Position numbers and translations under genes: made by a program
In this document: piece after piece, positions 1-64,000 of the stretch
Position numbering within the stretch: position 1 is the stretch's first letter
How the letters are laid out: the number at the start of each line of letters is the position of its first letter
Assembly (NCBI GenBank): GCA_021234155.1
Contig: JAJEKV010000052.1
Coordinates: 1,301,933-1,365,932, forward strand
DNA length: 64,000 nucleotides
Origin: Isoetes taiwanensis
Taxonomy: Eukaryota > Streptophyta > Lycopodiopsida > Isoetales > Isoetaceae
Direction of reading: 5' to 3'
Notes under the pieces: model-generated
The model's input: the letters and a program-made list of their open reading frames with translations, nothing else
Databases searched by the model: none
Told to the model about the DNA's origin: nothing

Positions 1-420
1 TTTCCTTCTAGATCAAAGAGCTGCAATAATCCTTTTCCCAGAGCATTGCATTACTGATCCCTCAACTCCACTATCAACTATAATGTCATTAGTACTTTTA
101 TTAGACTCAAGGTCATTATCTAAAATGGATAAGGTCAGATTTACCTCATTTTCATCTTCTTGTTTTGGTTCTCCATCATGTTCTTGAGTAATATGTACTC
201 CACTTGATGTTCTTCCACCCCTTCCTCTATAGTTTGTGTTCCTTCCTCCTCTAGAGTCTCTTCCTCTGCCTCTGCCCCTTCCATGATCCTTTGGAATGGA
301 GCATTTTGCTACAATGTGCCCTTTTCCTCAACAATGGTAGCAATCACTTTTGAAATGCCCTGGTTCATGGCAGTAAAAACACTTTCCTTTTTTGCTTTTG
401 GTATTTTTCCCAGTATGAAT
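1..420 (-). pseudogene. Copia-type gag/protease remnant
   Basis: The minus-strand translation shows a CX2CX4HX4C zinc knuckle at about 340-381. A second overlapping knuckle at about 301-340 is broken by a TGA at 328-330. A Gly/Arg-rich stretch follows, and then IIVDSG near 58-92, which resembles a retroviral-type aspartic protease active site. Knuckle, basic linker and protease in this order are characteristic of the gag-protease junction of Ty1/copia elements. The left part lies outside the window. The nonsense codon and short length show a dead copy. The family call is firm for the zinc knuckles and weaker for the protease. Confidence 0.75.
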
Positions 421-1869
421 TGTCGATTTTATACAGATTCAGCTTCGACGGTTAAGCCGTCGGTTATGGTTGGTTACAGGTGGTAGCTTATGAATAAATT
501 TCCCTCCAATATGTGTGCCTTAACCTCCTTAAATATTCAAGAGAACTTTATCCTTTTACGACCATGAAACATCAACCTTCACAACCATTAACTATTAAAA
601 GGAATAATGGTCATATTGTGACCTATGCATTAATTCTTCTAGTGCATCTGAGTCAACCTGTGTAATGTAGTATGGGGTTCTCCAAACTTTCAACACTTCA
701 TGTATCTGCATATGGTTGTATCATTAGCCCTGCAACCTACATGTGATAACTTCATACTGCTATTGCAACATGTGAGAGGCTGTTATGGTAACATAATAAG
801 GCAGTATGTTCAATGCATTTCATTGGAGTTATTTTCTACTGTAATGTTACAATCTGTTTTGAGAACATCTTGTTGCGTATGAATCCTAAATGTACAATGT
901 TTACTCCTAAGAAGACAGTTTAAACCATTGAGTGATGTGGAAAATGGGGTTTGATCCCATCTTCTTTTTTCTCCGACGGTTGAGGTTGCAAGTTCAGGCA
1001 TCTCTTCTGGGATATTCCATGAATGTAGGGCTAGGATTAGGACGAGTATGGATTAGGATATAATGGGATGGTATGGCACAATGCGGTCATGTTGGATTCC
1101 AGGTCTATGGTCTATCCAACGCTGGTTTTGTTGGTCAAGTTCAACTGCAACAGAGTAATGTGGAGCGGGAAATCTATACTTGCATTGCTTAAGATGAGAG
1201 TACTTGTAACATGACGATCTACATGTATGGATTTGTTTTTGTAAGACAAGGTCTTGCAATCTCATTTGGAATGACGTCATCTATTTGTTTGTTTGTTTGT
1301 TTATTTGTTTTTTTCTTTTTTATTGAAGGCAGTTTATCTCGTTTGTTACTCTATTGATATCTTCACTTGATACCCAGAGGACAATATGGGCATGCAATGA
1401 ATGTCTATTCTGAACTTCATATCTTAAAACATAATGGAGAACATTCCCAACTATTCCGTTTTCACAAAATTTTTTAGGAACATTTGCATCCTAACATGGA
1501 ATAAAACTGCGCATTCAACTGGGCAATCTGCCCACGTTAATGTTTCATCATACAATAGGCCTGGGCTTGGATTTCAAAGGCTTCAGCTTCAGCAACTCTA
1601 TCAGAGAAAGAAGAATCAAAGAAGAAGAAGGGGCACTATGGGCACAAAGTGAGTCTAGTGGATCTGATCACAGTTCAAGCAGTGATTCTATGGTATCTAT
1701 CACCAAACCTTTCAGGGCTGAAAAAGAAGAGTCTCATAGCGAATCCAAATCCAGACTTCGTGCAGACAATTGGATAGGTAAGATTGTACTGTTTTGGTGC
1801 AAGTTTATTGCTTACTTGTATTCCTGGATTTGTTGCTAGAACGTCCAGTTTTGTTGTAAATCTTCATGG
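421..1869. other. No recognisable gene
   Basis: I see no family-level similarity here. A (TTTG)n microsatellite lies at about 1284-1311. Open frames at 1434-1839 are short and rich in Arg, Glu and Ser. They might be a worn Copia gag upstream of the protease at 1870, but no zinc knuckle is visible. Confidence 0.5.
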
Positions 1870-2052
1870 CACTTGTACCTAGATTCTAGTGCCACTGACC
1901 ATGAAGAGACCTGTTTGAACAGTTTGAAGCTATGCCTGGTAATAAAAAGTTCAAGATTGGAAAAGGAATGCTAAGCATAAAGGGGATTGGAACAGTAGGA
2001 CTGAAGGTGTCTACAAGCAAAATCCTACTTGAAAAACCTTGTTTGTACCTGA
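1870..2052 (+). pseudogene. Copia protease fragment (left half of a split element)
   Basis: The translation contains WHLYLDSSATDH at about 1874-1900. This is the Copia protease site, with Ser in place of the usual Gly of DSG. After a frameshift a glycine-rich protease C-terminal stretch continues to 2046. Reading then stops at the border of an inserted element and resumes in the same frame beyond 5664, where the end of this domain and the integrase follow. It is a plus-strand Copia copy independent of the one at 1-420. Confidence 0.75.
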
Positions 2053-5000
2053 CCCGGGGGGTTCACACATGTATTTCATAGAATACATGTGCGTGGACGG
2101 AGAAGGGGTTTTTTTGAAAAAAAATAGTACGTATACCTGCGGTCGCTCATACGTTTTGGCGCCTAGATGTATGCATTTTCCACGGTCCAGGGATGGATTT
2201 CTTGGAGCTGCTAAGGCGTAAGAGTACGTTTTAGGGCTTTGAATCCGAAGCTTGCTGCTAGAAAAACGTTTTAGGATTTGGTGTTTCGGAGGTAATGTTT
2301 TGAAGTTTTTTCGTCCCTAAGAGGCATTTGCAAATGCACTTGTTGGTGATTTATGCTTAAAACGACAGGCTGGTGCTTATGTTTGGATGTGCCGTAACTG
2401 ATAGTAGCACATGTCTTCTCTGTCTACACTGCACAGGTGCTCAAAATGCTGGGCGGACCTCTGTGGATGCAACAAACGGCATGCTTGAAAGGTTTCTTTT
2501 GCATAAAAATGCAACAGTTGTACATGGCTGATGCCCTAACTGATAGAGGCATATATCTGCTCTGCTTGAACTGCTCAAGTTGGTGTTGTTTTGATCACGA
2601 GTTCTTATTCATATGTCGAGAATGCCAGGCTCAAATATTTGCACTGCCAGAACAACTCATGATTGGAAGTTTAAACCTCAGCTTCAATACTCAGGTTCGT
2701 TTTCATCATTTTCAGTGAAAAGGTGGTGTTAATACAGGTTAATGAGATATATTGCAGAGATATAGATCTGTCTAAGAAGTTAGATCTAGAATACTATGAA
2801 ATAGAACATGAAAACATGTATGAGTTGAATGGAAAAAGTGCTGCTTTTTTGCCCTCTTCTTTGATATGCCTATTGAAGACTGCATGATTGTATTTCTTTT
2901 TTGTATTTGACTGTGAAGTAACATGTCTGACGTAACATGTCTGTTTACCTGCAGGCGTTGATCGTGGACATCTACCTAGCTAGCAGATATGCACATCTCT
3001 TGTGGTTGGTAGACATCTTCATGACTTTACTTAGTTTTGCTTGCTTCGTTTGGAAGTCAGCTGAGGTAAGGATCTCTGTTCTTGCATGGCATTTTCCTTT
3101 ATCCTTTTACCATTGGAATGATATTTGCGAAAAACTGTACATATGGATCTTCTCCAGGATCCATTAGATTTTAAGGAGTTCGATGCCCAGCTATTCCATT
3201 CTACCTATATATCTTTTGCTTTTGCTTATTCTGGAACAGTATTCTAAGGTCTTTTGGAAATCTTACCTATTAAATCAGGGTAATGTGGTCGTTGAATCTA
3301 TTCTAGATTTCTGAGTCCATTGTAAATCAGGGCAGACAGAAGAGAAAGGAATATTAAATTAGAAGACAGCTTGTGAAAATGCTTACATCGGTTGCGTATA
3401 GAGTTTTGCAGATTATATAGAGATGTAACAAGCTTGGACGGAATTTTATTGCAGGTATTTTCTTTAAAATAAATAGTCTCTTAGATAGCAACGGACTCCA
3501 ATGTTCTCAGAAATTGAATAGCTTCAAGTGATTAAAGCGGTTGATGTCGTTGGGCTTTTATTATTTCAAAAGGTAAGGATTTATATGTTTGTAGTTTAGT
3601 TTGCTCTAGATTATACTAGCATATGCTGGGTCTGCATTGGTTTAAATGGAAATGGAAGTTTTCGTGACTCCACAAGCTTGCAAAAAGTGAATCAGCTTGA
3701 ATTGCAGCAGTTGACTGAATTATTCTAGAGGCTAGAGTGATAGAGACGTAATGTATTCTAGATCTGCACGGAAGGATTGTTAGAGCCATTGCATATTTGT
3801 TCTATTGGCTGTCTATGTGTTCCAAATTTTGGTATTTTAAACAAAGAATAGTTATCCACGGTATTGGATTTCGGTCAGCTATGTCTAGTGCACATAATAT
3901 AATCCTCCTTTGTTTGAACTCATAGGGCATGCACATATTTTTTTCTCTCATAAATTCACATGGCTTCTCATGTCAATCTAGTTCTAGCTGTGTTGCATAT
4001 TAGTTGAACTCCGATCAAACGTGAAGGTAGCCTTGCATGTTATATTGCATCTGGAATGTGGTGTTATTCATGATAGAAGAAAGCGAATCATAAAAGTCGT
4101 GGAGGGGTAACTGCGTAGACAGAATTAATGCATCCACAAGGCTGGGTTTGCATGCCTTATAATTATTATGTGGGACATGAAACTTTCGATCAAGATGACC
4201 AAGTATAATCCAGAAGTTGAACAGATGAGGCATGCACTTATAGATATGTATGCCCATATATGGAGACTTGGATACTGCGTCTAGAAGCTTTGGAAGATTA
4301 CCAAGTAAACATATAGTATCATGACACAAACATTGATTTCTGGATATGGGCAGCATGCATAAGACAGAACTGTAGTTGCAGAACCCAAGCAAAGATAGAG
4401 CAGACATGTTATTGACGGTAAGAGGTAAATTAATTTATAGCTTAGATGTCAATACAGATTGCATGCATAAGATTTGGAATGTCAAACAAGTGTTCTCAAA
4501 ATTCTTCTTCATGTCCTGTTTACTTCTTGCTCAGTTTTTTCAATTTTCTATTCACTTTCTTGGTCCTATGAAGATCATCTGCACGTTCTCCAACAACGCA
4601 TTGAAATGACCTGTCAGAGTTGTCACCTGAAATGAAAAATATAAATTACTTAGCAAATTGATCAATAGAGCCAAAAATTCCGTCAGAAGTGGGCATTAAG
4701 ATGGAATGCCTAGTATGCCTTTGGCTCTTTTTCTAAATAGGTAAGTATATGTTATCTACTTCAACCATATCATATTATTTTGCAAGTTCCCGTCTTGACT
4801 CTTTCAAGCTTAGGCATTTTGCCTTATTTAATGCTAAACTCTTGAGGACCACTGGATGATGGATGCAATGCCTATTGCAGTTCACAAATTCTTTTCCATA
4901 ACTAGGTAATGCAACATATTATGTTCTAGTTTGTAAATATGCACAAGGCATTTCCTAATGATTGCCTTAAGGATTAAAATTTCAAGTTGCAACAAATCAA

Positions 5001-5664
5001 GGTCAACAAGCTAAAATGATTTGGAAAACATTTATAAGGATAATAAGTTCTGGGTATTGTGACGTTGGCATTTTTGTGTCCACTCTGTTTGAATTACGTG
5101 CGTTCAAGACACACCGCATGAAATAATGATGCAAAAACAAACTTAGATCACTTGCGCTAACATCATTTAGGCTCTCGACATTTTGATTCATTGTGCACAT
5201 GTGGAGTTAAACCATTATCTTCACTGAGATAAGCCGTAAACCCCGCGTAAACCATGATTGGGGTCAAGTGTAGAATAACTTGAACCCAGTTGGGAGTACA
5301 TTTGGCTCAACATTGATCCTATGGAACACATACCTGTAGTTCCCAGCTCTACAGTCCTCTACAGCTGCTCCGGCATCACTAATGAACACAACTTGTGAAG
5401 CTTGCAACATTTGTAGACTGGATGTAAATATAAGGTAGAGGGTAGGCTACATGAATGAATAATGGACGTAAAAATAAGGTTAAGGGTAGGGCAAGAAGTT
5501 CTTAGACTGGGTGTAAAAGTATGGAATCGGGTATGATTCTTCGACAGTACGGGACCGTATACATAGGGGTTTCTATGGAGGGTCAGCTGTATACATAGGG
5601 GTTTCTCCTGACTTGATGCACGCACATGCCATATGCTCCTTATATAGAGGTGAACCCCCTGGGG
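2053..5664. mobile_element. 3.6 kb TIR DNA transposon inserted in a Copia element
   Basis: The ends are imperfect inverted repeats: CCCGGGGGGTTCAC at 2053-2066, and the reverse complement of CCCCAGGGGGTTCAC at 5650-5664. The direct repeat TACCTGA (2046-2052 and 5665-5671) flanks them; the exact duplication could be 5 to 7 bp. Removing the element with one repeat restores the Copia reading frame across the site. Sub-terminal CATGTGCGTG (about 2086-2095) recurs inverted at about 5619-5628, and a GTATACATAGGGG motif is repeated near the right end. No transposase was recognised, so it looks non-autonomous. It contains a PPR gene fragment. The superfamily is unresolved. Confidence 0.72.
4090..4410 (+). 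pseudogene. PPR protein fragment
   Basis: The translation shows ALIDMYA at about 4232-4256, followed by a Gly-Asp-Leu-Asp stretch, and LISGYGQHA at about 4331-4358. These are typical helix signatures of plant pentatricopeptide repeats, which in intact proteins bind organellar RNA. Frames shift between the motifs and no start or end is visible. It lies inside the TIR element at 2053-5664 and may be a captured host fragment. Confidence 0.6.
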
Positions 5665-6330
5665 TACCTGATCTGGAAGCCAATATGATATCGATATCTA
5701 AAATGGATGACGCCAACTTGTATGCTACTTTTGGTGGTGGAAAGTGCATTGTCAAGGATGGTCATAAGAGGGTTTTATCCCAAGGAGAAAGGGAAGGAGG
5801 TCTATATAGACTCAGCTGGTACAAAGAATAGTGCACGGCATTAAACGCAACCTCGTCCGATCTAAACCAAGTATGGCATGAAAGATTGAGACACGCAAAC
5901 TTTCAGTTTTTAAAACAAATGCGACAGTTAAATTATGTGAAAGGGCTTCCAAAGATCAGACCACCTTCTGGACTGTATGAGGGATGTGCATTAGGCAAAT
6001 TAAGCAGGAAGGCATATAAAAAAACAGTCTGGTACACGCGCCAGCCAACCCCTTGATCTGGTCCACATGGATATTGGGGGTCCAGCTAGAGTCACCTCCA
6101 TGGAAGGCTCCAGGTACTTTCTTCTGCTGATTGATGATTGTACTAGAAAAAATGGGTCTATTTTCTTGCATACAAGTCTAAGACATTGCGTTCTTTAAAC
6201 AATGGAAGAGTTTAGTAGAAACTTTTAAAAGAAAGAAACTAAAAGTGATCAGAACACATCAAGGAGGTGAGTTTACAAGCAATGAGTCTGCAGCATTTCT
6301 CTGTGAATGTGGTGTAGTCCACAAGACCTC
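5665..6330 (+). pseudogene. Copia pre-integrase and integrase fragment
   Basis: This continues the Copia copy interrupted at 2052. The frame reads VPDLEANMISISKM at about 5666-5707, the usual end of the protease region. A pre-integrase zinc domain follows (WHERLRHANF near 5874-5903), in which the expected first Cys is Tyr. The integrase core starts near 6060 (LVHMDIGGP, then LIDDCTRK) and loses an expected Asp at RTHQGGEF near 6255. Several stops and frameshifts are present. The sequence ends abruptly at about 6330 against an unrelated minus-strand element. Confidence 0.85.
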
Positions 6331-7590
6331 CTTATGGGTGCTCCCTGTGTCTATCAACACTATGAAGGACTTGGCTTTGACTTTTTCTATTGTTGAGATG
6401 ACTTGATATTGACTCTCGGCATTCTCGGAGTCAATGGCAGCAAAGATGTGGCACTCACCCTGGATGTAGTCGCAAGCATCTTCATCGTTGTTCTTTGGGT
6501 GTGTCTCCCATCCTCCTAGCTCTGCTAGTGCCGCATTCATCACAAAAGGACAGTTATGTGTCCGATGTCCAGGTCCCTGTAATCTGCGAACATGGACCTG
6601 AAGGAGGTCAAGTTGACCCCACTTCTGTCGGCCCCGGTTGGCGCCGTTGATGAAGAGCTGGGCAGGAATGCGATTGTCGTCTTGCCCCGAATGCCCATCC
6701 GTTCTTGGATGGCGATGAATTCTTCCTCCAAGGGCAGCTCCTATTGTGTCATCATCTACCAAATATTGTTGTAGGCCTCGATGTCGGATGATGACAGATG
6801 TGGGCTTCCCTGATGCTGATGGGGAAGTCTTGCATTTCCTAGTCGATGAAGTCATCGAGGTTGGGCTGTTGGCATGGGAGGTGTAGGAGCTCGTCTATTC
6901 TGTACCCTCTGTCTCTGCACTCTGGAATTCTTGGCCTTCGATGATGACTGGGGTTAGGCTAATGATGCCTAACCCAAACGGGGGAGTTGTCCTTGTCATC
7001 CTCAGGCCTTCTTCGAAGCCCTGAACATCTTATTCTGCTTGCTGCTATTCTTGGGTAGGGTCAATGTCGAAGAGGTCTTCGACGTCGTAGCCTTGTCCGC
7101 CTTCTTCCTCCTCATGTTCTAGCCCTTCGTACTCCAAGAGCAGCTGCTCTTCTGCCGTGGAGGCAGTGGGTTCTATGTTCATTGGCTGAATGGAGGGTTC
7201 TCCTATTTGAGTTTGGGCTCTATGGGACAAGAAGATGGTTACGGCAATAGTGTAAGAGAAGTAATCTTTCTGTTTATGGATATGGTCATATAATTAGGCA
7301 TGCGACCAACCAACTCTATTTTCTAAGTACTTGTCGATGTTTGGAACATCGCTCAGTGCGGCTCGAAGGCCTGTTCTAGGTGCAAAGTACCCTATGCATG
7401 GGGGAAGCTTTACCAAGGAAGGGTCTATCTTGGCTTGGAACTCTCTCATGATGTCTTGGTAGAATGGTGTGGCATTTATAGTAGCATCAACATCAATCTC
7501 CTTCTGGAAGATAGCAAAGACAGAATTAATATTGGCCTCTGCCACTTGAGCAGTGGCACTGTACCATCGTTTGAATGAAGAAGTGGCCAT
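6331..7590 (-). pseudogene. Broken ORF with aspartic-protease motif (gene B)
   Basis: The chosen start is the ATG at 7590, about 110 bases below a TATA box; another ATG in frame lies at 7644. The first 99 codons (7590-7294) give an unrecognised protein beginning MATSSFKRWYSA. Acidic stretches follow at 7045-7230, then a Pro/Ser-rich part, and finally IDTGSTH at about 6332-6355, an aspartic protease motif of the Gypsy or pararetrovirus type. The frame changes several times, so it is a pseudogene or a spliced gene with lesions. The 3' end is cut by the Copia fragment. It shares upstream repeat modules with the histone-like gene next door. The family is not certain. Confidence 0.45.
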
Positions 7591-7700
7591 GATGCTGATG
7601 TGGATGGGGTCAACAAACAGATATGCAAGCGGCTGTGTGAGCAAAAAAATTGCCTTGGAGTGAGGAGTGAGACTGGGGGATGTAAATGAGGGTCGTGGTT

Positions 7701-7710
7701 ATATTTATAG
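7701..7710 (-). promoter_or_regulatory. TATA box of gene B
   Basis: CTATAAATAT on the minus strand lies about 110 bases above the ATG at 7590. An AACCCTAA telo-box-like motif is at about 7716 and an AAACCCTAAAA motif is near 7735. The spacing and telo-boxes match the promoter arrangement of the histone-like gene at 12931. Confidence 0.5.
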
Positions 7711-7893
7711 GCAGAACCCTAATTTGTGGAATTTTTAGGGTTTGGATATGTCTATCACTTCAAGGTCTAACTAGATATTTGATAGGTAGTCTAAGGTTAT
7801 CAATATCTAAAGGACTTCCTAATGATCCTATTGCAACAAATTTCATCTAATTTGAAGGTAGTTTAAATGAGTTATGGCTATTTAATTTAGACC

Positions 7894-8170
7894 ACTCACA
7901 TAGTGCATGAGAGGCCCGAGTTAAATTTTAACTAAAGGTTGGGCGCACTCTGTGAAGGGTGGGCTCCCGTTTGTGTCCTACATGACTCCAAAATTTTGGT
8001 ATGAGGGCAAAATCCTGCTTATCTTGCGGAGTTAAGCCGAGCTATGCCCTTAGTTTCTGGTTTTGGACTTGTCTAGGCATAGATTAGTTGCCAAACACTC
8101 ATATAGTATCGCGCGAGGGCTGAGTTAAATTTTAACTTTGAGCCCTGGTGCACTCTTAAGGGGTGGGGGT
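7894..8170. repeat. Paired upstream module, copy 1
   Basis: Two similar segments start at about 7894 and 8097, roughly 203 bases apart. Each has a short AT motif, a GCGCGAG/GCATGAGAGG-like core, the near-palindrome AGTTAAATTTTAACT and a GTGCACTCT-type end. The same pair, with similar spacing, lies above the histone-like gene at 13055 and 13265. The position upstream of two TATA boxes suggests promoter modules. Confidence 0.6.
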
Positions 8171-9756
8171 CTATTAGGTCACTTTTTGCTCAAATTAATC
8201 AATATAAATTACATATGCCATCAATACAATCACATCAAAGACATTATTACACTTTGCAACTCAAATTAAACAACTTTTATATTACAAAACTTTGTATGTA
8301 TATATTTCTAACAATCCTATCTGGCCAGCTTCATATCTCTGGGCATGCATGTGACTCTTTTCACATGAAGAGCACATGCTAAAGAGTCTTCAAAATGTTG
8401 CACCAACCTCGGCTCAACTGCTTCATGTAATGCAAGCAACATGTCATCTGTTACTCACTTCTCCTTGTCGAATTCTTGCAAGATCTCACGGATCAGTCTT
8501 GCAAATGCGGCTCTTGGGATGAGAAGTTCATAGCTTCTCTGGATGTGCCAAATCTCCGGGGCAGCTTTGGCAGAGTACGAGTCTGTCTTCCACTTCATGG
8601 GCTTCTTTGGTGGTACGGGTCTTTGTGGGGGCGGCTTCAAAGTGTTATCTTTTGTTGGCCTTCCTCCTTCCATCTATGTCACCTTGTTTTCTTCATAGTA
8701 TTTAGAGTACGCCTCGTACATCTTCATGTATTCCTTGTACTCCCTCAGCTTCATCTTGTACTCTCGCTCGTGCTTGAATATATATGACTCCCGTGCCGGC
8801 TTGGCCTTCTTAGGATCTGCAGTTGATTTCGGCCATGTCGGGTAGAGTGGTGGTGCTGCAACTTCCTGGTTGTCGGGATTGGAGGGTCCCGATGCTTCTG
8901 TCCGGCGGGGGATCCTCCAAGCGTCATCGTTTGTGTCTGTGTTGGATGAGGACGATGCCAGCCTATCGGGCGTCCTCTCTGTTAGTTTCACTCTTTTGCT
9001 GGGTGTCTTCTTGGTTTTCCTCTAGGGATTCTTCGGGAGAACTGGGTCCTTCCCCTTCTCTTCCCTCTGTCGAGCAAGTTCTTGCCCTTTTGCCAATCTC
9101 TGCTAAGTCGCATTTAATTAAAGTGGGTCGCATCACGATCCCCCTTTTTTTTTGGAACCTTGTTATTTTACACAAAAAGGACGTGCGAAACTTTTAAAAC
9201 TGCACTATTGCTTTAGAAAATGCCTTTTTTCCTGTGTGAAAAAAAATGTTAAGGAAAATTATGTGGTCTACTTTCCTCGGTTAGCGAGTCGAGAAGATAA
9301 AGAGCACAGCTGAAACCAATGAAAATGCTATCTCTTTGTAAACAAAATGCTAATCTACCCTAATTTTTTATACATAAATTATTTCAGTACATTGTGTTTT
9401 ACAGTGGTTGAAGAGACCATGATGGTCGGGCTGGCTCAAATATTACATTATCTTCGCACACAGACCACCTATTGAAAACAACGTGCGGAGCAAGATTCGA
9501 GGTGTTCCAAGCCACAAGAGCAACTTGAAGAGAATAGAAATTTGAACGCGTTGGCCTATCCAATGCATGTCATCAACCTCTTCTTGTCCTCTTTCTTCAA
9601 TGAATGGGTCTTTCCATGGCTCCTGATCATGTCCTTTTTGTTCGCGATCTGCACTAGAAAAGGCAAAATCAAGTTAATGCAATCGATGCTACAACAATAA
9701 AAATAAAAAAAAAAACTAGTTCTAGGGGCCATTTTTGAAGAAAGCAGGTCTGAGGG

Positions 9757-10093
9757 CCTTTCTCGACTTGCGAGTCGAGAAAGGCAGCTTAGAGTGACAA
9801 ACACAAGTCTGAGGCCCTTTCTCGACTCGCGAGTCAAGAAAGGAAGCTCTTGAGGGCCTTTCTCGAGTCACGAGTCGAGAAACGTAGCTCAAAGCCAAAA
9901 AAAAAAAAAACTTTTTTTTTTCTTTTTTGAAGTAGAATAAAAAAGGCTTTTTGAGGGCCTTTCTCGACTCGTGAGTTGAGAAAGACCCTTATGGCCCCTC
10001 TAATGGCCTTTCTTCACTCGCGAGTCGAAAAAGGCAGATCAGAGTGAAAAACGCAAGTCTGAGGGCCTTTCTCGACCCGCGAGTCGAGAAAGG
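9757..10093. repeat. Array of six 28-bp palindromes
   Basis: Units start at 9757, 9816, 9857, 9958, 10007 and 10066. Each is a near-perfect palindrome with core CTCGACTCGCGAGTCGAG extended by CCTTT and AAAGG. Spacers repeat GCAGCTYAGAGTGA and CAAGTCTGAGGG motifs, so units arose by tandem duplication. A worn half-site lies near 9280. The units lie in the left third of the TIR element at 9108-12495. Confidence 0.9.
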
Positions 10094-10140
10094 CAACTCA
10101 GAGTGAAAAACACAGTTTTCAGGGCCAGAACTTATTTTTG

Positions 10141-10330
10141 CAGAGGTATCATTGCACAAAACCTATTAAACCTATCTAAACCTATGCATAAAACCTATGA
10201 AAGCTATGCATTAAAAATATGTAAATCTATGTAATAAACCCATGAAAGCATATTGAAATTATTAAACCAATGTAAACCTGTGCATTAAACCTATGATAGC
10301 CTATTAAACCTATGCATTAGACTTATTAAT
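10141..10330. repeat. Degenerate AAACCTATGCATT minisatellite
   Basis: About a dozen imperfect 12-14 base copies of AAACCTATG(CATT) run head to tail. No coding potential was seen. Confidence 0.7.
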
Positions 10331-10479
10331 ATATAAACCTTACATTGTGTTAGGAACTATAGAGGATGATCATGTGCATCAAAGAGTACTTGTCCCCATT
10401 TTGTGTCTTAAACCTTCAAAATGGGTTAAACAATGTGTAAAGTATATCATGATAATTTTTACCTTGGAATAAGAAATAT

Positions 10480-11228
10480 ATGCCTAGAAACGTATTTTTT
10501 CAACGTATTTTTTTACTCCGCTTTTTTTCTGTACCCCGCCTTTTTTCCCGTCCATGCTTGAAATTTAAAATTTCGTACATACCTTTGAGACAAAGAGCCT
10601 TTGTACCACTTGGACTCTGTTTCGGAAGAAGCTCCCATAGCCATAGCTCCGACCGAAATTGACCCGCATATGAAAAGCTTCGCAGCTATGAGAGCCGAGA
10701 TCCAAAAATTATGACATCGGACTCTAAATATATTATATTTTCCCTTTGTTTTTTTGAAGCGGGCCATGGTCGAGTTTTCAAACTCCCCCGAAAGCTCTGA
10801 GTTGCCGTATTTGGCAGAGCAAAGAAGGCTAGGCAGAGGAAAGAAGGCCAGAAAGAAGGAGGCTATGGCAGAGCTTAGGGCGGGCAGTCCGAAGCCCGGC
10901 TATGTAAGACAACGGAACAAGATCACCGGAAGTGGTGATTTATCCTCTGAGGGGAAGCAGGGGAGTTTTCAGAAGATAATGTCCATAGCGGCCCGGATCA
11001 GTGTTACGACTGCTGCTAAGTTTCAAAAGAGCCAAAACAGAGTTAGTCTTCAGGTTTGTAACAGAGTTCTTGCCGATTCGTCAAGACCTTCAATTTCTAA
11101 CAGCGATAACATAAAGCATAGTGGCTGGAGTCGCAAGCGGATGTTCTAGCTTGGATGCTCAATAGATATTTGCAGGAATATATTTCCAGGAATTGAGCAT
11201 CTTACACATGGCAACTAAAATATTCCAA
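10480..11228. other. Unassigned cargo of the TIR element
   Basis: The plus-strand frame 10754-11149 gives a 131-residue Arg/Lys/Ser-rich product beginning at an ATG with no recognised domain. Opposite-strand frames at 10513-10767 are also open. Nothing here supports a functional call. Confidence 0.3.
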
Positions 11229-11329
11229 TGGACACAGTGCGGGCGGTAGGGCAGGGAAGAGTATGTGCATTCAAGAATCGGATGAATTATATGTCAAGGC
11301 CAAAGACATCAACATTCAAGAATCAGATG

Positions 11330-11530
11330 AGCTTCTTCTGGAGTTCGACCCCTTGGTTCGTCCGGCGAGCTCGCATACTCCATCATTATCTCCTTCACCT
11401 CCTTCAAATGGCTCCTCTTCATATACTCAACTGACTTTGCCTGGTTGAGCGGATCCTCCACCACCGAGCCATTCCCGCAGCACAGAGATGCTAGCTCCTC
11501 CACCTCCATGGCTTTCGAAAATGGAGCCAT
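11330..11530 (-). pseudogene. PAL: Phenylalanine ammonia-lyase N-terminal fragment
   Basis: From the ATG at 11528-11530 the minus strand reads MAPFSKAMEVEEL, then GNGSVVEDPLN near 11460, then SHLKEVKEIMMEY near 11400. The DPLN motif, followed about 15 residues later by SHLxEVKxMxxEY, is the conserved start of plant PAL, the enzyme that deaminates phenylalanine to cinnamate. Only the first 60 or so of about 700 residues remain, with no active-site Ala-Ser-Gly. The expected DPLNW reads DPLNQ. It sits inside a TIR element, so it is best read as a captured exon fragment. Confidence 0.68.
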
Positions 11531-11849
11531 TGCTGTTGCTGCTGCTGCTGATGGATTTTGGAGAGATCTGGCCTGGCCTAGTGTAGTGCTAAACTTATGT
11601 TGGAGAGATTGCAATCCAGTGCAAATTTGTGCTATAATCTGCAGTGCAAGCAGGAGCTTTTACGCAGCTGTTCCTTTTGTGCAATCTTCTGGATGTAATC
11701 TATCCGGACCTCCAAAGCTCAGCAATGCAGGTAGAAAGCTATGCGACTTACTACTGATACTGATATTCAGCTCTTGGGAGCACAGAAGGGAGGAATCGTG
11801 CCCATTCTCACCTCATGAGGCAAGAAAAAACTTCTCTAATTATGCATTG

Positions 11850-12350
11850 TCTAAATTGTTTAATTATTAATTAATTAATTAATTAATAAATTAATTATAT
11901 TATCTAAGCTGTCTAATTAATATTTTTATTTTTGCCAATGGTTGTTTAGTTATGGAACCCCCCCTCCCTCCCTCCCTCCCTCTTCTCTTCCCTTCCTTCG
12001 TTTGTCATGTTTGCCCTTTTGCCCCTCCCCATATCCCACCCCTTTGCCCCTACCCATACCCCTTTCCCTAACCCATCCCCTTTGCCCCCACCCATATACC
12101 CCAACCCTTTTGCCCCTACCCAGACCCTTTTGGATATGGTCCCATATTCCCCTTTGCCCCTTTGCTCCCCCCCTTTTCCCTCCCTCTTCCCCATGCCGCC
12201 CCTCCCCTCCCCTTTGCCCTTCCCCTCCTCCCTTCCCTTTTTTTCGGCCCCTCCCCTTTGCCATTCTGCCCTCCTCGTGCTCCTTTGCCTTTCCCCTCCC
12301 TCCCTTCCTCCTGTCTCCTCTTCCCCACCCCCCTTCATTTTCTCGGATTG
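11850..12350. repeat. AT repeat followed by C-rich minisatellite
   Basis: A TTAA-rich run at 11856-11915 precedes a 400-base pyrimidine-rich tract from 11954. Parts of the tract repeat a unit of about 20 bases built on CCCCTTTGCCCCTACCCATA. The many runs of four or more C make G-quadruplexes possible on the minus strand. Long open frames here on both strands are a composition effect and are not genes. Confidence 0.8.
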
Positions 12351-12930
12351 CCATATGTAAATGTTATTCTTATTTTATCAAAAAAAAAATCTGTTAATGA
12401 TTCAATGGCAACTTACTTTTTTTTTTTTTTGCATGAGTTCCATTTTTAGCCTGAGACCCAAATGTCAGGATCTGACCCATTTTAATTAAATGCGACTTCG
12501 CTTCTTCTTTTCTGTCTTTCTCTTCTTGATTTTTCGCAGTCGACGAGTCCCCCTTTCTGTAACTCTTGGGTCTTGTTGCTCATCATTCTCCTCGTCCCCA
12601 TCTTGCTGATCTTGCTCCTGTTCGTCCCGTACCCTCTCGCCTCCTGATTCTCCGGGTTTGATGGGTCCGGATTCGGGTCCGGGTTTGGGTTTGGGTTTTG
12701 ATTTGAGGTCTCTTCATTTCTAGCTCGCTCTCGAGCCTCTCTCGCCTTCTGTTCGGCGACAAGCACTTGGATGCTTGTCGATCCATCCTCCATGACCACT
12801 CAAGTGGTCTGTTTGGTGTGGGCCATGCTTTGAAATATTGCAATTGCCTTCCGAGTGCCTAAAAATCTTCTTTTTGGTCGGAGAGCAGCAAGCTGGAGGA
12901 GTAGGGTGAGAATGAAGAACTCTAAGGGTT

Positions 12931-12938
12931 TATTTATA
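12931..12938 (-). promoter_or_regulatory. TATA box and telo-boxes of the histone-like gene
   Basis: TATAAATA on the minus strand lies about 105 bases above the MAHTKQTT start. AAACCC motifs (telo-box type, AAACCCTAA) occur at about 12925, 12945 and 12998. Such boxes are common in plant histone and ribosomal-protein promoters. Confidence 0.55.
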
Positions 12939-13054
12939 GATCTAGGAGTTTTAGGGTTTCAACCTGCAATTTTCATGTTATACCATTATTTAAAGCATTA
13001 GGGTTTGCTAGATTAAGACATTAGGTTCTTCTAGATAAAAAATACTGCTACCAT

Positions 13055-13300
13055 TCACACAGTGCGCGAGAGGCCCGTTCTAAATTTTAGCTTGGGGCCC
13101 TGGTGCACTCTCTAAGGGGTTACTCCTTTTTGTCTCTATTTTAAGTTTTCTAAATAGTTTCTTAGTGTTATAACATCTTTTCCTGTCTTAAATTCAAATT
13201 CTAAACTGCCATGTGTTATTAGATTACTCTAATTATGCATCTTTCTGGGTCAATAATAGTCAAACACTTATACAGTGTGCGAGAGCCTCAGCTGATAAGG
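13055..13300. repeat. Paired upstream module, copy 2
   Basis: The module at 13055 has CACACAGTGCGCGAGAGGCC, an AAATTTTAG core and GGTGCACTCTCTAAGGGGT. A shorter partner starts at 13265. Both match the pair at 7894 and 8097 in order and spacing, and lie above the histone-like gene. Confidence 0.6.
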
Positions 13301-13428
13301 GCCATCCACGTAACACCCATCCCTTGGCAAGGAATCGATGAGGAAGAATGGACGTGTCATTTATCCCGTCTTCCCTCGGGACCGTCCTAGCTGCTGAAGT
13401 GTAAATAAACATGAGCACATGACATCAA

Positions 13429-13573
13429 ATATAAATAGCTCCACCTCGAAGGGTGGCTCACCATAGCATACATATGAAAGAACATCAACAACATCAACAT
13501 GGGGAAGATCCTACTCAAGGCTCAGACTAAAGGGAAATGGACTGACGGTTTGGGTCTCCAAAAGTCACTGTAG
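13429..13573 (+). promoter_or_regulatory. Divergent TATA box with CAA-rich leader and 24-codon ORF
   Basis: ATATAAATA at 13429-13437 is followed by a leader with a repeated CATCAACAACATCAAC motif. An ATG at 13499-13501 then opens MGKILLKAQTKGKWTDGLGL and ends at a TAG at 13571-13573. The promoter faces away from the histone-like gene, so the module pair at 13055-13300 could serve both sides. The short peptide has no recognised family and may be the first exon of something lost. Confidence 0.35.
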
Positions 13574-15127
13574 ACAGAATTCATGTCAATGGATTGGGCT
13601 GGCATAGGGACATGGTTGTTGGGAATTCCTCTCCATCTGTCCCTCCATCTCCATCTCTCCATCTCCATCTGTCAATGGATTGGGCTGGCATGGGACATGG
13701 TTGCAGAATAGGCTGATAAGTCTTGGGACTTGACCGTAGCCTGCCGGGTGCATAGCCAAGGGGGCTACTTGGGTTTCATCTCCCCAGTCCCGACGAGGTA
13801 GGAGGAGATCCCTCCCTCCAGAGGTATGCATGCCCATCACAGGCGGCTAGAGGGCCACTGCCCGTCTATGACTTGAACCTCATTCAAGGTGATGCATCAC
13901 CCAAGAGGTGTCGAGCCCATGCCGTGCCCACACGCAGTGGCAAGCCATTAGGCCTAGCCTGCTAAAATCCCTGGTAGGCTTTACACACCAGAGGGATCGA
14001 TCTGCAATGGGACATGTCCTCCTTATCCACCAGTCTAGCCCCGCCACCCACAGCTAGGCGGGCTCTTATGCGCATTAATTAGGAATTAATGAGACTATCT
14101 AGATACACCAACTACTGAAGCTTTCAGGATCTCAACCCCCATTTCCAATGCACAACTGAAAGATAGAACATCTTTCATCCATAGAACTGAAAGATAGAAT
14201 AACATCTAATCTATCTACCTAAACATACATGGTTAGATTCCTTTGTTAGGGCTTGTGATCTCAGAGTCTATAAGGGCTAAGGCTAATCTAACATGCTAAA
14301 CCAGCTCACTGCCAAACTAAAAGTCAGCATGCACAACAGAGTTGTGATTTACCTGAACCTTGGCTTGCTCCAGCTCCTCGGAATGCGTCCATGCTCTTGT
14401 TGAAGGCGAAGGCGATCGAATCTTGGAGATCTGTTATACAAAGCCGGCTTGGTAGCATCTGGCAATGCAAAATAACAACTTGGCTTGGTCGGAATGGCAA
14501 GGAAGCTGAAATGCGCAAATGAAAAAGGTTTAGGGTTTCCCCTTTGTTCCTTTTACATGACCTTTTAGGGTTAGGGCTAAAAGGACATATGGAATTTTGC
14601 CATGTGGCAAAGGGGTTAAATGCACATGTTTATAGATATGTGCAACATAAGAAGTTGCCCCATAGGGTGCAACCTTTTACGGCTTCCAAGTACATGTCAT
14701 CAAGGTGACATATATGAGTGACGTGGCGATAATATATGTATTCGTACCGTATATTATGCTGGAGGTCACATTTTGGCACTATAAATTTAAGCACATGACG
14801 TACACAGTCTTCTTCGCTAGAGGCCGGATGTGTCCTCCTATATTCTATTATGTTCTTTTCCAAACAACATCTATTTAGCAAACTTGCTATAAGCGAAGCG
14901 TGCCTGACCTAGTACTTCAGTTCAACATACTATTTAGCAGGACTTATCACCCATTTTAAGAAGAAGAAAAAACAATTTTTGGATTGTCCCTAGGGGGCAA
15001 ACCCTCGCTCATGTGGGTTTCTGGCATATTCTAAGTATATACCCGAATATGCCTAGGATATGCCGAAAACTGCTCCAATCTTATTGTTGCCTGTAAACTG
15101 GCGGTCGTAAGTGTTGCTGGGTGGCCG
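13574..15127. other. No recognisable gene
   Basis: A direct repeat of about 30 bases containing GTCAATGGATTGGGCTGGCA starts at 13585 and again at 13671, separated by a CCATCT-rich simple repeat. No coding similarity was seen elsewhere in this stretch. Confidence 0.5.
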
Positions 15128-15735
15128 ATGTGGAAATGGGCTAACCGGAACCGCCATGGTTGTTTTATAGGATCCAGTCATAGGCATGAAAAGCAGATTA
15201 GCCATCAATGTCTTAGACCTTCCTTGAAGGATTTGGCCGTTGCTACAAATGGCTTCAGCTCCAAACGCGTTCTTGGAAGAGGAGGATCCAGCATTGTATA
15301 CTGTGGTGTTCTAAATGATGGGACCATAGTGGATGTTAAGGTATTTGAACTGATAGATAGGCATAGTTTTTTTTTGAAGTTCATGAGTGCATTTTGAAGC
15401 TTTTAGGGTATATTTCTAATAGCAATACCATGGCACTCCTTTTTCCTCTTATGGCCAATGGAAGCCTTCAAGAACCTATTTCTAAGCGCAAGTTGCAATT
15501 TTAGCTGGGATCGAAGGCGAACAAATTGCTCTTGGAATTGCAAAGGGGCTGGCTTATTTGCATCATGATATGCAACAAGCTCCCGTCCATGGTGACATCA
15601 AACCTAGCAACATACTTTTGGATGATGAACCAAAAGCTCGTATTGCAGATTTTGGATGCACATGTTTTGAAAGCCAAATACCTACATCTCCTGCATGGAG
15701 TATTGGCTATGCTGCACCAGATACTTGCTTCTAGT
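15128..15735 (+). pseudogene. LRR receptor-like kinase domain fragment
   Basis: The first part encodes the start of a plant receptor kinase: DLAVATNGFSSKRVLGRGG, then SSIVYCGVLNDGTIVDVKVF, where the glycine loop is recognisable and VAVKV has become VDVKV. After a gap with frameshifts, about 15540-15720 encodes [12 protein letters not shown], then [12 protein letters not shown] with Gly in place of the catalytic-loop Arg, then ADFG and a YAAP activation-segment motif. Everything between the ATP site and the catalytic loop is degraded, and the C-lobe is missing after a stop near 15734. It is clearly a dead fragment. Confidence 0.8.
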
Positions 15736-17419
15736 TAAGTACTTCACATCTAATTTTTTAATTTCTTCTGAGCAACCCTATCCGTGACTCAATTTCTAGA
15801 TCTCAATGCTTGTCATTTCAAGTGCCATTTAGTACCCTAATTTCCATTAAGCAATCCATAGCTTCTAGTGCCATGAGGGAATAAAAAAGGGAACATGCAC
15901 ATTTCTAATGTCAATGGCAACCCAGATATTCTATTGTCTATTGTTGTATCAGTTAATGTCATGTATCTCGTGAATTGTGTTACATTACCCCCATCTCTCT
16001 TTGACAATGTCGGGAGCTCGTACATCTCATGTTAGAAAGGGTCTGATGATGCATTTTGTGTTATATCTTCCAATATTGAAAATTCTCGTGTCTGTTGTTT
16101 CCATTGCAATGTATGGCCTTGTGACAGCAAATTGGTCAGCATTTTTTTGTATTACATTGACTAACATAACGGATTTGGTCTTTCATACAGTGTTAGGAAA
16201 TTTTCCACAGAAGGATTCTGTTCTAGTAGGTATCCCAGAAAAGATCGTATACGTGCTTCATGGTTGGCATCCATTAGAAGATCAATCATGTCACCCCATG
16301 TGATGAGTGGATTTTCTAGCAATGATCTATTGCAACGAGTTCCAAATGCAATGCTATTATATTTCTTCATTACTTCAATGGAGAAATCGACGAACGACAA
16401 CATTTGTGTGTAAAAGATAGGAAGCATCAAAAGTTGACAGATGTATGTCAGACTAAATGATGAGTTGCGGTTGGATAGCCTGGGATTTTTAATGCAACTT
16501 GAGCATACTTTGCAGCCGGGCCATTTCTTGTCAAGTAATGGTAAAGGAAAGGATTGCATATGCTGAGCGCAGGCACATCGTCAGTTAGGGGTTACCATGG
16601 ATCTGGCTCAAATACCCATGTCAAATACCCATGCGTTGTAATATGAAATATTGCTGCATATACCACAAAAACATGGAGGGAATGCACTGTTTTGTCGTGA
16701 TTCCATTCCAACTTTCATGGTATTTGGTTATTGCTAACCATGAGTCTGCGCTTGGTTGTAGATGTATCCTTCTAAGTTTTCGTCTTTTCTCTTTTGCATT
16801 GAGACACTTGCATTTCATGGCTATTTTTTTGGAACTAGTGGCCATTGTCTGCAACAAACTATGGAATCTATCTTTTTTTTTTTTTTTTTTTATTATGTAC
16901 ATATGATGACATAATAATGTTCAGGAGATATATTGTCTTCTTATTTTTACAATATACCTGGAATGCTTCAAGTCCAATAAAGACAATAGGTATACAATCT
17001 GAAAAAAGACATTTAGGTATACAATTACAAAAAGGTTTAATGGTTATCACTGAATGTTTTTAAGTTGAAATAAAAAATTGTGTAAATTTCATTATTTAAG
17101 GAATAGCAATTATGGCCCAAGCGTAATCTAAATGGTAAACATTTTAGAATTGAGTAACTGTGGATTTCGTTACTGTTGGATTTTCCTTTCTTGTATGCAG
17201 GATAAAAATGAGCGAGGGCCACGAATATGCTGTTGGATTCCTTTTCTTAAGTGTCGCCGAACTATAGCTTAGAGTGTATTCAATTATGGGAGGGTCATGT
17301 CTGAACGTTCATCCAAGTTCACATGGAATGACGTCATTGAAGCATGTAAATCATCAATTGATTGCTCCAACACAATTGCTCCAACAGAGCAATGTGTTGG
17401 AGCATATCATCATTCAATA
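15736..17419. other. Unassigned; possible Helitron helicase-like remnant on minus strand
   Basis: The minus frame at 15837-16025 includes LPLTLEMCMFPFLFPHGT, which resembles the LFPHG stretch before the Rep domain of Helitron proteins. The neighbouring frames (16161-16559, 16621-16902) show no further match, so support is weak. A T-run at about 16870-16889 is a simple repeat. Confidence 0.3.
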
Positions 17420-19380
17420 GAAAATATGTCTTACCCTAGGGTTGACGATGCCAAGGTCTTCAATACGTAAATTGTCTTCATTATTGTCCCTTGCTGTGAA
17501 ACAATCTGCGGAAGGCTGTTGTAACACTCAAAATTATAGTGCAAAGATTTAAGAAAAAAGCAAAGATGGGCTCAGCAGGAGGAAGAATCTTGCATCTTAC
17601 CTCTTACTCTTAACTTTCGACAAGGTTTCAGTAATAGCAGCTCGCGATACGCTCAATATCTGCGAAGAAAAAGAAGATGCATCGTCATAACTACATGTTT
17701 GGGCCTATATGAGATAAGCTATCAGACAAAATAACTATAACATTTTTTCAGATAGACTACATTTTTTGAGACAATCACAGGACAATAAGATGTTAAAATA
17801 TGAGCACATCAAATCCTGAGTAGCACAGAAAGAAATGGAAGCTTCAGATTAGGTTCTTGACATTAATGTTTAGACGAAGTTTGGTGGCAGTGGGATGAAT
17901 TTCACTTGACATTAATAGGGAAATTGTTTGAAAGTTTCCACAAGATAGATTCCACAAGATGTTGTTATTGAAGCTGTTGGAAGAGGCTTTAATTGAAGGC
18001 AGGAAAATGCAGAGACTTATTATGAATAAGGGACTTATCCCAGACATTGTTTTAAACACTGCATTGATCAATATGTATGTATGTTATGGAAGTTTAGATG
18101 AAGCACAGGCAGTTTTTGACACAATGCCATTGCAGAAACCTGGATGACTCTCAAAGCATTTTTATAGATAATCCTTCTCGTCGCATGTGGCTATGCAATG
18201 CAGTAGATGCTGGAAGCCTTTTGTTTGCTATAATAAGTGGAAACTTTAATCTATACCAAACCTAGAGCATTATCATTGCATGATTAACTATCTTGGACGG
18301 ACAGTTTCACTACAATTTGGAAACAGTATATTTGCTCTAACATCCATGTGTGGCCCATGTAATGATGCAGCAGATATAAACGACTCATTAAAGTTTTTAA
18401 CTGCTATAGTAGCATATGGCATCTATAGATTCAAATTAAATCAAATAACACATGCTCCAGCCAGTGGATTATCATGGATGCTGCTAAGGGGCTCCATGCA
18501 CAGTGCTAAATATTTAAATTTTAACTATCAAGAAATGATTAGTCTCTAAAATTGATTTTATCAAGTGAACGTTCAGATAATGAAGATGCAGGTAGTGTTA
18601 ATTCTGAAGTAAGAAGGTGAAGAGCATAAAGGGTTGATCAATTTTGAAGTTAACATGTCTAAATGTTGTGAACTACAAAATCCCTACATGATACTACATA
18701 AGAGCACCGGCTCATAACTTAAAGAGATCTTGAAGGCAATGATGATAAGCTAGGTCATGCCTACACTGCAATTATAACGTTTTGCACGACAAACAGAAAC
18801 AGTACTACTGTCACAATCATGTTTTCAGTTGCTCTCATCTGTGCAATCAGGTTCAATACCCAAACAAAAGATAAAATGACAATAAAGTAATAGCATCATA
18901 AATACGTTGTTGTTGCAATGAATCCCTTTCTAGAGGCATTGCAATTTTCTCGTTTCTTAGTGTTAATTGATCAGACCTTCCATGATATAGGCTACTAGAA
19001 ACATCCTGACTGTGGTTTACATCACTGTACAGGGCATAATTTGCATGGCAAAGCAAGGTAGGCAAGTTCTTGCTTATGTAGCAAGACCTTATATAGCAAG
19101 GTAAACACTCTTACCGTGGCATTAACATAAAGCTTGTGGGCATACTTGGCGTTAATATCCACTGCACATTCAAATTGGCAGGCCTGGTCTCAGAGAGACC
19201 CTGATAGAAGGTTAAATCCATTATTTATGGAATAGAAGTCCCCTACATTCCAGAGGGTATTGTAGAGGGTCAATTCTTGTCAGTCTATAACAAGTATTCC
19301 GTTTACACGCTTTGACTAAAAGCAAGAGGCAAGCATGATATTGGCAGTGAGTATGACATTGTATAAAACAAGATTGCATA
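17420..19380 (+). pseudogene. PPR pseudogene, copy A
   Basis: PPR signatures are readable at 17959-18147 (GRKMQRLIMNKGLIPD, ALINMYVCYGSLDEAQAVFD). EHYHCMINYLGRTVSL at about 18264-18310 resembles the conserved segment near the E domain of plant PLS-class PPR proteins. Frames shift and stops are frequent, so it cannot encode a working organellar RNA-binding protein. The copy is colinear with copy B at 43545-54286 but lacks the four insertions found there. It therefore serves as the empty-site reference for their borders. Confidence 0.75.
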
Positions 19381-19513
19381 TTAAGCGGGAGCAAATCATC
19401 GAAACGAGAGCAAAAAGAATATTCCTCAAAGATTCCTTTTTTTTTTTACAAAAAAGGGATAAAACGAGGTTAAAGAAAAAATGCATGAAATTCTATTTTG
19501 ACCCCCCAAATGA

Positions 19514-20620
19514 CTAATTTTTTTGTGCAACGAAAGAATTGACTTTTTTAACGTCATCATATTCATTTATGCCATCCTCATCACCTTCACTTCTTTCACT
19601 GTCACTCGAGGAAGTGCTTGAGTTATCTTCCTCATCACTATCAACAGATGGTGAAGCATTGCCACCACCTTCTTCATCCTCTTCTTCGTAATTACAAGCT
19701 TTTTTAAGCAAATTGATAGTCCTCTGGCGTAGACGATTGTCAGATTTCAATTTATCATAGCACAATATAGTCACGCCATTAAGGTTCAACAAGATCCCTA
19801 CAACCCACCTTCTTGACTTTCTCCCTTTTCCTTGGCTTCTCATTTCTAACTCATATCTACCTCCGGAATATATTTAAGCACTTTTGCTATCCGTAATCCC
19901 TCCGTAGACTCCAGTCCTTAGGTTGTGGTATACTTCTTCCCTGCTGGGTTGATGGAAGGTGTTAAGAAGCTTTGGCCATCCTTCAAGTAGAATTTGATGT
20001 GATGTTGGAAGGTGAGATCATTCAACTTGTTCAGTTGTGGTATACTTTTGTTCTGGCCATCCTTCGAACGTTGAGAGATCAAAAACAAACTCTTTGAAAT
20101 CAGCAGTCTCTTTAAGAAGATCGATCACTGGAGTGGGAGAGTAAGAATCTTCGATAATTTGAACTAAAGTAGGAAGAGAAAAAGCCTTCTTCCTTCTAAG
20201 GCGCACAGAAAATCTGTTGAACATTTGGTCAATCTGATCATGAGTGTGGCCTACAAGTAAGAAACCGAGCTTCACTTTTCTAAAGATTCCTAGTTTCCAC
20301 TAACGCGGGCAACTGAAGCAAAGAGTGTTTGATTCTTGTTCTCCTTTGTAGTATTGTCAAGTTGCGGTGTAAAAGCAATCGGTGGTAACCGCCTTGCTCG
20401 CGACAGACCTTGTTAAGAATTGTAATTGTGAGGTTCGGGTCACCATGCAAGTTTGGATATGTCAAAAATACTTTGCACTTTAGACTTCCTTTGAAGACCA
20501 TAGCTCCTACAAGGTGGACCTTAACAAAACATTCCTCTGGCACATCTTTAGGAATGTTCAAGAAATGGGGTAGAGTAGTTTTTTTTTTTTATCCATTCCA
20601 TCAATGGGTGTAAAATCGCT
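19514..20620 (-). pseudogene. DUF7869-like protein, C-terminal half
   Basis: The minus strand reads LDNTTKENKN at about 20350-20380 (after a frameshift), then VKLGFLLVGHTHDQIDQMFN at about 20220-20275. These are the central motifs of the DUF7869 family, found in repetitive genes of plants, animals and oomycetes. The His/Asp-rich GHTHxxID motif may be catalytic, but that is inference. An acidic Ser/Glu/Asp tail ends at 19514. The frame breaks at about 20280 and 20340. The N-terminal half is not present next to it. A different copy, missing this half, is at 31190-33639. Confidence 0.6.
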
Positions 20621-20750
20621 AGTGGGGTACAACTTTTGGCGAAGCGTTTAAGCACTTTAAGTGCTGAAACTCGCAGACGTCGAAGCCCGTCACACCCTTC
20701 TCCCTCCTTTTCCCCTGGGCGCGAAAACTCAGATAAGTGTTTCACTGTTG

Positions 20751-21768
20751 ATGATGGAGGCATGGAGCGCGGATGATTTTACAAAGATCGAGGTCCAGGT
20801 AATTCGGGGTGAAGCCCCACGACGAAGAAACTTGGTTGGAAAATAATGTCACGGATCGAGATTGGGATTCTGTTTGGACAAAGAAGTTGAACAAGGGAAA
20901 GATAAAATGGCTCGCGGCAAAGGAGCATAGAAGTTGGAAACACTCAATAAAAATCTACAAGAATTGTCACAACAAAGAAGTAAGAAAGCAATCGCCCTTG
21001 CTTTTTGCGTTTGAAAATTGCACTAGATCAATAGTTGCACCCGAGGAACACAAAGTAAATTGGCTGCATTTTGTCAACGCCAAAAGATACCACAACAATA
21101 GACAAGTAAAAACAGAGGCAGATGTTGTAGCACATGTTAGGAAAACTGAAATGAAGGCAAAGCCAAAGGTGGCAACTGGATCAAATGAGATCAGTGCATG
21201 TGATGAAAACATAAAAACCTTAGAGAATGTAGTACAGGAGATTGGAAAATCAGTTTTACTTATCACAAAGAATCTGTAAGCAGTAGGAAGTGAGCTGAAA
21301 GGCAATGAGAAGGCCTCTGAATTATAGAAAATGATGTTGGAAGAGGCTGAGAACAGTTTAAGACAGGGCACAAATGATTTTGCTACAAAATAGGAGGAGT
21401 TCAAGCTTAATCCAAACTGTGAGTTGGAGGCAGAAATTAAAGATTTGGAGCAGACTGTCCAGATGGAAACTTGGCACAGGAACAAGGTACAAAAAGCAAT
21501 GAACCCTACATCCTTTAATGAGCAGGTCAAATGTAAAATCAAACTTGAGGAGGAGTTAAAAGTTCTCGAAGAAGAACAGAGACTTCTGCATTTCTACATA
21601 AACAATTTGAGGAAGCTGAAAATGGATAGTCCTGCAACATTTAGCATCTCTACTATTATACGAGATAAGTTTTTAGTGCAAGATCCATTTTATACATGTT
21701 CAAAGATGTGGTCCAAATTCACTAAAGCTATGAGGTTAAGTTTAGCAATCGAATTGCCAACATGAGTA
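20751..21768 (+). pseudogene. Coiled-coil protein, interrupted by stops
   Basis: Frames 20809-21279 and 21424-21765 are in the same register and are joined by a segment with three stops: TAA near 21278, and two TAGs near 21325 and 21388. Each stop sits where a Gln codon would fit. Residues from 21424 onward are Glu/Lys/Leu-rich with heptad-like spacing, suggesting a coiled coil. An ATG near 20752 reads MMEAWSADDFTKIEVQ and may be a first exon ending at a GT. The gene is divergent from the DUF7869-like fragment. I recognise no family. Confidence 0.4.
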
Positions 21769-22400
21769 TCATATAGCTTGTTGTTCATTATTGAGAGGAG
21801 GACAATGTATTCATGATTGCCCCGAAAGGTGCCGAGGGTGCATTTGGGCGAGCTAGGTTTTGGCCATCTTGCGAGGTGCTTCAAATAGTACACCAAAAAG
21901 GATGTGTTAATCCGTCCCGCAATTGAGGTCTCACCCTACAGGGGTTCAAAGAAGGACAATGGCTTCATTTGAAGATGCACTACACCCCAAAAAGTCCTAT
22001 AGGAGTACAAATCAATTGTGACTGATTTGAATGCAACAAAGCAGAACCACCACTACCACCCAAGAAGCCGCCCAAGAAGCTATAGAAGAAGTCAGAACAC
22101 AAAGACCGGTTATAAACACAAAGACTGGTTGTGGAAAAACAACAGACCGAAAGTGTGTACACCGGGAAGCACTTAAGGAAGTTGAGGAAGTAATTCCATT
22201 AGATGAGGGCAACTTGGGTGAATATTTGCCAAAAGGAAAGGGCGTAAGAACAAAGAGGGTAAGCCTGGAGGATGGCAAAGAAGTTGTTCGAGCTACAAGA
22301 AAGAGAACAAGAAGTAGCTATGCTAAAGATGCAGGAAGCAAAGTCTCAATCATGACACCACACCTATCAAAGTGTGTTCTCGAAGAAAATGCGTAATCAG
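21769..22400 (+). other. Short ORF of unknown function
   Basis: After a Cys-rich patch near 21775-21840 (CC, then CIHDCPERCRGC in one frame), an open frame at 22031-22396 encodes a 121-residue Lys/Arg/Glu-rich product. It may be a worn continuation of the coiled-coil gene upstream, but the frame differs and nothing is conserved enough to name. Confidence 0.25.
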
Positions 22401-22675
22401 GCCCTCAAGTTTGTGTGAGCCCGATCTTCAACAAGTGATTGATGCCCTTAATAACCCCGAAAGTCAAGCAGGGCATTGTTGGCCAAGGCCACAACTTAGT
22501 GTTGCTTAAAACATTGAATATTATTGATTTTCTTTTGTTGCATTCACTGTAGGATTACCAGTTGATTCTGTTAGGTCAGAGAATCCTGTTGTTGATACAG
22601 AAAGGTTTCCACATTCAGCCCATTTTTCATTTTCATCTTCATCTATTTATTCATGTAGTAATTTCTGTTGTGTAG

Positions 22676-23430
22676 GTATTCAGGATGTTCCAACGTACTA
22701 AATATTGATTTGGCAGCAAAAGATAAACTCATTGTCTTGGATTTAAATGGTGTGTTGGTAAAAACTTTTGGTGCAAATGAACACATACGCTTGGAATCAG
22801 GATTGACAATGACATACACTAGCAGAAAGAAAGTGATATTCAGATCAGAAGCAGTGTTCTTCTTGAAGACTTTGTTACAGAAGTGTTGTCTTGGTATATG
22901 GTCATCAATGCAACACTCTAATGTAGAAGATGTGCTGCAAGTACTATGTCCAGATTTGAGGGATGGATTTCTATTTGTATGGGGGACAGAAAAAATGTGT
23001 GAAGACCAGTTTTCACCACCCTAACAAACCTGGCTGTCCAGTCATGATGAAGCCACTTGGGAAAATATATGAGTCATACCCAAGATTCAAAGATAAGACT
23101 TTGCTTCTTGATGATTCATTATACAAGTCTTACCTTAGCAGTCCCTGGAAACTTCTGCTAGTACCTACATTCAAGATGGATGTCTGTGATAAAGTGCTAA
23201 CAATACTCACCCCAAAGATAGAAGAAATACTGCAGGCCAAGACTGAGGAAAAAATGAAGTTACTGGTGAAGAACACACACAGATGCAAGCCCTGGTCTAT
23301 GACAGATAGAAAGATTATGAAGCTATGCTTGGAAAGACTTTCTGGAAAACAATTGCAGTTGTGCACCCTTGTGAATGAGGAATTGGAGAAGGTTTATGGT
23401 GATGAACTTTGTCATCCTCCATTACTGTGA
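22676..23430 (+). pseudogene. FCP1/CTD-phosphatase-like HAD protein
   Basis: A likely splice acceptor (TTGTGTAG) precedes 22676. The frame then reads KLIVLDLNGVLV at about 22727-22762, the phosphorylated-Asp motif of FCP1-type HAD phosphatases, with Asn where the second Asp is usual. GIWSSMQHSN and FVWGTEK follow. An A6 run at about 22990 shifts the frame; one base fewer would join it to CPVMMKPLGKIYESYP and LLLDDSLYKSYL (motifs III and IV). The C-terminal part to 23430 is open. Known members dephosphorylate proteins such as the RNA polymerase II tail. It is disabled if the shift is real. Confidence 0.7.
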
Positions 23431-23857
23431 TTAGGCCTGAGACATTTATGATTATTGGCCTGACTGTCATTTATTTAGGCCAAAGAATCCTACACTTTTC
23501 ATGTACCATCTTTATCTTATATTAATTTAAGAATGTTTTTGCTCTATTGTTTATATAGTTCAATGCAGACTTGTCTATAAGTTCTTGCTATATTGTTTAT
23601 ATCTACTTCAATGCTGACTGCAAGGGATGCTTAAAACTTACCAAGTGCTTAAAAAAAAAATTGCCTGCAAGTACTAGTCTGGTATGAGTCTTTATGGCAG
23701 ATACTGCTTACTGTCATGCAGTGACAGTTACTAAGTATGTAGTTGCTTAACGCTAGCAGAAGTGTTAATGTCATCAAGTGCTTACTGTCATGCAGTTAAG
23801 GTGCAGTGCTTACTGTTATGCTATATAACTGTTTAAAGCTAGCTGTTTATTGCATGT
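23431..23857. other. No gene; short dispersed repeats
   Basis: A GTGCTTACTGTYATGCAGT-like motif recurs at about 23700, 23779 and 23809. Nothing coding was seen. Confidence 0.5.
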
Positions 23858-25660
23858 TGTCATGAACCTACTCGAAAACAAGGAAAATACGTGGAAAATA
23901 TGCAAGAAATACGGAAGAAATACGCCAAGATCGGCAAAGAATCTGGTATATGAACAGGAATCAAGAATACAATAGTCCAAGGCAAGTGAATGAATACTGA
24001 GGCGGATGCCTAGAAGGCTCAAGATCTGGCGTTGAACCAGGAACGGTTTGACAAGAAGGAGGTGCCTCCTTATATATCTAGACCAACAAATGATTGCGCT
24101 TACCCAATGGATGAGATCGCGCCAAGTGTCCCACATATGAGAAAGACATGAAGGAATGTCTTCAACAAATATTGGTAGCGACACTTGGCAAGGGTGTGTG
24201 TGACTTGCAACCTGGAAGGTTGTGAGTTCAAACCCCGCCTTGTGCAACTACCTTTTGCATCCGTGTGACGACCCATCTTTGTACATACGAAAGTATAATG
24301 ATCGATGATCTGAATATCTCAGATGGTCGTTACACCATCCCCTCCTACGACGGGGCGACGCAGTCCTCTAAGCCGGGCCGGAGTACTCAAACTTGGCTTG
24401 TTCGACGTTGGTGAAACTCGCAAAATTTTGCCAGCGATTAGTCGATTTCCCGGCAGGTCCCGTGTTCTATCACTTGACGCAGTAACCTTCCCAATCAACA
24501 AAGTAATACAATCGCTGACGGGAGAAACTTGAGTTCGAGAATCTCTAACCTCGAACTCCTCATGATCATCGATCTCGACCGGGTGGTGGAGGTGGAGGTA
24601 CGCGATCCGAAATGGATTCACCATATGGGTTCCAACAAAGACACGCGGAACACCTGGGTGAAGCCAAACCGATGACGGAAGTTCCGCATTTAAAAGCAAG
24701 ATCACCAACTTCGGCCAATGATCCGATAGGGACCTAAGCCACGGGGTAGTCAAAGCTTGTTACAAAGGGCACAGATGTCGGCAAATCCCGACGCGTAAAG
24801 AGCCGACAAGATCACCAACTGCAAAATGAGGGAGCGCCCCCCGACGATGCTGACCGCATGATAACGATAACGTGTTTTGGGCCCGAGAAGATGGTGCCGT
24901 AAGATCATCACGGAGCATCGCGGAGCTTCTGAGCCCGCCCCTCGACCGGAATTGACCGAGTCATATCTAGGAGCAATCAAAGACCACCGGGATGCATGCC
25001 GAAATTAATAAAGAATGGAGTCTAGCCCTGTGGAGGCATGGATGTAATTATTATAAGCAAATTCTGCCAGGGGGTAGCCAATCAACCCAGTCATCCCGGC
25101 CGATAATTGATGAAGCATCGCAGATATCGCTCAAGGGTTTGATTAGTGCGCTTCCACTGTCCATTGGTCTCTCGGATGATGTCCGAAGAGAGCTTAAGCG
25201 TTCCACATGCAAGAGTTGCAATAGACGCTTCCAAAACCGCCACAAATTGAGGGCCGCGTCACGAACAATGTTATCCGGGTAAGCCATGGAGTCGAACCAC
25301 CTCAAGCAAGAGAACATTTGTGGCTTCACTCTAGGAGATAGAAGTGCTGCAAGGAATGAAATGTGCCATCTTGGAAAAACGGTCAACAACAACAAGGATG
25401 ACGCCATGGCCTGGGAGGATGGAAGCTCGACAATAAAATCCATCAAATACTCTTCCAAGGACCGCTGGAACCGGGTAAGCAATGAAGCAGGGCCATGAGG
25501 AAGATGCCTTGAACCTTGGCTCGACAACAGATGTCACAGATCAATAAAGCTTGGGACAGCATGCATTTAAGAGACCTGGCCACCAATACTCTCGACTAAT
25601 AAGTTCAAGAGTCTTGGCTACTCCAAAGTGTCCGGGATGTGGCCGCCTCGCCGCTAACCT
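23858..25660 (-). mobile_element. Truncated Gypsy (chromovirus-like) element with 3' LTR
   Basis: Reading on the minus strand, the 3' LTR spans 24334 down to 23858, starting TGTAACGACC and ending ATGACA. The purine tract AGGAGGGGATGG lies immediately above it, as expected for second-strand priming. Upstream are a degraded integrase (MDFIVELPSS and VVVDRFSKMAHFIP at about 25370-25460) and a chromodomain-like segment (YYFVDWEGY at about 24490-24515). The body stops at about 25660 without reverse transcriptase. Stops and frameshifts are common. High CpG content sets it apart from the neighbouring AT-rich DNA. Confidence 0.8.
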
Positions 25661-26108
25661 CTCGAATCGAGATCCCATCGATCTCTGATATCATAAATTA
25701 TCATCTAATTATGCTGGATGACGCAACTTGATTCATTAAGTACTACATATACACTAGCAAAGCAACCATAGCATCAACATTGCAACCAACATATGATACT
25801 CCGGTCGGCCGGCAAAGGGTGACATAGAGGTAATTTATAGCTCCTATCATTAATTTCCCTTCCTAATTCATAACTTCTAGCCTCGCTTAATCCTTAAAAT
25901 CTCGAGAGCAACTCCTTGTTAAATCCCTTATCATAAATTATCATCTATTGCCTTGGATAGCGTCCAACTCTTGTGACCAACATATGATTTTATTTTAGTT
26001 AACTTTAACCTTAGCTTTTTAACCTTTAACTTTCTTCTGTTGCTATTTTACAAACAATTAACCAATTGTTAACATCTTTACCTTTTTAGTTAAACCTAAA
26101 CCTAACGT
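25661..26108. other. No recognisable gene
   Basis: AT-rich sequence with two copies of a TCATAAATTATCATCT motif, at about 25689 and 25931. No coding similarity was seen. Confidence 0.45.
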
Positions 26109-26975
26109 GACAGGAACGAATTCGGCCTACAGCTGCCGGATATGGCCTCCAGGCCATCGAACCCATGCCAAATCTTCTTAAATCCAACCGATTCTAGCTT
26201 TTCCTAAGATTTCCATGCTAAATCACATCATTTGTGGCCGAAGGAGAAAGTTCTAACTGATTTTTCTTCTGATAGAAATCAGACCAGCAGATGCCGGATC
26301 TGGCATCCAGGCCATTGATTCGGCTTGAAAAGCCCATAAAGTTTCCTGATTTCACTGCCACAAAACATTTTAAGCCATTTCGGCCAGCTTGTGGCCCTAT
26401 TCCGGCCATTCTGGATCAATTTCTTGGCATGCAGACGGAATTAAAAAGGCAAACTTTTGTTGCCGAATCTCATTCTTATTATTCTGAATCAATTTCTTAG
26501 ATCAAATCAGCCATTCCAGGTTCCAAATCGGCCCATTCCAGGTTCCAAATCGGCCCATTCCAGGTTTCTTCCTTAACTTTTTCTTTAAGCATTCAGACAC
26601 CAACAAAAATCTCATGCTTTTCTGCATACTGTCATCTCCTTGACAGTTCTTCACCCTTTTCAAAATCATTCTGCTCAATCCTCATTTCCTATGATGTTTC
26701 CGCTCATTTCTACATTGATTGAATCTAATAAATCATATCCAAGTTCAAGAACTTCCCTAATTCAAAGACGTAGAATGACTTCAATTAAAGAGTTCATAAA
26801 CATGCAGTCTTACTATCCCAGCTCAAGATAAAACATGAATAGATTCCAAACTTATGTAACAAGAACAACCATCACTCTACTCAAATCACAACTTAATCAA
26901 GCACCAAAACCCCAGGTGTAAGTCTTGATCCCCACCTGGAATCCCGCTTGTTGCTTTTTTCAAGGCCCAACACGC
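26109..26975 (-). repeat. Possible 3' LTR of the second Gypsy element
   Basis: Bounded on the minus strand by TGTTGGGCC near 26970 and CCTGTCA near 26109, it lies where the 3' LTR of the Gypsy element at 27190-30654 should be. No second LTR copy was found upstream to confirm it. A 22-base unit containing GGTTCCAAATCGGCCC is repeated about 2.5 times at 26510-26575. Confidence 0.35.
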
Positions 26976-27389
26976 CTCCAGAGCTTTTGCACGTGATTCG
27001 CTCCTTCAGCAATCCCTCTCGCAATCAATCTTTTCCCAATGCTTTTTCTCTCAGTACTTATATTTATTTTTAACCACGTGATTTTTCATCCAGATAATCT
27101 CTACATATAATGACGTATTTTCTCTGCATACATTGATATTTTGATTAATATTCCTTTGCATCTTTTAAATAAAATAATCCACAATTTACCTCAAAATCCT
27201 AGGTCCGTTAGCAGTCTCTCCTCCAAAAATTCAACCCATGTCCTCATGGAAGCATCTCCGGAAACTCAATTAAGAATCCAATTGGCATCTTCCCGTGTGG
27301 CATCTTCCTCGGGACAACCCGCCCCATTGAACCAAAAAATCTACGTATTGTTCGGGCCTCCTTAAGCGACGGGTTTCCTCTCGCGAGAA

Positions 27390-28205
27390 TCACGCTCTGG
27401 TGGGGTACAGAAAGTTCTCCCTGCTTACCAAATCATCGTCCCCCAACATATGGGAAGGATCAAACACATACTTCCTTAAGTTACTCACGTGAAAGACATT
27501 ATGTACTTTCAAGTGCGAGGGTAACTCCAACCTATAAGCCACTTTGCCAATACGTTCCAAAATTTCATACGGACCCACATACCTAGGAGCCCATTTACCT
27601 GCACTTTTAAATGCCAGTGAGCTCTGCTTGGGATTAATCCTCAAGAACACATAATCCCCTTTTTGAAATTCAAGTGGTCTACGTCTCTTATTGGCATACT
27701 GCTTCTGTCTATTTTGTGCCACAGCCAAATTCTGTCGAAGTCTCCTTAGCTGAGCTTCCATGTCCTCCGCTACTTCATTAGCTGCTTCAACATTGCATTG
27801 GGGATCTCTCCAGTTAAGAGGACAATGACACTCCTTACCATACATTGCCTCAAAAGGACTCATTTTGATGTATGCAAACTCAGCCAAATACAAATAAGAA
27901 TCCCATACCTTCGGTTGACTAGGCACATACATTCTGAGCATATCCTCCAAGACTTGATTAACTCGCTCCACTTGGCCATCTGCTTGAGGACGATAAGATG
28001 TACTGGTATATAACTTAGTGCCAATATTTTGAAACAACCCTTGCCAAAATTGGCTCATAAACTTTGTATCCCGATCTGATGAAATAGTGGCCGGCATCCC
28101 ATGCAACCTGAAAATCTCCTTAACAAATAACTTAACAATATCCATTGCCGTAGCAGTAGTCTTCGTGGGCATAAAATGGGCCTGCTTAGTTAATCGATCA
28201 ACCAC
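27390..28205 (-). CDS. Gypsy integrase C-terminal part
   Basis: The frame begins in the integrase core and reads ATISSDRDTKFMS and DGQVERVNQVLEDM, which supply the second Asp and the Glu of the DDE triad. It ends in the GYDVFLR-type linker region with FHVSNLRKYV. The first catalytic Asp lies in the upstream frame (28190-28633), separated by a frameshift at about 28200. Integrase inserts the cDNA into host chromatin. 271 residues are open. Confidence 0.85.
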   Translation of the reverse strand: MVDRLTKQAHFMPTKTTATAMDIVKLFVKEIFRLHGMPATISSDRDTKFMSQFWQGLFQNIGTKLYTSTSYRPQADGQVERVNQVLEDMLRMYVPSQPKVWDSYLYLAEFAYIKMSPFEAMYGKECHCPLNWRDPQCNVEAANEVAEDMEAQLRRLRQNLAVAQNRQKQYANKRRRPLEFQKGDYVFLRINPKQSSLAFKSAGKWAPRYVGPYEILERIGKVAYRLELPSHLKVHNVFHVSNLRKYVFDPSHMLGDDDLVSRENFLYPTRA

Positions 28206-28633
28206 AACGTGTCCGGGGGAAGCTCAACAATGAAGTCCATAGAAATACACTCCCACTTAGAAGATGGAATTACTAAAGGTTGTAATTCTCCAGGCTCTCT
28301 AAACCTTGATGCTTTTACCTTCTGACAAGATAAACACCTAGCCACGTACTCCTTAACCATCTTCTTCTGTCCGGGCCAAAAGAAATTCTGACGCATCTTT
28401 CTCAAAGTTTTATGTACCCCTTGGTGGCCCGCCAACGGACTATCATGTGCTTCATATAGCAACCTCAATATCAACTCCTGATCATTAGGAGTACACATAC
28501 GGCCATTATAAAACAAAACTCCTGTAGACAATGCATACCTCAGAAAATCTTGAGGGTTATCCAACACAGGTGCAAAATATGGATCATTCCTCAACTTGCC
28601 AAGAATATCTGCATCCAATGATGACTTTATCAT
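28190..28633 (-). CDS. Gypsy integrase N-terminal part
   Basis: It contains the H2C2 zinc-binding module (HQGVHKTLRKMRQNFFWPG, then CLSCQK) and SMDFIVELPP with the first catalytic Asp. It then runs out of frame into the downstream integrase part. On the other side it is separated from RNase H by the AT-rich insertion at 28634-28904. Confidence 0.85.
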   Translation of the reverse strand: MIKSSLDADILGKLRNDPYFAPVLDNPQDFLRYALSTGVLFYNGRMCTPNDQELILRLLYEAHDSPLAGHQGVHKTLRKMRQNFFWPGQKKMVKEYVARCLSCQKVKASRFREPGELQPLVIPSSKWECISMDFIVELPPDTLWLID

Positions 28634-28904
28634 CCTCTACCTGCTTCTAAACTATAGAAATGGTGGCGATTGTTTCCTATTTTTCCAACATTTTTATCGA
28701 AACAAATTTAGTGGAATTGGATGTCTTACCATAAAATTGAGGTTTTTACTGTAAAATGTCCATTAATTTGGCGAATTTACTATAATTAGGATGCAATATT
28801 ATCAAATTTTGGCGATTTTATGAAGTTGTTTTAGCGTATGCATCCTAGTAAACCATCGAATCCAAATTTTGAAAAATGGTAAAATATAGCAACTTTACGA
28901 AGTT
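28634..28904. other. 270-base AT-rich insertion in Gypsy pol
   Basis: Coding sequence stops on both sides of this segment. Ten-base inverted repeats (GATGACTTTA at about 28619 and TAAAGTCATC at about 28914) lie at its borders, partly within coding sequence. It has no open frame and contains repeated TTTGGCGA motifs. A MITE is possible but unproven. Confidence 0.4.
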
Positions 28905-29546
28905 TCACACCTTAAAGTCATCACTGTCTGCATCCCATTGCCCTTGTAACACACTAATAGAGGTTAAAAATGACCTTCGAGACAAAGCATCAGCAATCAC
29001 ATTTTCTTTGCCAGGTTGATATTCAATTTCAAAATCATACTCTTCTCTTAATTGCATCCACCTCCTTTGCCTATTATTCAAATATGGCTGTTTTGCAAAA
29101 TACTTCAAATTTTGGTGGTCAGTCTTCAAAAAGAAACGACGACCCAATAAATAATGTCTCCATACCCTTAAGGCATGGATTATGGCCAACATTTCCAAAT
29201 CATGCACTGGGTAATTTTGTTCAGCAGGAGACAATTTACGAGATATATAAGCACAAACTCGGCCCTCCTGCAGCAAGACTCCTCCTACAGCATTCCCAGA
29301 AGCATCAGTGACTACATGGAAGGGTATATTCATGTCTGGAATCCTTAAAATTGGTGCACTAATCAAAACATCCTTTAACTTTTGGAAACTTTCCTGACAA
29401 CTATCAGTCCAATGCAAATCATTCTTCTTACCCAACAAAGAAGTCAAAGGAGCAGCAATCTTTGCAAATTTAGGAACAAATTTGCGATAATATCCCGCTA
29501 ATTCCAAAATGATCTTACTTCTTTCACCGTCTTTGGTGTGGGCCAA
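28905..29546 (-). CDS. Gypsy RNase H region
   Basis: The frame carries the reverse-transcriptase thumb end (LAGYYRKFV), then [46 protein letters not shown] and [10 protein letters not shown]. These are the standard Ty3/gypsy RNase H landmarks with the catalytic Asp and Glu residues present. It overlaps the reverse-transcriptase frame at 29498-29546 in a different register, marking a frameshift. Confidence 0.9.
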
Positions 29547-30433
29547 TCTCTAACTGCCTCAATCTTAGAAGGATCTGGCTCTAATCCCTTTTCTGAAATT
29601 ACATGCCCAAGATATACCAATCTAGTTTGTGCAAAAGAACACTTAGATAGCTTACCATACAACTTTTCTCGTCGCAAAATAGCTAATGTCTGCTTTACAT
29701 GTTCCACATGCTCCTCTAATGTCCTGGAATATACTAAAATATCATCAAAGAAAACCAATATAAACTTATCCAGGAAAGATCGGAATATCCCGTTCATTAG
29801 GCGCATAAAAGTGGCAGGAGCATTTGTCAACCCAAAGGGCATTACAACAAAATCGTAATGTCCGTAGCGTGTCCTAAAGGCAGTCTTGTAAATATCTGTA
29901 TCCTTGATCCGGATCTGATGATATCCAGATCGTAAATCAATTTTTGTGAAGTACTTAGCTTGTCCCAACTGATCAAATAACTCATCAACCCTAGGCAATG
30001 CATATCTATTCTTCACTGTAATCTGGTTAAGCATGCGATAATCAATACATAATCTTAAAGTCCCGTCTTTCTTTTTTACAAACAAAACTGGCGCACCAAA
30101 TGGAGAAACACTCGGCCGTATAAACCCTTGTTTCAATAATTCCGCTAACTGTTTCTTCAATTCAGCCATCTCTAATGCATGAAATCTATATGGTGGCCTT
30201 GATGTGGGTTCAGCCCCAGGAACAAGTTCTATCTCATGATCTACCATTCTATGTGGAGGCAATGCTGTTAATTCTTTAGGAAACACACCAGAGAACTCAT
30301 CCAACACTTTCTGGATCTCAGGAGCAATAGGTTGTTCCTGTAACTCGATGGTACCCAAAAATGCACATCCCATTCTTATGCAACCATTCTTAATCTGTTT
30401 CTTAAAACTTTTCCGGGACAAAGGTGTAACCAC
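29498..30433 (-). CDS. Gypsy reverse transcriptase
   Basis: An open frame of 311 residues. Landmarks in order are [80 protein letters not shown] and FFDDILVYS (the YxDD-box equivalent, about 29740-29752). All catalytic aspartates are present, making this the best preserved retroelement domain in the window. The last residues run into the RNase H frameshift. Confidence 0.93.
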
Positions 30434-30680
30434 TAATGATGAAGGCTATCCTTCCAGCACATACTTAGAATAGCATCATACTTCCCTCTTAGTATCCTTC
30501 AGCACCTTATCTACTGCCTTGTCCGCAGCTGTCTTTTGTTGCGACGCACTCTGCTGCAACACTTGCTGAAATAGCCTGCAAGATATCGGCTACATCAGGA
30601 GCTCCACTAGGGCCAGCTCCTCCTGGGGATCCTCCTGGGGAACTCATCTCTACAAGAATCTAGAACCATAGCAAATATCA

Positions 30681-30884
30681 TCAATAATCAAAAATTTCTC
30701 CTGAAATTTCTCTTATTCTGCGGTCACTCAGTCTCAATTTCTTATTCTTTTTTGAAGGCGAATCTTTAGAAGGGAAATTCTTCTTCATTGCTACCTTCTT
30801 TGCATACAATCTCTGCCTCTGATCTCTCTTCCTTGCTGCATCAATGGCTTTGTAAAGTGAACGGGGAGAGGAATTGGGTTTCAT
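30681..30884 (-). CDS. Small basic ORF, unknown
   Basis: 67 codons from an ATG at 30884, rich in Lys, Arg and Ser (MKPNSSPRSLYKAIDAARKR). It lies between the Gypsy gag start and the DUF7869-like gene. It may be part of the Gypsy leader or 5' LTR region, which was otherwise not identified. No family was recognised. Confidence 0.25.
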   Translation of the reverse strand: MKPNSSPRSLYKAIDAARKRDQRQRLYAKKVAMKKNFPSKDSPSKKNKKLRLSDRRIREISGEIFDY

Positions 30885-31189
30885 CTATCCCAGATTTCTG
30901 TGTATTGCAAAATTGGTGAGGGCAAATTGTTGAATTTCGGTTCAGGCTTAGTCCCTCCATTTTGCTTGAATTCAAGATGGGTTAGCCCGCCATCCACGAA
31001 TATGGCGGGCTACAGCGGCACCATTCAAGCTCATGATTCTCTCAGCCTGTCATTTGACGGGCGCACACCCTACATGTCAATTGATCAATCACGCACGTCG
31101 TGTTTAAAACACGCCGATTTTAAGCACTTGTAAGCGGCGTCCGGACGGTGATTTCTGCTACCCAGTACCGATTTTGCACCCCAATCACA

Positions 31190-33639
31190 ACAGACATATA
31201 TTGCAGTGGACGTTCAAGAGCTTTTTTTCTGTGCTTGGCAAGCTTTCTTCTCTCTGCTGCTTGTTGTTCACGATGTCTGGCAAAGTTCTGCACACAATAT
31301 CTGTAAAAGAAATCAGGTCAAAGCATTTTCTTTAAAATAAGTGAGAGATTGGAGAGCATGAGCTTACTTCTTTCGACCTCTGTCTTTGCAGTTTGTCGTT
31401 CACTCTTTAATTCTGCACACCTTGAGCAAACAGACATTCTATGTCTCCTGAGAATTTTCACAAGACCAAATTCACTTTTCTACAGTCTGATGAAGTGTGA
31501 GTAAGAGATGTGCTGAAGCTGAAGCTAAGCGCAAGTCTCTTTGTACTCATTAAAAACATCTTTTTTGGTGATGTTATCAGTTAAATGATACATGTTGCTG
31601 TTAGGCAGCTTCTCACATGTTTCTTTGAAATATTTCTCCATCCATGACACAGCAGCAAGGGCATGCATGGTTACAACTCTTCTTGGTCCATAATGATCAT
31701 CAATTGCTGGATTTTTGTCCAGTCTTTTGTGTATTCTAGACATTCTGGTGGACCCTAAACGGTGGACAACCATAAAGCATTTCTGGCAAACTTCTTCACG
31801 GTTAATGTAGTGCAAGAAAGTGTTGCGGTCTGGTCTTACATGATAGGCCAAGTAGGCATTCTGGTCAGCCAATGTCATTGAACTGTAGTTGTCTCTAATT
31901 GCTCGTAATTTAGACATGTTAAATTTGTTGATGCAACCCAATGAGCAACATTTACTTCTTAAAAGTCTTCTCATTTTATGCTCGTCCATAAGGTTTCTTC
32001 TTCTTACAGAGGAGATGCTCTCAAACCATAATCCACCTTGAATTTCTTGGTGGACTGGCTAGAGAACGTGTAATCTCGTTGCACCTCGTTGGTGTCTTCA
32101 TCTTCTGAAGAGAGTTCTACTCTGGGGGTGACCTCCTCTACCCTTAGTGGTGTGCTTGTAGAGGAGAACAAACCACGTGAAGCTGTACCTGGATAAGGCG
32201 GAGGCAGAGTGTTGAATGAAGGAGATGGGCCACCATATGATGTGCCAGCGAATGTTGTTGCAGCTTCTTCACAAGGAGTTCGTTCAAACATGTCTCTTAG
32301 AGCCGACTGAAATTCTGCAAACACGGTTGTGTGAAGAGGAGTAGATGCTGCAAGGTCGTCTTCTTTTGTAGTGAAATCATGGTGGGAGAAGCAATGGAGA
32401 ATCTCACAGTCTTCGGAACGTGTTGTATTCCTTGCTTGTGTAAGTGAAGAAGGAGAAACTACAAATGGATGAGGTAGTCTGTTTCGAAAAATTTGCTGAG
32501 GTCGAGCCTTTGTAGTGTCGGGGGATGGTACAAATGGTGGTGGAAGATTGCTACGTGCAACAGGTGAGGCTGTGAAAGGAGGTGGCAGCCGATTTCCTAC
32601 TGGACTTGGAGAGGGTTGGAAAGGTGGTGGCAGTCTACTAGTTACTGGACTCGGAGTGTCTTCGAGAAGCAAGAAAGACCTTGTCGAGGTAGGAGTTGAA
32701 GAAGCATCTCCGTCTTGTATTCCATCTGAAGTAAAGGTACTTGGGCAAACAAAGGGTGGTGGAAGTTTGTTCACGAAGCGGTTAACCATGTTAAACAACT
32801 GCAAATAAAAGTCTTCTCATTTTATGCTCGGCCATAAGGTTTCTTCTTCTTACAGAGGAGATGCTCTCAAACCATAATCCACCTTGAATTTCTTGGTGGA
32901 CTGGCTAGAGAACGTGTAATCTCGTTGCACCTCGTTGGTGTCTTCATCTTCTGAAGAGAGTTCTACTCTGGGGGTGACCTCCTCTACCCTTAGTGGTGTG
33001 CTTGTAGAGGAGAACAAACCACGTGAAGCTGTACCTGGATAAGGCAGAGGCACAGTGTTGAATGGAGGAGATGGGCCACCATATGATGTGCCAGCAAATG
33101 TTGTTGCAGCTTCTTCACAAGGAGTTCGTTCAAACATGTCTCTTAGAGCCGATTGAAATTCTGCAAACCCATATGTCACCACGGTTGTGTGAAGAGGAGG
33201 ATGCTGCAAGGTCGTCTTCTTTTGTAGTGAAATCGTGGTGGGAGAAGCGATGGAGAATCTCATAGTCTTCGGAACGTGTTGTATTCCTTGCTTGTGTAAG
33301 TGAAGAAGGAGAAACTACAAATGGATGAGGTAGTCTGTTTCGAAAAATTTGCTGAGGTCGAGCCTTTGTAGTGTCGGGGGATGGTACAAATGGTGGTGGA
33401 AGATTGCTACGTGCAGGTGGCAGCCGATTTCCTACTGGACTTGGAGAGGGTTGGAAAGGTGGTGGCAGTCTACTAGTTACTGGACTCGGAGTGTCTTCGA
33501 GAAGCAAGAAAGACCTTGTCGAGGTAGGAGTTGAAGAAGCATCTCCGTCTTGTATTCCATCTGAAGTAAAGGTACTTGGGCAAACAAAGGGTGGTGGAAG
33601 TTTGTTCACGAAGCGGTTAACCATGTTAAACAACTGCAA
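31190..33639 (-). pseudogene. DUF7869-like protein, N-terminal half
   Basis: Reading down from 33639: a Pro-rich region with repeated LPPPF motifs (two tandem copies), then from 31989 a Cys-bearing domain (SKCCSLGCINKF, VCQKCFMVVHRLGSTRM) typical of the N-terminus of DUF7869 proteins. An exon at about 31481-31368 (RRHRMSVCSRCAELK) follows, with a GTAAG donor. After a 66-base intron with a CAG acceptor comes an exon from 31300 (KHRKKALERPLQYMSVVI). Coding similarity stops there, just before the DUF7869 core, near the Gypsy element. Such genes are repetitive and probably transposon-borne; function unknown. It is divergent from the methyltransferase gene. Confidence 0.6.
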
Positions 33640-33640
33640 A
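31962..33640. repeat. Tandem duplication, unit about 845 bp
   Basis: 31962-32806 and 32807-33640 are near-identical head-to-tail copies, each holding one LPPPF-rich exon. The second copy lacks a segment encoding one LPPPF unit and has small indels. Low divergence indicates a recent event. Confidence 0.9.
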
Positions 33641-33685
33641 AAATTGTGGACTTGTTAGTAACTCACAAGTCGGTTGGACTAATGA

Positions 33686-33771
33686 TATTCGAGAATATAA
33701 ATGCTATTCCGGAATACTATTTTGTGTGCAGCATTTGTTGTGTGCGTGCATGGATGCTATTCCAGAATACA
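33686..33771. promoter_or_regulatory. Three single TATTCNNGAATA palindromes
   Basis: TATTCGAGAATA at 33686, TATTCCGGAATA at 33705 and TATTCCAGAATA at 33759 lie just above the start of the DUF7869-like gene. A half-site is near 33798. They match the array units at 34024. Confidence 0.75.
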
Positions 33772-34023
33772 CTTGTCCAGTGTGTTTGGACAAGACGTAT
33801 TCCGCATCACATAGAAAACAACAACTGACAGTGGCCTACCTTTAAAAAGGAAATTTGAGCGCCTCAGTTGCATATTCCGCTTTCAGAGTTCTAGCCGCCA
33901 GCCCGAGCGCCTTCCGACCTATATTGATTTGATGTATTCTGATTTACATAGCGAAAATAATGGACATCTAAGCATGTAAAGTACGTAGTACGTCTTTCGT
34001 GTGTTTCCTGATTTACTTTTGTA

Positions 34024-34229
34024 GGGCAAAGTGTATTCCAGAATACACTTTGCCCTTCGCCTGAAGGGCAAAATGTATTCCGGAATACACTTTGCCCTTC
34101 AAGCGAAGAGCAAAGTGTATTCCGGAATACACTTTGCACCTCAATGAGACAGGCAAAGTGTATTCCGGAATACACTTTGCACTTCGCCGGGCAAAGTGTA
34201 TTCCGGAATACACTTTGCCTGTCTCATTG
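34024..34229. repeat. Palindrome array 1 between divergent genes
   Basis: Five tandem palindromes start at 34024, 34066, 34110, 34153 and 34191. Each has the core GTGTATTCCGGAATACAC (one with CCAG, one with ATGTATT) flanked by GCAAA/TTTGC arms of 28-32 bases in total. Spacers are 10-16 bases. The last two units are enclosed by an inverted CAATGAGACAGG pair, giving a larger nested palindrome. The array lies in the shared upstream region of the two divergent genes. Confidence 0.9.
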
Positions 34230-34406
34230 AAAACGCTTGTTTTTTTAGCCTAAACATATCACTTTTTAGCTTAAACAGACCACGTTTTAGGTTAAATATA
34301 CCACTTTTTAGTCCAATTAAAGCATGAAAAATTGAGTTAGAGCGACAATATTTTCGCTTGTTTTCCTATCTTTTGCTGGCCTTTAGGGCAGAAGATTAGG
34401 AAATCT

Positions 34407-34418
34407 TATTCTGGAATA
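34407..34418. promoter_or_regulatory. Single TATTCTGGAATA palindrome
   Basis: It lies in the leader or first intron, 47 bases above the 34462-34464 splice acceptor of the methyltransferase gene. Confidence 0.7.
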
Positions 34419-34464
34419 CAGTTTCGTCTCATTTGATATCTTAACATTGTTGTTTTAAACGTTT

Positions 34465-37400
34465 CAGTGGCAGGCAAGAAGGAAGCAAGAGGGCACCAAA
34501 AAAAACTCTTAAGCTCAGGCGGCCACACCCAATGAAGCAGACTGCTGACACGGACGAGCCTACGATTTATGAAAACTTTCAAACACAATGGTTCGTAACC
34601 AGGGTTGCAGGCGTAAAATACAGCACTCTGACGTTTCTACATGTCTGCAAGAGTGCTGGAAATAAACGGTACGTGGACTCCGAGTTTCTTAACCTGGGGA
34701 CAATAAAAGAAGTCTCCGAGGTTGCCGGACAAGGAGGTCAGGCGGGGAGGCTATCCTTCAAGACCTCCCAGGGATTCATTGTCGTAGAGATCGCAAGCTT
34801 CAGAATTATCAGTGTGCAACCACAACCACTGTACAAATTCATTTCTCACTACTGGACCAAACGAAACCTGGCTACAATAATTAGACAGGTTTGTTCTAAT
34901 ACGAGCGAGGACTTTCCTGTTAGTAAGTCCGAGCAATCAGATGGAGGAAGATCACAATCATCACCTTCTGCTAGTACTTCTGGGAGGGAAACAGATGGAG
35001 GTTCCGAAGAAGAAGAAGCTCAAAACCCCCCAGAGCAGGCCAAGAGACACCATAGCCGCTAAGGAACCAAAGAAGTGGAAAGTACAGCAGCAGGAAATTG
35101 CAGAAATCCCCGAGTAAAGCTAAAAAAACAAAAAGGAAAAGAAAAAGCTCCGGGGTTGCAATAAAAGAAAAGAAGGTTGATAAGACCTCCGAAAGAATGG
35201 AGGTAATAAACAGAGAGAAATTTGTACAAGGGGTGATCTATCTTCCTGTGACTTGCATGAAGCTGCCCCCGAAGAATGAAACTGGTGAAAGGCCGCTTCA
35301 GGTTCGAAAAATTTATGCCGACCACTCAAGGAATCTGAAGGACAGAATTAGGAGCAATCCAAATGCTCATGTGGCCCCAATAGTTGTCCTTGTTGACAGG
35401 GAGCAATGCAAAACCCCCCAGGACTATGACAGAGAAAATGCAGACACATACACTCACTACGTCTTGGGAGGAAATCATAGCTTCAAGGCAAGAAGGCAGC
35501 TGCATAAAGAAAAGAAGAACCCCAGGTACCTCTTCGTCCTGTGTGTCGTTTACTGTGGTCTTACCGACGAAGAAGCAAAAATCGTTGCCAACATCCACAA
35601 CGTTGACAACGAGTACAAACTAAAGATGAGCTTCGTCGACAAGATCCGGTTTATGCACAGGGAGTATATGATATTTAAAGAAAAATATGGAGAAGATTTA
35701 AAGAAACCAGCATACTCTTTAGAACTGAAGGAAGCGTGCGCTGTGGAGTGCTGCCTCAAGTACGATGAGGCTAATAAACGGCAGTCTCTCATACCGCATG
35801 ACAACTAGTTTCAACTAGCCTTCAGAGACGGCAGGGTAAGTTTCTTTTGTATTCTGGAATAACCTTGCTGCCCTCTCACTGACCTCGTTTATTACCGTGC
35901 AGATATAGGACCTACAAAACGAAATTTTTAGCATGTTTGAGCGTGGTGAATTAAAAAGTAAAGGAAAGGTCTCAGAAAAGAAGAAAGGTTCTGATGTCCC
36001 AAAGAAGGAAATGACGATAATAGTCTGGAGAGAAATGCAGGGCTTTACAGACATGGACATACTCGAAAGGCTACTGCAGAAGGTCGTAGATAAAGAATTT
36101 ACGTTGAGGAGATGTCCAAGGAGCTACACAAGTAAGAACAACAGAACTTTCGTTTAAATTTTCCTTCCGTAGCACGAAGTGTATTCCAGAATACACTTCG
36201 GCTTCTGTGGGTGTCCAAAGTGTATTCCGGAATACACTTTGGCTTACAAGCCGAAGCAAAATTGTATTCCGGAATACATTTTTGCTTCACGTTGAAAGCA
36301 AAAGTGTATTCCGGTATACACTTTTGCTTCGGCTTGTAAGCCAAAGTGTATTCCAGAATACACTGGCTTTTTCTTCTTGGTGTTTTCGTTTTTCGGAAAA
36401 CAATACGCACTTAGTTTCATTGTTCTCGATTTCCAGTCAAAAAAACGTTATTACGTGCCAAACATGTTTAATGGAGCAGTTGAACGTGGACAGCTGGGAC
36501 AGGTGTAAAGAGCTCTATCCCATTGCTACATCCGATGAGCGTATTATTCAATACGCTCCAAATTTTGAGGGCTGGGTACGTCGTTTTCCTGTTTTTAATG
36601 TTTTTCCTTTGTGCTGCCGGCGTGACTTCATTTACTAACATGTTTGATCAAAATGACTTTTATTCTATCGTTCATGGGGACTGCACTAAGTTTCCTGGAA
36701 GTATAAAGCCACAAGATTTTACTTTGGTCATCGCAGACTTGCCATATAGGTTTAAGCTAAAGGATATCCGCTACAACGATCAGCCTTTCAAGAACTCAGA
36801 ATTTAATGCTTTCATCGACGGAATTAAGTAGGTTACCACAGCAAAACACTGGCGTCTTGTTGTGTTCCACTCCAGCATGCAATCCGGACTTGTAGAAGCT
36901 ACTTTCAAGAACCACTTCGGTTCTCCTGTGCAAGCCGGTTATGAAAATATGGTCTGGTGAGTCTTCAAATCTTGAGTGCAGTTGAAGCGTTCTTTCTTTC
37001 AAGTTTTGAATCATGGTTGCAATTGTAACCCGTCATGTTCTATTCTGGAATACGTACTTACTATTCTAAAATACGATCTTGCAGGTACAAAACTAATATT
37101 AACTACCATGGTGGAGGACCGATGCTGCTGAGCAAGGTTGAGTATCTCCATGTAGCTTACTGGAGTTTCGACGGGAAGCGTAACATGGAGTACTTCAACA
37201 CAGTAGCCTGCCAAAATTTTTCTAATGTCCTAGAGTTCCCAGCAGTATTATAAAAGCTCCAGGACCCAAGTGCACAAGGTAGAATTGTCAATCATTACTA
37301 GAAGCCACATAAGCTAATCAACCATATTCTGGATATGTTCTCACGTCCAGAAGATTGGGTCCTTGATGCTTTCTCTGGCTCTGGTACAACAATAGCATGT

Positions 37401-37738
37401 GCACTTAAAAAGGGCCGTAATTGTGTTGCTGTTGACATTGATATCAAGATGAGGTTGTCTGCTCTACCAACGCTACCAGATGAAAATCAAGAGTTAGGAG
37501 CCAAATCATCATCAGATTTTGCAAAGATGACATCCTCTGAGATACAGCCTTCTTTTACAAGCTCTCTGGAAGATGAAGCTACCTTTGCAGAGCTCAAAGA
37601 AGTAGCTCTAGCTACTATTCCTGAAGAGACTGTAGACATCAGTAAAGATGAAACAGTGACAAAGGAGCAAACTGCAGAGAAGGACAAAGCTGGGACGAGC
37701 AAACAACATACTGAGGACTTTGATTTAGACCTCTGACT
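34465..37738 (+). pseudogene. ParB-like / N4-N6 DNA methyltransferase gene
   Basis: The first exon (acceptor CAG at 34462-34464) encodes an unrecognised domain and a Ser/Glu-rich linker to 35062. 35098-35808 has a ParB/sulfiredoxin-like fold: a basic start, then VLGGNHSFKARRQL at about 35458-35500. From about 36640 it reads YSIVHGDC and ADLPY (36733-36747, motif IV), and at about 37359 VLDAFSGSGTTIACAL (motif I), then GRNCVAVDID. That is the IV-before-I order of class-beta N4/N6 methylases. Introns with GT-AG ends: 35836-35902, about 36132-36436 and 36957-37084. In-frame stops lie at 35806, 35906, 36829, 37251 and 37299, with frameshifts near 35090, 36100 and 36600. Such ParB-methylase pairs are common in phages and bacteria. 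Confidence 0.75.
36175..36366. repeat. Palindrome array 2 inside an intron
   Basis: Five palindromes start at 36175, 36215, 36256, 36298 and 36341, each centred on TATTCCRGAATA (one reads TATTCCGGTATA). The arms differ from those of array 1 but each pair still matches: CGAAG/CTTCG, CCAAAG/CTTTGG, GCAAAA/TTTTGC. The whole array lies in the intron 36132-36436 of the methyltransferase gene. Arms that co-vary indicate maintenance or copying as dyads. Confidence 0.9.
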
Positions 37739-37762
37739 TATCTTTTACTAAATTATTTACAA

Positions 37763-40378
37763 CTAGTAATGGTGCCCAGCATTGCTGGGCATAATTCTAG
37801 AACCTATAAATGTTAGAACCTGTGCATTTGCATATTGTTGTTCATTGTGTGTTGCACCTTTACCTATAGCTACTTTAAAAGCACTTTGCACCTTAGAAAT
37901 ACTTGGATGTTGTTAATTGTGTGTGTACATAAAATATGAAACTTGTGCTCATGAGTCTTGCTAACTAAATGTGAAACATTACAAAAAATAAAATATGAAC
38001 ATTGCAAAGGATGAAAGATGGGGTCAATGGATTATCTTGAATATATGTATCCCATATGTGCCTATTGTAATGTTGTAGCAAAGCTTTATTTTGAACCATT
38101 AACAAAAGGTGTGTTGCAAAAAACAATAGTAACAGAGAATTTTATCAACCGTGGACCAAATTGATAAGGAGGAGCAATCCATTGTCCCACGCTTTCATTT
38201 CTCAATTAAAGGAGTAAGCAAGCCATTGTTTGACGCTTTTGCTCCCATTAAGGAGTGAGCAAACCATTGTCCCATGCTTCCATTCATTCCCATTCATAAT
38301 TACCATTGTCCCAAGCCAAAAGAAAAAATAAGTTCATTCTTTTTTCTAACATGGCATAGAAGAATACTTGGTGGAATCTCAACATTAAATCATGTTCTTA
38401 GGAGGAATTTCAACATTAAATCATGCTCTCAAAAGACCGGCATAGCGTAATGTTAGTGGAATTTCAACATAATCATGTTCTCAAGTTTGAGTGACACACC
38501 ATCTCATCATAACAGACACTTCCTTTTACAATATATCCGCATTGTAAAACTCACAATTCTTGGTAATTGATATCATAGAGCTACTGTTTTTTATCGTAGG
38601 CCAAGAACATTTCTAATTAGTTTTAAAGAATTTGTGGTAGCCCCGGTAAATGGGTAGAAATTGACGTGGAATCTCCTTCCTCAAGATTGGGATAAGAAAG
38701 GGAGGCATGTTATATAGAAAATTCAAGCAAGTAAACAGAATGCCTTGAAGATACCAATGGCCGCTACCACATGTTCATCCGCTTCGATATGTTTTATTTC
38801 TTCATGCCCACCAAATTTAAGCACCCCATCTACAAAGTTCGTGGTTAAAAAGATTTTGTGAGCAAGTTAGACCTTTTATTTATCTACAACCTAAACAGCC
38901 TCAAAATCTCTCAAGTAGAATTGCTTGGAGGGAACCGCAAGGACCGAGGATATCGATGCCTACTATAAGAACTATACCATCGTTTCATATTAATGAGACC
39001 GCTTTTATGCATTAAAGTCGTAGATGTTTCTGCAATTCCTTAGTCAACTCCTCATTTCTTATATTGAACTGCATGATGTCTAAACCAAAGTTCATATATG
39101 ACCATGTGAACGATATCATACGGTAGAGGTGGTGTATGCCACACAAAGTGATTTTGAACCTGCAAAAATAACAAATTAGGATTTAAAACATGTCATCATC
39201 TAAGATAATTTATGCCTATTTCTGGAATTGAAATTTTTTCTAAATAGCTAGCATGTCTTGCCCTTTGTTCTGCAGAATGCATACATGCAGTTTGTTGCCC
39301 TTATGAAAATTAGTGTGAAGGAAGATGCAAAGAAGAGAACTTACTTGTAGCAGACCTTCATGCGATGCGTGGTACGCTGATGTGTGATAGGCTACATAAT
39401 AGACTTTAAATCAAAAGCATCTTGTTCTCTCAAGAAAAGAGCAAAATTCTGCAATTCATGACATCGTTAAAGGGTAAGTCATAATAATCAGATGGAATTA
39501 CTGCAAGAAATTGTTTGAACTTTAGTTTATGAACAACAAATCTTAACAAACTACCAACACATATAAGATTCCTGGAATGATCTAAGGTGAAATACCTGGA
39601 TGTTATTGTTGTTTCCCCATGTAATCCTCGGTTCGCCATCTTGCCAAGCATGGGCAAATCCAAAATGTAGAAATTATCTCCACATTGTCTGTGTAGAAAC
39701 AAAAGGAGAGAAGATGAGCTTACCACTACAAAATACCTGGCTTTTATTACTGTTTCTGCAAGTTAGCTTGCACTGTCAAAAGCTAAAAGCTCCAGAAAAT
39801 GATAAGATGGAAAATGCACATAATCTCTGCAAAAGAAAAACACAGTTCATTGGCTATTTTTTGGCAGATAGCTTAAGTCACGAATTATCAGAGCATCCTA
39901 ATCTCAGATGGATCACAGAGATGGACAAAGTACTACAGCAGGTGAAGCCTAAATCCATCCTAACCTCAGATGGATCACAGAGATGGGGAAATACTATAGC
40001 AGGTGAAGCCCTTGTATAAAACAAAATCCCGAAAGTAAAGGGACTGCGAAGTAAATCCCGGAAGTGAAAGAGTAAATCCCGGAAGTGAAGGAGTAAAGCT
40101 GAGATTTCAATGCTTGGGAGGAAGATCTTTGCGAGTTCATAGTTTTACCAATAGTAAGATTCACCAAGTTCTGAAGACCACACCTGCCATCGCCCTGCTC
40201 AGCGACCCTCCCCTGCCCTGCCATATCTGCTTTAGACCTTGTCCTGCTCCCCGTGGAAAAAGTGAGCGAGAAGAAATTAGGGCTATCTGGGTCGTCCAAT
40301 TCTTAGGTTAAATCTGAACCGCCCAATTTTTAGGGCGAGGTTGAAGACAGACATACATTAAAATTTTATAATATAGGA
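37763..40378 (-). mobile_element. Non-autonomous Helitron, 2.6 kb
   Basis: Read on the minus strand, it starts TCCTATATTATAAAAT at 40378 after a host A. It ends at 37763 with the hairpin GCCCAGCAATGCTGGGC (37774-37790) followed by ACCATTACTAG and a host T. A TC start, a 3' hairpin close to a CTAG end, and insertion between A and T are the defining Helitron features. No RepHel protein is encoded. Internal open frames (39430-40019 and others) show no recognised domain. It inserted 25 bases after the methyltransferase gene. Confidence 0.82.
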
Positions 40379-40620
40379 TTGGCTAGAAAATACTGCCATA
40401 TTTGATGTACTGAAAGAAATTAATAAAAAAAAGATTCTTATTTTTACGTATTCTTGGTGTATTAATGTCTGGAATTTTGCCATTTTCAAGTGCTCTTTTC
40501 TACAAATGCAAGATCATCACTTCAAAAAAGCCTAAAATGCACGATAAAATATTTTGTTCCACTTGAAATCCCCAACTTCTTTTGAAAATGATCATTTTTT
40601 AAAACCTCGTGTTTTTTTTA

Positions 40621-42165
40621 AGGAAGGAAGGAAGGAAGGAAGGAAGGTTCTTTTATCGTCCACGGAGACCAATCGGTCTATGGGACCCAATACAAAAACG
40701 CAGCAAGCGAATTACTGCCCGGATTAAAAAACCCCCGCCCCGAAGGGTTTTCGAGGGAAAAACCGTGGCAGCAATCAGCCTGCTGACAAACTGTCCTAAC
40801 ATATAAAATGCAGAAACACCCAAATATATACAGTCATGCACCACACCCGTAGTGCCTAATCAGCGGGCAGGCAGGCGGGGGCAAAGGTGACCTCGCAGGT
40901 CCAGTACCTCCTGAATGTACGACCCCAGGGCACGTACTAACGGTGTGTTCATCAGCAAATGCAAGGGCAAGTCCGGCCGCATTAAGGGAGCCGATCCGCC
41001 CGGATCCGGATCGAACGCCGGGCAACTCGAAAGTGTGAGACTCATCCTCAATGGCACCCGTTTGACAAAGATCGACAGAGCTCCGCCCCAAGGGCTCCCC
41101 AATCCACCGCCCGCCTCGATGCGAAGATGGTGGGCACCCGATGCTAATGGAGGCAATGAGTCTCAAGACTTTTCGTGGGCACCGGGAACGCAGTGTAGAG
41201 TTTGGGCCCCGGCTAACACGGGGTTGATGTGCTCCTTGTAATGGGCCATTTTGACCAGCTCTAGAGCTGCCGGGGTCCCGTGAGCTTGCCAAGGAAACAA
41301 GCGCCTAGGGTACTCCCGCAGTCGCCACGACGGCACACAGGTGCTCCACTCGCGACGATCTCGTGCTCCCGCACATTCCATCCGGCGAACCATCGATCTC
41401 TTACCCCTCCAACAAAGCCCTAAGCCGCCGGACCCATGGCCACGGTTGTAAGCCCGGTCGCGGAGTCGAGCATCACCCATAGTAACCACTTTTTCAAAAT
41501 AGACGATGTGTCTATCAAGGGCTGCCACCGGCGCAAGAATCCGGTTCCCGCGCGAATCCGATAGGGGACCAAGGTTTCACCCCAAGTGCCCGCGCCAAAA
41601 ATGCCTTTCTCGCACCTACTCCAAGTCATTCCGTGTCGCCAAAGAAACGACCGGCCCCAAACCTCGACCCCATACTGAAGGGACGGGGCTCGACCGCCGG
41701 GTTCGAACAGATGTGACCGATGGCCCCAATCATAGAGCTCGCCGGGTGATTTGTTCCGCGATGGCATAAAGCGCTTCCAGCCACCTGGCTGTCACCGCAA
41801 GCGGATAGACGCCCCGCCAGAGCGAGGAGGGGAACTCCACCCATAGGTACTTGTAGGTGGGCGTGGACGCCCACAGTCGCCCCCGATATGTGAGTGCAGG
41901 GAGGCATGGGGTGACGTGAAGAGGATATGAGAACCACCCTGGTCTTGGCCAGATTGACGCGCGCATGTCTCAGAGCCCGACAAAAATGTGTCTAGGGCGC
42001 CCGTGAGACCGCGATAGCTTCGGGTGTGGGCCAAGAAAGGCCAACATCGCCCCGCGATAGATGAGCCGGGCGGATGACCCGGGTGCAAAAGCCGTATGCC
42101 ATCCCCCATGCTCAAGAAGTAGAAGGGGCTCTAAGGGAATCTTTGAAACGGGAGTGATGCAACAC
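40621..42165 (-). mobile_element. 5'-truncated LINE with (GGAAG)n tail
   Basis: The 3' end is at left: a (GGAAG)n tail at 40621-40647, then CCGTGGACG shared with two other LINE ends in this window. The minus translation to 42165 gives the C-terminal part of a LINE reverse transcriptase (a YLWVEF motif and Trp/Arg-rich thumb or connection) with many stops. The body is GC-rich and CpG-rich compared with its surroundings. The endonuclease and catalytic RT motifs are absent. Confidence 0.7.
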
Positions 42166-42189
42166 TCCCATTTAATTTCCAATCGTGTT

Positions 42190-42830
42190 ATAAATGTTCT
42201 TGAAAATGTTTAGATGTTCAAGGATTTTCAACATGCTTTCAAAAGGTTATTTTTGGAGAATAATCTTGTGATTAACGTCTATGCTAAGGGAGGTTCAGTT
42301 GTAGAGGCACTTGGAATGCTCTAATTGCTGCATTTTCCCATCATGGGAAGTGCATTGAAGCATTACACTGTTTCCAGTAGACACAATTGCAGGCTACCAC
42401 GCCAAAACTATTTTACCTTTATAATCCTTCTCTTTGCATATGGCTATGCAGTGCAATAGATGCTGCTATGATAAGTGGAAACTTTAGTTCTTACACCAAA
42501 TCTAGAGCATTATCATTGCATGACAGGATCTTCGACATGTTGCCAATTAGAGATGTGGTCACTTGTGAATTGGAAGGCCTGGATTTGGAGAGACCTTGAT
42601 AGAAGGTTACCAATTTCCATTTGAAGATGATAGCATTGCATGCTGCAATTCACCTTGTTTATCATTCATATTTATGGTAAGTGTGGAAGTTTGGATGCAA
42701 CATAGCTCATTTTTGGTAAAATCCATGAGCAAACCATGGGATGCCATAATATATGTCCATGCACAACATGGTGATGGTTTACGACCAATGGGTATAGTGA
42801 TCAAATGATCCCAGTGATGGTTCCTAGTAT
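42190..42830 (+). pseudogene. PPR pseudogene, copy C
   Basis: Readable PPR pieces are NVYAKGGSVVEA, ALIAAFSHHGKCIEALHCF (across frames, 42270-42370) and GKCGSLDAT...IFGKIHE near 42680-42740. The first 400 bases match 54060-54286 at the end of copy B. The left border abuts the LINE fragment. Confidence 0.65.
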
Positions 42831-43544
42831 TTGAAGCTTTAAAAATATAGTGCATGCAATTAGAACAACAAAATCTACCTAAGAAATAGGTTCTACAATA
42901 AATCTACTACAACATTTGCATAGCCCTTTTGTTTGCTGTTGTCTTTAATCACGTTCTTTACAAACCAGTCTCTATTTGAAGATTTCGCTACTAGGAGAAA
43001 ACTTATATGACGATTTCTGCAAACAACACAACAATTGAAAATTCCAAGTAATTTATAGATATAGAAGAAGACGAATAATAGAATAGAATAGATATAGAAG
43101 CGATCACAAAGAATGGGAAAACAATTTAGCTTATTTGGGACCAAATGATTGGCTTATTTAGAGCCAAGGCTCCAATCTAAAATCAAAAGAGGGTCGAAGA
43201 AGATACTTTGAGATCACGTAGCTGAATCGGAAAAAAAATACCAAAGCTTAGGCTCCAAGGAATGGAAATGCCTGATACCTTAATTCAAACGCAGGTAAGA
43301 ATGGATTCAGAATCGACAAGAAGAGGGCTTGAAGCAAGAATCAACAAGTTATGGCGACGATTTCCAACAGTCTCATTCGCTTATTTTTATGAATCGTTTA
43401 TTTTCTTAGATCAAGATTTAATGGCTATAAAAGTGTCCAGGTCATTTTTTAGGACACGTGGATAGCCTAGGCTTTGAGATAATGTGACACCTAGGGTTAG
43501 GCTGTTAGGCATGATGTTAATTGATACATTTTTGTTGGATGCAA
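42831..43544. other. No recognisable gene
   Basis: Short (AATAG)n-like runs occur near 43075-43095 and again near 43680. Open frames are short. Nothing was identified. Confidence 0.5.
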
Positions 43545-45027
43545 CAGAAAATATGTCTTATCTTAGGGTTGACGATGCCAAGATCTTTGGTACGTAAGTT
43601 GCCTCCATTATTGTCTTCCATCTTTGGCCTAAGATACAACTAGGCATTCTACAAATCCAAGGTTTGGAGGTTGTACATAAGAATAGAATAGAATAGAAGA
43701 GACAAAAGCAATTGCTCAAATAGGATAAGAAATCACTATGAATGAAAAGGTTAAATATGTAATGAAGCTAGAAAGTGGATCTTATTGAGTATGATTACGC
43801 GTTATTTTACTTGCATTGTAGAAAATTGTATTAAAAATTCTGTTTTAGCCCTTGCTATAAAACAATCCGCAGAAGGCTGCTGTAACACTCTTTATTTTTA
43901 TAGTGCAAAGACTTAAGCTAATTGGAAAGATGGGCTCAGCAGGAGGAAGAACCTCGCCTCTTACCTCTTACTCTTATGTTTTGGCAAGGGTTTAGTAATA
44001 GCAGCTCGCGGCAGGCTCAATATCTGCGGAAAAAAAGAAGATGCAGCAACGTCATAACTATATGCTGGATTTAAATGAGACAAGTTATTAGACAAAATAA
44101 AAAATCAGCACATTTTATCATAACATTTTTTCAAATAGACTACTTTTTTGGAGACAACCCCATGGCTACAAGATGTTAAAATATGAGCACATTAAATCAA
44201 ATGAGCAGCATAGAAAAAAATGGAAGGTTCAGACTAGGTCTCTGACATTAATGTTTAGATGTTTGGTGGCAGTGGAATGAATTTCGCTTGACAGAAATAG
44301 GAATATTGTTTCAGAGATTGCACAGGATAGATTGGAACTCTGAAATAGTCCCGTTCGTGCAAGCCAAGGTTGTTTATGTCATCCCATGCAGGGCACTCTA
44401 TTCTACACTAGAAGCATTGAAGTTATAAAACTAAAGGGGCTAATTTTGCAGGTAACTGTCCAATCAAATCAAGTATAGAACAATGTATATAATCATACGT
44501 GGCATGAATAAAATCAATCCACTGTTCGTTTTACTATAGCTGAAGCTTAGGAAAAAATGTGTTTAAAGGTCGCACATGAAAAACATTTATTTCAGTAAGA
44601 TAAAAGGTTAGAGGCAGTTATTTCGTACCTCTTGCTCTTAAGTTTCCGCAAGCTTCCGATAATAGCAGCTCGCAACAGGCTCAATATCTGCAAAAAATGA
44701 AGATGCAATATCATAACTCCATACTAGATCCAAATGAGACAAGCTAAGGAACACCATACTCAGTAAATTTTGACATAAGATCGTTTAATTTCTTGAATGG
44801 ATGCTTGTGGATATTATAAAAGGCGTGGAAATTGGTGGCCAAGCTCTTCGTCTAATCAAGCTCCTGGGTATACAGATGGTTTAACTTCTTTAACGAATGG
44901 ACTGGATGTCTAAATAGACATGATTGAAACCAGAAGAGCAACTGTAGATTTAAATGATGAATGTTATTGTTATTGAAGTTGTTGGCAGAGGCTTTAATTG
45001 AAGCCAGTAAAACACAGAGACTTATTG

Positions 45028-47581
45028 TTTTTTTTTTTTTTTTTTTTTTTTGAGGAAAAGGAAGGATTATATTACTCATAAGTTAAAAACATACAAAATA
45101 AGGCTCAGAGCCCATAACAGAATTAAAACAGTAAAACAGTAGCAGTAAATCCAATCAGCCATTTGGCACAAAATATAGTCTGTCTGATCCAATGACCACC
45201 TTCAAAGCCATATACCAGGAATAGAGGGAACAGAATTCTGTGAAATTGGAGTGACAGCAGTATGAATAGGCAATGGAGATAAGTTCAACAATGATTCCGG
45301 AATGGCAGGGAGGTCAGGGAAAGAGTGTGTAGCATTAAGGGGCAATGAGAAACAGGGGGGAGCAATCCAGTTGATCTCAGCCCAGGAGGGGGTCAACAGC
45401 AGAAGCTCATCAATAGAAACCTGAATAATATTCAATAGAACACCAGCTGCAGCCTCACATCTGCCCTTGTGATAATAGTACATGGACCTTAAGCACGAAA
45501 ATTGTCTTTCTGTAAGAAGACGGTTGTGAGCTCCAATGAACTTGTGCAGGATATGAGCGTTGTAAGCTTCCTTGAGCAGGAATTTTAACCGAAAAGTAGC
45601 CCTTACAGCCTGTCTGGGGGTCCCCAAATGGTGAGTGGGTACATCATCCGAAAGAATTGTCCCCCTAAAAACCTGGACCACACTGTTCAAAAAGGCTGCA
45701 ATCCACAAAGGCATTCAAGTCAATGAGAGAGTCAAAGTGAAGAAATTAGACTTGAAGGATCCCCAGTTCAGCCAATCCAAGTCAAATTTCTCTAATTTTA
45801 GAGCCTTATGAGCCATGGCACATCTAACAAGTTCAAATTGAAAATTGAGCTTCATCCAGTTAAGGTCACATTTCCTGTTTGCCAGAGCCACATTATTTCT
45901 ATGCTTCCAAACTATCCACAAGGCTAATTGTAAAATTGTGCAATTGACATTAGAATTCTGGAGCTGGAAGAATTGAGAAATACTGGTTATAGAATCAAGA
46001 TCAGGGATTTTCAAACCCGACCGAGTCAACCATCTCCAAAAGTCCTGAGTCCTTTGGCAAGTGAAAATGTGTAGCACAGACTCATCATGAGTGTTACAGA
46101 GCTAGCAGAGAGCACTATGAACAGACTTAAAGTTTCTCTTGATCATGTTAGTATTGCTCAGGATAGCACTACGAAGAATGAGCCAAGAGAAAACTTTTAT
46201 CTTAGGACAGGCATAGGATTTCCAGCTGGATTGAAGAATCTTCTTGAAGTTCTTGGGGGAAAGACCCTGTAGAGAGGCATGTTTTCTGCTTTTTTGAGGA
46301 AGACATGCATGGTAAATCTTAGAAACTTTATAGCTCCTCTTGACTTTGAAGAACCAGTTCAGGGGGGAGTGACTTTCCCCTTTACCATCTTTGCCTAAGA
46401 AAGGGGAATAAGTCTGCACAACTTTCTTATATATAGATCTATGAGTAGGACCCCCTCCTACTTTCTTCTTAATCACTTCCCACGGAATCCAATTCTCCTC
46501 ATCATCAATGAGGTCTCTGACATAAAGAATATTAGCAGAGTGCTATTTTTTGTAGCAGGTTGGATGACTTATAGCCATAGCCAAGGAGGAGGAAGGGGCC
46601 ATCACAGGTGACCAGAATATGGAAGTATCCCTCACAGAATTAGAAAGTTTGTCATGAGTAAAATTTACAGCCACTTTCTCCCAGGCTTTAAAGATACTCC
46701 TGAGAAGAGGGGAAGTATTGGCTGCACATTGAAAATTATAAAAGGCCGAGTCTGGGAGCTGATGTTTAAGAGAGGGGCTTCCTAGGGGTTTGCTCTTATT
46801 AAACCAGAACTTGATAAAGTCCATAGCAGGAGATTGGAAGCCAGAGATGGCTTTCCACACATTTTTGGCCCCAAGAACTTGGACCTGAAGAAATAAGGAC
46901 TTACATCCAAGCCCTCCTGCTTTTTTACTATGAGTCAGCTGATCCCAGGCAGTTAGATGGGTGCCTTGCCAAATATACTCTTTAATACATTGCTCAATCT
47001 TGCTATAGAAAGCTCTGTCAGCAATCAGAGCAGAAGAAAAGTAGACATGACTACTAGCAAGGACAGAATTGGCAATCAAGATCCTCCCAGCCAGAGATAA
47101 GGAACCTTTAAGGAGGAGAAGCTTTTTCCTGATCCTATTAGTCAGAGGCTGCCAGGCTATCTTATGAGACATATGCACTGCAAGGGGGAGCCCTAAGAGG
47201 GTCAAATATTGCCCATTGGGAACAAACTTGATGCCATGGGTGTTAAGGTCAGGGTAAGAACCATCAGCTAGAATAGAACATTTGGCATAGTTCAAGTGAA
47301 TTCCAGAAGCAGCACTAAATTTGGAGATACAGTCCATGAAATTGTTCATATTGTTATTATCAGCTCTGAGCATGGTAAAGGTATCGTCAGCATATTGAAG
47401 AATCGAGAGCTGTTTATTAGAATCAGGCATTTGAAGTCCTTGGAGCAGACCCTTATCTTGATAAGAGAGGACCATCTTGGTAACAATTTCAGCTGCAATT
47501 ATGAAGAGGTAGGGGGCTAGGGGGCAACCTTGTCTCACCCCTCTTTGGATGGGGAAAAAACCAGTGGGAGTTCCATTTGTC
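45028..47581 (-). mobile_element. 5'-truncated L1-type LINE
   Basis: Inserted antisense in PPR copy B. Its poly(A) tail is the 24-base T-run at 45028-45051. The frame 47622-46543 is fused at its start to about 40 bases of host sequence. It reads GVRQGCPLAPYLFI, ILQYADDTF (YADD at about 47383-47394) and a plant L1-type RT connection region. A zinc-binding RT C-terminus is spread over 45715-46480. Endonuclease and ORF1 are missing. Compared with copy A, only a few bases were lost at the target and no clear target duplication is seen. Confidence 0.88.
46543..47580 (-). CDS. LINE reverse transcriptase fragment
   Basis: About 345 residues are open. RT motif B (RQGCPLAPYLF), motif C (YADD), GIHLNYAKCSI, GLPLAVHMSH and the SLAGRILIANSVL segment appear in the usual L1 order. 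Motif A lies upstream of the truncation, so the enzyme cannot be active. The true LINE sequence starts near the GTPTGFFPIQRG segment; residues before it derive from the host flank. Confidence 0.88.
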   Translation of the reverse strand, partial: TNGTPTGFFPIQRGVRQGCPLAPYLFIIAAEIVTKMVLSYQDKGLLQGLQMPDSNKQLSILQYADDTFTMLRADNNNMNNFMDCISKFSAASGIHLNYAKCSILADGSYPDLNTHGIKFVPNGQYLTLLGLPLAVHMSHKIAWQPLTNRIRKKLLLLKGSLSLAGRILIANSVLASSHVYFSSALIADRAFYSKIEQCIKEYIWQGTHLTAWDQLTHSKKAGGLGCKSLFLQVQVLGAKNVWKAISGFQSPAMDFIKFWFNKSKPLGSPSLKHQLPDSAFYNFQCAANTSPLLRSIFKAWEKVAVNFTHDKLSNSVRDTSIFWSPVMAPSSSLAMAISHPTCYKK

Positions 47582-47716
47582 AATAAGGGACTTATCTCAG
47601 AAACACGGGCAGTTTTTGACACAATGCCATTGTAGAAACTTGGATGATTCTCAAAGCGTTTTTGATAGATAATCCTTCTATACGCATGTGGCTATGCAGT
47701 ACAGTAGATGCTAAAA

Positions 47717-49007
47717 GCCACTTGGAAGTTGAAGCTTGAATGTAAGTTTTTCAAATTGGTAATTGAATTTTACATTTTGATTTATTGTGGAAGTTTTTAA
47801 AATGGGTTGTGGCATCACTCCAACATGTGTTGGAAGTTGGATTTCTAAACTTGCACCAGCTTTGAGAATGAGAGCTTCTAGATACGTACATTTTCCAAGT
47901 CTAAGATGCGCTCTCACTTCCAACATGTGTTGGAAGTTGGATTTCTAAACTTGTAGTGGCTTTGAGAATGAGAGCTTCTAGATATGTATGTGGCGTCACT
48001 TCCAACTTGTGTTGGAAGTTCCTTGTTCTATGGAGGTTTAAAAGGATCTCTAGAAAAGCACATTTTAGAATGAGAGCATCTAGGTAAGCACCTTAAAAAG
48101 TCAAAGCTTCTAAGTTGTGATGGAAATTCTACGTTCTAATGATGGAGGTTATAAGAATATCTATACAAGCACCTTTTTTGCAACTCTAAGTTGTGGCCTA
48201 ACTTTTAACATGGGTTGGAAGTTGAAGCTTGAATATAGGTTTTTCAAACTGGTAGTTGAATTTTACATTTTGTTTTATTGTGGAGGTTTTGAAATGAGGT
48301 GGTGGTATCACTTCCAACATGTCTTGGAAGTTGGATTTCTAAACTTGTAGTGGCCTAAGAATGAGAGCTTCTAGATAAGCACCTTTCTCAAGTGTAAAAT
48401 GTGGGCTCACTTCCAACTTGTGTTGGAAGTTCTTTGTACTATGGAGGTTTAAAAAGATCTCTAGAAAAGAACATTTTAGGAAAAAGAGCTTCTACATAAG
48501 CACCTTAAGAGGTCAAAGCTTCCAAGTTATAAGCACATTTTCTTCGGCCCTAAGTTGTGGCCTAACTACCAACATGGGGTGGAAGTTGAAGCTTGTAGAT
48601 TTTTCGTTGAAGACATTACTTTTGAAGATTGTGATATGAAGCTATTCTAATGATGGAGGCTATAAGAATATCTATACAAGCACATTTTCTTCAATCCTAA
48701 TATGTGGCCTAATTGTCAACATGGGTTGGAAGTTGAAGCTTGTAGGGCTTTCCTTGAAAGACATTACTTTTGAAGACAATGATATGAAGCAAGATCTATT
48801 AAAAAGTTCTTTGGCGTTCAGAATGAGAGCTTCTAGATAAGCACCTCCTTCAAGTCTAAGATGTGGGCTTACTTCCAACTTGTGTTGGAAGTTCTTTGTT
48901 CTATGGAGGTTTAAAAAGATCTCCAGAAAGGCACATTTTAGAAAAGAGTGCTTCTATATAAGCACCTTAGAAAGTCAAAGCTTCCAACTTGTGTTGGAAG
49001 TATGATA
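47717..49007. mobile_element. Hairpin-repeat insertion in PPR copy B
   Basis: Comparison with copies A and C shows about 1.29 kb of extra DNA here. It is built from repeated blocks containing CTTCCAACTTGTGTTGGAAG, an 8-base stem with a 4-base loop, at 47818, 47917, 47999, 48311, 48410, 48872 and 48981. The blocks are linked by repeated GAGAGCTTCTAGATAAGCACC and TATGGAGGTTTAAAAAGATC segments. The insertion begins and ends within this motif, as in foldback elements. No open frame of interest was found. Confidence 0.6.
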
Positions 49008-49383
49008 AGTGGAAACTTTAATCTTACGCTAAATCTAGAGCAGTATCATTGCATGATTAACCTATCTTGGAAGTTTCACTACAGTTTGAAGACAATATAT
49101 TTGCTCTAACGTTCTTGTGTCCTCTATAATGATGCTACAGGTATAAATGGCTCATCAAATTTTTTGACTATTGTAGTAGCATATGGCATCCAAAGATTTA
49201 AATTAAATCAATAACACATGCTCCAGCCAGTGGATTATCATGGATGCTGCTAAGAGGCTGCATGCCAAATATTTAAATTTTAACTATGACGAAATGATAA
49301 GTCTCTAAAATTGATTTTATCAAGTGACATAATGTTCAGATAATGAAGATTCAGGTAGTGTTAATTCTGAAGTAAGAAAGTGA

Positions 49384-52187
49384 ATATAGAATAGAATAGA
49401 ATAGTTTTTTTAACGTCCACGGAGACCAATAGGTCATGGGACCCATACAATGGGCTAGTACAATCATTACTACTAGGATTAAAAAACCCCTGCCTCGAAA
49501 GGTTTTCAAGGGAAAAACCTTTGCAGTAATGATGATACTAGACAAGCGGAGATAATGACTACTGAGGGCTCAGTAATTGCAGACGTTTATCTAGAACCTC
49601 AAGTATGTATAATGCCAAGTCATGCACAGATGGTGCTCTGAGAAGTTGTGGAAGCGTGGAATGAATGCTAAGGTCAAAAAATGATTCCGGACTATCTCAA
49701 AAGCATGGCTTTATCTTTTTGAGACACATAGTCTAAACTTCTCAGCGGAAATTGCGGAGCTCCCATCTTGTCTCAATCCGTGTGGGACCCTGCGAATGGA
49801 TGCAATAGCTACAAGCTTGTTCTGGACAATGAAGCAAGCAAATAAGCTTGGGGCGAGGTGCCAGGTGGGATTTATGTGTGCATGATAATGACCGAGTTTT
49901 CACTTGGGCCAAAATAGCTGCGGGATCTTTTGAGAAAAACGACCATTGAGATATTGTTGCAAATGCTCTTTCGAGCTGGCAAGCATCGTTTACGGTTTGC
50001 CGACCCAAGGGGCAAACCATGTAGTGCAATGCTCTTTCCAACATCGTTTCAAAGAGGAGATTCAGCCATGGCAAGTGCAAAACGGGATACCATAACATCA
50101 TCCATGTGGTGCACTTTGCGGATATAGTGGAGATGGCGCTTCATTGCGAGAATGTTGAAGAGGCCAAAAACCTATCTCTTGTAAAAGAATAGAATAGGGC
50201 ACCGATTGATTTAACTCGAGGTGTAAGTGAGAAAGGACTTTTGCACCCGCTCCAAGCTCTCCCAAGCACTAGCACTAATGGCGGGCCCCCACACTTGAGA
50301 ACCATATTAAAAGCAGGGCTCTACCAAATCCCGAAACAAGTGGGCTTTCCGTGGCCAATCATGAATTCTCTGTGAAAAAATTGTTTTGCATTGCATAGAG
50401 TGCTCTCCATCCAGTGACCACCGGCTTGGTAATACATTTGTTCCCAAAGTGTGTTCTTAAATTCTACACCAAGATACTTGTAGCTATCTACAACTTCAAC
50501 CGGCGGCTATCATAGTACATAGGGGAACATTGTGAGAAGATTGAGCGACCAAAAGCTTGGTCTTTTGGAGATTAACACGCAGACTTTGTGTTCTCCTGGC
50601 TGTGCGAGCATGTAAATGTTCTTTGCATACTAGCGGCCCGGTATGTGCCGAAGTGAAACATCATCGGCATACATAAGTTGCCTAGTGATATAGTGTGCCA
50701 AATGTGGACCTCCGCCGCCATGATTATCAAGCCATTCTTCCAATTGATCAATGTACAAGCCAAAAGTGTAGGAGATAAAGGGCAACCACGGCGAACACCA
50801 ATATTGGCGTCTTTGGAAATTTAGCAAAAACCCTTTCATAGAAGTAGATAAAGCGCATTTTGAAGATTTTGTGGAACCCCAAATGCATAAGCGTTGCCAA
50901 AAAAAGCTTCGGCGTGATGCTTGTATCAAAAGCGGTAAAATCCACAAAGCATATATAAAGGTCTTGTTTCAAAACCGACTATGTTCGATAAGCATGCGCA
51001 ATGTGAAAATATGGTCTATTGTAGAATGGCATGGGCGAAAATGCGCTTTGTCCACGACCACGATACACCGGTATGTTACGCCCATGATGTCAAGCGCTTC
51101 TCGATGGGGCTGGCTAAAGCTTTGAAAATATGGAACTTACCATGATCATGCGATAATTAGAAGGGTCATGCTTATCACTGCTTTGTAAATTAGTGCGACC
51201 TTCTTGACAGCCCAAGTTTCGGCAAACCTTCTTGCAAAGCTTGATTTAAAAGCGTAGTGATGATTGGAAGCAATAGCGGACCCCCATTTAAGCAATTACG
51301 CTTGCAAACCTTGAAGATCGGGGAGACTTGCCATTAGATAGATCTGCCTTGGTCCTTCTTTGACTTCCTCCCTGTGAATTGAAGAATATCACCTACCACC
51401 CGGGATGATCATATAAGTGGACCAATCGCTCATCCCATTCTTTGCATAGAAATATGTCCAAGGGTAGGAGGTGGTCGATATAATATTTTTGCGCCCGGAA
51501 GGTCCGAGGCTCACGTAGCGATAATTCAAACATTTTGCCGATGCTCGGCAACAAAGCGTGCCTTCTTGCGTTTCAAAAGCGGACTTATAATTACGAATGG
51601 CATTATGTCGGCGTATCGGCTCAACTATCATTCGCAATTGTTTTTTAAGCTGCTTGCAGTCTTCATCAAACCAGGCATTTCTAGGAAAGGATTTCCTACC
51701 AGCATGAGCAACACCAGAAGTGCGTGTACCAAAGCAAGAGACAACAGAAGTAAGCAAAGTATCAGCAAATGCTACATTACGCTCTTGAAGAGTTGGATAA
51801 TCCAAAATACCTGCAAGCGCAGGAGCTAATGTCTGTTCATATTCAAAAGATCTAGAATAAGTCAAGCGAATGCGATGGACATGAGCCTGGATAGCAATGG
51901 GTTGAAGAGGTGGAAGCTGCCACTTTAGTGACAAATAAAGTGGATAGTGATCAGATTTTATCTCCTCATCTCTATGTCTTGTGCCAATTCGAAAATCTAA
52001 AATGAGATCCAAGGCTTGCACTTGGGAAATGACATAATCAACAACACTAGTACCACCACCCTGCCTATCCTGTCTGCATGTAATACCTTTAGAGTGTGGC
52101 CATTGCTCTAAGCCATTACAAAGTACCATCTCAAAGACTTCACACAACTGGATGAGCTCCCTTCCAAATGTTGAGACGGGTTTGTTA
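49384..52187 (-). mobile_element. LINE with endonuclease and RT remnants
   Basis: Inserted antisense in PPR copy B, with borders fixed by copy A. The 3' end at left carries an (AATAG)n tail and the shared CCGTGGACGT end. The minus translation starts in the endonuclease C-terminus (TSVVDYVI, then SDHYPL, about 51950-52050). It continues through RT motif A (FICFVDFTAFDTS near 50950) and YADD (about 50665) to a YLGVEF connection near 50480. Stops and frameshifts are many. It is a different family from the LINE at 45028 but the same as that at 40621. Confidence 0.82.
51389..52147 (-). CDS. LINE endonuclease C-terminus and linker
   Basis: 252 open residues. The first 60 are the end of an APE-type endonuclease, with the SDH motif that holds a catalytic His. 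The rest is the endonuclease-RT linker with an Arg-rich and Lys-rich part near 51600. It is truncated at its 5' end by the insertion border at 52187. Confidence 0.7.
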   Translation of the reverse strand: MCEVFEMVLCNGLEQWPHSKGITCRQDRQGGGTSVVDYVISQVQALDLILDFRIGTRHRDEEIKSDHYPLYLSLKWQLPPLQPIAIQAHVHRIRLTYSRSFEYEQTLAPALAGILDYPTLQERNVAFADTLLTSVVSCFGTRTSGVAHAGRKSFPRNAWFDEDCKQLKKQLRMIVEPIRRHNAIRNYKSAFETQEGTLCCRASAKCLNYRYVSLGPSGRKNIISTTSYPWTYFYAKNGMSDWSTYMIIPGGR

Positions 52188-52750
52188 GCATAAAGGGTTG
52201 ATCAATTTCGAAGTTAACATATCTAAATGTTGTGAACTACATCCACAGATGATACTGCATATGAGCACCGACACGTAACTTGCAGAGATCTTGAAGGCAA
52301 TGACGACGAGCTAGGGCAGGCCTACACTGCAATTATAACTTTCTGCAAGACAATCACAATCAGTGCAGCTGCCACAATCATGTTTGTAGTTGCTCTTATA
52401 GCTGTGCAATCAGGTTCAATACCCAAACAAAAGATAAAATGACGCTAAAGTAATAGCATCATAAATACATTGTTGTTGCAATGAATCTCTTCCCAGAGGC
52501 ATTGCAATTTTCTCGTTCCTTAGTGTTAACTGATCAGATCTTCCATTGGATAAATGCTTTTATAGTCGCACCATAGGCTACTAGAAACACGCTGACTGTG
52601 GTTATTATTTTTCCACATTCCTCTACAGGACATAATTTACATGGCAAAGAAAGGCAGACAAGTTCAGGCTTTTGTGAGAAGGAGCAAGACCTTATTTAGC
52701 AAGTCAAGCACTCTTACCGTGGCATTTTTTAACTTGAAGCTTGTGGGCAT

Positions 52751-53774
52751 CATGGAAAAAATTAGTGGCTATTAATAGCTAAATGGAGATTTTTTAGAGC
52801 GTCTAGACAATTTTTGAGGCGAATTTTATGAAGGATTGGCTATGTCTAGATACTTTTAGAAGCATAACTTTACCACTAGCATTAGCATTATCTTATCTTA
52901 TTCTTGGTAGCCTTTTAATATTTGGTTATTGTGTTTAGTGATGGGGCCTAGTCCCCAGGTTTTAGATGGGCTGTTGCCCTTGCATGTGTTGTCCCATAAC
53001 CCGTTGGGTTCCCGTGGACGTAAAAATTCATCTTATCTTATCTTATCTTTTAAAAAAAAAAGTAGTCATAGTTAAAACAAGTACTCCATTATTTTTTTAG
53101 GATTAGCCAAATTATTTTCCCCCTTTTACTTAAAGAAAAAAAATTAGCCTTCCTTTATAATACAATATTTATATATTAAATCTTTAATAGCCAAACAAAA
53201 ATAAATTCTTATTATAGACTTTTATACATTCCCACCCTCCATCATCAGTGAAAGCAGTTTTTCAAACTATGAATTTCTATTACATATCCCACATATGCAT
53301 CTCCAAAAAAGGAATTGTAAAAGATGGCCAATATCCCTCTAGATGCCCGAGTTGGTTGCATAACATCTTCCTTCATGGGTTAGAGATAAGTGCAATTTGA
53401 TCACCATATCTAAAAGGTGTCATTGCATTGAATGTAGTTCAGACTATGGATGTTATAAGCTATGTTATGAGCTTCTGTTAAAAGTTTTTTAATATTAGTA
53501 TATGCTCCTTGACTGTTGATTATTATTTGTAACTGTAATACAATATATCTAAAGCTACAAGATTTACATTTTTTGCTTTTCCCAGTCAGACAAAATAGCC
53601 AAGTGAAAGTTTATAGTACTTAATTCAGAAGTTTTGCTAAGTTCAAATACATATAAATGTGATAATAATAATAGCTTTAGCCAAATGTATATTATTAGAT
53701 ACTGTAAAATTTTCAAAAATAGCCAAACCATTTTTTATGAAAAAAATATATAGTATGCTTAATTTTTTTCCCTA
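52751..53774. mobile_element. hAT-like non-autonomous element
   Basis: It is flanked by an exact 8-base duplication GTGGGCAT (52743-52750 and 53775-53782), and copy A has a single GTGGGCAT at this place. The ends are CATGGAAAAAATTA and the inverse of TAGGGAAAAAAATTA, matching hAT-type CAGGG-like termini. Sub-terminal TAGCCAAA/GGCTATT motifs recur on both sides. There is no transposase; a short LINE 3' end is nested inside. Confidence 0.82.
52903..53050 (+). mobile_element. LINE 3' end nested in the hAT-like element
   Basis: It carries CCCATAACCCGTTGGGTTCC followed by the CGTGGACGTAAAAA end seen in the LINEs at 40621 and 49384, then a (TCTTA)n tail. TATCTTATCTTATT just before the fragment may be the target duplicate. 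Confidence 0.65.
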
Positions 53775-54539
53775 GTGGGCATACTTGGCGTTAATATCCA
53801 CTGCACATTCAAACTGGCAGGCCTGGTTTTAGAGAGACCCTGATAGAAGGTTAAATCCATTACTTAAAGAAATGAAATAGAAGTCCCCCACATTCCAAAG
53901 GGTATTGTAGAGGGTCAATTCTTGCAGAGGATCAATTCTTCATCATTAGTATTGCAGAGGGTCAATTCTTGTCAGTCTATAACAAATATTTCGTTTACAC
54001 GCTTTGACAAAAAGCAAGAGGCAAGCATGATATTGGCATATAGAGTGTGACATTGTATAAATATCATGCAAATGTCTAGATCTTCAAGGATTTTCGATAT
54101 GCTTTTAGAAGGTTATCTTTGGAGAATAAATGTCTATGCCAAGGGAGGTTAAGTTGCAGAGGAACTTGGAATGCTCTAATCGCTGCATTTTCCCAGCATG
54201 GGAAGTGCATTGAAGCATTACACTGTTTCTAGCATATACAATTGCAGGCTACCATGCCAAACTATTTTACCTTTATAATCTACTTATTTAAAATGTTTTT
54301 GGGGGCAGGCTCAAATTATATTCGCCCGATTTGGGTTAGACTCCCAAGGACTTGAAACCTCCCCCATTTTCTTCTCTAGAAACCTCCCCAGTTTTCGCCA
54401 AAGCCTGGGGAGGTTTCCAACATTGCTAAGCTGGGGAGGTTTCCACGGGATTCTAAAAATATAGTAACTTTCTATTTTCTATTTATGACGAGCAGCTATT
54501 CATAATGAACCAGACGTCCGAATTAAAAGAAAGCTTTTC

Positions 54540-55662
54540 ATATGCCTTTCCTATTCCAGTTCTACATGCACATTGTTTGCACCTTTAGACATAACGAGCC
54601 TCTTCAGATGCTTGTCAGTGTGCAAACCATGGCATACCCTCATTAGTTCCTCCCAGCTATGGCAGCAGATCCCTAGGGATGGTGAGGATTCATGCATTTT
54701 GCTCAGTTGCTTTAGCGAGATTTATGAAAATCCCTCATGGACGGATATGTGGAGCCCTAGCAGGGGGATTTGCAGGTTTTCTGCCATAAGTTCAGGCATC
54801 CAGATTGTGGCTTCTTCACATGGCTTAGTATGTGCCAGGCTAAAGCGACGACGCCACTCCATCCTTGCCCTCATGGTGGGTAATCCTTTGCCAGGGAATG
54901 GTTCAGGCTGCCAATTCTTAAGACCAAGAGCAAAAGATTGTGGTATCAGTTTTATGTTGCACATATAAGAGGTTGCGAAATTCAAGTGAGCATTGAGGTG
55001 TTAGATCCTGTTTCGGGTGTATACAGGGTTGCGGTTGTATGTAATGAGTAGGACGACAACAGACATGTTTGTTATGTCTATGATTCCATTTCCAATGTCT
55101 GGTATGATGCAATGGAGTTGTTTCCATCTTCTCCCAGAAAAGTTATATATTATGACCTTCATCATAATCACTGGACTACTCTACTTGAGGGCAATAGAAT
55201 AATAGATTTAGAGTTACCACCTCCTCCAGTCCAAGGTTCAAAGACACATCTCCTCCTCCCACCTTGGCAAGGTCTTTGCTTGTGGAGGCATGAGGGTTCC
55301 TTGTATCTGGGAAGCACCTGGGGAAAGTCAAGCAGGATGTCAACCAGTGTTAAAGCATGGGTGTTTGGAAAGTGAACCAAGCCCATATTTCTTGGGTTGC
55401 TGCAATCAAACCTAATATGGTGGTAGAAGGTATTGAAGATCTTGATGAGGATGATGGGACTTTTGTTTTCAGTGGAGAAGGCAACTTAATGTGTGTGTCA
55501 GGAGCAGGCATCTTTCGTAATCTTCAGACTAAAATGCTCATCGATATGCCAGCTATCATGTACAATTTGAAGAACCAGACTTGGCATACAATCAACAATC
55601 CAGGTAATTACTATTATAACCTTGGCATTGTTTACAGACCTTCTCTCATCCCAGTTACATGA
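54540..55662 (+). pseudogene. F-box/kelch-like protein
   Basis: 54573-54968 has ITSLFRCLSVCKPWHTLI followed by SSQLWQQI, an F-box-like N-terminus (SCF ubiquitin-ligase adaptors). After a frameshift near 54975 the sequence reads VLDPVSGVYRVAVVCNE, then VYDSISNVWYDAMELFPS and SLYLGSTWG, as in the beta-propeller of plant F-box proteins. One TAG interrupts this frame near 55048. A second shift at about 55370 leads to the C-terminal part (GNLMCVSGAGIF, MYNLKNQTWHTI). Three lesions show it is not functional as read. Confidence 0.65.
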
Positions 55663-56434
55663 CATGGGAGCAAAAATGCTAGAAACTTAAAACCATCAAC
55701 AAAATGTCCAGAACTTATAAATGGTTTATGCTTTACCTATGATATGGCAGCTCTTGAGGTGAGTGAATATATACAGTGTATGTAGACAAGTCAAGAGAGG
55801 GAATAATTTAATGAATATCCTATAGGGAAAGCACAACTGATTACAAATTAGTTGCGAATTTTGTTATCTTTAGCATAATTTCCACAAAGCATTAGGTAGA
55901 CAGGCATCTCTAGCACTGGCAAGAGCATATACCAAATGGTGATCTAGTTTCAAAAAATGCTCAATGCAATCTGTAGTGGGAATGTCATGCGCATGTGCCA
56001 TAACAATCATTTAGCAGAGTAGAGCATTCAATATGTTTGCACGATTGGTTTTTCTCTACACCATTAAGACAATTCGATGGAGAAATATGCTAACTATGGT
56101 TTTTGTTGAGCCAGTAGTTCGAAGAGTAGCTTAATGGAATGCTGGTGGCTATAGTTTTTGTTGAGCCAATAGTTGCAAGGCTAGCTTAATGGAATGCTCG
56201 CTATATTTTAACGAAATAGTTTTTAAGCCAAGAAGCCTAGCTTAATGAACTTATGAGGATATCCCATAACTAAAGTCACATGATGGCAGTGCACGAGATA
56301 TGGCACGGCATATAGGCAGGTGCCCCAAATCCGGATCAACATGGCCTTTAAAAATAATCTCCTTCCACATCCATGATGGTGGGATATAGAGCCACTTCCC
56401 AAAAGTCATGCATATGAGAAGATTAGTTTCTGGA
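55663..56434. other. No recognisable gene
   Basis: A TTTTTGTTGAGCCARTAGTT segment is repeated at about 56100 and 56153, each followed by GCTAGCTTAATGGAATGCT-like sequence. No coding similarity was seen. Confidence 0.5.
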
Positions 56435-56868
56435 TCAACTTCTAGTTTTTTTTTGGAAACTCAACCACCTTTCGATTATCTGTGTGCTTTGTGGCTTTTG
56501 CGACTGCCGAACATACCCAGCAGGGAAACTTGGATCAGCGCCTAGGATATCTTCGATGGAGGGCTGGACACGAGTCTTGACGCATTGCACCATCAAAGAG
56601 TATGATGCTTCCGTGAAAATATAACCTTCCCTTGAGTTGATTGAAGGTATAGGTGGATATGATCCAACAAAGTCTCCCTCATTCAAATGATTGTCATAAT
56701 CACCAGTAGGTGTTACATGGTCTTCATCATCTACATCCTCAAAACCTGCAGCATTGTCAACGTTATCAAAAGCGAAATCACTTACAGTTGGCATTCTGAA
56801 TCATATAGGGACGAATCAGTAGAGATATCATCTTCAACTCCCTCATACACGTTACGCTCCAAATCCAT
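56435..56868 (-). CDS. Unknown acidic protein
   Basis: A 119-codon frame opens at 56794 (MPTVSDFAFDNVDNAAGFED) and ends KKTRS at 56435. Just upstream, an ATG at 56868 opens MDLERNVYEGVEDDISTDSS and meets an ACTGTAAGT donor-like site, so the two could be exons of one gene. The N-terminus is strongly acidic. No family was recognised. It lies opposite the F-box gene within the candidate element. Confidence 0.35.
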
Positions 56869-57059
56869 GAGATAAATAACAACATCAAAGAAACGAAAGA
56901 TGAAATAGTCGATGGGAATCATGGCGAACGGATGAATCCGTGGATGAAGGAAGAACTCGTAGGGACGATTTACTTGAAGAAAAAGCTTGGATGAATTCGT
57001 TGATGAAAGAAGAACTCAAAGAGACGATTTGCTTCAAGAAATAGCTCACTTTGGAATTT

Positions 57060-57600
57060 TATAACATTTTGTGGAAACCTCCCCTAGTTTCTTTGGAAAG
57101 TTGGGGAGGAAACCTCCCCTAGTTTCTTCGGAAAGAAAATAAAAAATAGTCATTAATCTTGGCAACCACCGATGGACTGCAACGCACGAGGACCGAGATG
57201 CACGGGGGCTAGTCTTGGTCTTCGTGCAAATTTAGAGAGCCTTTTCTTTTTTTCTTTTGTGGAAACCTCCCCACCTTTCTATGGAAACCTCCCCACCTTT
57301 CCATGGAAACCTCCCCTGTTTTCTTAATTGGAAACCTCCTCAGGTCATCCAAGAAAGGCGGGGGGTTTCCCTGAAAAAATGGGGGTTTCTATGGAAACAA
57401 CTCTCTGTTTTCTAATATGGAGAAAGTTGGGGAGGTTTCAGGGGAAAAGATAGGGGAGGTTTAGGGAAAGGTGGGGAGGTTTCCAAGGAAAGTTGGGGAG
57501 GTTTCCAAGGAAAGTAGGGGAGGTTTCCAGGGAAAGTTGAGGAGGTTTCCATGGAAAGCTGGGGAGGTTTCCATTGGAGCCCAACCCAAGAAAAAACCAT
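57060..57600. repeat. GGGGAGGTTTCC arrays, inverted halves
   Basis: 57065-57350 carries mostly GGAAACCTCCCC copies. 57425-57580 carries GGGGAGGTTTCC copies at about 25-base spacing with AAGGAAAGTT linkers. Smaller clusters of both orientations are at 54355-54445. The set thus brackets the F-box region. Confidence 0.85.
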
Positions 57601-57625
57601 CGGGTAACGCCGGTGTGCCCTTTTC

Positions 57626-60600
57626 CGGGTGTTACATTTGGAAGAAAAAAAACGCTTCCAGCATATTTCCTTAGTTTTTCGGCGAACTTTCATTTCCAGC
57701 ATATTTCTATGTTCTCCGTCTGGGAGAAGCGTATTGCAGAGATTTGAACAGCGGCTTCTTCATTCTGATTGCCATAGCCAACTTTGGCATTGTTAACTCG
57801 GTTTTTCTATCTACACAATTTTTTGTCGGCCATCCTATCCGCCATAGCCGAGCTCGGCAAGGATGATACTTCATCCCTTTTTTTTTTTGTTATTATTGTG
57901 GGCCTTTTTTTTTTTTAATACATGGCATTGGATGCCTTACACAGGTGCTTGCCCATTGCACCCTTCTGCAAGTCTCAGGATCGTGGCAATGGATCAGAGT
58001 GCCTGGCCTGTTACTTCTACAACAATCCGTGGTCATCCAGGGTTTCTAAGTCTGCTTCTGCAAATGTAAAAGTTTTTTTTTTCTCAGGGTACTTCCTTGG
58101 ACTCATGTTGATATGGCATTGCAAGCGATGGAAGATGGTGAAATAAAGGTTCTTTCCAGCGGTATATTTGTCTGGATATGGGAGTAAGCAACCAAGGCAA
58201 GAGCAAATGCTCGGGCCTGGATCAATAGCTGATTACCAAAGTGAGACGTGGTTGAGGGCGAGATTCTCAATCGCTCCCGGTACATAACATTTCATTCCCC
58301 TTTTCCTTTTTGAATTGGTATTGGTAGCTAATACCTTCCGCTGTTCTAAAGCCCCTGTTTTAAACAATTTGGTATTGAGCTAATATCTTCCTCTATTTTA
58401 ATGCCTCTGTTCTAAACGTTCTTATTTTTGGCAATGAAATGGCCAGCAGATGGACGTTTTTTTTCGAGCAGATGCAGATAAACTTGGTCATTTGTTTAAT
58501 CTTCACCATTCCAATTGTATCTGGACTTTGCAAAGCAGGTTTGCTCCAAATTATTCTTGATTACTTCTCAAAATCTGTGCACCTCAGGCCGATTTAGAAG
58601 GTTTAACTTGCTTGCATCCTTCGTTTTTCGTGTTGCACGTGACAAACCTCTGTTAATGTCAAGGCATTATATCTAGACTTTGCAAAGTAGGTTTGCTCCA
58701 GATTCTGCTTGATTTCTTCTCAAACTTTGTGCATCTCACCCAGCAACAATATATTGTATCTTTTAGTTCCATTATATTTTGGTTGAGTTCTATTATTTCT
58801 AGCAGTTCCAAGGAGTTCAAGGTATGCATGGTTGTTTTTAAGTTAGGGACTGCTTTATTTCTCTGACATCTTAAATCATAGACGTCAAGCATATATTTTC
58901 TTTGTTAAGGCCTCACAATGTACCAATATATTGTTTGAGAAAGTGGGATCCAATACAATTAGGTATGTCCTCTACATATTGTTCTACATACATGAATTTA
59001 TAATGTGGTAGGTACTCTTGCTTTATAAGATGTAAATAAAGTAGAAATGTGGCAGATTCAAACACAATATTTCTTACAGTGTTGTAGACGAGTTTGCTTT
59101 TGCCATTTATCATGATGTTGTCTTATCCAATTCTAAGAGAAATGGGTGAATGTCTACTTATACCGTTGAGGTAAGCGGATTCAAAGAATACAATTATTGA
59201 ATAGACTATTATAGCAAACAAAATGAGCAATGTTTGTTTGAGATGTTTTTCTTAGCTGTTGTTCTTTTGAAGTCATGTTCCTGTTGTGCATTTGCAGTGG
59301 ACTCCAGCTGAGTTAAGGGTTAACTCTTTCATTAATGGCAATTTCCTACAGATTGAGTTAATGGCAAATGCCTACAGATTAAAGCATGGACCAACTGAAC
59401 CAAGTAATTGTGGCAAAGTGCTCAAATTTTGTGAGTAATTGTGAATAGGTATTTAATAGCATTTGAAAAAGAGCGTACAAAGCAATCTGCAGATTTTTAT
59501 GGATACTCAAATAGTTAGGTCTGTGCCTTTGTTTCCCCTTAGATTTTTATTTCTTGCAGTTTTGAAGCACAATGCAATTTTTTTTCTCATTGGCATTTCT
59601 GGTCTGCAGATACAGTTCGATTGAAACGCTTTGTGAAATCTATAAGCATTGCATTGCTTGAAGGTCTCTATACGATTTTCTTTTTGATTTTACGACCTTA
59701 TAGGAAAAGCGACAAATATAGAATATGTTTTTTGGTAAGGAACTCATTTCTGGAGCTTCTTGGGCAGGTACAGGTTCAGTTTGTAGTTTTGTGGCATTTT
59801 TGAAGCAAGCTACAATTTTGTTTTCATTGCCATTTGTGGTTTGCAGATCACTTACAATTCAGTTAAACTCTTTGTTAAATCTATAAGGATTGCCTTATTA
59901 AGGTCTGTATGCATGGAATAGATCTGCATATTTTGTTTGCTTATGAACTGTGAACTTATATACAATGGATAGATTGTATCTGAAATATATGCTATAACCC
60001 TCTTTGCACATCTCAGCAATCAGGGAATGTGTTTTCACATAGAAAGACTTCGTTTAGGTTCATCTATATGTGTGGAGATTCCGAAGTGCACAAAGTACTC
60101 CTGTTTTGTTTTTAGTCTCAAGGTATCTTCTTTGCTATCTCGGATCTACAATGCCACATGATTTATATTAACCAAGTGGTTCAAAATGTATGACTTCTGT
60201 TGAAATAGGTTTGTTTCAAATAAAAGATAGTTCTTCAAATGCCTTAGTCTCTCAAGCAAAACATTAGACTTCATTAGTCAAAATAATGGAGTCAAAATAA
60301 TGGAATTGCTTAATATCCTCTTGGCCATCATTTGTTGGTGTATATGAAAAGACGAATGGAATGTTTGGATCGGTCTTGAAGCTGGAAACAATTTGTGTAT
60401 TAACAACTTTTGCCTTAGAAGGGTTTGTGCTCCAACTTTGTTTTATGTTCTGGATTGTTGGAAATAATTTAATATACTAAACCTTTTGCCCCACAGAATA
60501 GTTTATGCACCAACATCACTTCTATCCTAGCAACTACATTTGTAGTGTAGATGTGCCAAATTTTAGGGAATGTGGAATGCTATATCTGCAAAGGATAAGA

Positions 60601-60889
60601 ATTGAACTTTGCATGGAAAAGAAAAACGTTGAATGTAATAAATAGCTGAAACTCAACATATGTGGTGAGCATAATCCCATCAGATGCAACTCAACATGTG
60701 TTGATTAAAACCTCAACTAAAGGTTGATTAACATAAACTCAATTAAAGGTTGATCAACATAAACTTTGTAGACATGTGATTTGGATTGCATCAGTGATGG
60801 TTTCTATACAGATTGAAGGCTCATATAAAGATTGTTGTGATGTGGGCTCTTAAAGGTTGATCAAGGAAAAACACAAGTTCGGACATTAA
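57626..60889. other. Unassigned; AT-rich with internal duplications
   Basis: 57720-58290 has short frames with no recognised family. A segment with GACTTTGCAAAGYAGGTTTGC occurs at about 58524 and 58677 followed by matching sequence. 59560-59690 and 59795-59920 are diverged direct repeats about 240 bases apart. No gene was identified. Part or all may belong to the Helitron that ends at 60915. Confidence 0.4.
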
Positions 60890-60915
60890 CTCGGCAATGC
60901 TGGGCCGTTTACTAG
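60890..60915 (+). mobile_element. Helitron 3' terminus
   Basis: CGGCAATGCTGGGCCG (imperfect hairpin) followed by TTTACTAG and a host T. It shares CAATGCTGGGC and TTACTAG with the 3' end of the Helitron at 37763. The 5' end was not found. Confidence 0.55.
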
Positions 60916-61079
60916 TCCTTCATTTGTATATCTCAAAGTACATATTTATGAAGTATTTCACCAGCACCACAACAGTGTTACACATTGCCACAAATGCCGG
61001 GCTCCAACTTATGTTCATTACTAACACGCACTCCAACTTATGCACACAAAATCCAAAATAAAATAAAATCTCTTCCTGA

Positions 61080-63602
61080 TTATCTAGGGACACACATCGA
61101 TTCATCTCCACCGATGCTTACACAGCTATTTATCGCTACATCCGAGCTCGATTTTATCCAAGAAATAGCATTTCCGGCTAAATCCATGTTCGACTCTGTG
61201 ACTGTAAACGTGGGCTCGGGAACCTCCATCTTTTCCTGTAACATCTGTATAATTTGTGGCATTGTGGGTCTTTTATCGGCGTCTTTATGAATGCAGCAAA
61301 ATGCCAATTTGATAACCTGCTCTGCTTTGCCAGGATCAAAATTTCCATTCAGTCTGGGATCGACAGCCTCCATAATATTGCCCGATCTTATTTGTTTAAA
61401 AACCCAAATAGGGATATATCCGCTTACAGGATCTCGGGAACGGATAACTCGCTTTCCAGTGATGATTTCAAGAAGCACAATGCCAAAGCTATAGATGTCA
61501 CATTTCTTGGTAGCTTTAGAGTCTGCAATAAATTCTGGAGCAAGGTAACCAGGAGTTCCCCTTACGTGGTGGTGGAAACTGTGAAATCTTGTTTTGATAA
61601 GTGTAGTGGAAATAATAGGGTGAGCAAGCATGTCTTGGTTGATCAGCTTTGCCATACCCAGATCTGAAAGCTTGGCATGGAAATATTCACCCAAAAGAAT
61701 GTTTTGGGGTTTGATATCTAGATGAAGAACAGGATGAGAGCATCCTTCGTGTAAATATGTCAGACCTTGAGCAGTGTCCATAGCTATGGACATTCTGGTG
61801 TCCCAAGGTAATACCTTATCTGAGTCTTCTCCAAAGAGCCATTTATCCAGGGACCCATTTGGCATCCATTCATAGACCAAAAAGTCGGTTTAATCTTCTA
61901 GACAGAATCCATATAGTCTGACCAGATTTATGTGGTCTATCCCTCCAAGAGTCCTCACCTCAGACTCAAATTCTTTCTGCCCCTGTCTGGCTCCTTGAAG
62001 CCTCTTTACTGCCACACTTCTTCCATCTTTTAATTTTCCACCAAAAACAGGGCCAAATCCTCCTTCTCCTATTTTGTTCTGGAATCCACTAGTGGCATCT
62101 TCAAGGCATTTGAGAGAGAATTTAAGGGCACCCTGGCACAGTTGTCAGAAAATCATCTTCTACCTTTCCACACTTGAACCATATGTTTAATCCAACAGCA
62201 GCAACTAAGCAGCCTATTGCAACAGATACTGAGATGATGATAATCTTTGTGGAGGAGGAAGAACTTCCTTTGTTATTTGTGGTCGAGATCTGCACTTTGA
62301 GAAAAGCCAAGTAAGTCTTTTGAGAAGAAGTGGGAGACTTTTGAAGGCTGGATACATAGTTGAATATATGAAAGCAGGCCCTCGCTGATATATTAGTAGA
62401 GTCTTCATAAAAAGCAGCCAAACATGAACAATTTGAAAGACAAGAAGACGCACAGTCTTCCCTTAGTGTCAATTGAGAGGGCAACATATGAGTTGGAGAA
62501 ATATGTAACATCTGAAACATTATAGAAGACCTGGTTTTTTTTGCTGCTTGCATCACAACTCACTGCCCTAGTGGGTCTGCATCCAGTTTTTGGATTTGAA
62601 GCATTAAATACCCCTGCAAGAGAAGAAGAGGAATTTTGTGATGGACAAGTGCATTGCCCATTAGAGCAGATTCCATATGATCCACAAATATCAGGCATTA
62701 AGCATGCACTTGTCTGCCCAATCATTACACCATTTATCATTAAGGCGCCATCCTTCCAAAGATATTGTCTAATCTCACCATCAGATTCAAGCCTGAGGAA
62801 TCTGAACTTGGAGTTGTATGCTACGGGGACCTGAAATGAGGCACTTTGGTTGCATTGAGAACCATTATAGAAAATAATATCACTTGTGTCTGTGGAAGTG
62901 TAAGTTAGGACTATCCCAGTATTTCCACAACTTTCCAACGCTGTGCTATAATCCGAGGTTCCTTTTTTGTTGGTAACATAATATGGGAGGTATGGAACAG
63001 TGTCTGTTGAATAGCACACTACACCTGAAGGCTCGACAATTACAGAGTAATTTCCTGAAGAGCTTGAATTAGTTGCTGTGAGCTGCATCCCTCTAGTGAG
63101 GATCTGGCCAGGCAAAAGTGTATCAGTTGGGTGGTCGAAACTCTGCCATGTTATACTTTGGCTGGAATTATACACTATAAGATTCCCTGATTCTGCCAGT
63201 TCAAGAGCTGAAACGTTATATCCTACAGACCAAATGACCATACCGTCTGGATCAATAAGCTGGAGCTGAGATTTGTCTTGAGGAATTCTTAATACAGTGG
63301 TGGCAAAGTCTTGGCGTCGTTTTACGCCAACATTCCAGACATCAATGGCATGAGAGGAGTTGAAGGGAAGGAGGCAGATGATCATGGTGGTGGTTGTGGA
63401 GAAATCAGATGAGAAGAGGCCCAGCACAAAAGTGGAATTTGAAGAAGAAATAATGGTGTTGTTTGAGGCGATAGGATAGAAGTAACCATTTGAGAAACGA
63501 TATCTTTATGTTGTCTACTCCAGCCTCCCAACCTGGTGTCAGAGAAATGCGCTTTGCATCTGTTCCAACATATGAGCACAAGGTGATTAACAAAACCAAC
63601 AC
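61080..63602 (-). pseudogene. G-type lectin receptor-like kinase
   Basis: From the ATG at 63602 comes a signal peptide (MLVLLITLCSYVGTDA), then a bulb-type lectin domain (SNGYFYP, FVLGLFSS, GNLIVYNSS, WQSFDHPTDTLLPGQ). An EGF-like Cys cluster (CGSYGICSNGQCTCP), a PAN-like part (CASSCLSNCSCLAAF) and a transmembrane helix near 62190 follow. The kinase has KIGEGGFGPVFGGKL, VAVKRL, HLDIKPQNILL with Leu in place of the RD Arg, SDLGMAKL in place of DFG, GTPGYLAPE and DIYSFG. Such proteins sit in the plasma membrane. Frameshifts at about 63490, 62460 and 62130 and a TAA at 61890-61892 break it. Otherwise it is full length and intronless, suggesting recent loss. Confidence 0.9.
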
Positions 63603-63700
63603 TCAATCAAGCCATAGCTTCTTGCTCCCATAAATTTGCATTTCGAATTTGCTATATAGCAGAGTGACAGCAGAACCTAAAAAAATGAGGCTAGTTTCTA

Positions 63701-63860
63701 GTTTGCGGCCCCCCTGTCCCGGTGAACATGACAGCCTGCAGCAGGTGAATAAGAATCAAGAACAGTGTTTTTTTGTCTTCTTTCTTGAGAATCAAGAACA
63801 GTGTTTTGCCTTATTCACCTGCTGCAGGCTGTCCCTGTTCACCGGGACCAGCCCCAAACC
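63701..63860. mobile_element. Hairpin MITE, 160 bp
   Basis: Two arms of about 50 bases, CCCGGTGAACA..GACAGCCTGCAGCAGG and its inverse, are near-identical over their inner 40 bases. They enclose a loop of about 55 bases that itself contains a repeated AATCAAGAACAGTGTTTT. It lies about 100 bases upstream of the lectin kinase start. No clear target duplication was seen. Confidence 0.7.
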
Positions 63861-63948
63861 AGAAGTCACCCAAAAATGGATGCCATACATTTGCATTTCG
63901 GTAGAGGTAATGTGCCTGCCCGCGTAAGAGCCGGTTCACATGCAATGA

Positions 63949-63972
63949 AGGTGCCATCACCATCACCATCAT
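63949..63972. repeat. (CCATCA)n microsatellite
   Basis: Short run of CATCAC/CCATCA units near the window end; no gene was seen beyond it. Confidence 0.8.
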
Positions 63973-64000
63973 GTAAAAAAGGCTCACCATTTTACATGGA

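Follow-up and report, generated by a model that had tools for sequence, protein, structure and literature searches.

Head-to-head transposase and methylase genes

The window considered in the current analysis, a stretch of 64,000 nucleotides from the genome of Isoetes taiwanensis, carries a transposase gene of the DUF7869 family on the - strand, which stands head to head with a gene for a ParB-like/N6_N4-methylase protein on the + strand. A preliminary description made from the letters alone had placed the two genes, as a possible mobile element, at positions 31190-37738. These positions fall inside the element, which is however wider: homology boundaries shared between copies delimit the region 19367-40623 as a single, decayed copy of a DNA transposon that is present in many copies. 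Its left end is a terminal inverted repeat (TIR), AACAAGATTGCATATTAAGCGGGAG, located on the + strand at 19367-19391 by comparison of copies. On the right the copy breaks off in front of its terminal repeat, some 53 bp too early, at position 40623 and at an AAGG microsatellite, and no right TIR of the element has been found within the window. The terminal repeats are not detectable from the window alone and were revealed by the other copies.

The 5' half of the transposase gene (31183-33654, - strand) matches P0001, its sole relative among 5.8 billion proteins (72% identity over 80% of the query, E 4.1e-98), and has in-frame TAG codons at 31525-31527 and 31480-31482. The gene also contains a tandem duplication of about 850 bp (31960-33643, - strand; copies 31960-32809 and 32806-33643, 94.8% identical). 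The 3' half (19517-20602, - strand) encodes the DUF7869 domain (PF25273) at about 20.08-20.30 kb (E 1e-19), with a second piece in another frame at 20.39-20.54 kb (E 0.0036), the motifs QLDN and GHTHDQID and an acidic C-terminus, and is interrupted by frame breaks and stops. The two halves are separated by a later insertion of 10,577 bp (20606-31182) with a 21-bp imperfect TIR (18/21 identical) and a 3-bp duplication ATT (20603-20605 and 31183-31185), which splits the gene between YMSVVI and DGMD, so that the Pfam domain sits far off, near 20.1-20.5 kb. The divergent DUF7869-type gene noticed earlier is real, but its exons inside 31190-37738 match no DUF7869 profile.

The motifs VVIDGMD, LQLDN and GHTHDQID recur in the DUF7869 protein across loci. 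VVIDGMD is uninterrupted in 9 of the 18 other loci analysed, and a strict pattern at the DNA level recovered the uninterrupted site in three of six copies tried (C37, C61 and C23). The DUF7869 family is without curated function, and a literature search found no paper naming it. The motifs and the place of the gene in the element suggest that the protein is an RNase-H-like transposase. An AlphaFold prediction for P0001 with one window row gave a mean pLDDT of 44 and was not used.

The gene on the + strand comprises five exons. The motifs that had first drawn attention to it, VLGGNHSFKAR, ADLPY and DAFSGSGTT, are present in that order on the + strand at 35.4-37.4 kb. Exon 1 (34532-35835) encodes an N-terminal domain of unknown type followed by a ParB-like domain (YVLGGNHSFKARRQL); it has a stop at 35806 and is frame-broken in the window copy between about 34.9 and 35.06 kb, and in several other copies it is a single open frame of about 470-480 codons. 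Intron 1 (35836-35902), which contains one palindrome and is also found in other copies, is followed by exon 2 (35903-36131, stop at 35906) and by intron 2 (36132-36436), which contains the second 42-bp palindrome array (36177-36364). Exon 3 (36437-36575) is the same exon in other copies. Exon 4 (36640-36956, stop at 36829) carries the methylase motif IV (DLPY). Between exons 3 and 4 the window copy is without some 120-135 bp that are present in all 11 other copies read, and the acceptor of intron 3 is therefore gone. Intron 4 (36957-37084) again contains palindromes, and exon 5 (37085-37736, stops at 37251 and 37299) carries PF01555 with motifs X and I (DAFSGSGTT). Introns 1, 2 and 4 are bounded by GT...AG. 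Other copies share this order of exons and these introns, which bears out the splicing by plant introns proposed earlier.

The spliced read-through matches the Pfam family N6_N4_Mtase (PF01555) with an E-value of 1.8e-15 (2.8e-9 for the last exon alone, 1e-17 in copy C50) and the DNA methyltransferase family phrog_67 (E 3.6e-17). The methylase part also matches the structure of CcrM (PDB 6pbd, E 1.5e-7), and the NCBIfam CcrM model matches copy C50 at 1.8e-11, which is far below the cut-off of that model. The motif order IV-X-I, shared with CcrM and the class beta N6-adenine methylases, together with the PF01555 domain places the protein among the class beta N6_N4 DNA methylases. Motif IV in this class has the consensus (D/N/S)PP(Y/F/W), for example DPPY or SPPY. 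The element differs from this consensus, with DLPY in the window copy, C23, C50, C39, L038 and L039 and DIPY in L040; unlike CcrM, it also has a fusion to ParB-like and N-terminal domains and eukaryotic exons. A search of 5.8 billion proteins with the methylase gene found no relative at E 0.01, and scans of viral contigs gave no match. A tblastn search against phages returned 830 records, and among the 20 matches listed the methylase part alone aligns, at 21-27% identity. Rfam and tRNA searches found nothing.

The ParB-like domain is recognised by several profiles, each below its curated cut-off: TIGR03764 ParB in 5 of 6 members (best 0.00048), the 'ParB-like partition protein' families phrog_1033 in 3 of 6 (best 0.0042) and phrog_723 in 4 of 6 (best 0.024), and DUF6551 in 5 of 6 (best 0.014). 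A family without known function, phrog_30771, matches four of the six members in the same scans (best 0.0013), and one member matches the unrelated family IgA0_D2 at 0.00059, which indicates that single hits at such a level can be noise. ParB has a CTP-binding motif, GxxRxxA. The corresponding GGNHSFKAR has S in the place of the arginine, and G, G, H and S are invariant in all six members. A PDB profile search with this part returned no ParB chain, no relative of the exon was found at E 1 among 5.8 billion proteins, and in tblastn searches the exon of the window had no match in phages and that of locus L024 none in plasmids. These profile matches are consistent with one another and point weakly to a ParB assignment of the exon 1 domain. 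AlphaFold applied to the ParB exon alone gave a mean pLDDT of 38, and this prediction was likewise not used.

In the window copy, the exons of the methylase gene together with the 5' exon of the transposase gene have seven in-frame TAG or TAA codons and no in-frame TGA, and one of these TAG codons stands at the glutamine of a QKP motif, as might be expected if the element used a code that reads TAA and TAG as glutamine. The likelihood of such a code is negligible, since the other copies have mostly tryptophan (three of the seven places) or glutamine (four of seven) at these places, with a different residue or a stop in an occasional single copy; their exons are open under the standard code, and matches in the genome also contain TGA stops. 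The reassigned code was rejected on this comparison. C-to-T decay on one or the other strand accounts for the stops at these tryptophan and glutamine places. A second later insertion of about 2.6 kb (37760-40366), identified by comparison of copies, lies between the methylase gene and the right end; a search for its terminal repeats found none. C-to-T change has eroded the window copy, and later insertions have split it. The published assembly is nanopore-based, and single-base frame breaks may be assembly errors.

Copies, ends and selection

The genome containing the window comprises 1,658,258,908 bases in 1110 contigs; the published assembly of Isoetes taiwanensis is described as 1658.30 Mb in 204 scaffolds and 909 unplaced contigs, obtained with nanopore, Illumina and Bionano data (PMC8566536). 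Eighteen other loci were chosen around places of the palindrome, on 17 of the 19 contigs that were listed first; C17 and C2, a stretch of 3 kb with one methylase exon, were left out. In this set, sampled by the palindrome itself, the N-terminal parts of the two genes stand head to head in 13 of the 18 loci. Ten of the thirteen also have ParB-like and methylase exons (C23, C30, C50, C39, C21, C37, C3, C1, C54 and C61). The remaining ones are C46, with the methylase reduced to a piece of 52 residues; C18, with gene starts about 5 kb apart and no further methylase exon within the stretch; and C4a, which is cut by the end of its stretch. Among the five loci without the pair, C62 has methylase exons only, and C29, C35 and C4b are derivatives of 3176-3778 bp with both ends. 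C35 and C4b retain a remnant of methylase exon 3, and C29 is without a gene match at 1e-4. C64 shares the left end and the palindromes with these three, and no end pair was resolved in it.

The methylase is of a bacterial type, and a bacterial contaminant, or two unrelated genes that are neighbours by chance, was considered as the source of the pair. The recurrence of the pair in 13 of the 18 loci, the introns, and the location on Mb-sized contigs with plant-type neighbours leave next to no probability for either, and both were rejected.

The points where homology between copies stops define the inverted repeats AACAAGATTGCGTATTAAACGGGAG and AACACGATTGCAAATTAAACGGGAG at the two ends. Nine copies among the 18 loci examined (14 + 4) have both ends resolved, and in eight of them these are flanked by a perfect 4-bp target duplication: ATAT in C23, AGTA in C37, TTTG in C39, CACA in C50 and GTGG in C30, which are full-size, and TATA in C29, ATTA in C35 and ATAC in C4b, which are derivatives. 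The duplication of C61 is imperfect (TTTA/TCTA, three of four positions match). Complete copies span 8119-11180 bp (n = 6). With TIRs and a target duplication of constant length, the element is a cut-and-paste DNA transposon of a vascular plant. The 4-bp duplication has the length known from the Sola superfamily, and most of the targets here are not AWWT, which is the 4-bp target duplication given for Sola2 (PMC3627910). The proposal of a mobile element of a eukaryote that encodes an N6/N4-type methylase of its own is supported by the copy number, the TIRs, the target duplications and the gene pair. Its description as decayed holds for the window copy but not for many other copies, which keep open exons.

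Searched against the genome, the ParB-like exon gave 3394 first-look candidates, the best 150 of which all have E-values below 1e-107 and identities of 78-100%; by hand count, 36 rows among these best 150 have a stop inside the match. At four loci taken from the ParB-exon matches, exon 1 is open over 473 (L039), 478 (L037), 568 (L038) and 348 codons (L040).

The ratio dN/dS was estimated by the Nei-Gojobori method with the Jukes-Cantor correction, excluding exon rows covering less than 85% of the query. For the methylase exons it is 0.02-0.44 in the 21 of 54 pairs giving an estimate, dS being saturated in the other pairs. In exon 5 the pair C23/C50 has dN 0.084 and dS 2.06 (ratio 0.04), and the window copy gives 0.05 with C50, 0.17 with C3 and 0.38 with C23. 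Exon 4 gives 0.08 for the window copy and C23, and exon 3 gives 0.03 for C54/C62 and 0.44 for the window copy and C62, the latter from three changes in 46 codons. The N-terminal part of the transposase has values of 0.08-0.31, all six pairs being estimated. In the ParB exon dS is saturated in 6 of 6 pairs, and the rows of C50 and C61 are frame-broken (5 of 6 pairs), which makes dN meaningless there. The ParB-like exon of L024 is open and only 51% identical, which points the same way as maintenance of the methylase gene. On these substitution estimates, the methylase is maintained along with the transposase, under purifying selection in the copies tested and across diverged subfamilies.

Palindromic sites of the element

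The palindromes noticed earlier between the genes are real. With at most two mismatches allowed, the window contains 15 occurrences of the sequence GTATTCCGGAATAC where 0.09 would be expected, and all of them are within 33704-37053. The intergenic region at 33704-34419 has single sites at 33704, 33757 and 34406 and a 42-bp array at 34023-34219. In the 19 loci there are 185 core sites of the form TATTCYRGAATA, with the centre CCGG in 84, CCAG in 56, CTGG in 38 and CTAG in 7, a spread that fits decay of a central CpG. In each of the five copies checked, four complete ones and that of the window, every core site falls inside the element (18/18, 11/11, 8/8, 13/13 and 14/14). Copies C30, C39, C21 and C62 contain shortened cores, for example TATTCGGAATA. 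The exact sequence GTGTATTCCGGAATACAC is present 2585 times in the genome, and the reversed control 0 times.

Within the methylase gene, full cores are found in all 10 rows for intron 2, in 7 of 10 for intron 1 and 7 of 11 for intron 4, and in none of the 12 rows for intron 3. The palindromes could be slippage-prone hairpin repeats without function, as might be suggested by the 42-bp arrays with variable arms and by an arm pairing that is modest beyond the core: at distances 3, 7 and 8 it is above what column composition predicts (z 4.6-4.9), and for more than half of the 25 distances z stays below 2. Intron 4, where the palindrome columns have no excess conservation (0.55 vs 0.55) and the sites are at different aligned places, also favours such repeats. 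In intron 1, however, the palindrome is kept at one place among copies that in many pairwise comparisons are saturated, or nearly so, at synonymous sites; its columns are 0.86 identical vs 0.49 elsewhere (10/10 rows; 0.83 vs 0.45 counting gaps, and 0.85 vs 0.52 in an 8-row alignment). The 12-bp core is moreover kept while the arms vary, and we regard functionless repeats as quite improbable.

The three derivatives without intact genes keep their ends, their 4-bp duplications and 8-11 core palindromes. The retention of palindromes in gene-defective derivatives with proper ends suggests a cis role for something supplied in trans. In an alternative reading, the palindromes would be binding sites or enhancers of the transposase in the manner of subterminal repeats, or else promoter or insulator sites, with the methylase acting elsewhere. 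In 6 of the 19 loci (the window, C23, C37, C21, C46 and C1), two sites with a spacing of 53-54 bp are found upstream of the transposase start, and the arrays of the three resolved derivatives lie about 370-500 bp inside the left end, both of which speak for such a role. In complete copies, on the other hand, many sites are central, within the methylase introns, rather than subterminal, and this alternative is considered rather unlikely. The preferred reading is that the palindromes are putative parS-like sites for the methylase protein.

Known systems and possible self-marking

Transposons with ParB-methylase proteins are already in print for algae, and the element is not of the undescribed kind suggested in the preliminary description. 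Sola1-1_Ec32, a giant transposon of 21.5 kb from the brown alga Ectocarpus (Dinatale et al., PMC12477816), is reported to encode a protein that unites a ParB-like domain with an N4/N6 DNA methylase and whose gene lies on the other strand from that of the transposase, as in the present element. The complete copies described here are, in contrast, of 8.1-11.2 kb and belong to a vascular plant, the proteins being compared by their descriptions. The string 'palindrom' is absent from the main text on Sola1-1_Ec32 (PMC12477816). The same report cites ParB/methylase accessory proteins for transposons of green and red algae (Petroll 2025, Bostrychia), which resemble the present case in the accessory protein but have algal hosts, and its authors suggest that proteins of this type attach to the transposon encoding them and mark it. 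Two Mariner elements likewise combine a DNA methylase with a cut-and-paste transposon (Bao and Jurka 2013, PMC3627910); these methylases are of other classes and are accompanied by an endonuclease, and 'ParB' is absent from the text of that report. Literature searches, covering titles and the starts of abstracts among the matches listed, found no ParB-methylase transposon of a vascular plant. As far as searched, the palindrome system and the vascular-plant host are new here, and the ParB-methylase kind of transposon was already known.

Taken together, we favour, with a probability of roughly 0.6, a transposon with a DUF7869 transposase and a selected ParB-like/N6_N4-methylase that would bind the palindromes and mark the copies of its family as self. 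The ParB-like part may recognise the palindromes GTATTCCGGAATAC, which lie in the promoter region common to both genes and in the introns, in the way bacterial ParB recognises parS. The methylase would then mark adenines or N4-cytosines at or around the palindromes on the copies of the family, gene-defective derivatives included. Such a mark would label the element as self, giving the transposase access or protecting the element from host silencing; anti-silencing, transposase targeting and copy recognition are candidate benefits. The reality of 6mA or 4mC marks in plant DNA is disputed. The more specific picture of a self-marking plant transposon, in which the ParB-like methylase loads at parS-like palindromes and writes 6mA or 4mC over its own family, gene-less parasites included, is put forward tentatively, at somewhat less than even odds.

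The genome of Isoetes taiwanensis has at least 150 loci that match the ParB-like exon of a methylase gene of bacterial type, together with the 2585 occurrences of the candidate target site. With its layout, the element lends itself to a test of self-marking of DNA by a transposon. If the proposed role is true, this would be a transposon that turns an epigenetic mark to its own use instead of being the target of one.

Transposase gene and its insertion

The N-terminal part of the transposase (31324-32025, - strand) has a weak match to the RFX DNA-binding domain (0.0009-0.0033), obtained with Q or W read at the stops. The same domain has not been detected on scanning P0001, a database relative of the transposase.

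The insertion of 10.6 kb that splits this gene (20606-31182) has a 21-bp inverted repeat, GGGTGCAAAATCGGTACTGGG, and a 3-bp duplication, ATT, of the ANT type. A decayed Ty3 retrotransposon was recognised by eye within it at 27.4-30.6 kb on the - strand, and the insertion also contains ORFs on the + strand, including one with a match to NIF phosphatase (1e-5).

Neighbouring regions of the window

The region 17412-19367 and the region 42464-54280 share collinear blocks of 78-93% identity. In the former the blocks are nearly contiguous; in the latter they extend across about 11 kb and are separated by gaps of 1.0-2.8 kb. This arrangement could reflect either a sequence with introns and its processed copy, or a repeat into which other elements have inserted. 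ORFs on the - strand resemble, by eye, a LINE reverse transcriptase at 45205-47691 and a lectin receptor kinase at 61083-63505.

Variants of the family and shortened palindrome cores

Three consecutive transposase genes, each with palindromes upstream, are found at C21:11000-31000 (L010, L016 and L017), and the methylase gene adjoins only one of the three. Locus L024 (C4:10000-19999) represents a diverged subfamily, in which the ParB-like exon is open and 51% identical to that of the window.

In the copies at C30 (L006), C39 (L008) and C21 (L010), one or two central bases are missing from the palindrome cores (TATTCGGAATA, TATTCGAATA), and the shortened cores are accompanied by many frame breaks. 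A possible cause is that nanopore base calling errs systematically where bases are modified; if this is true, such errors would themselves be a hint of modification.
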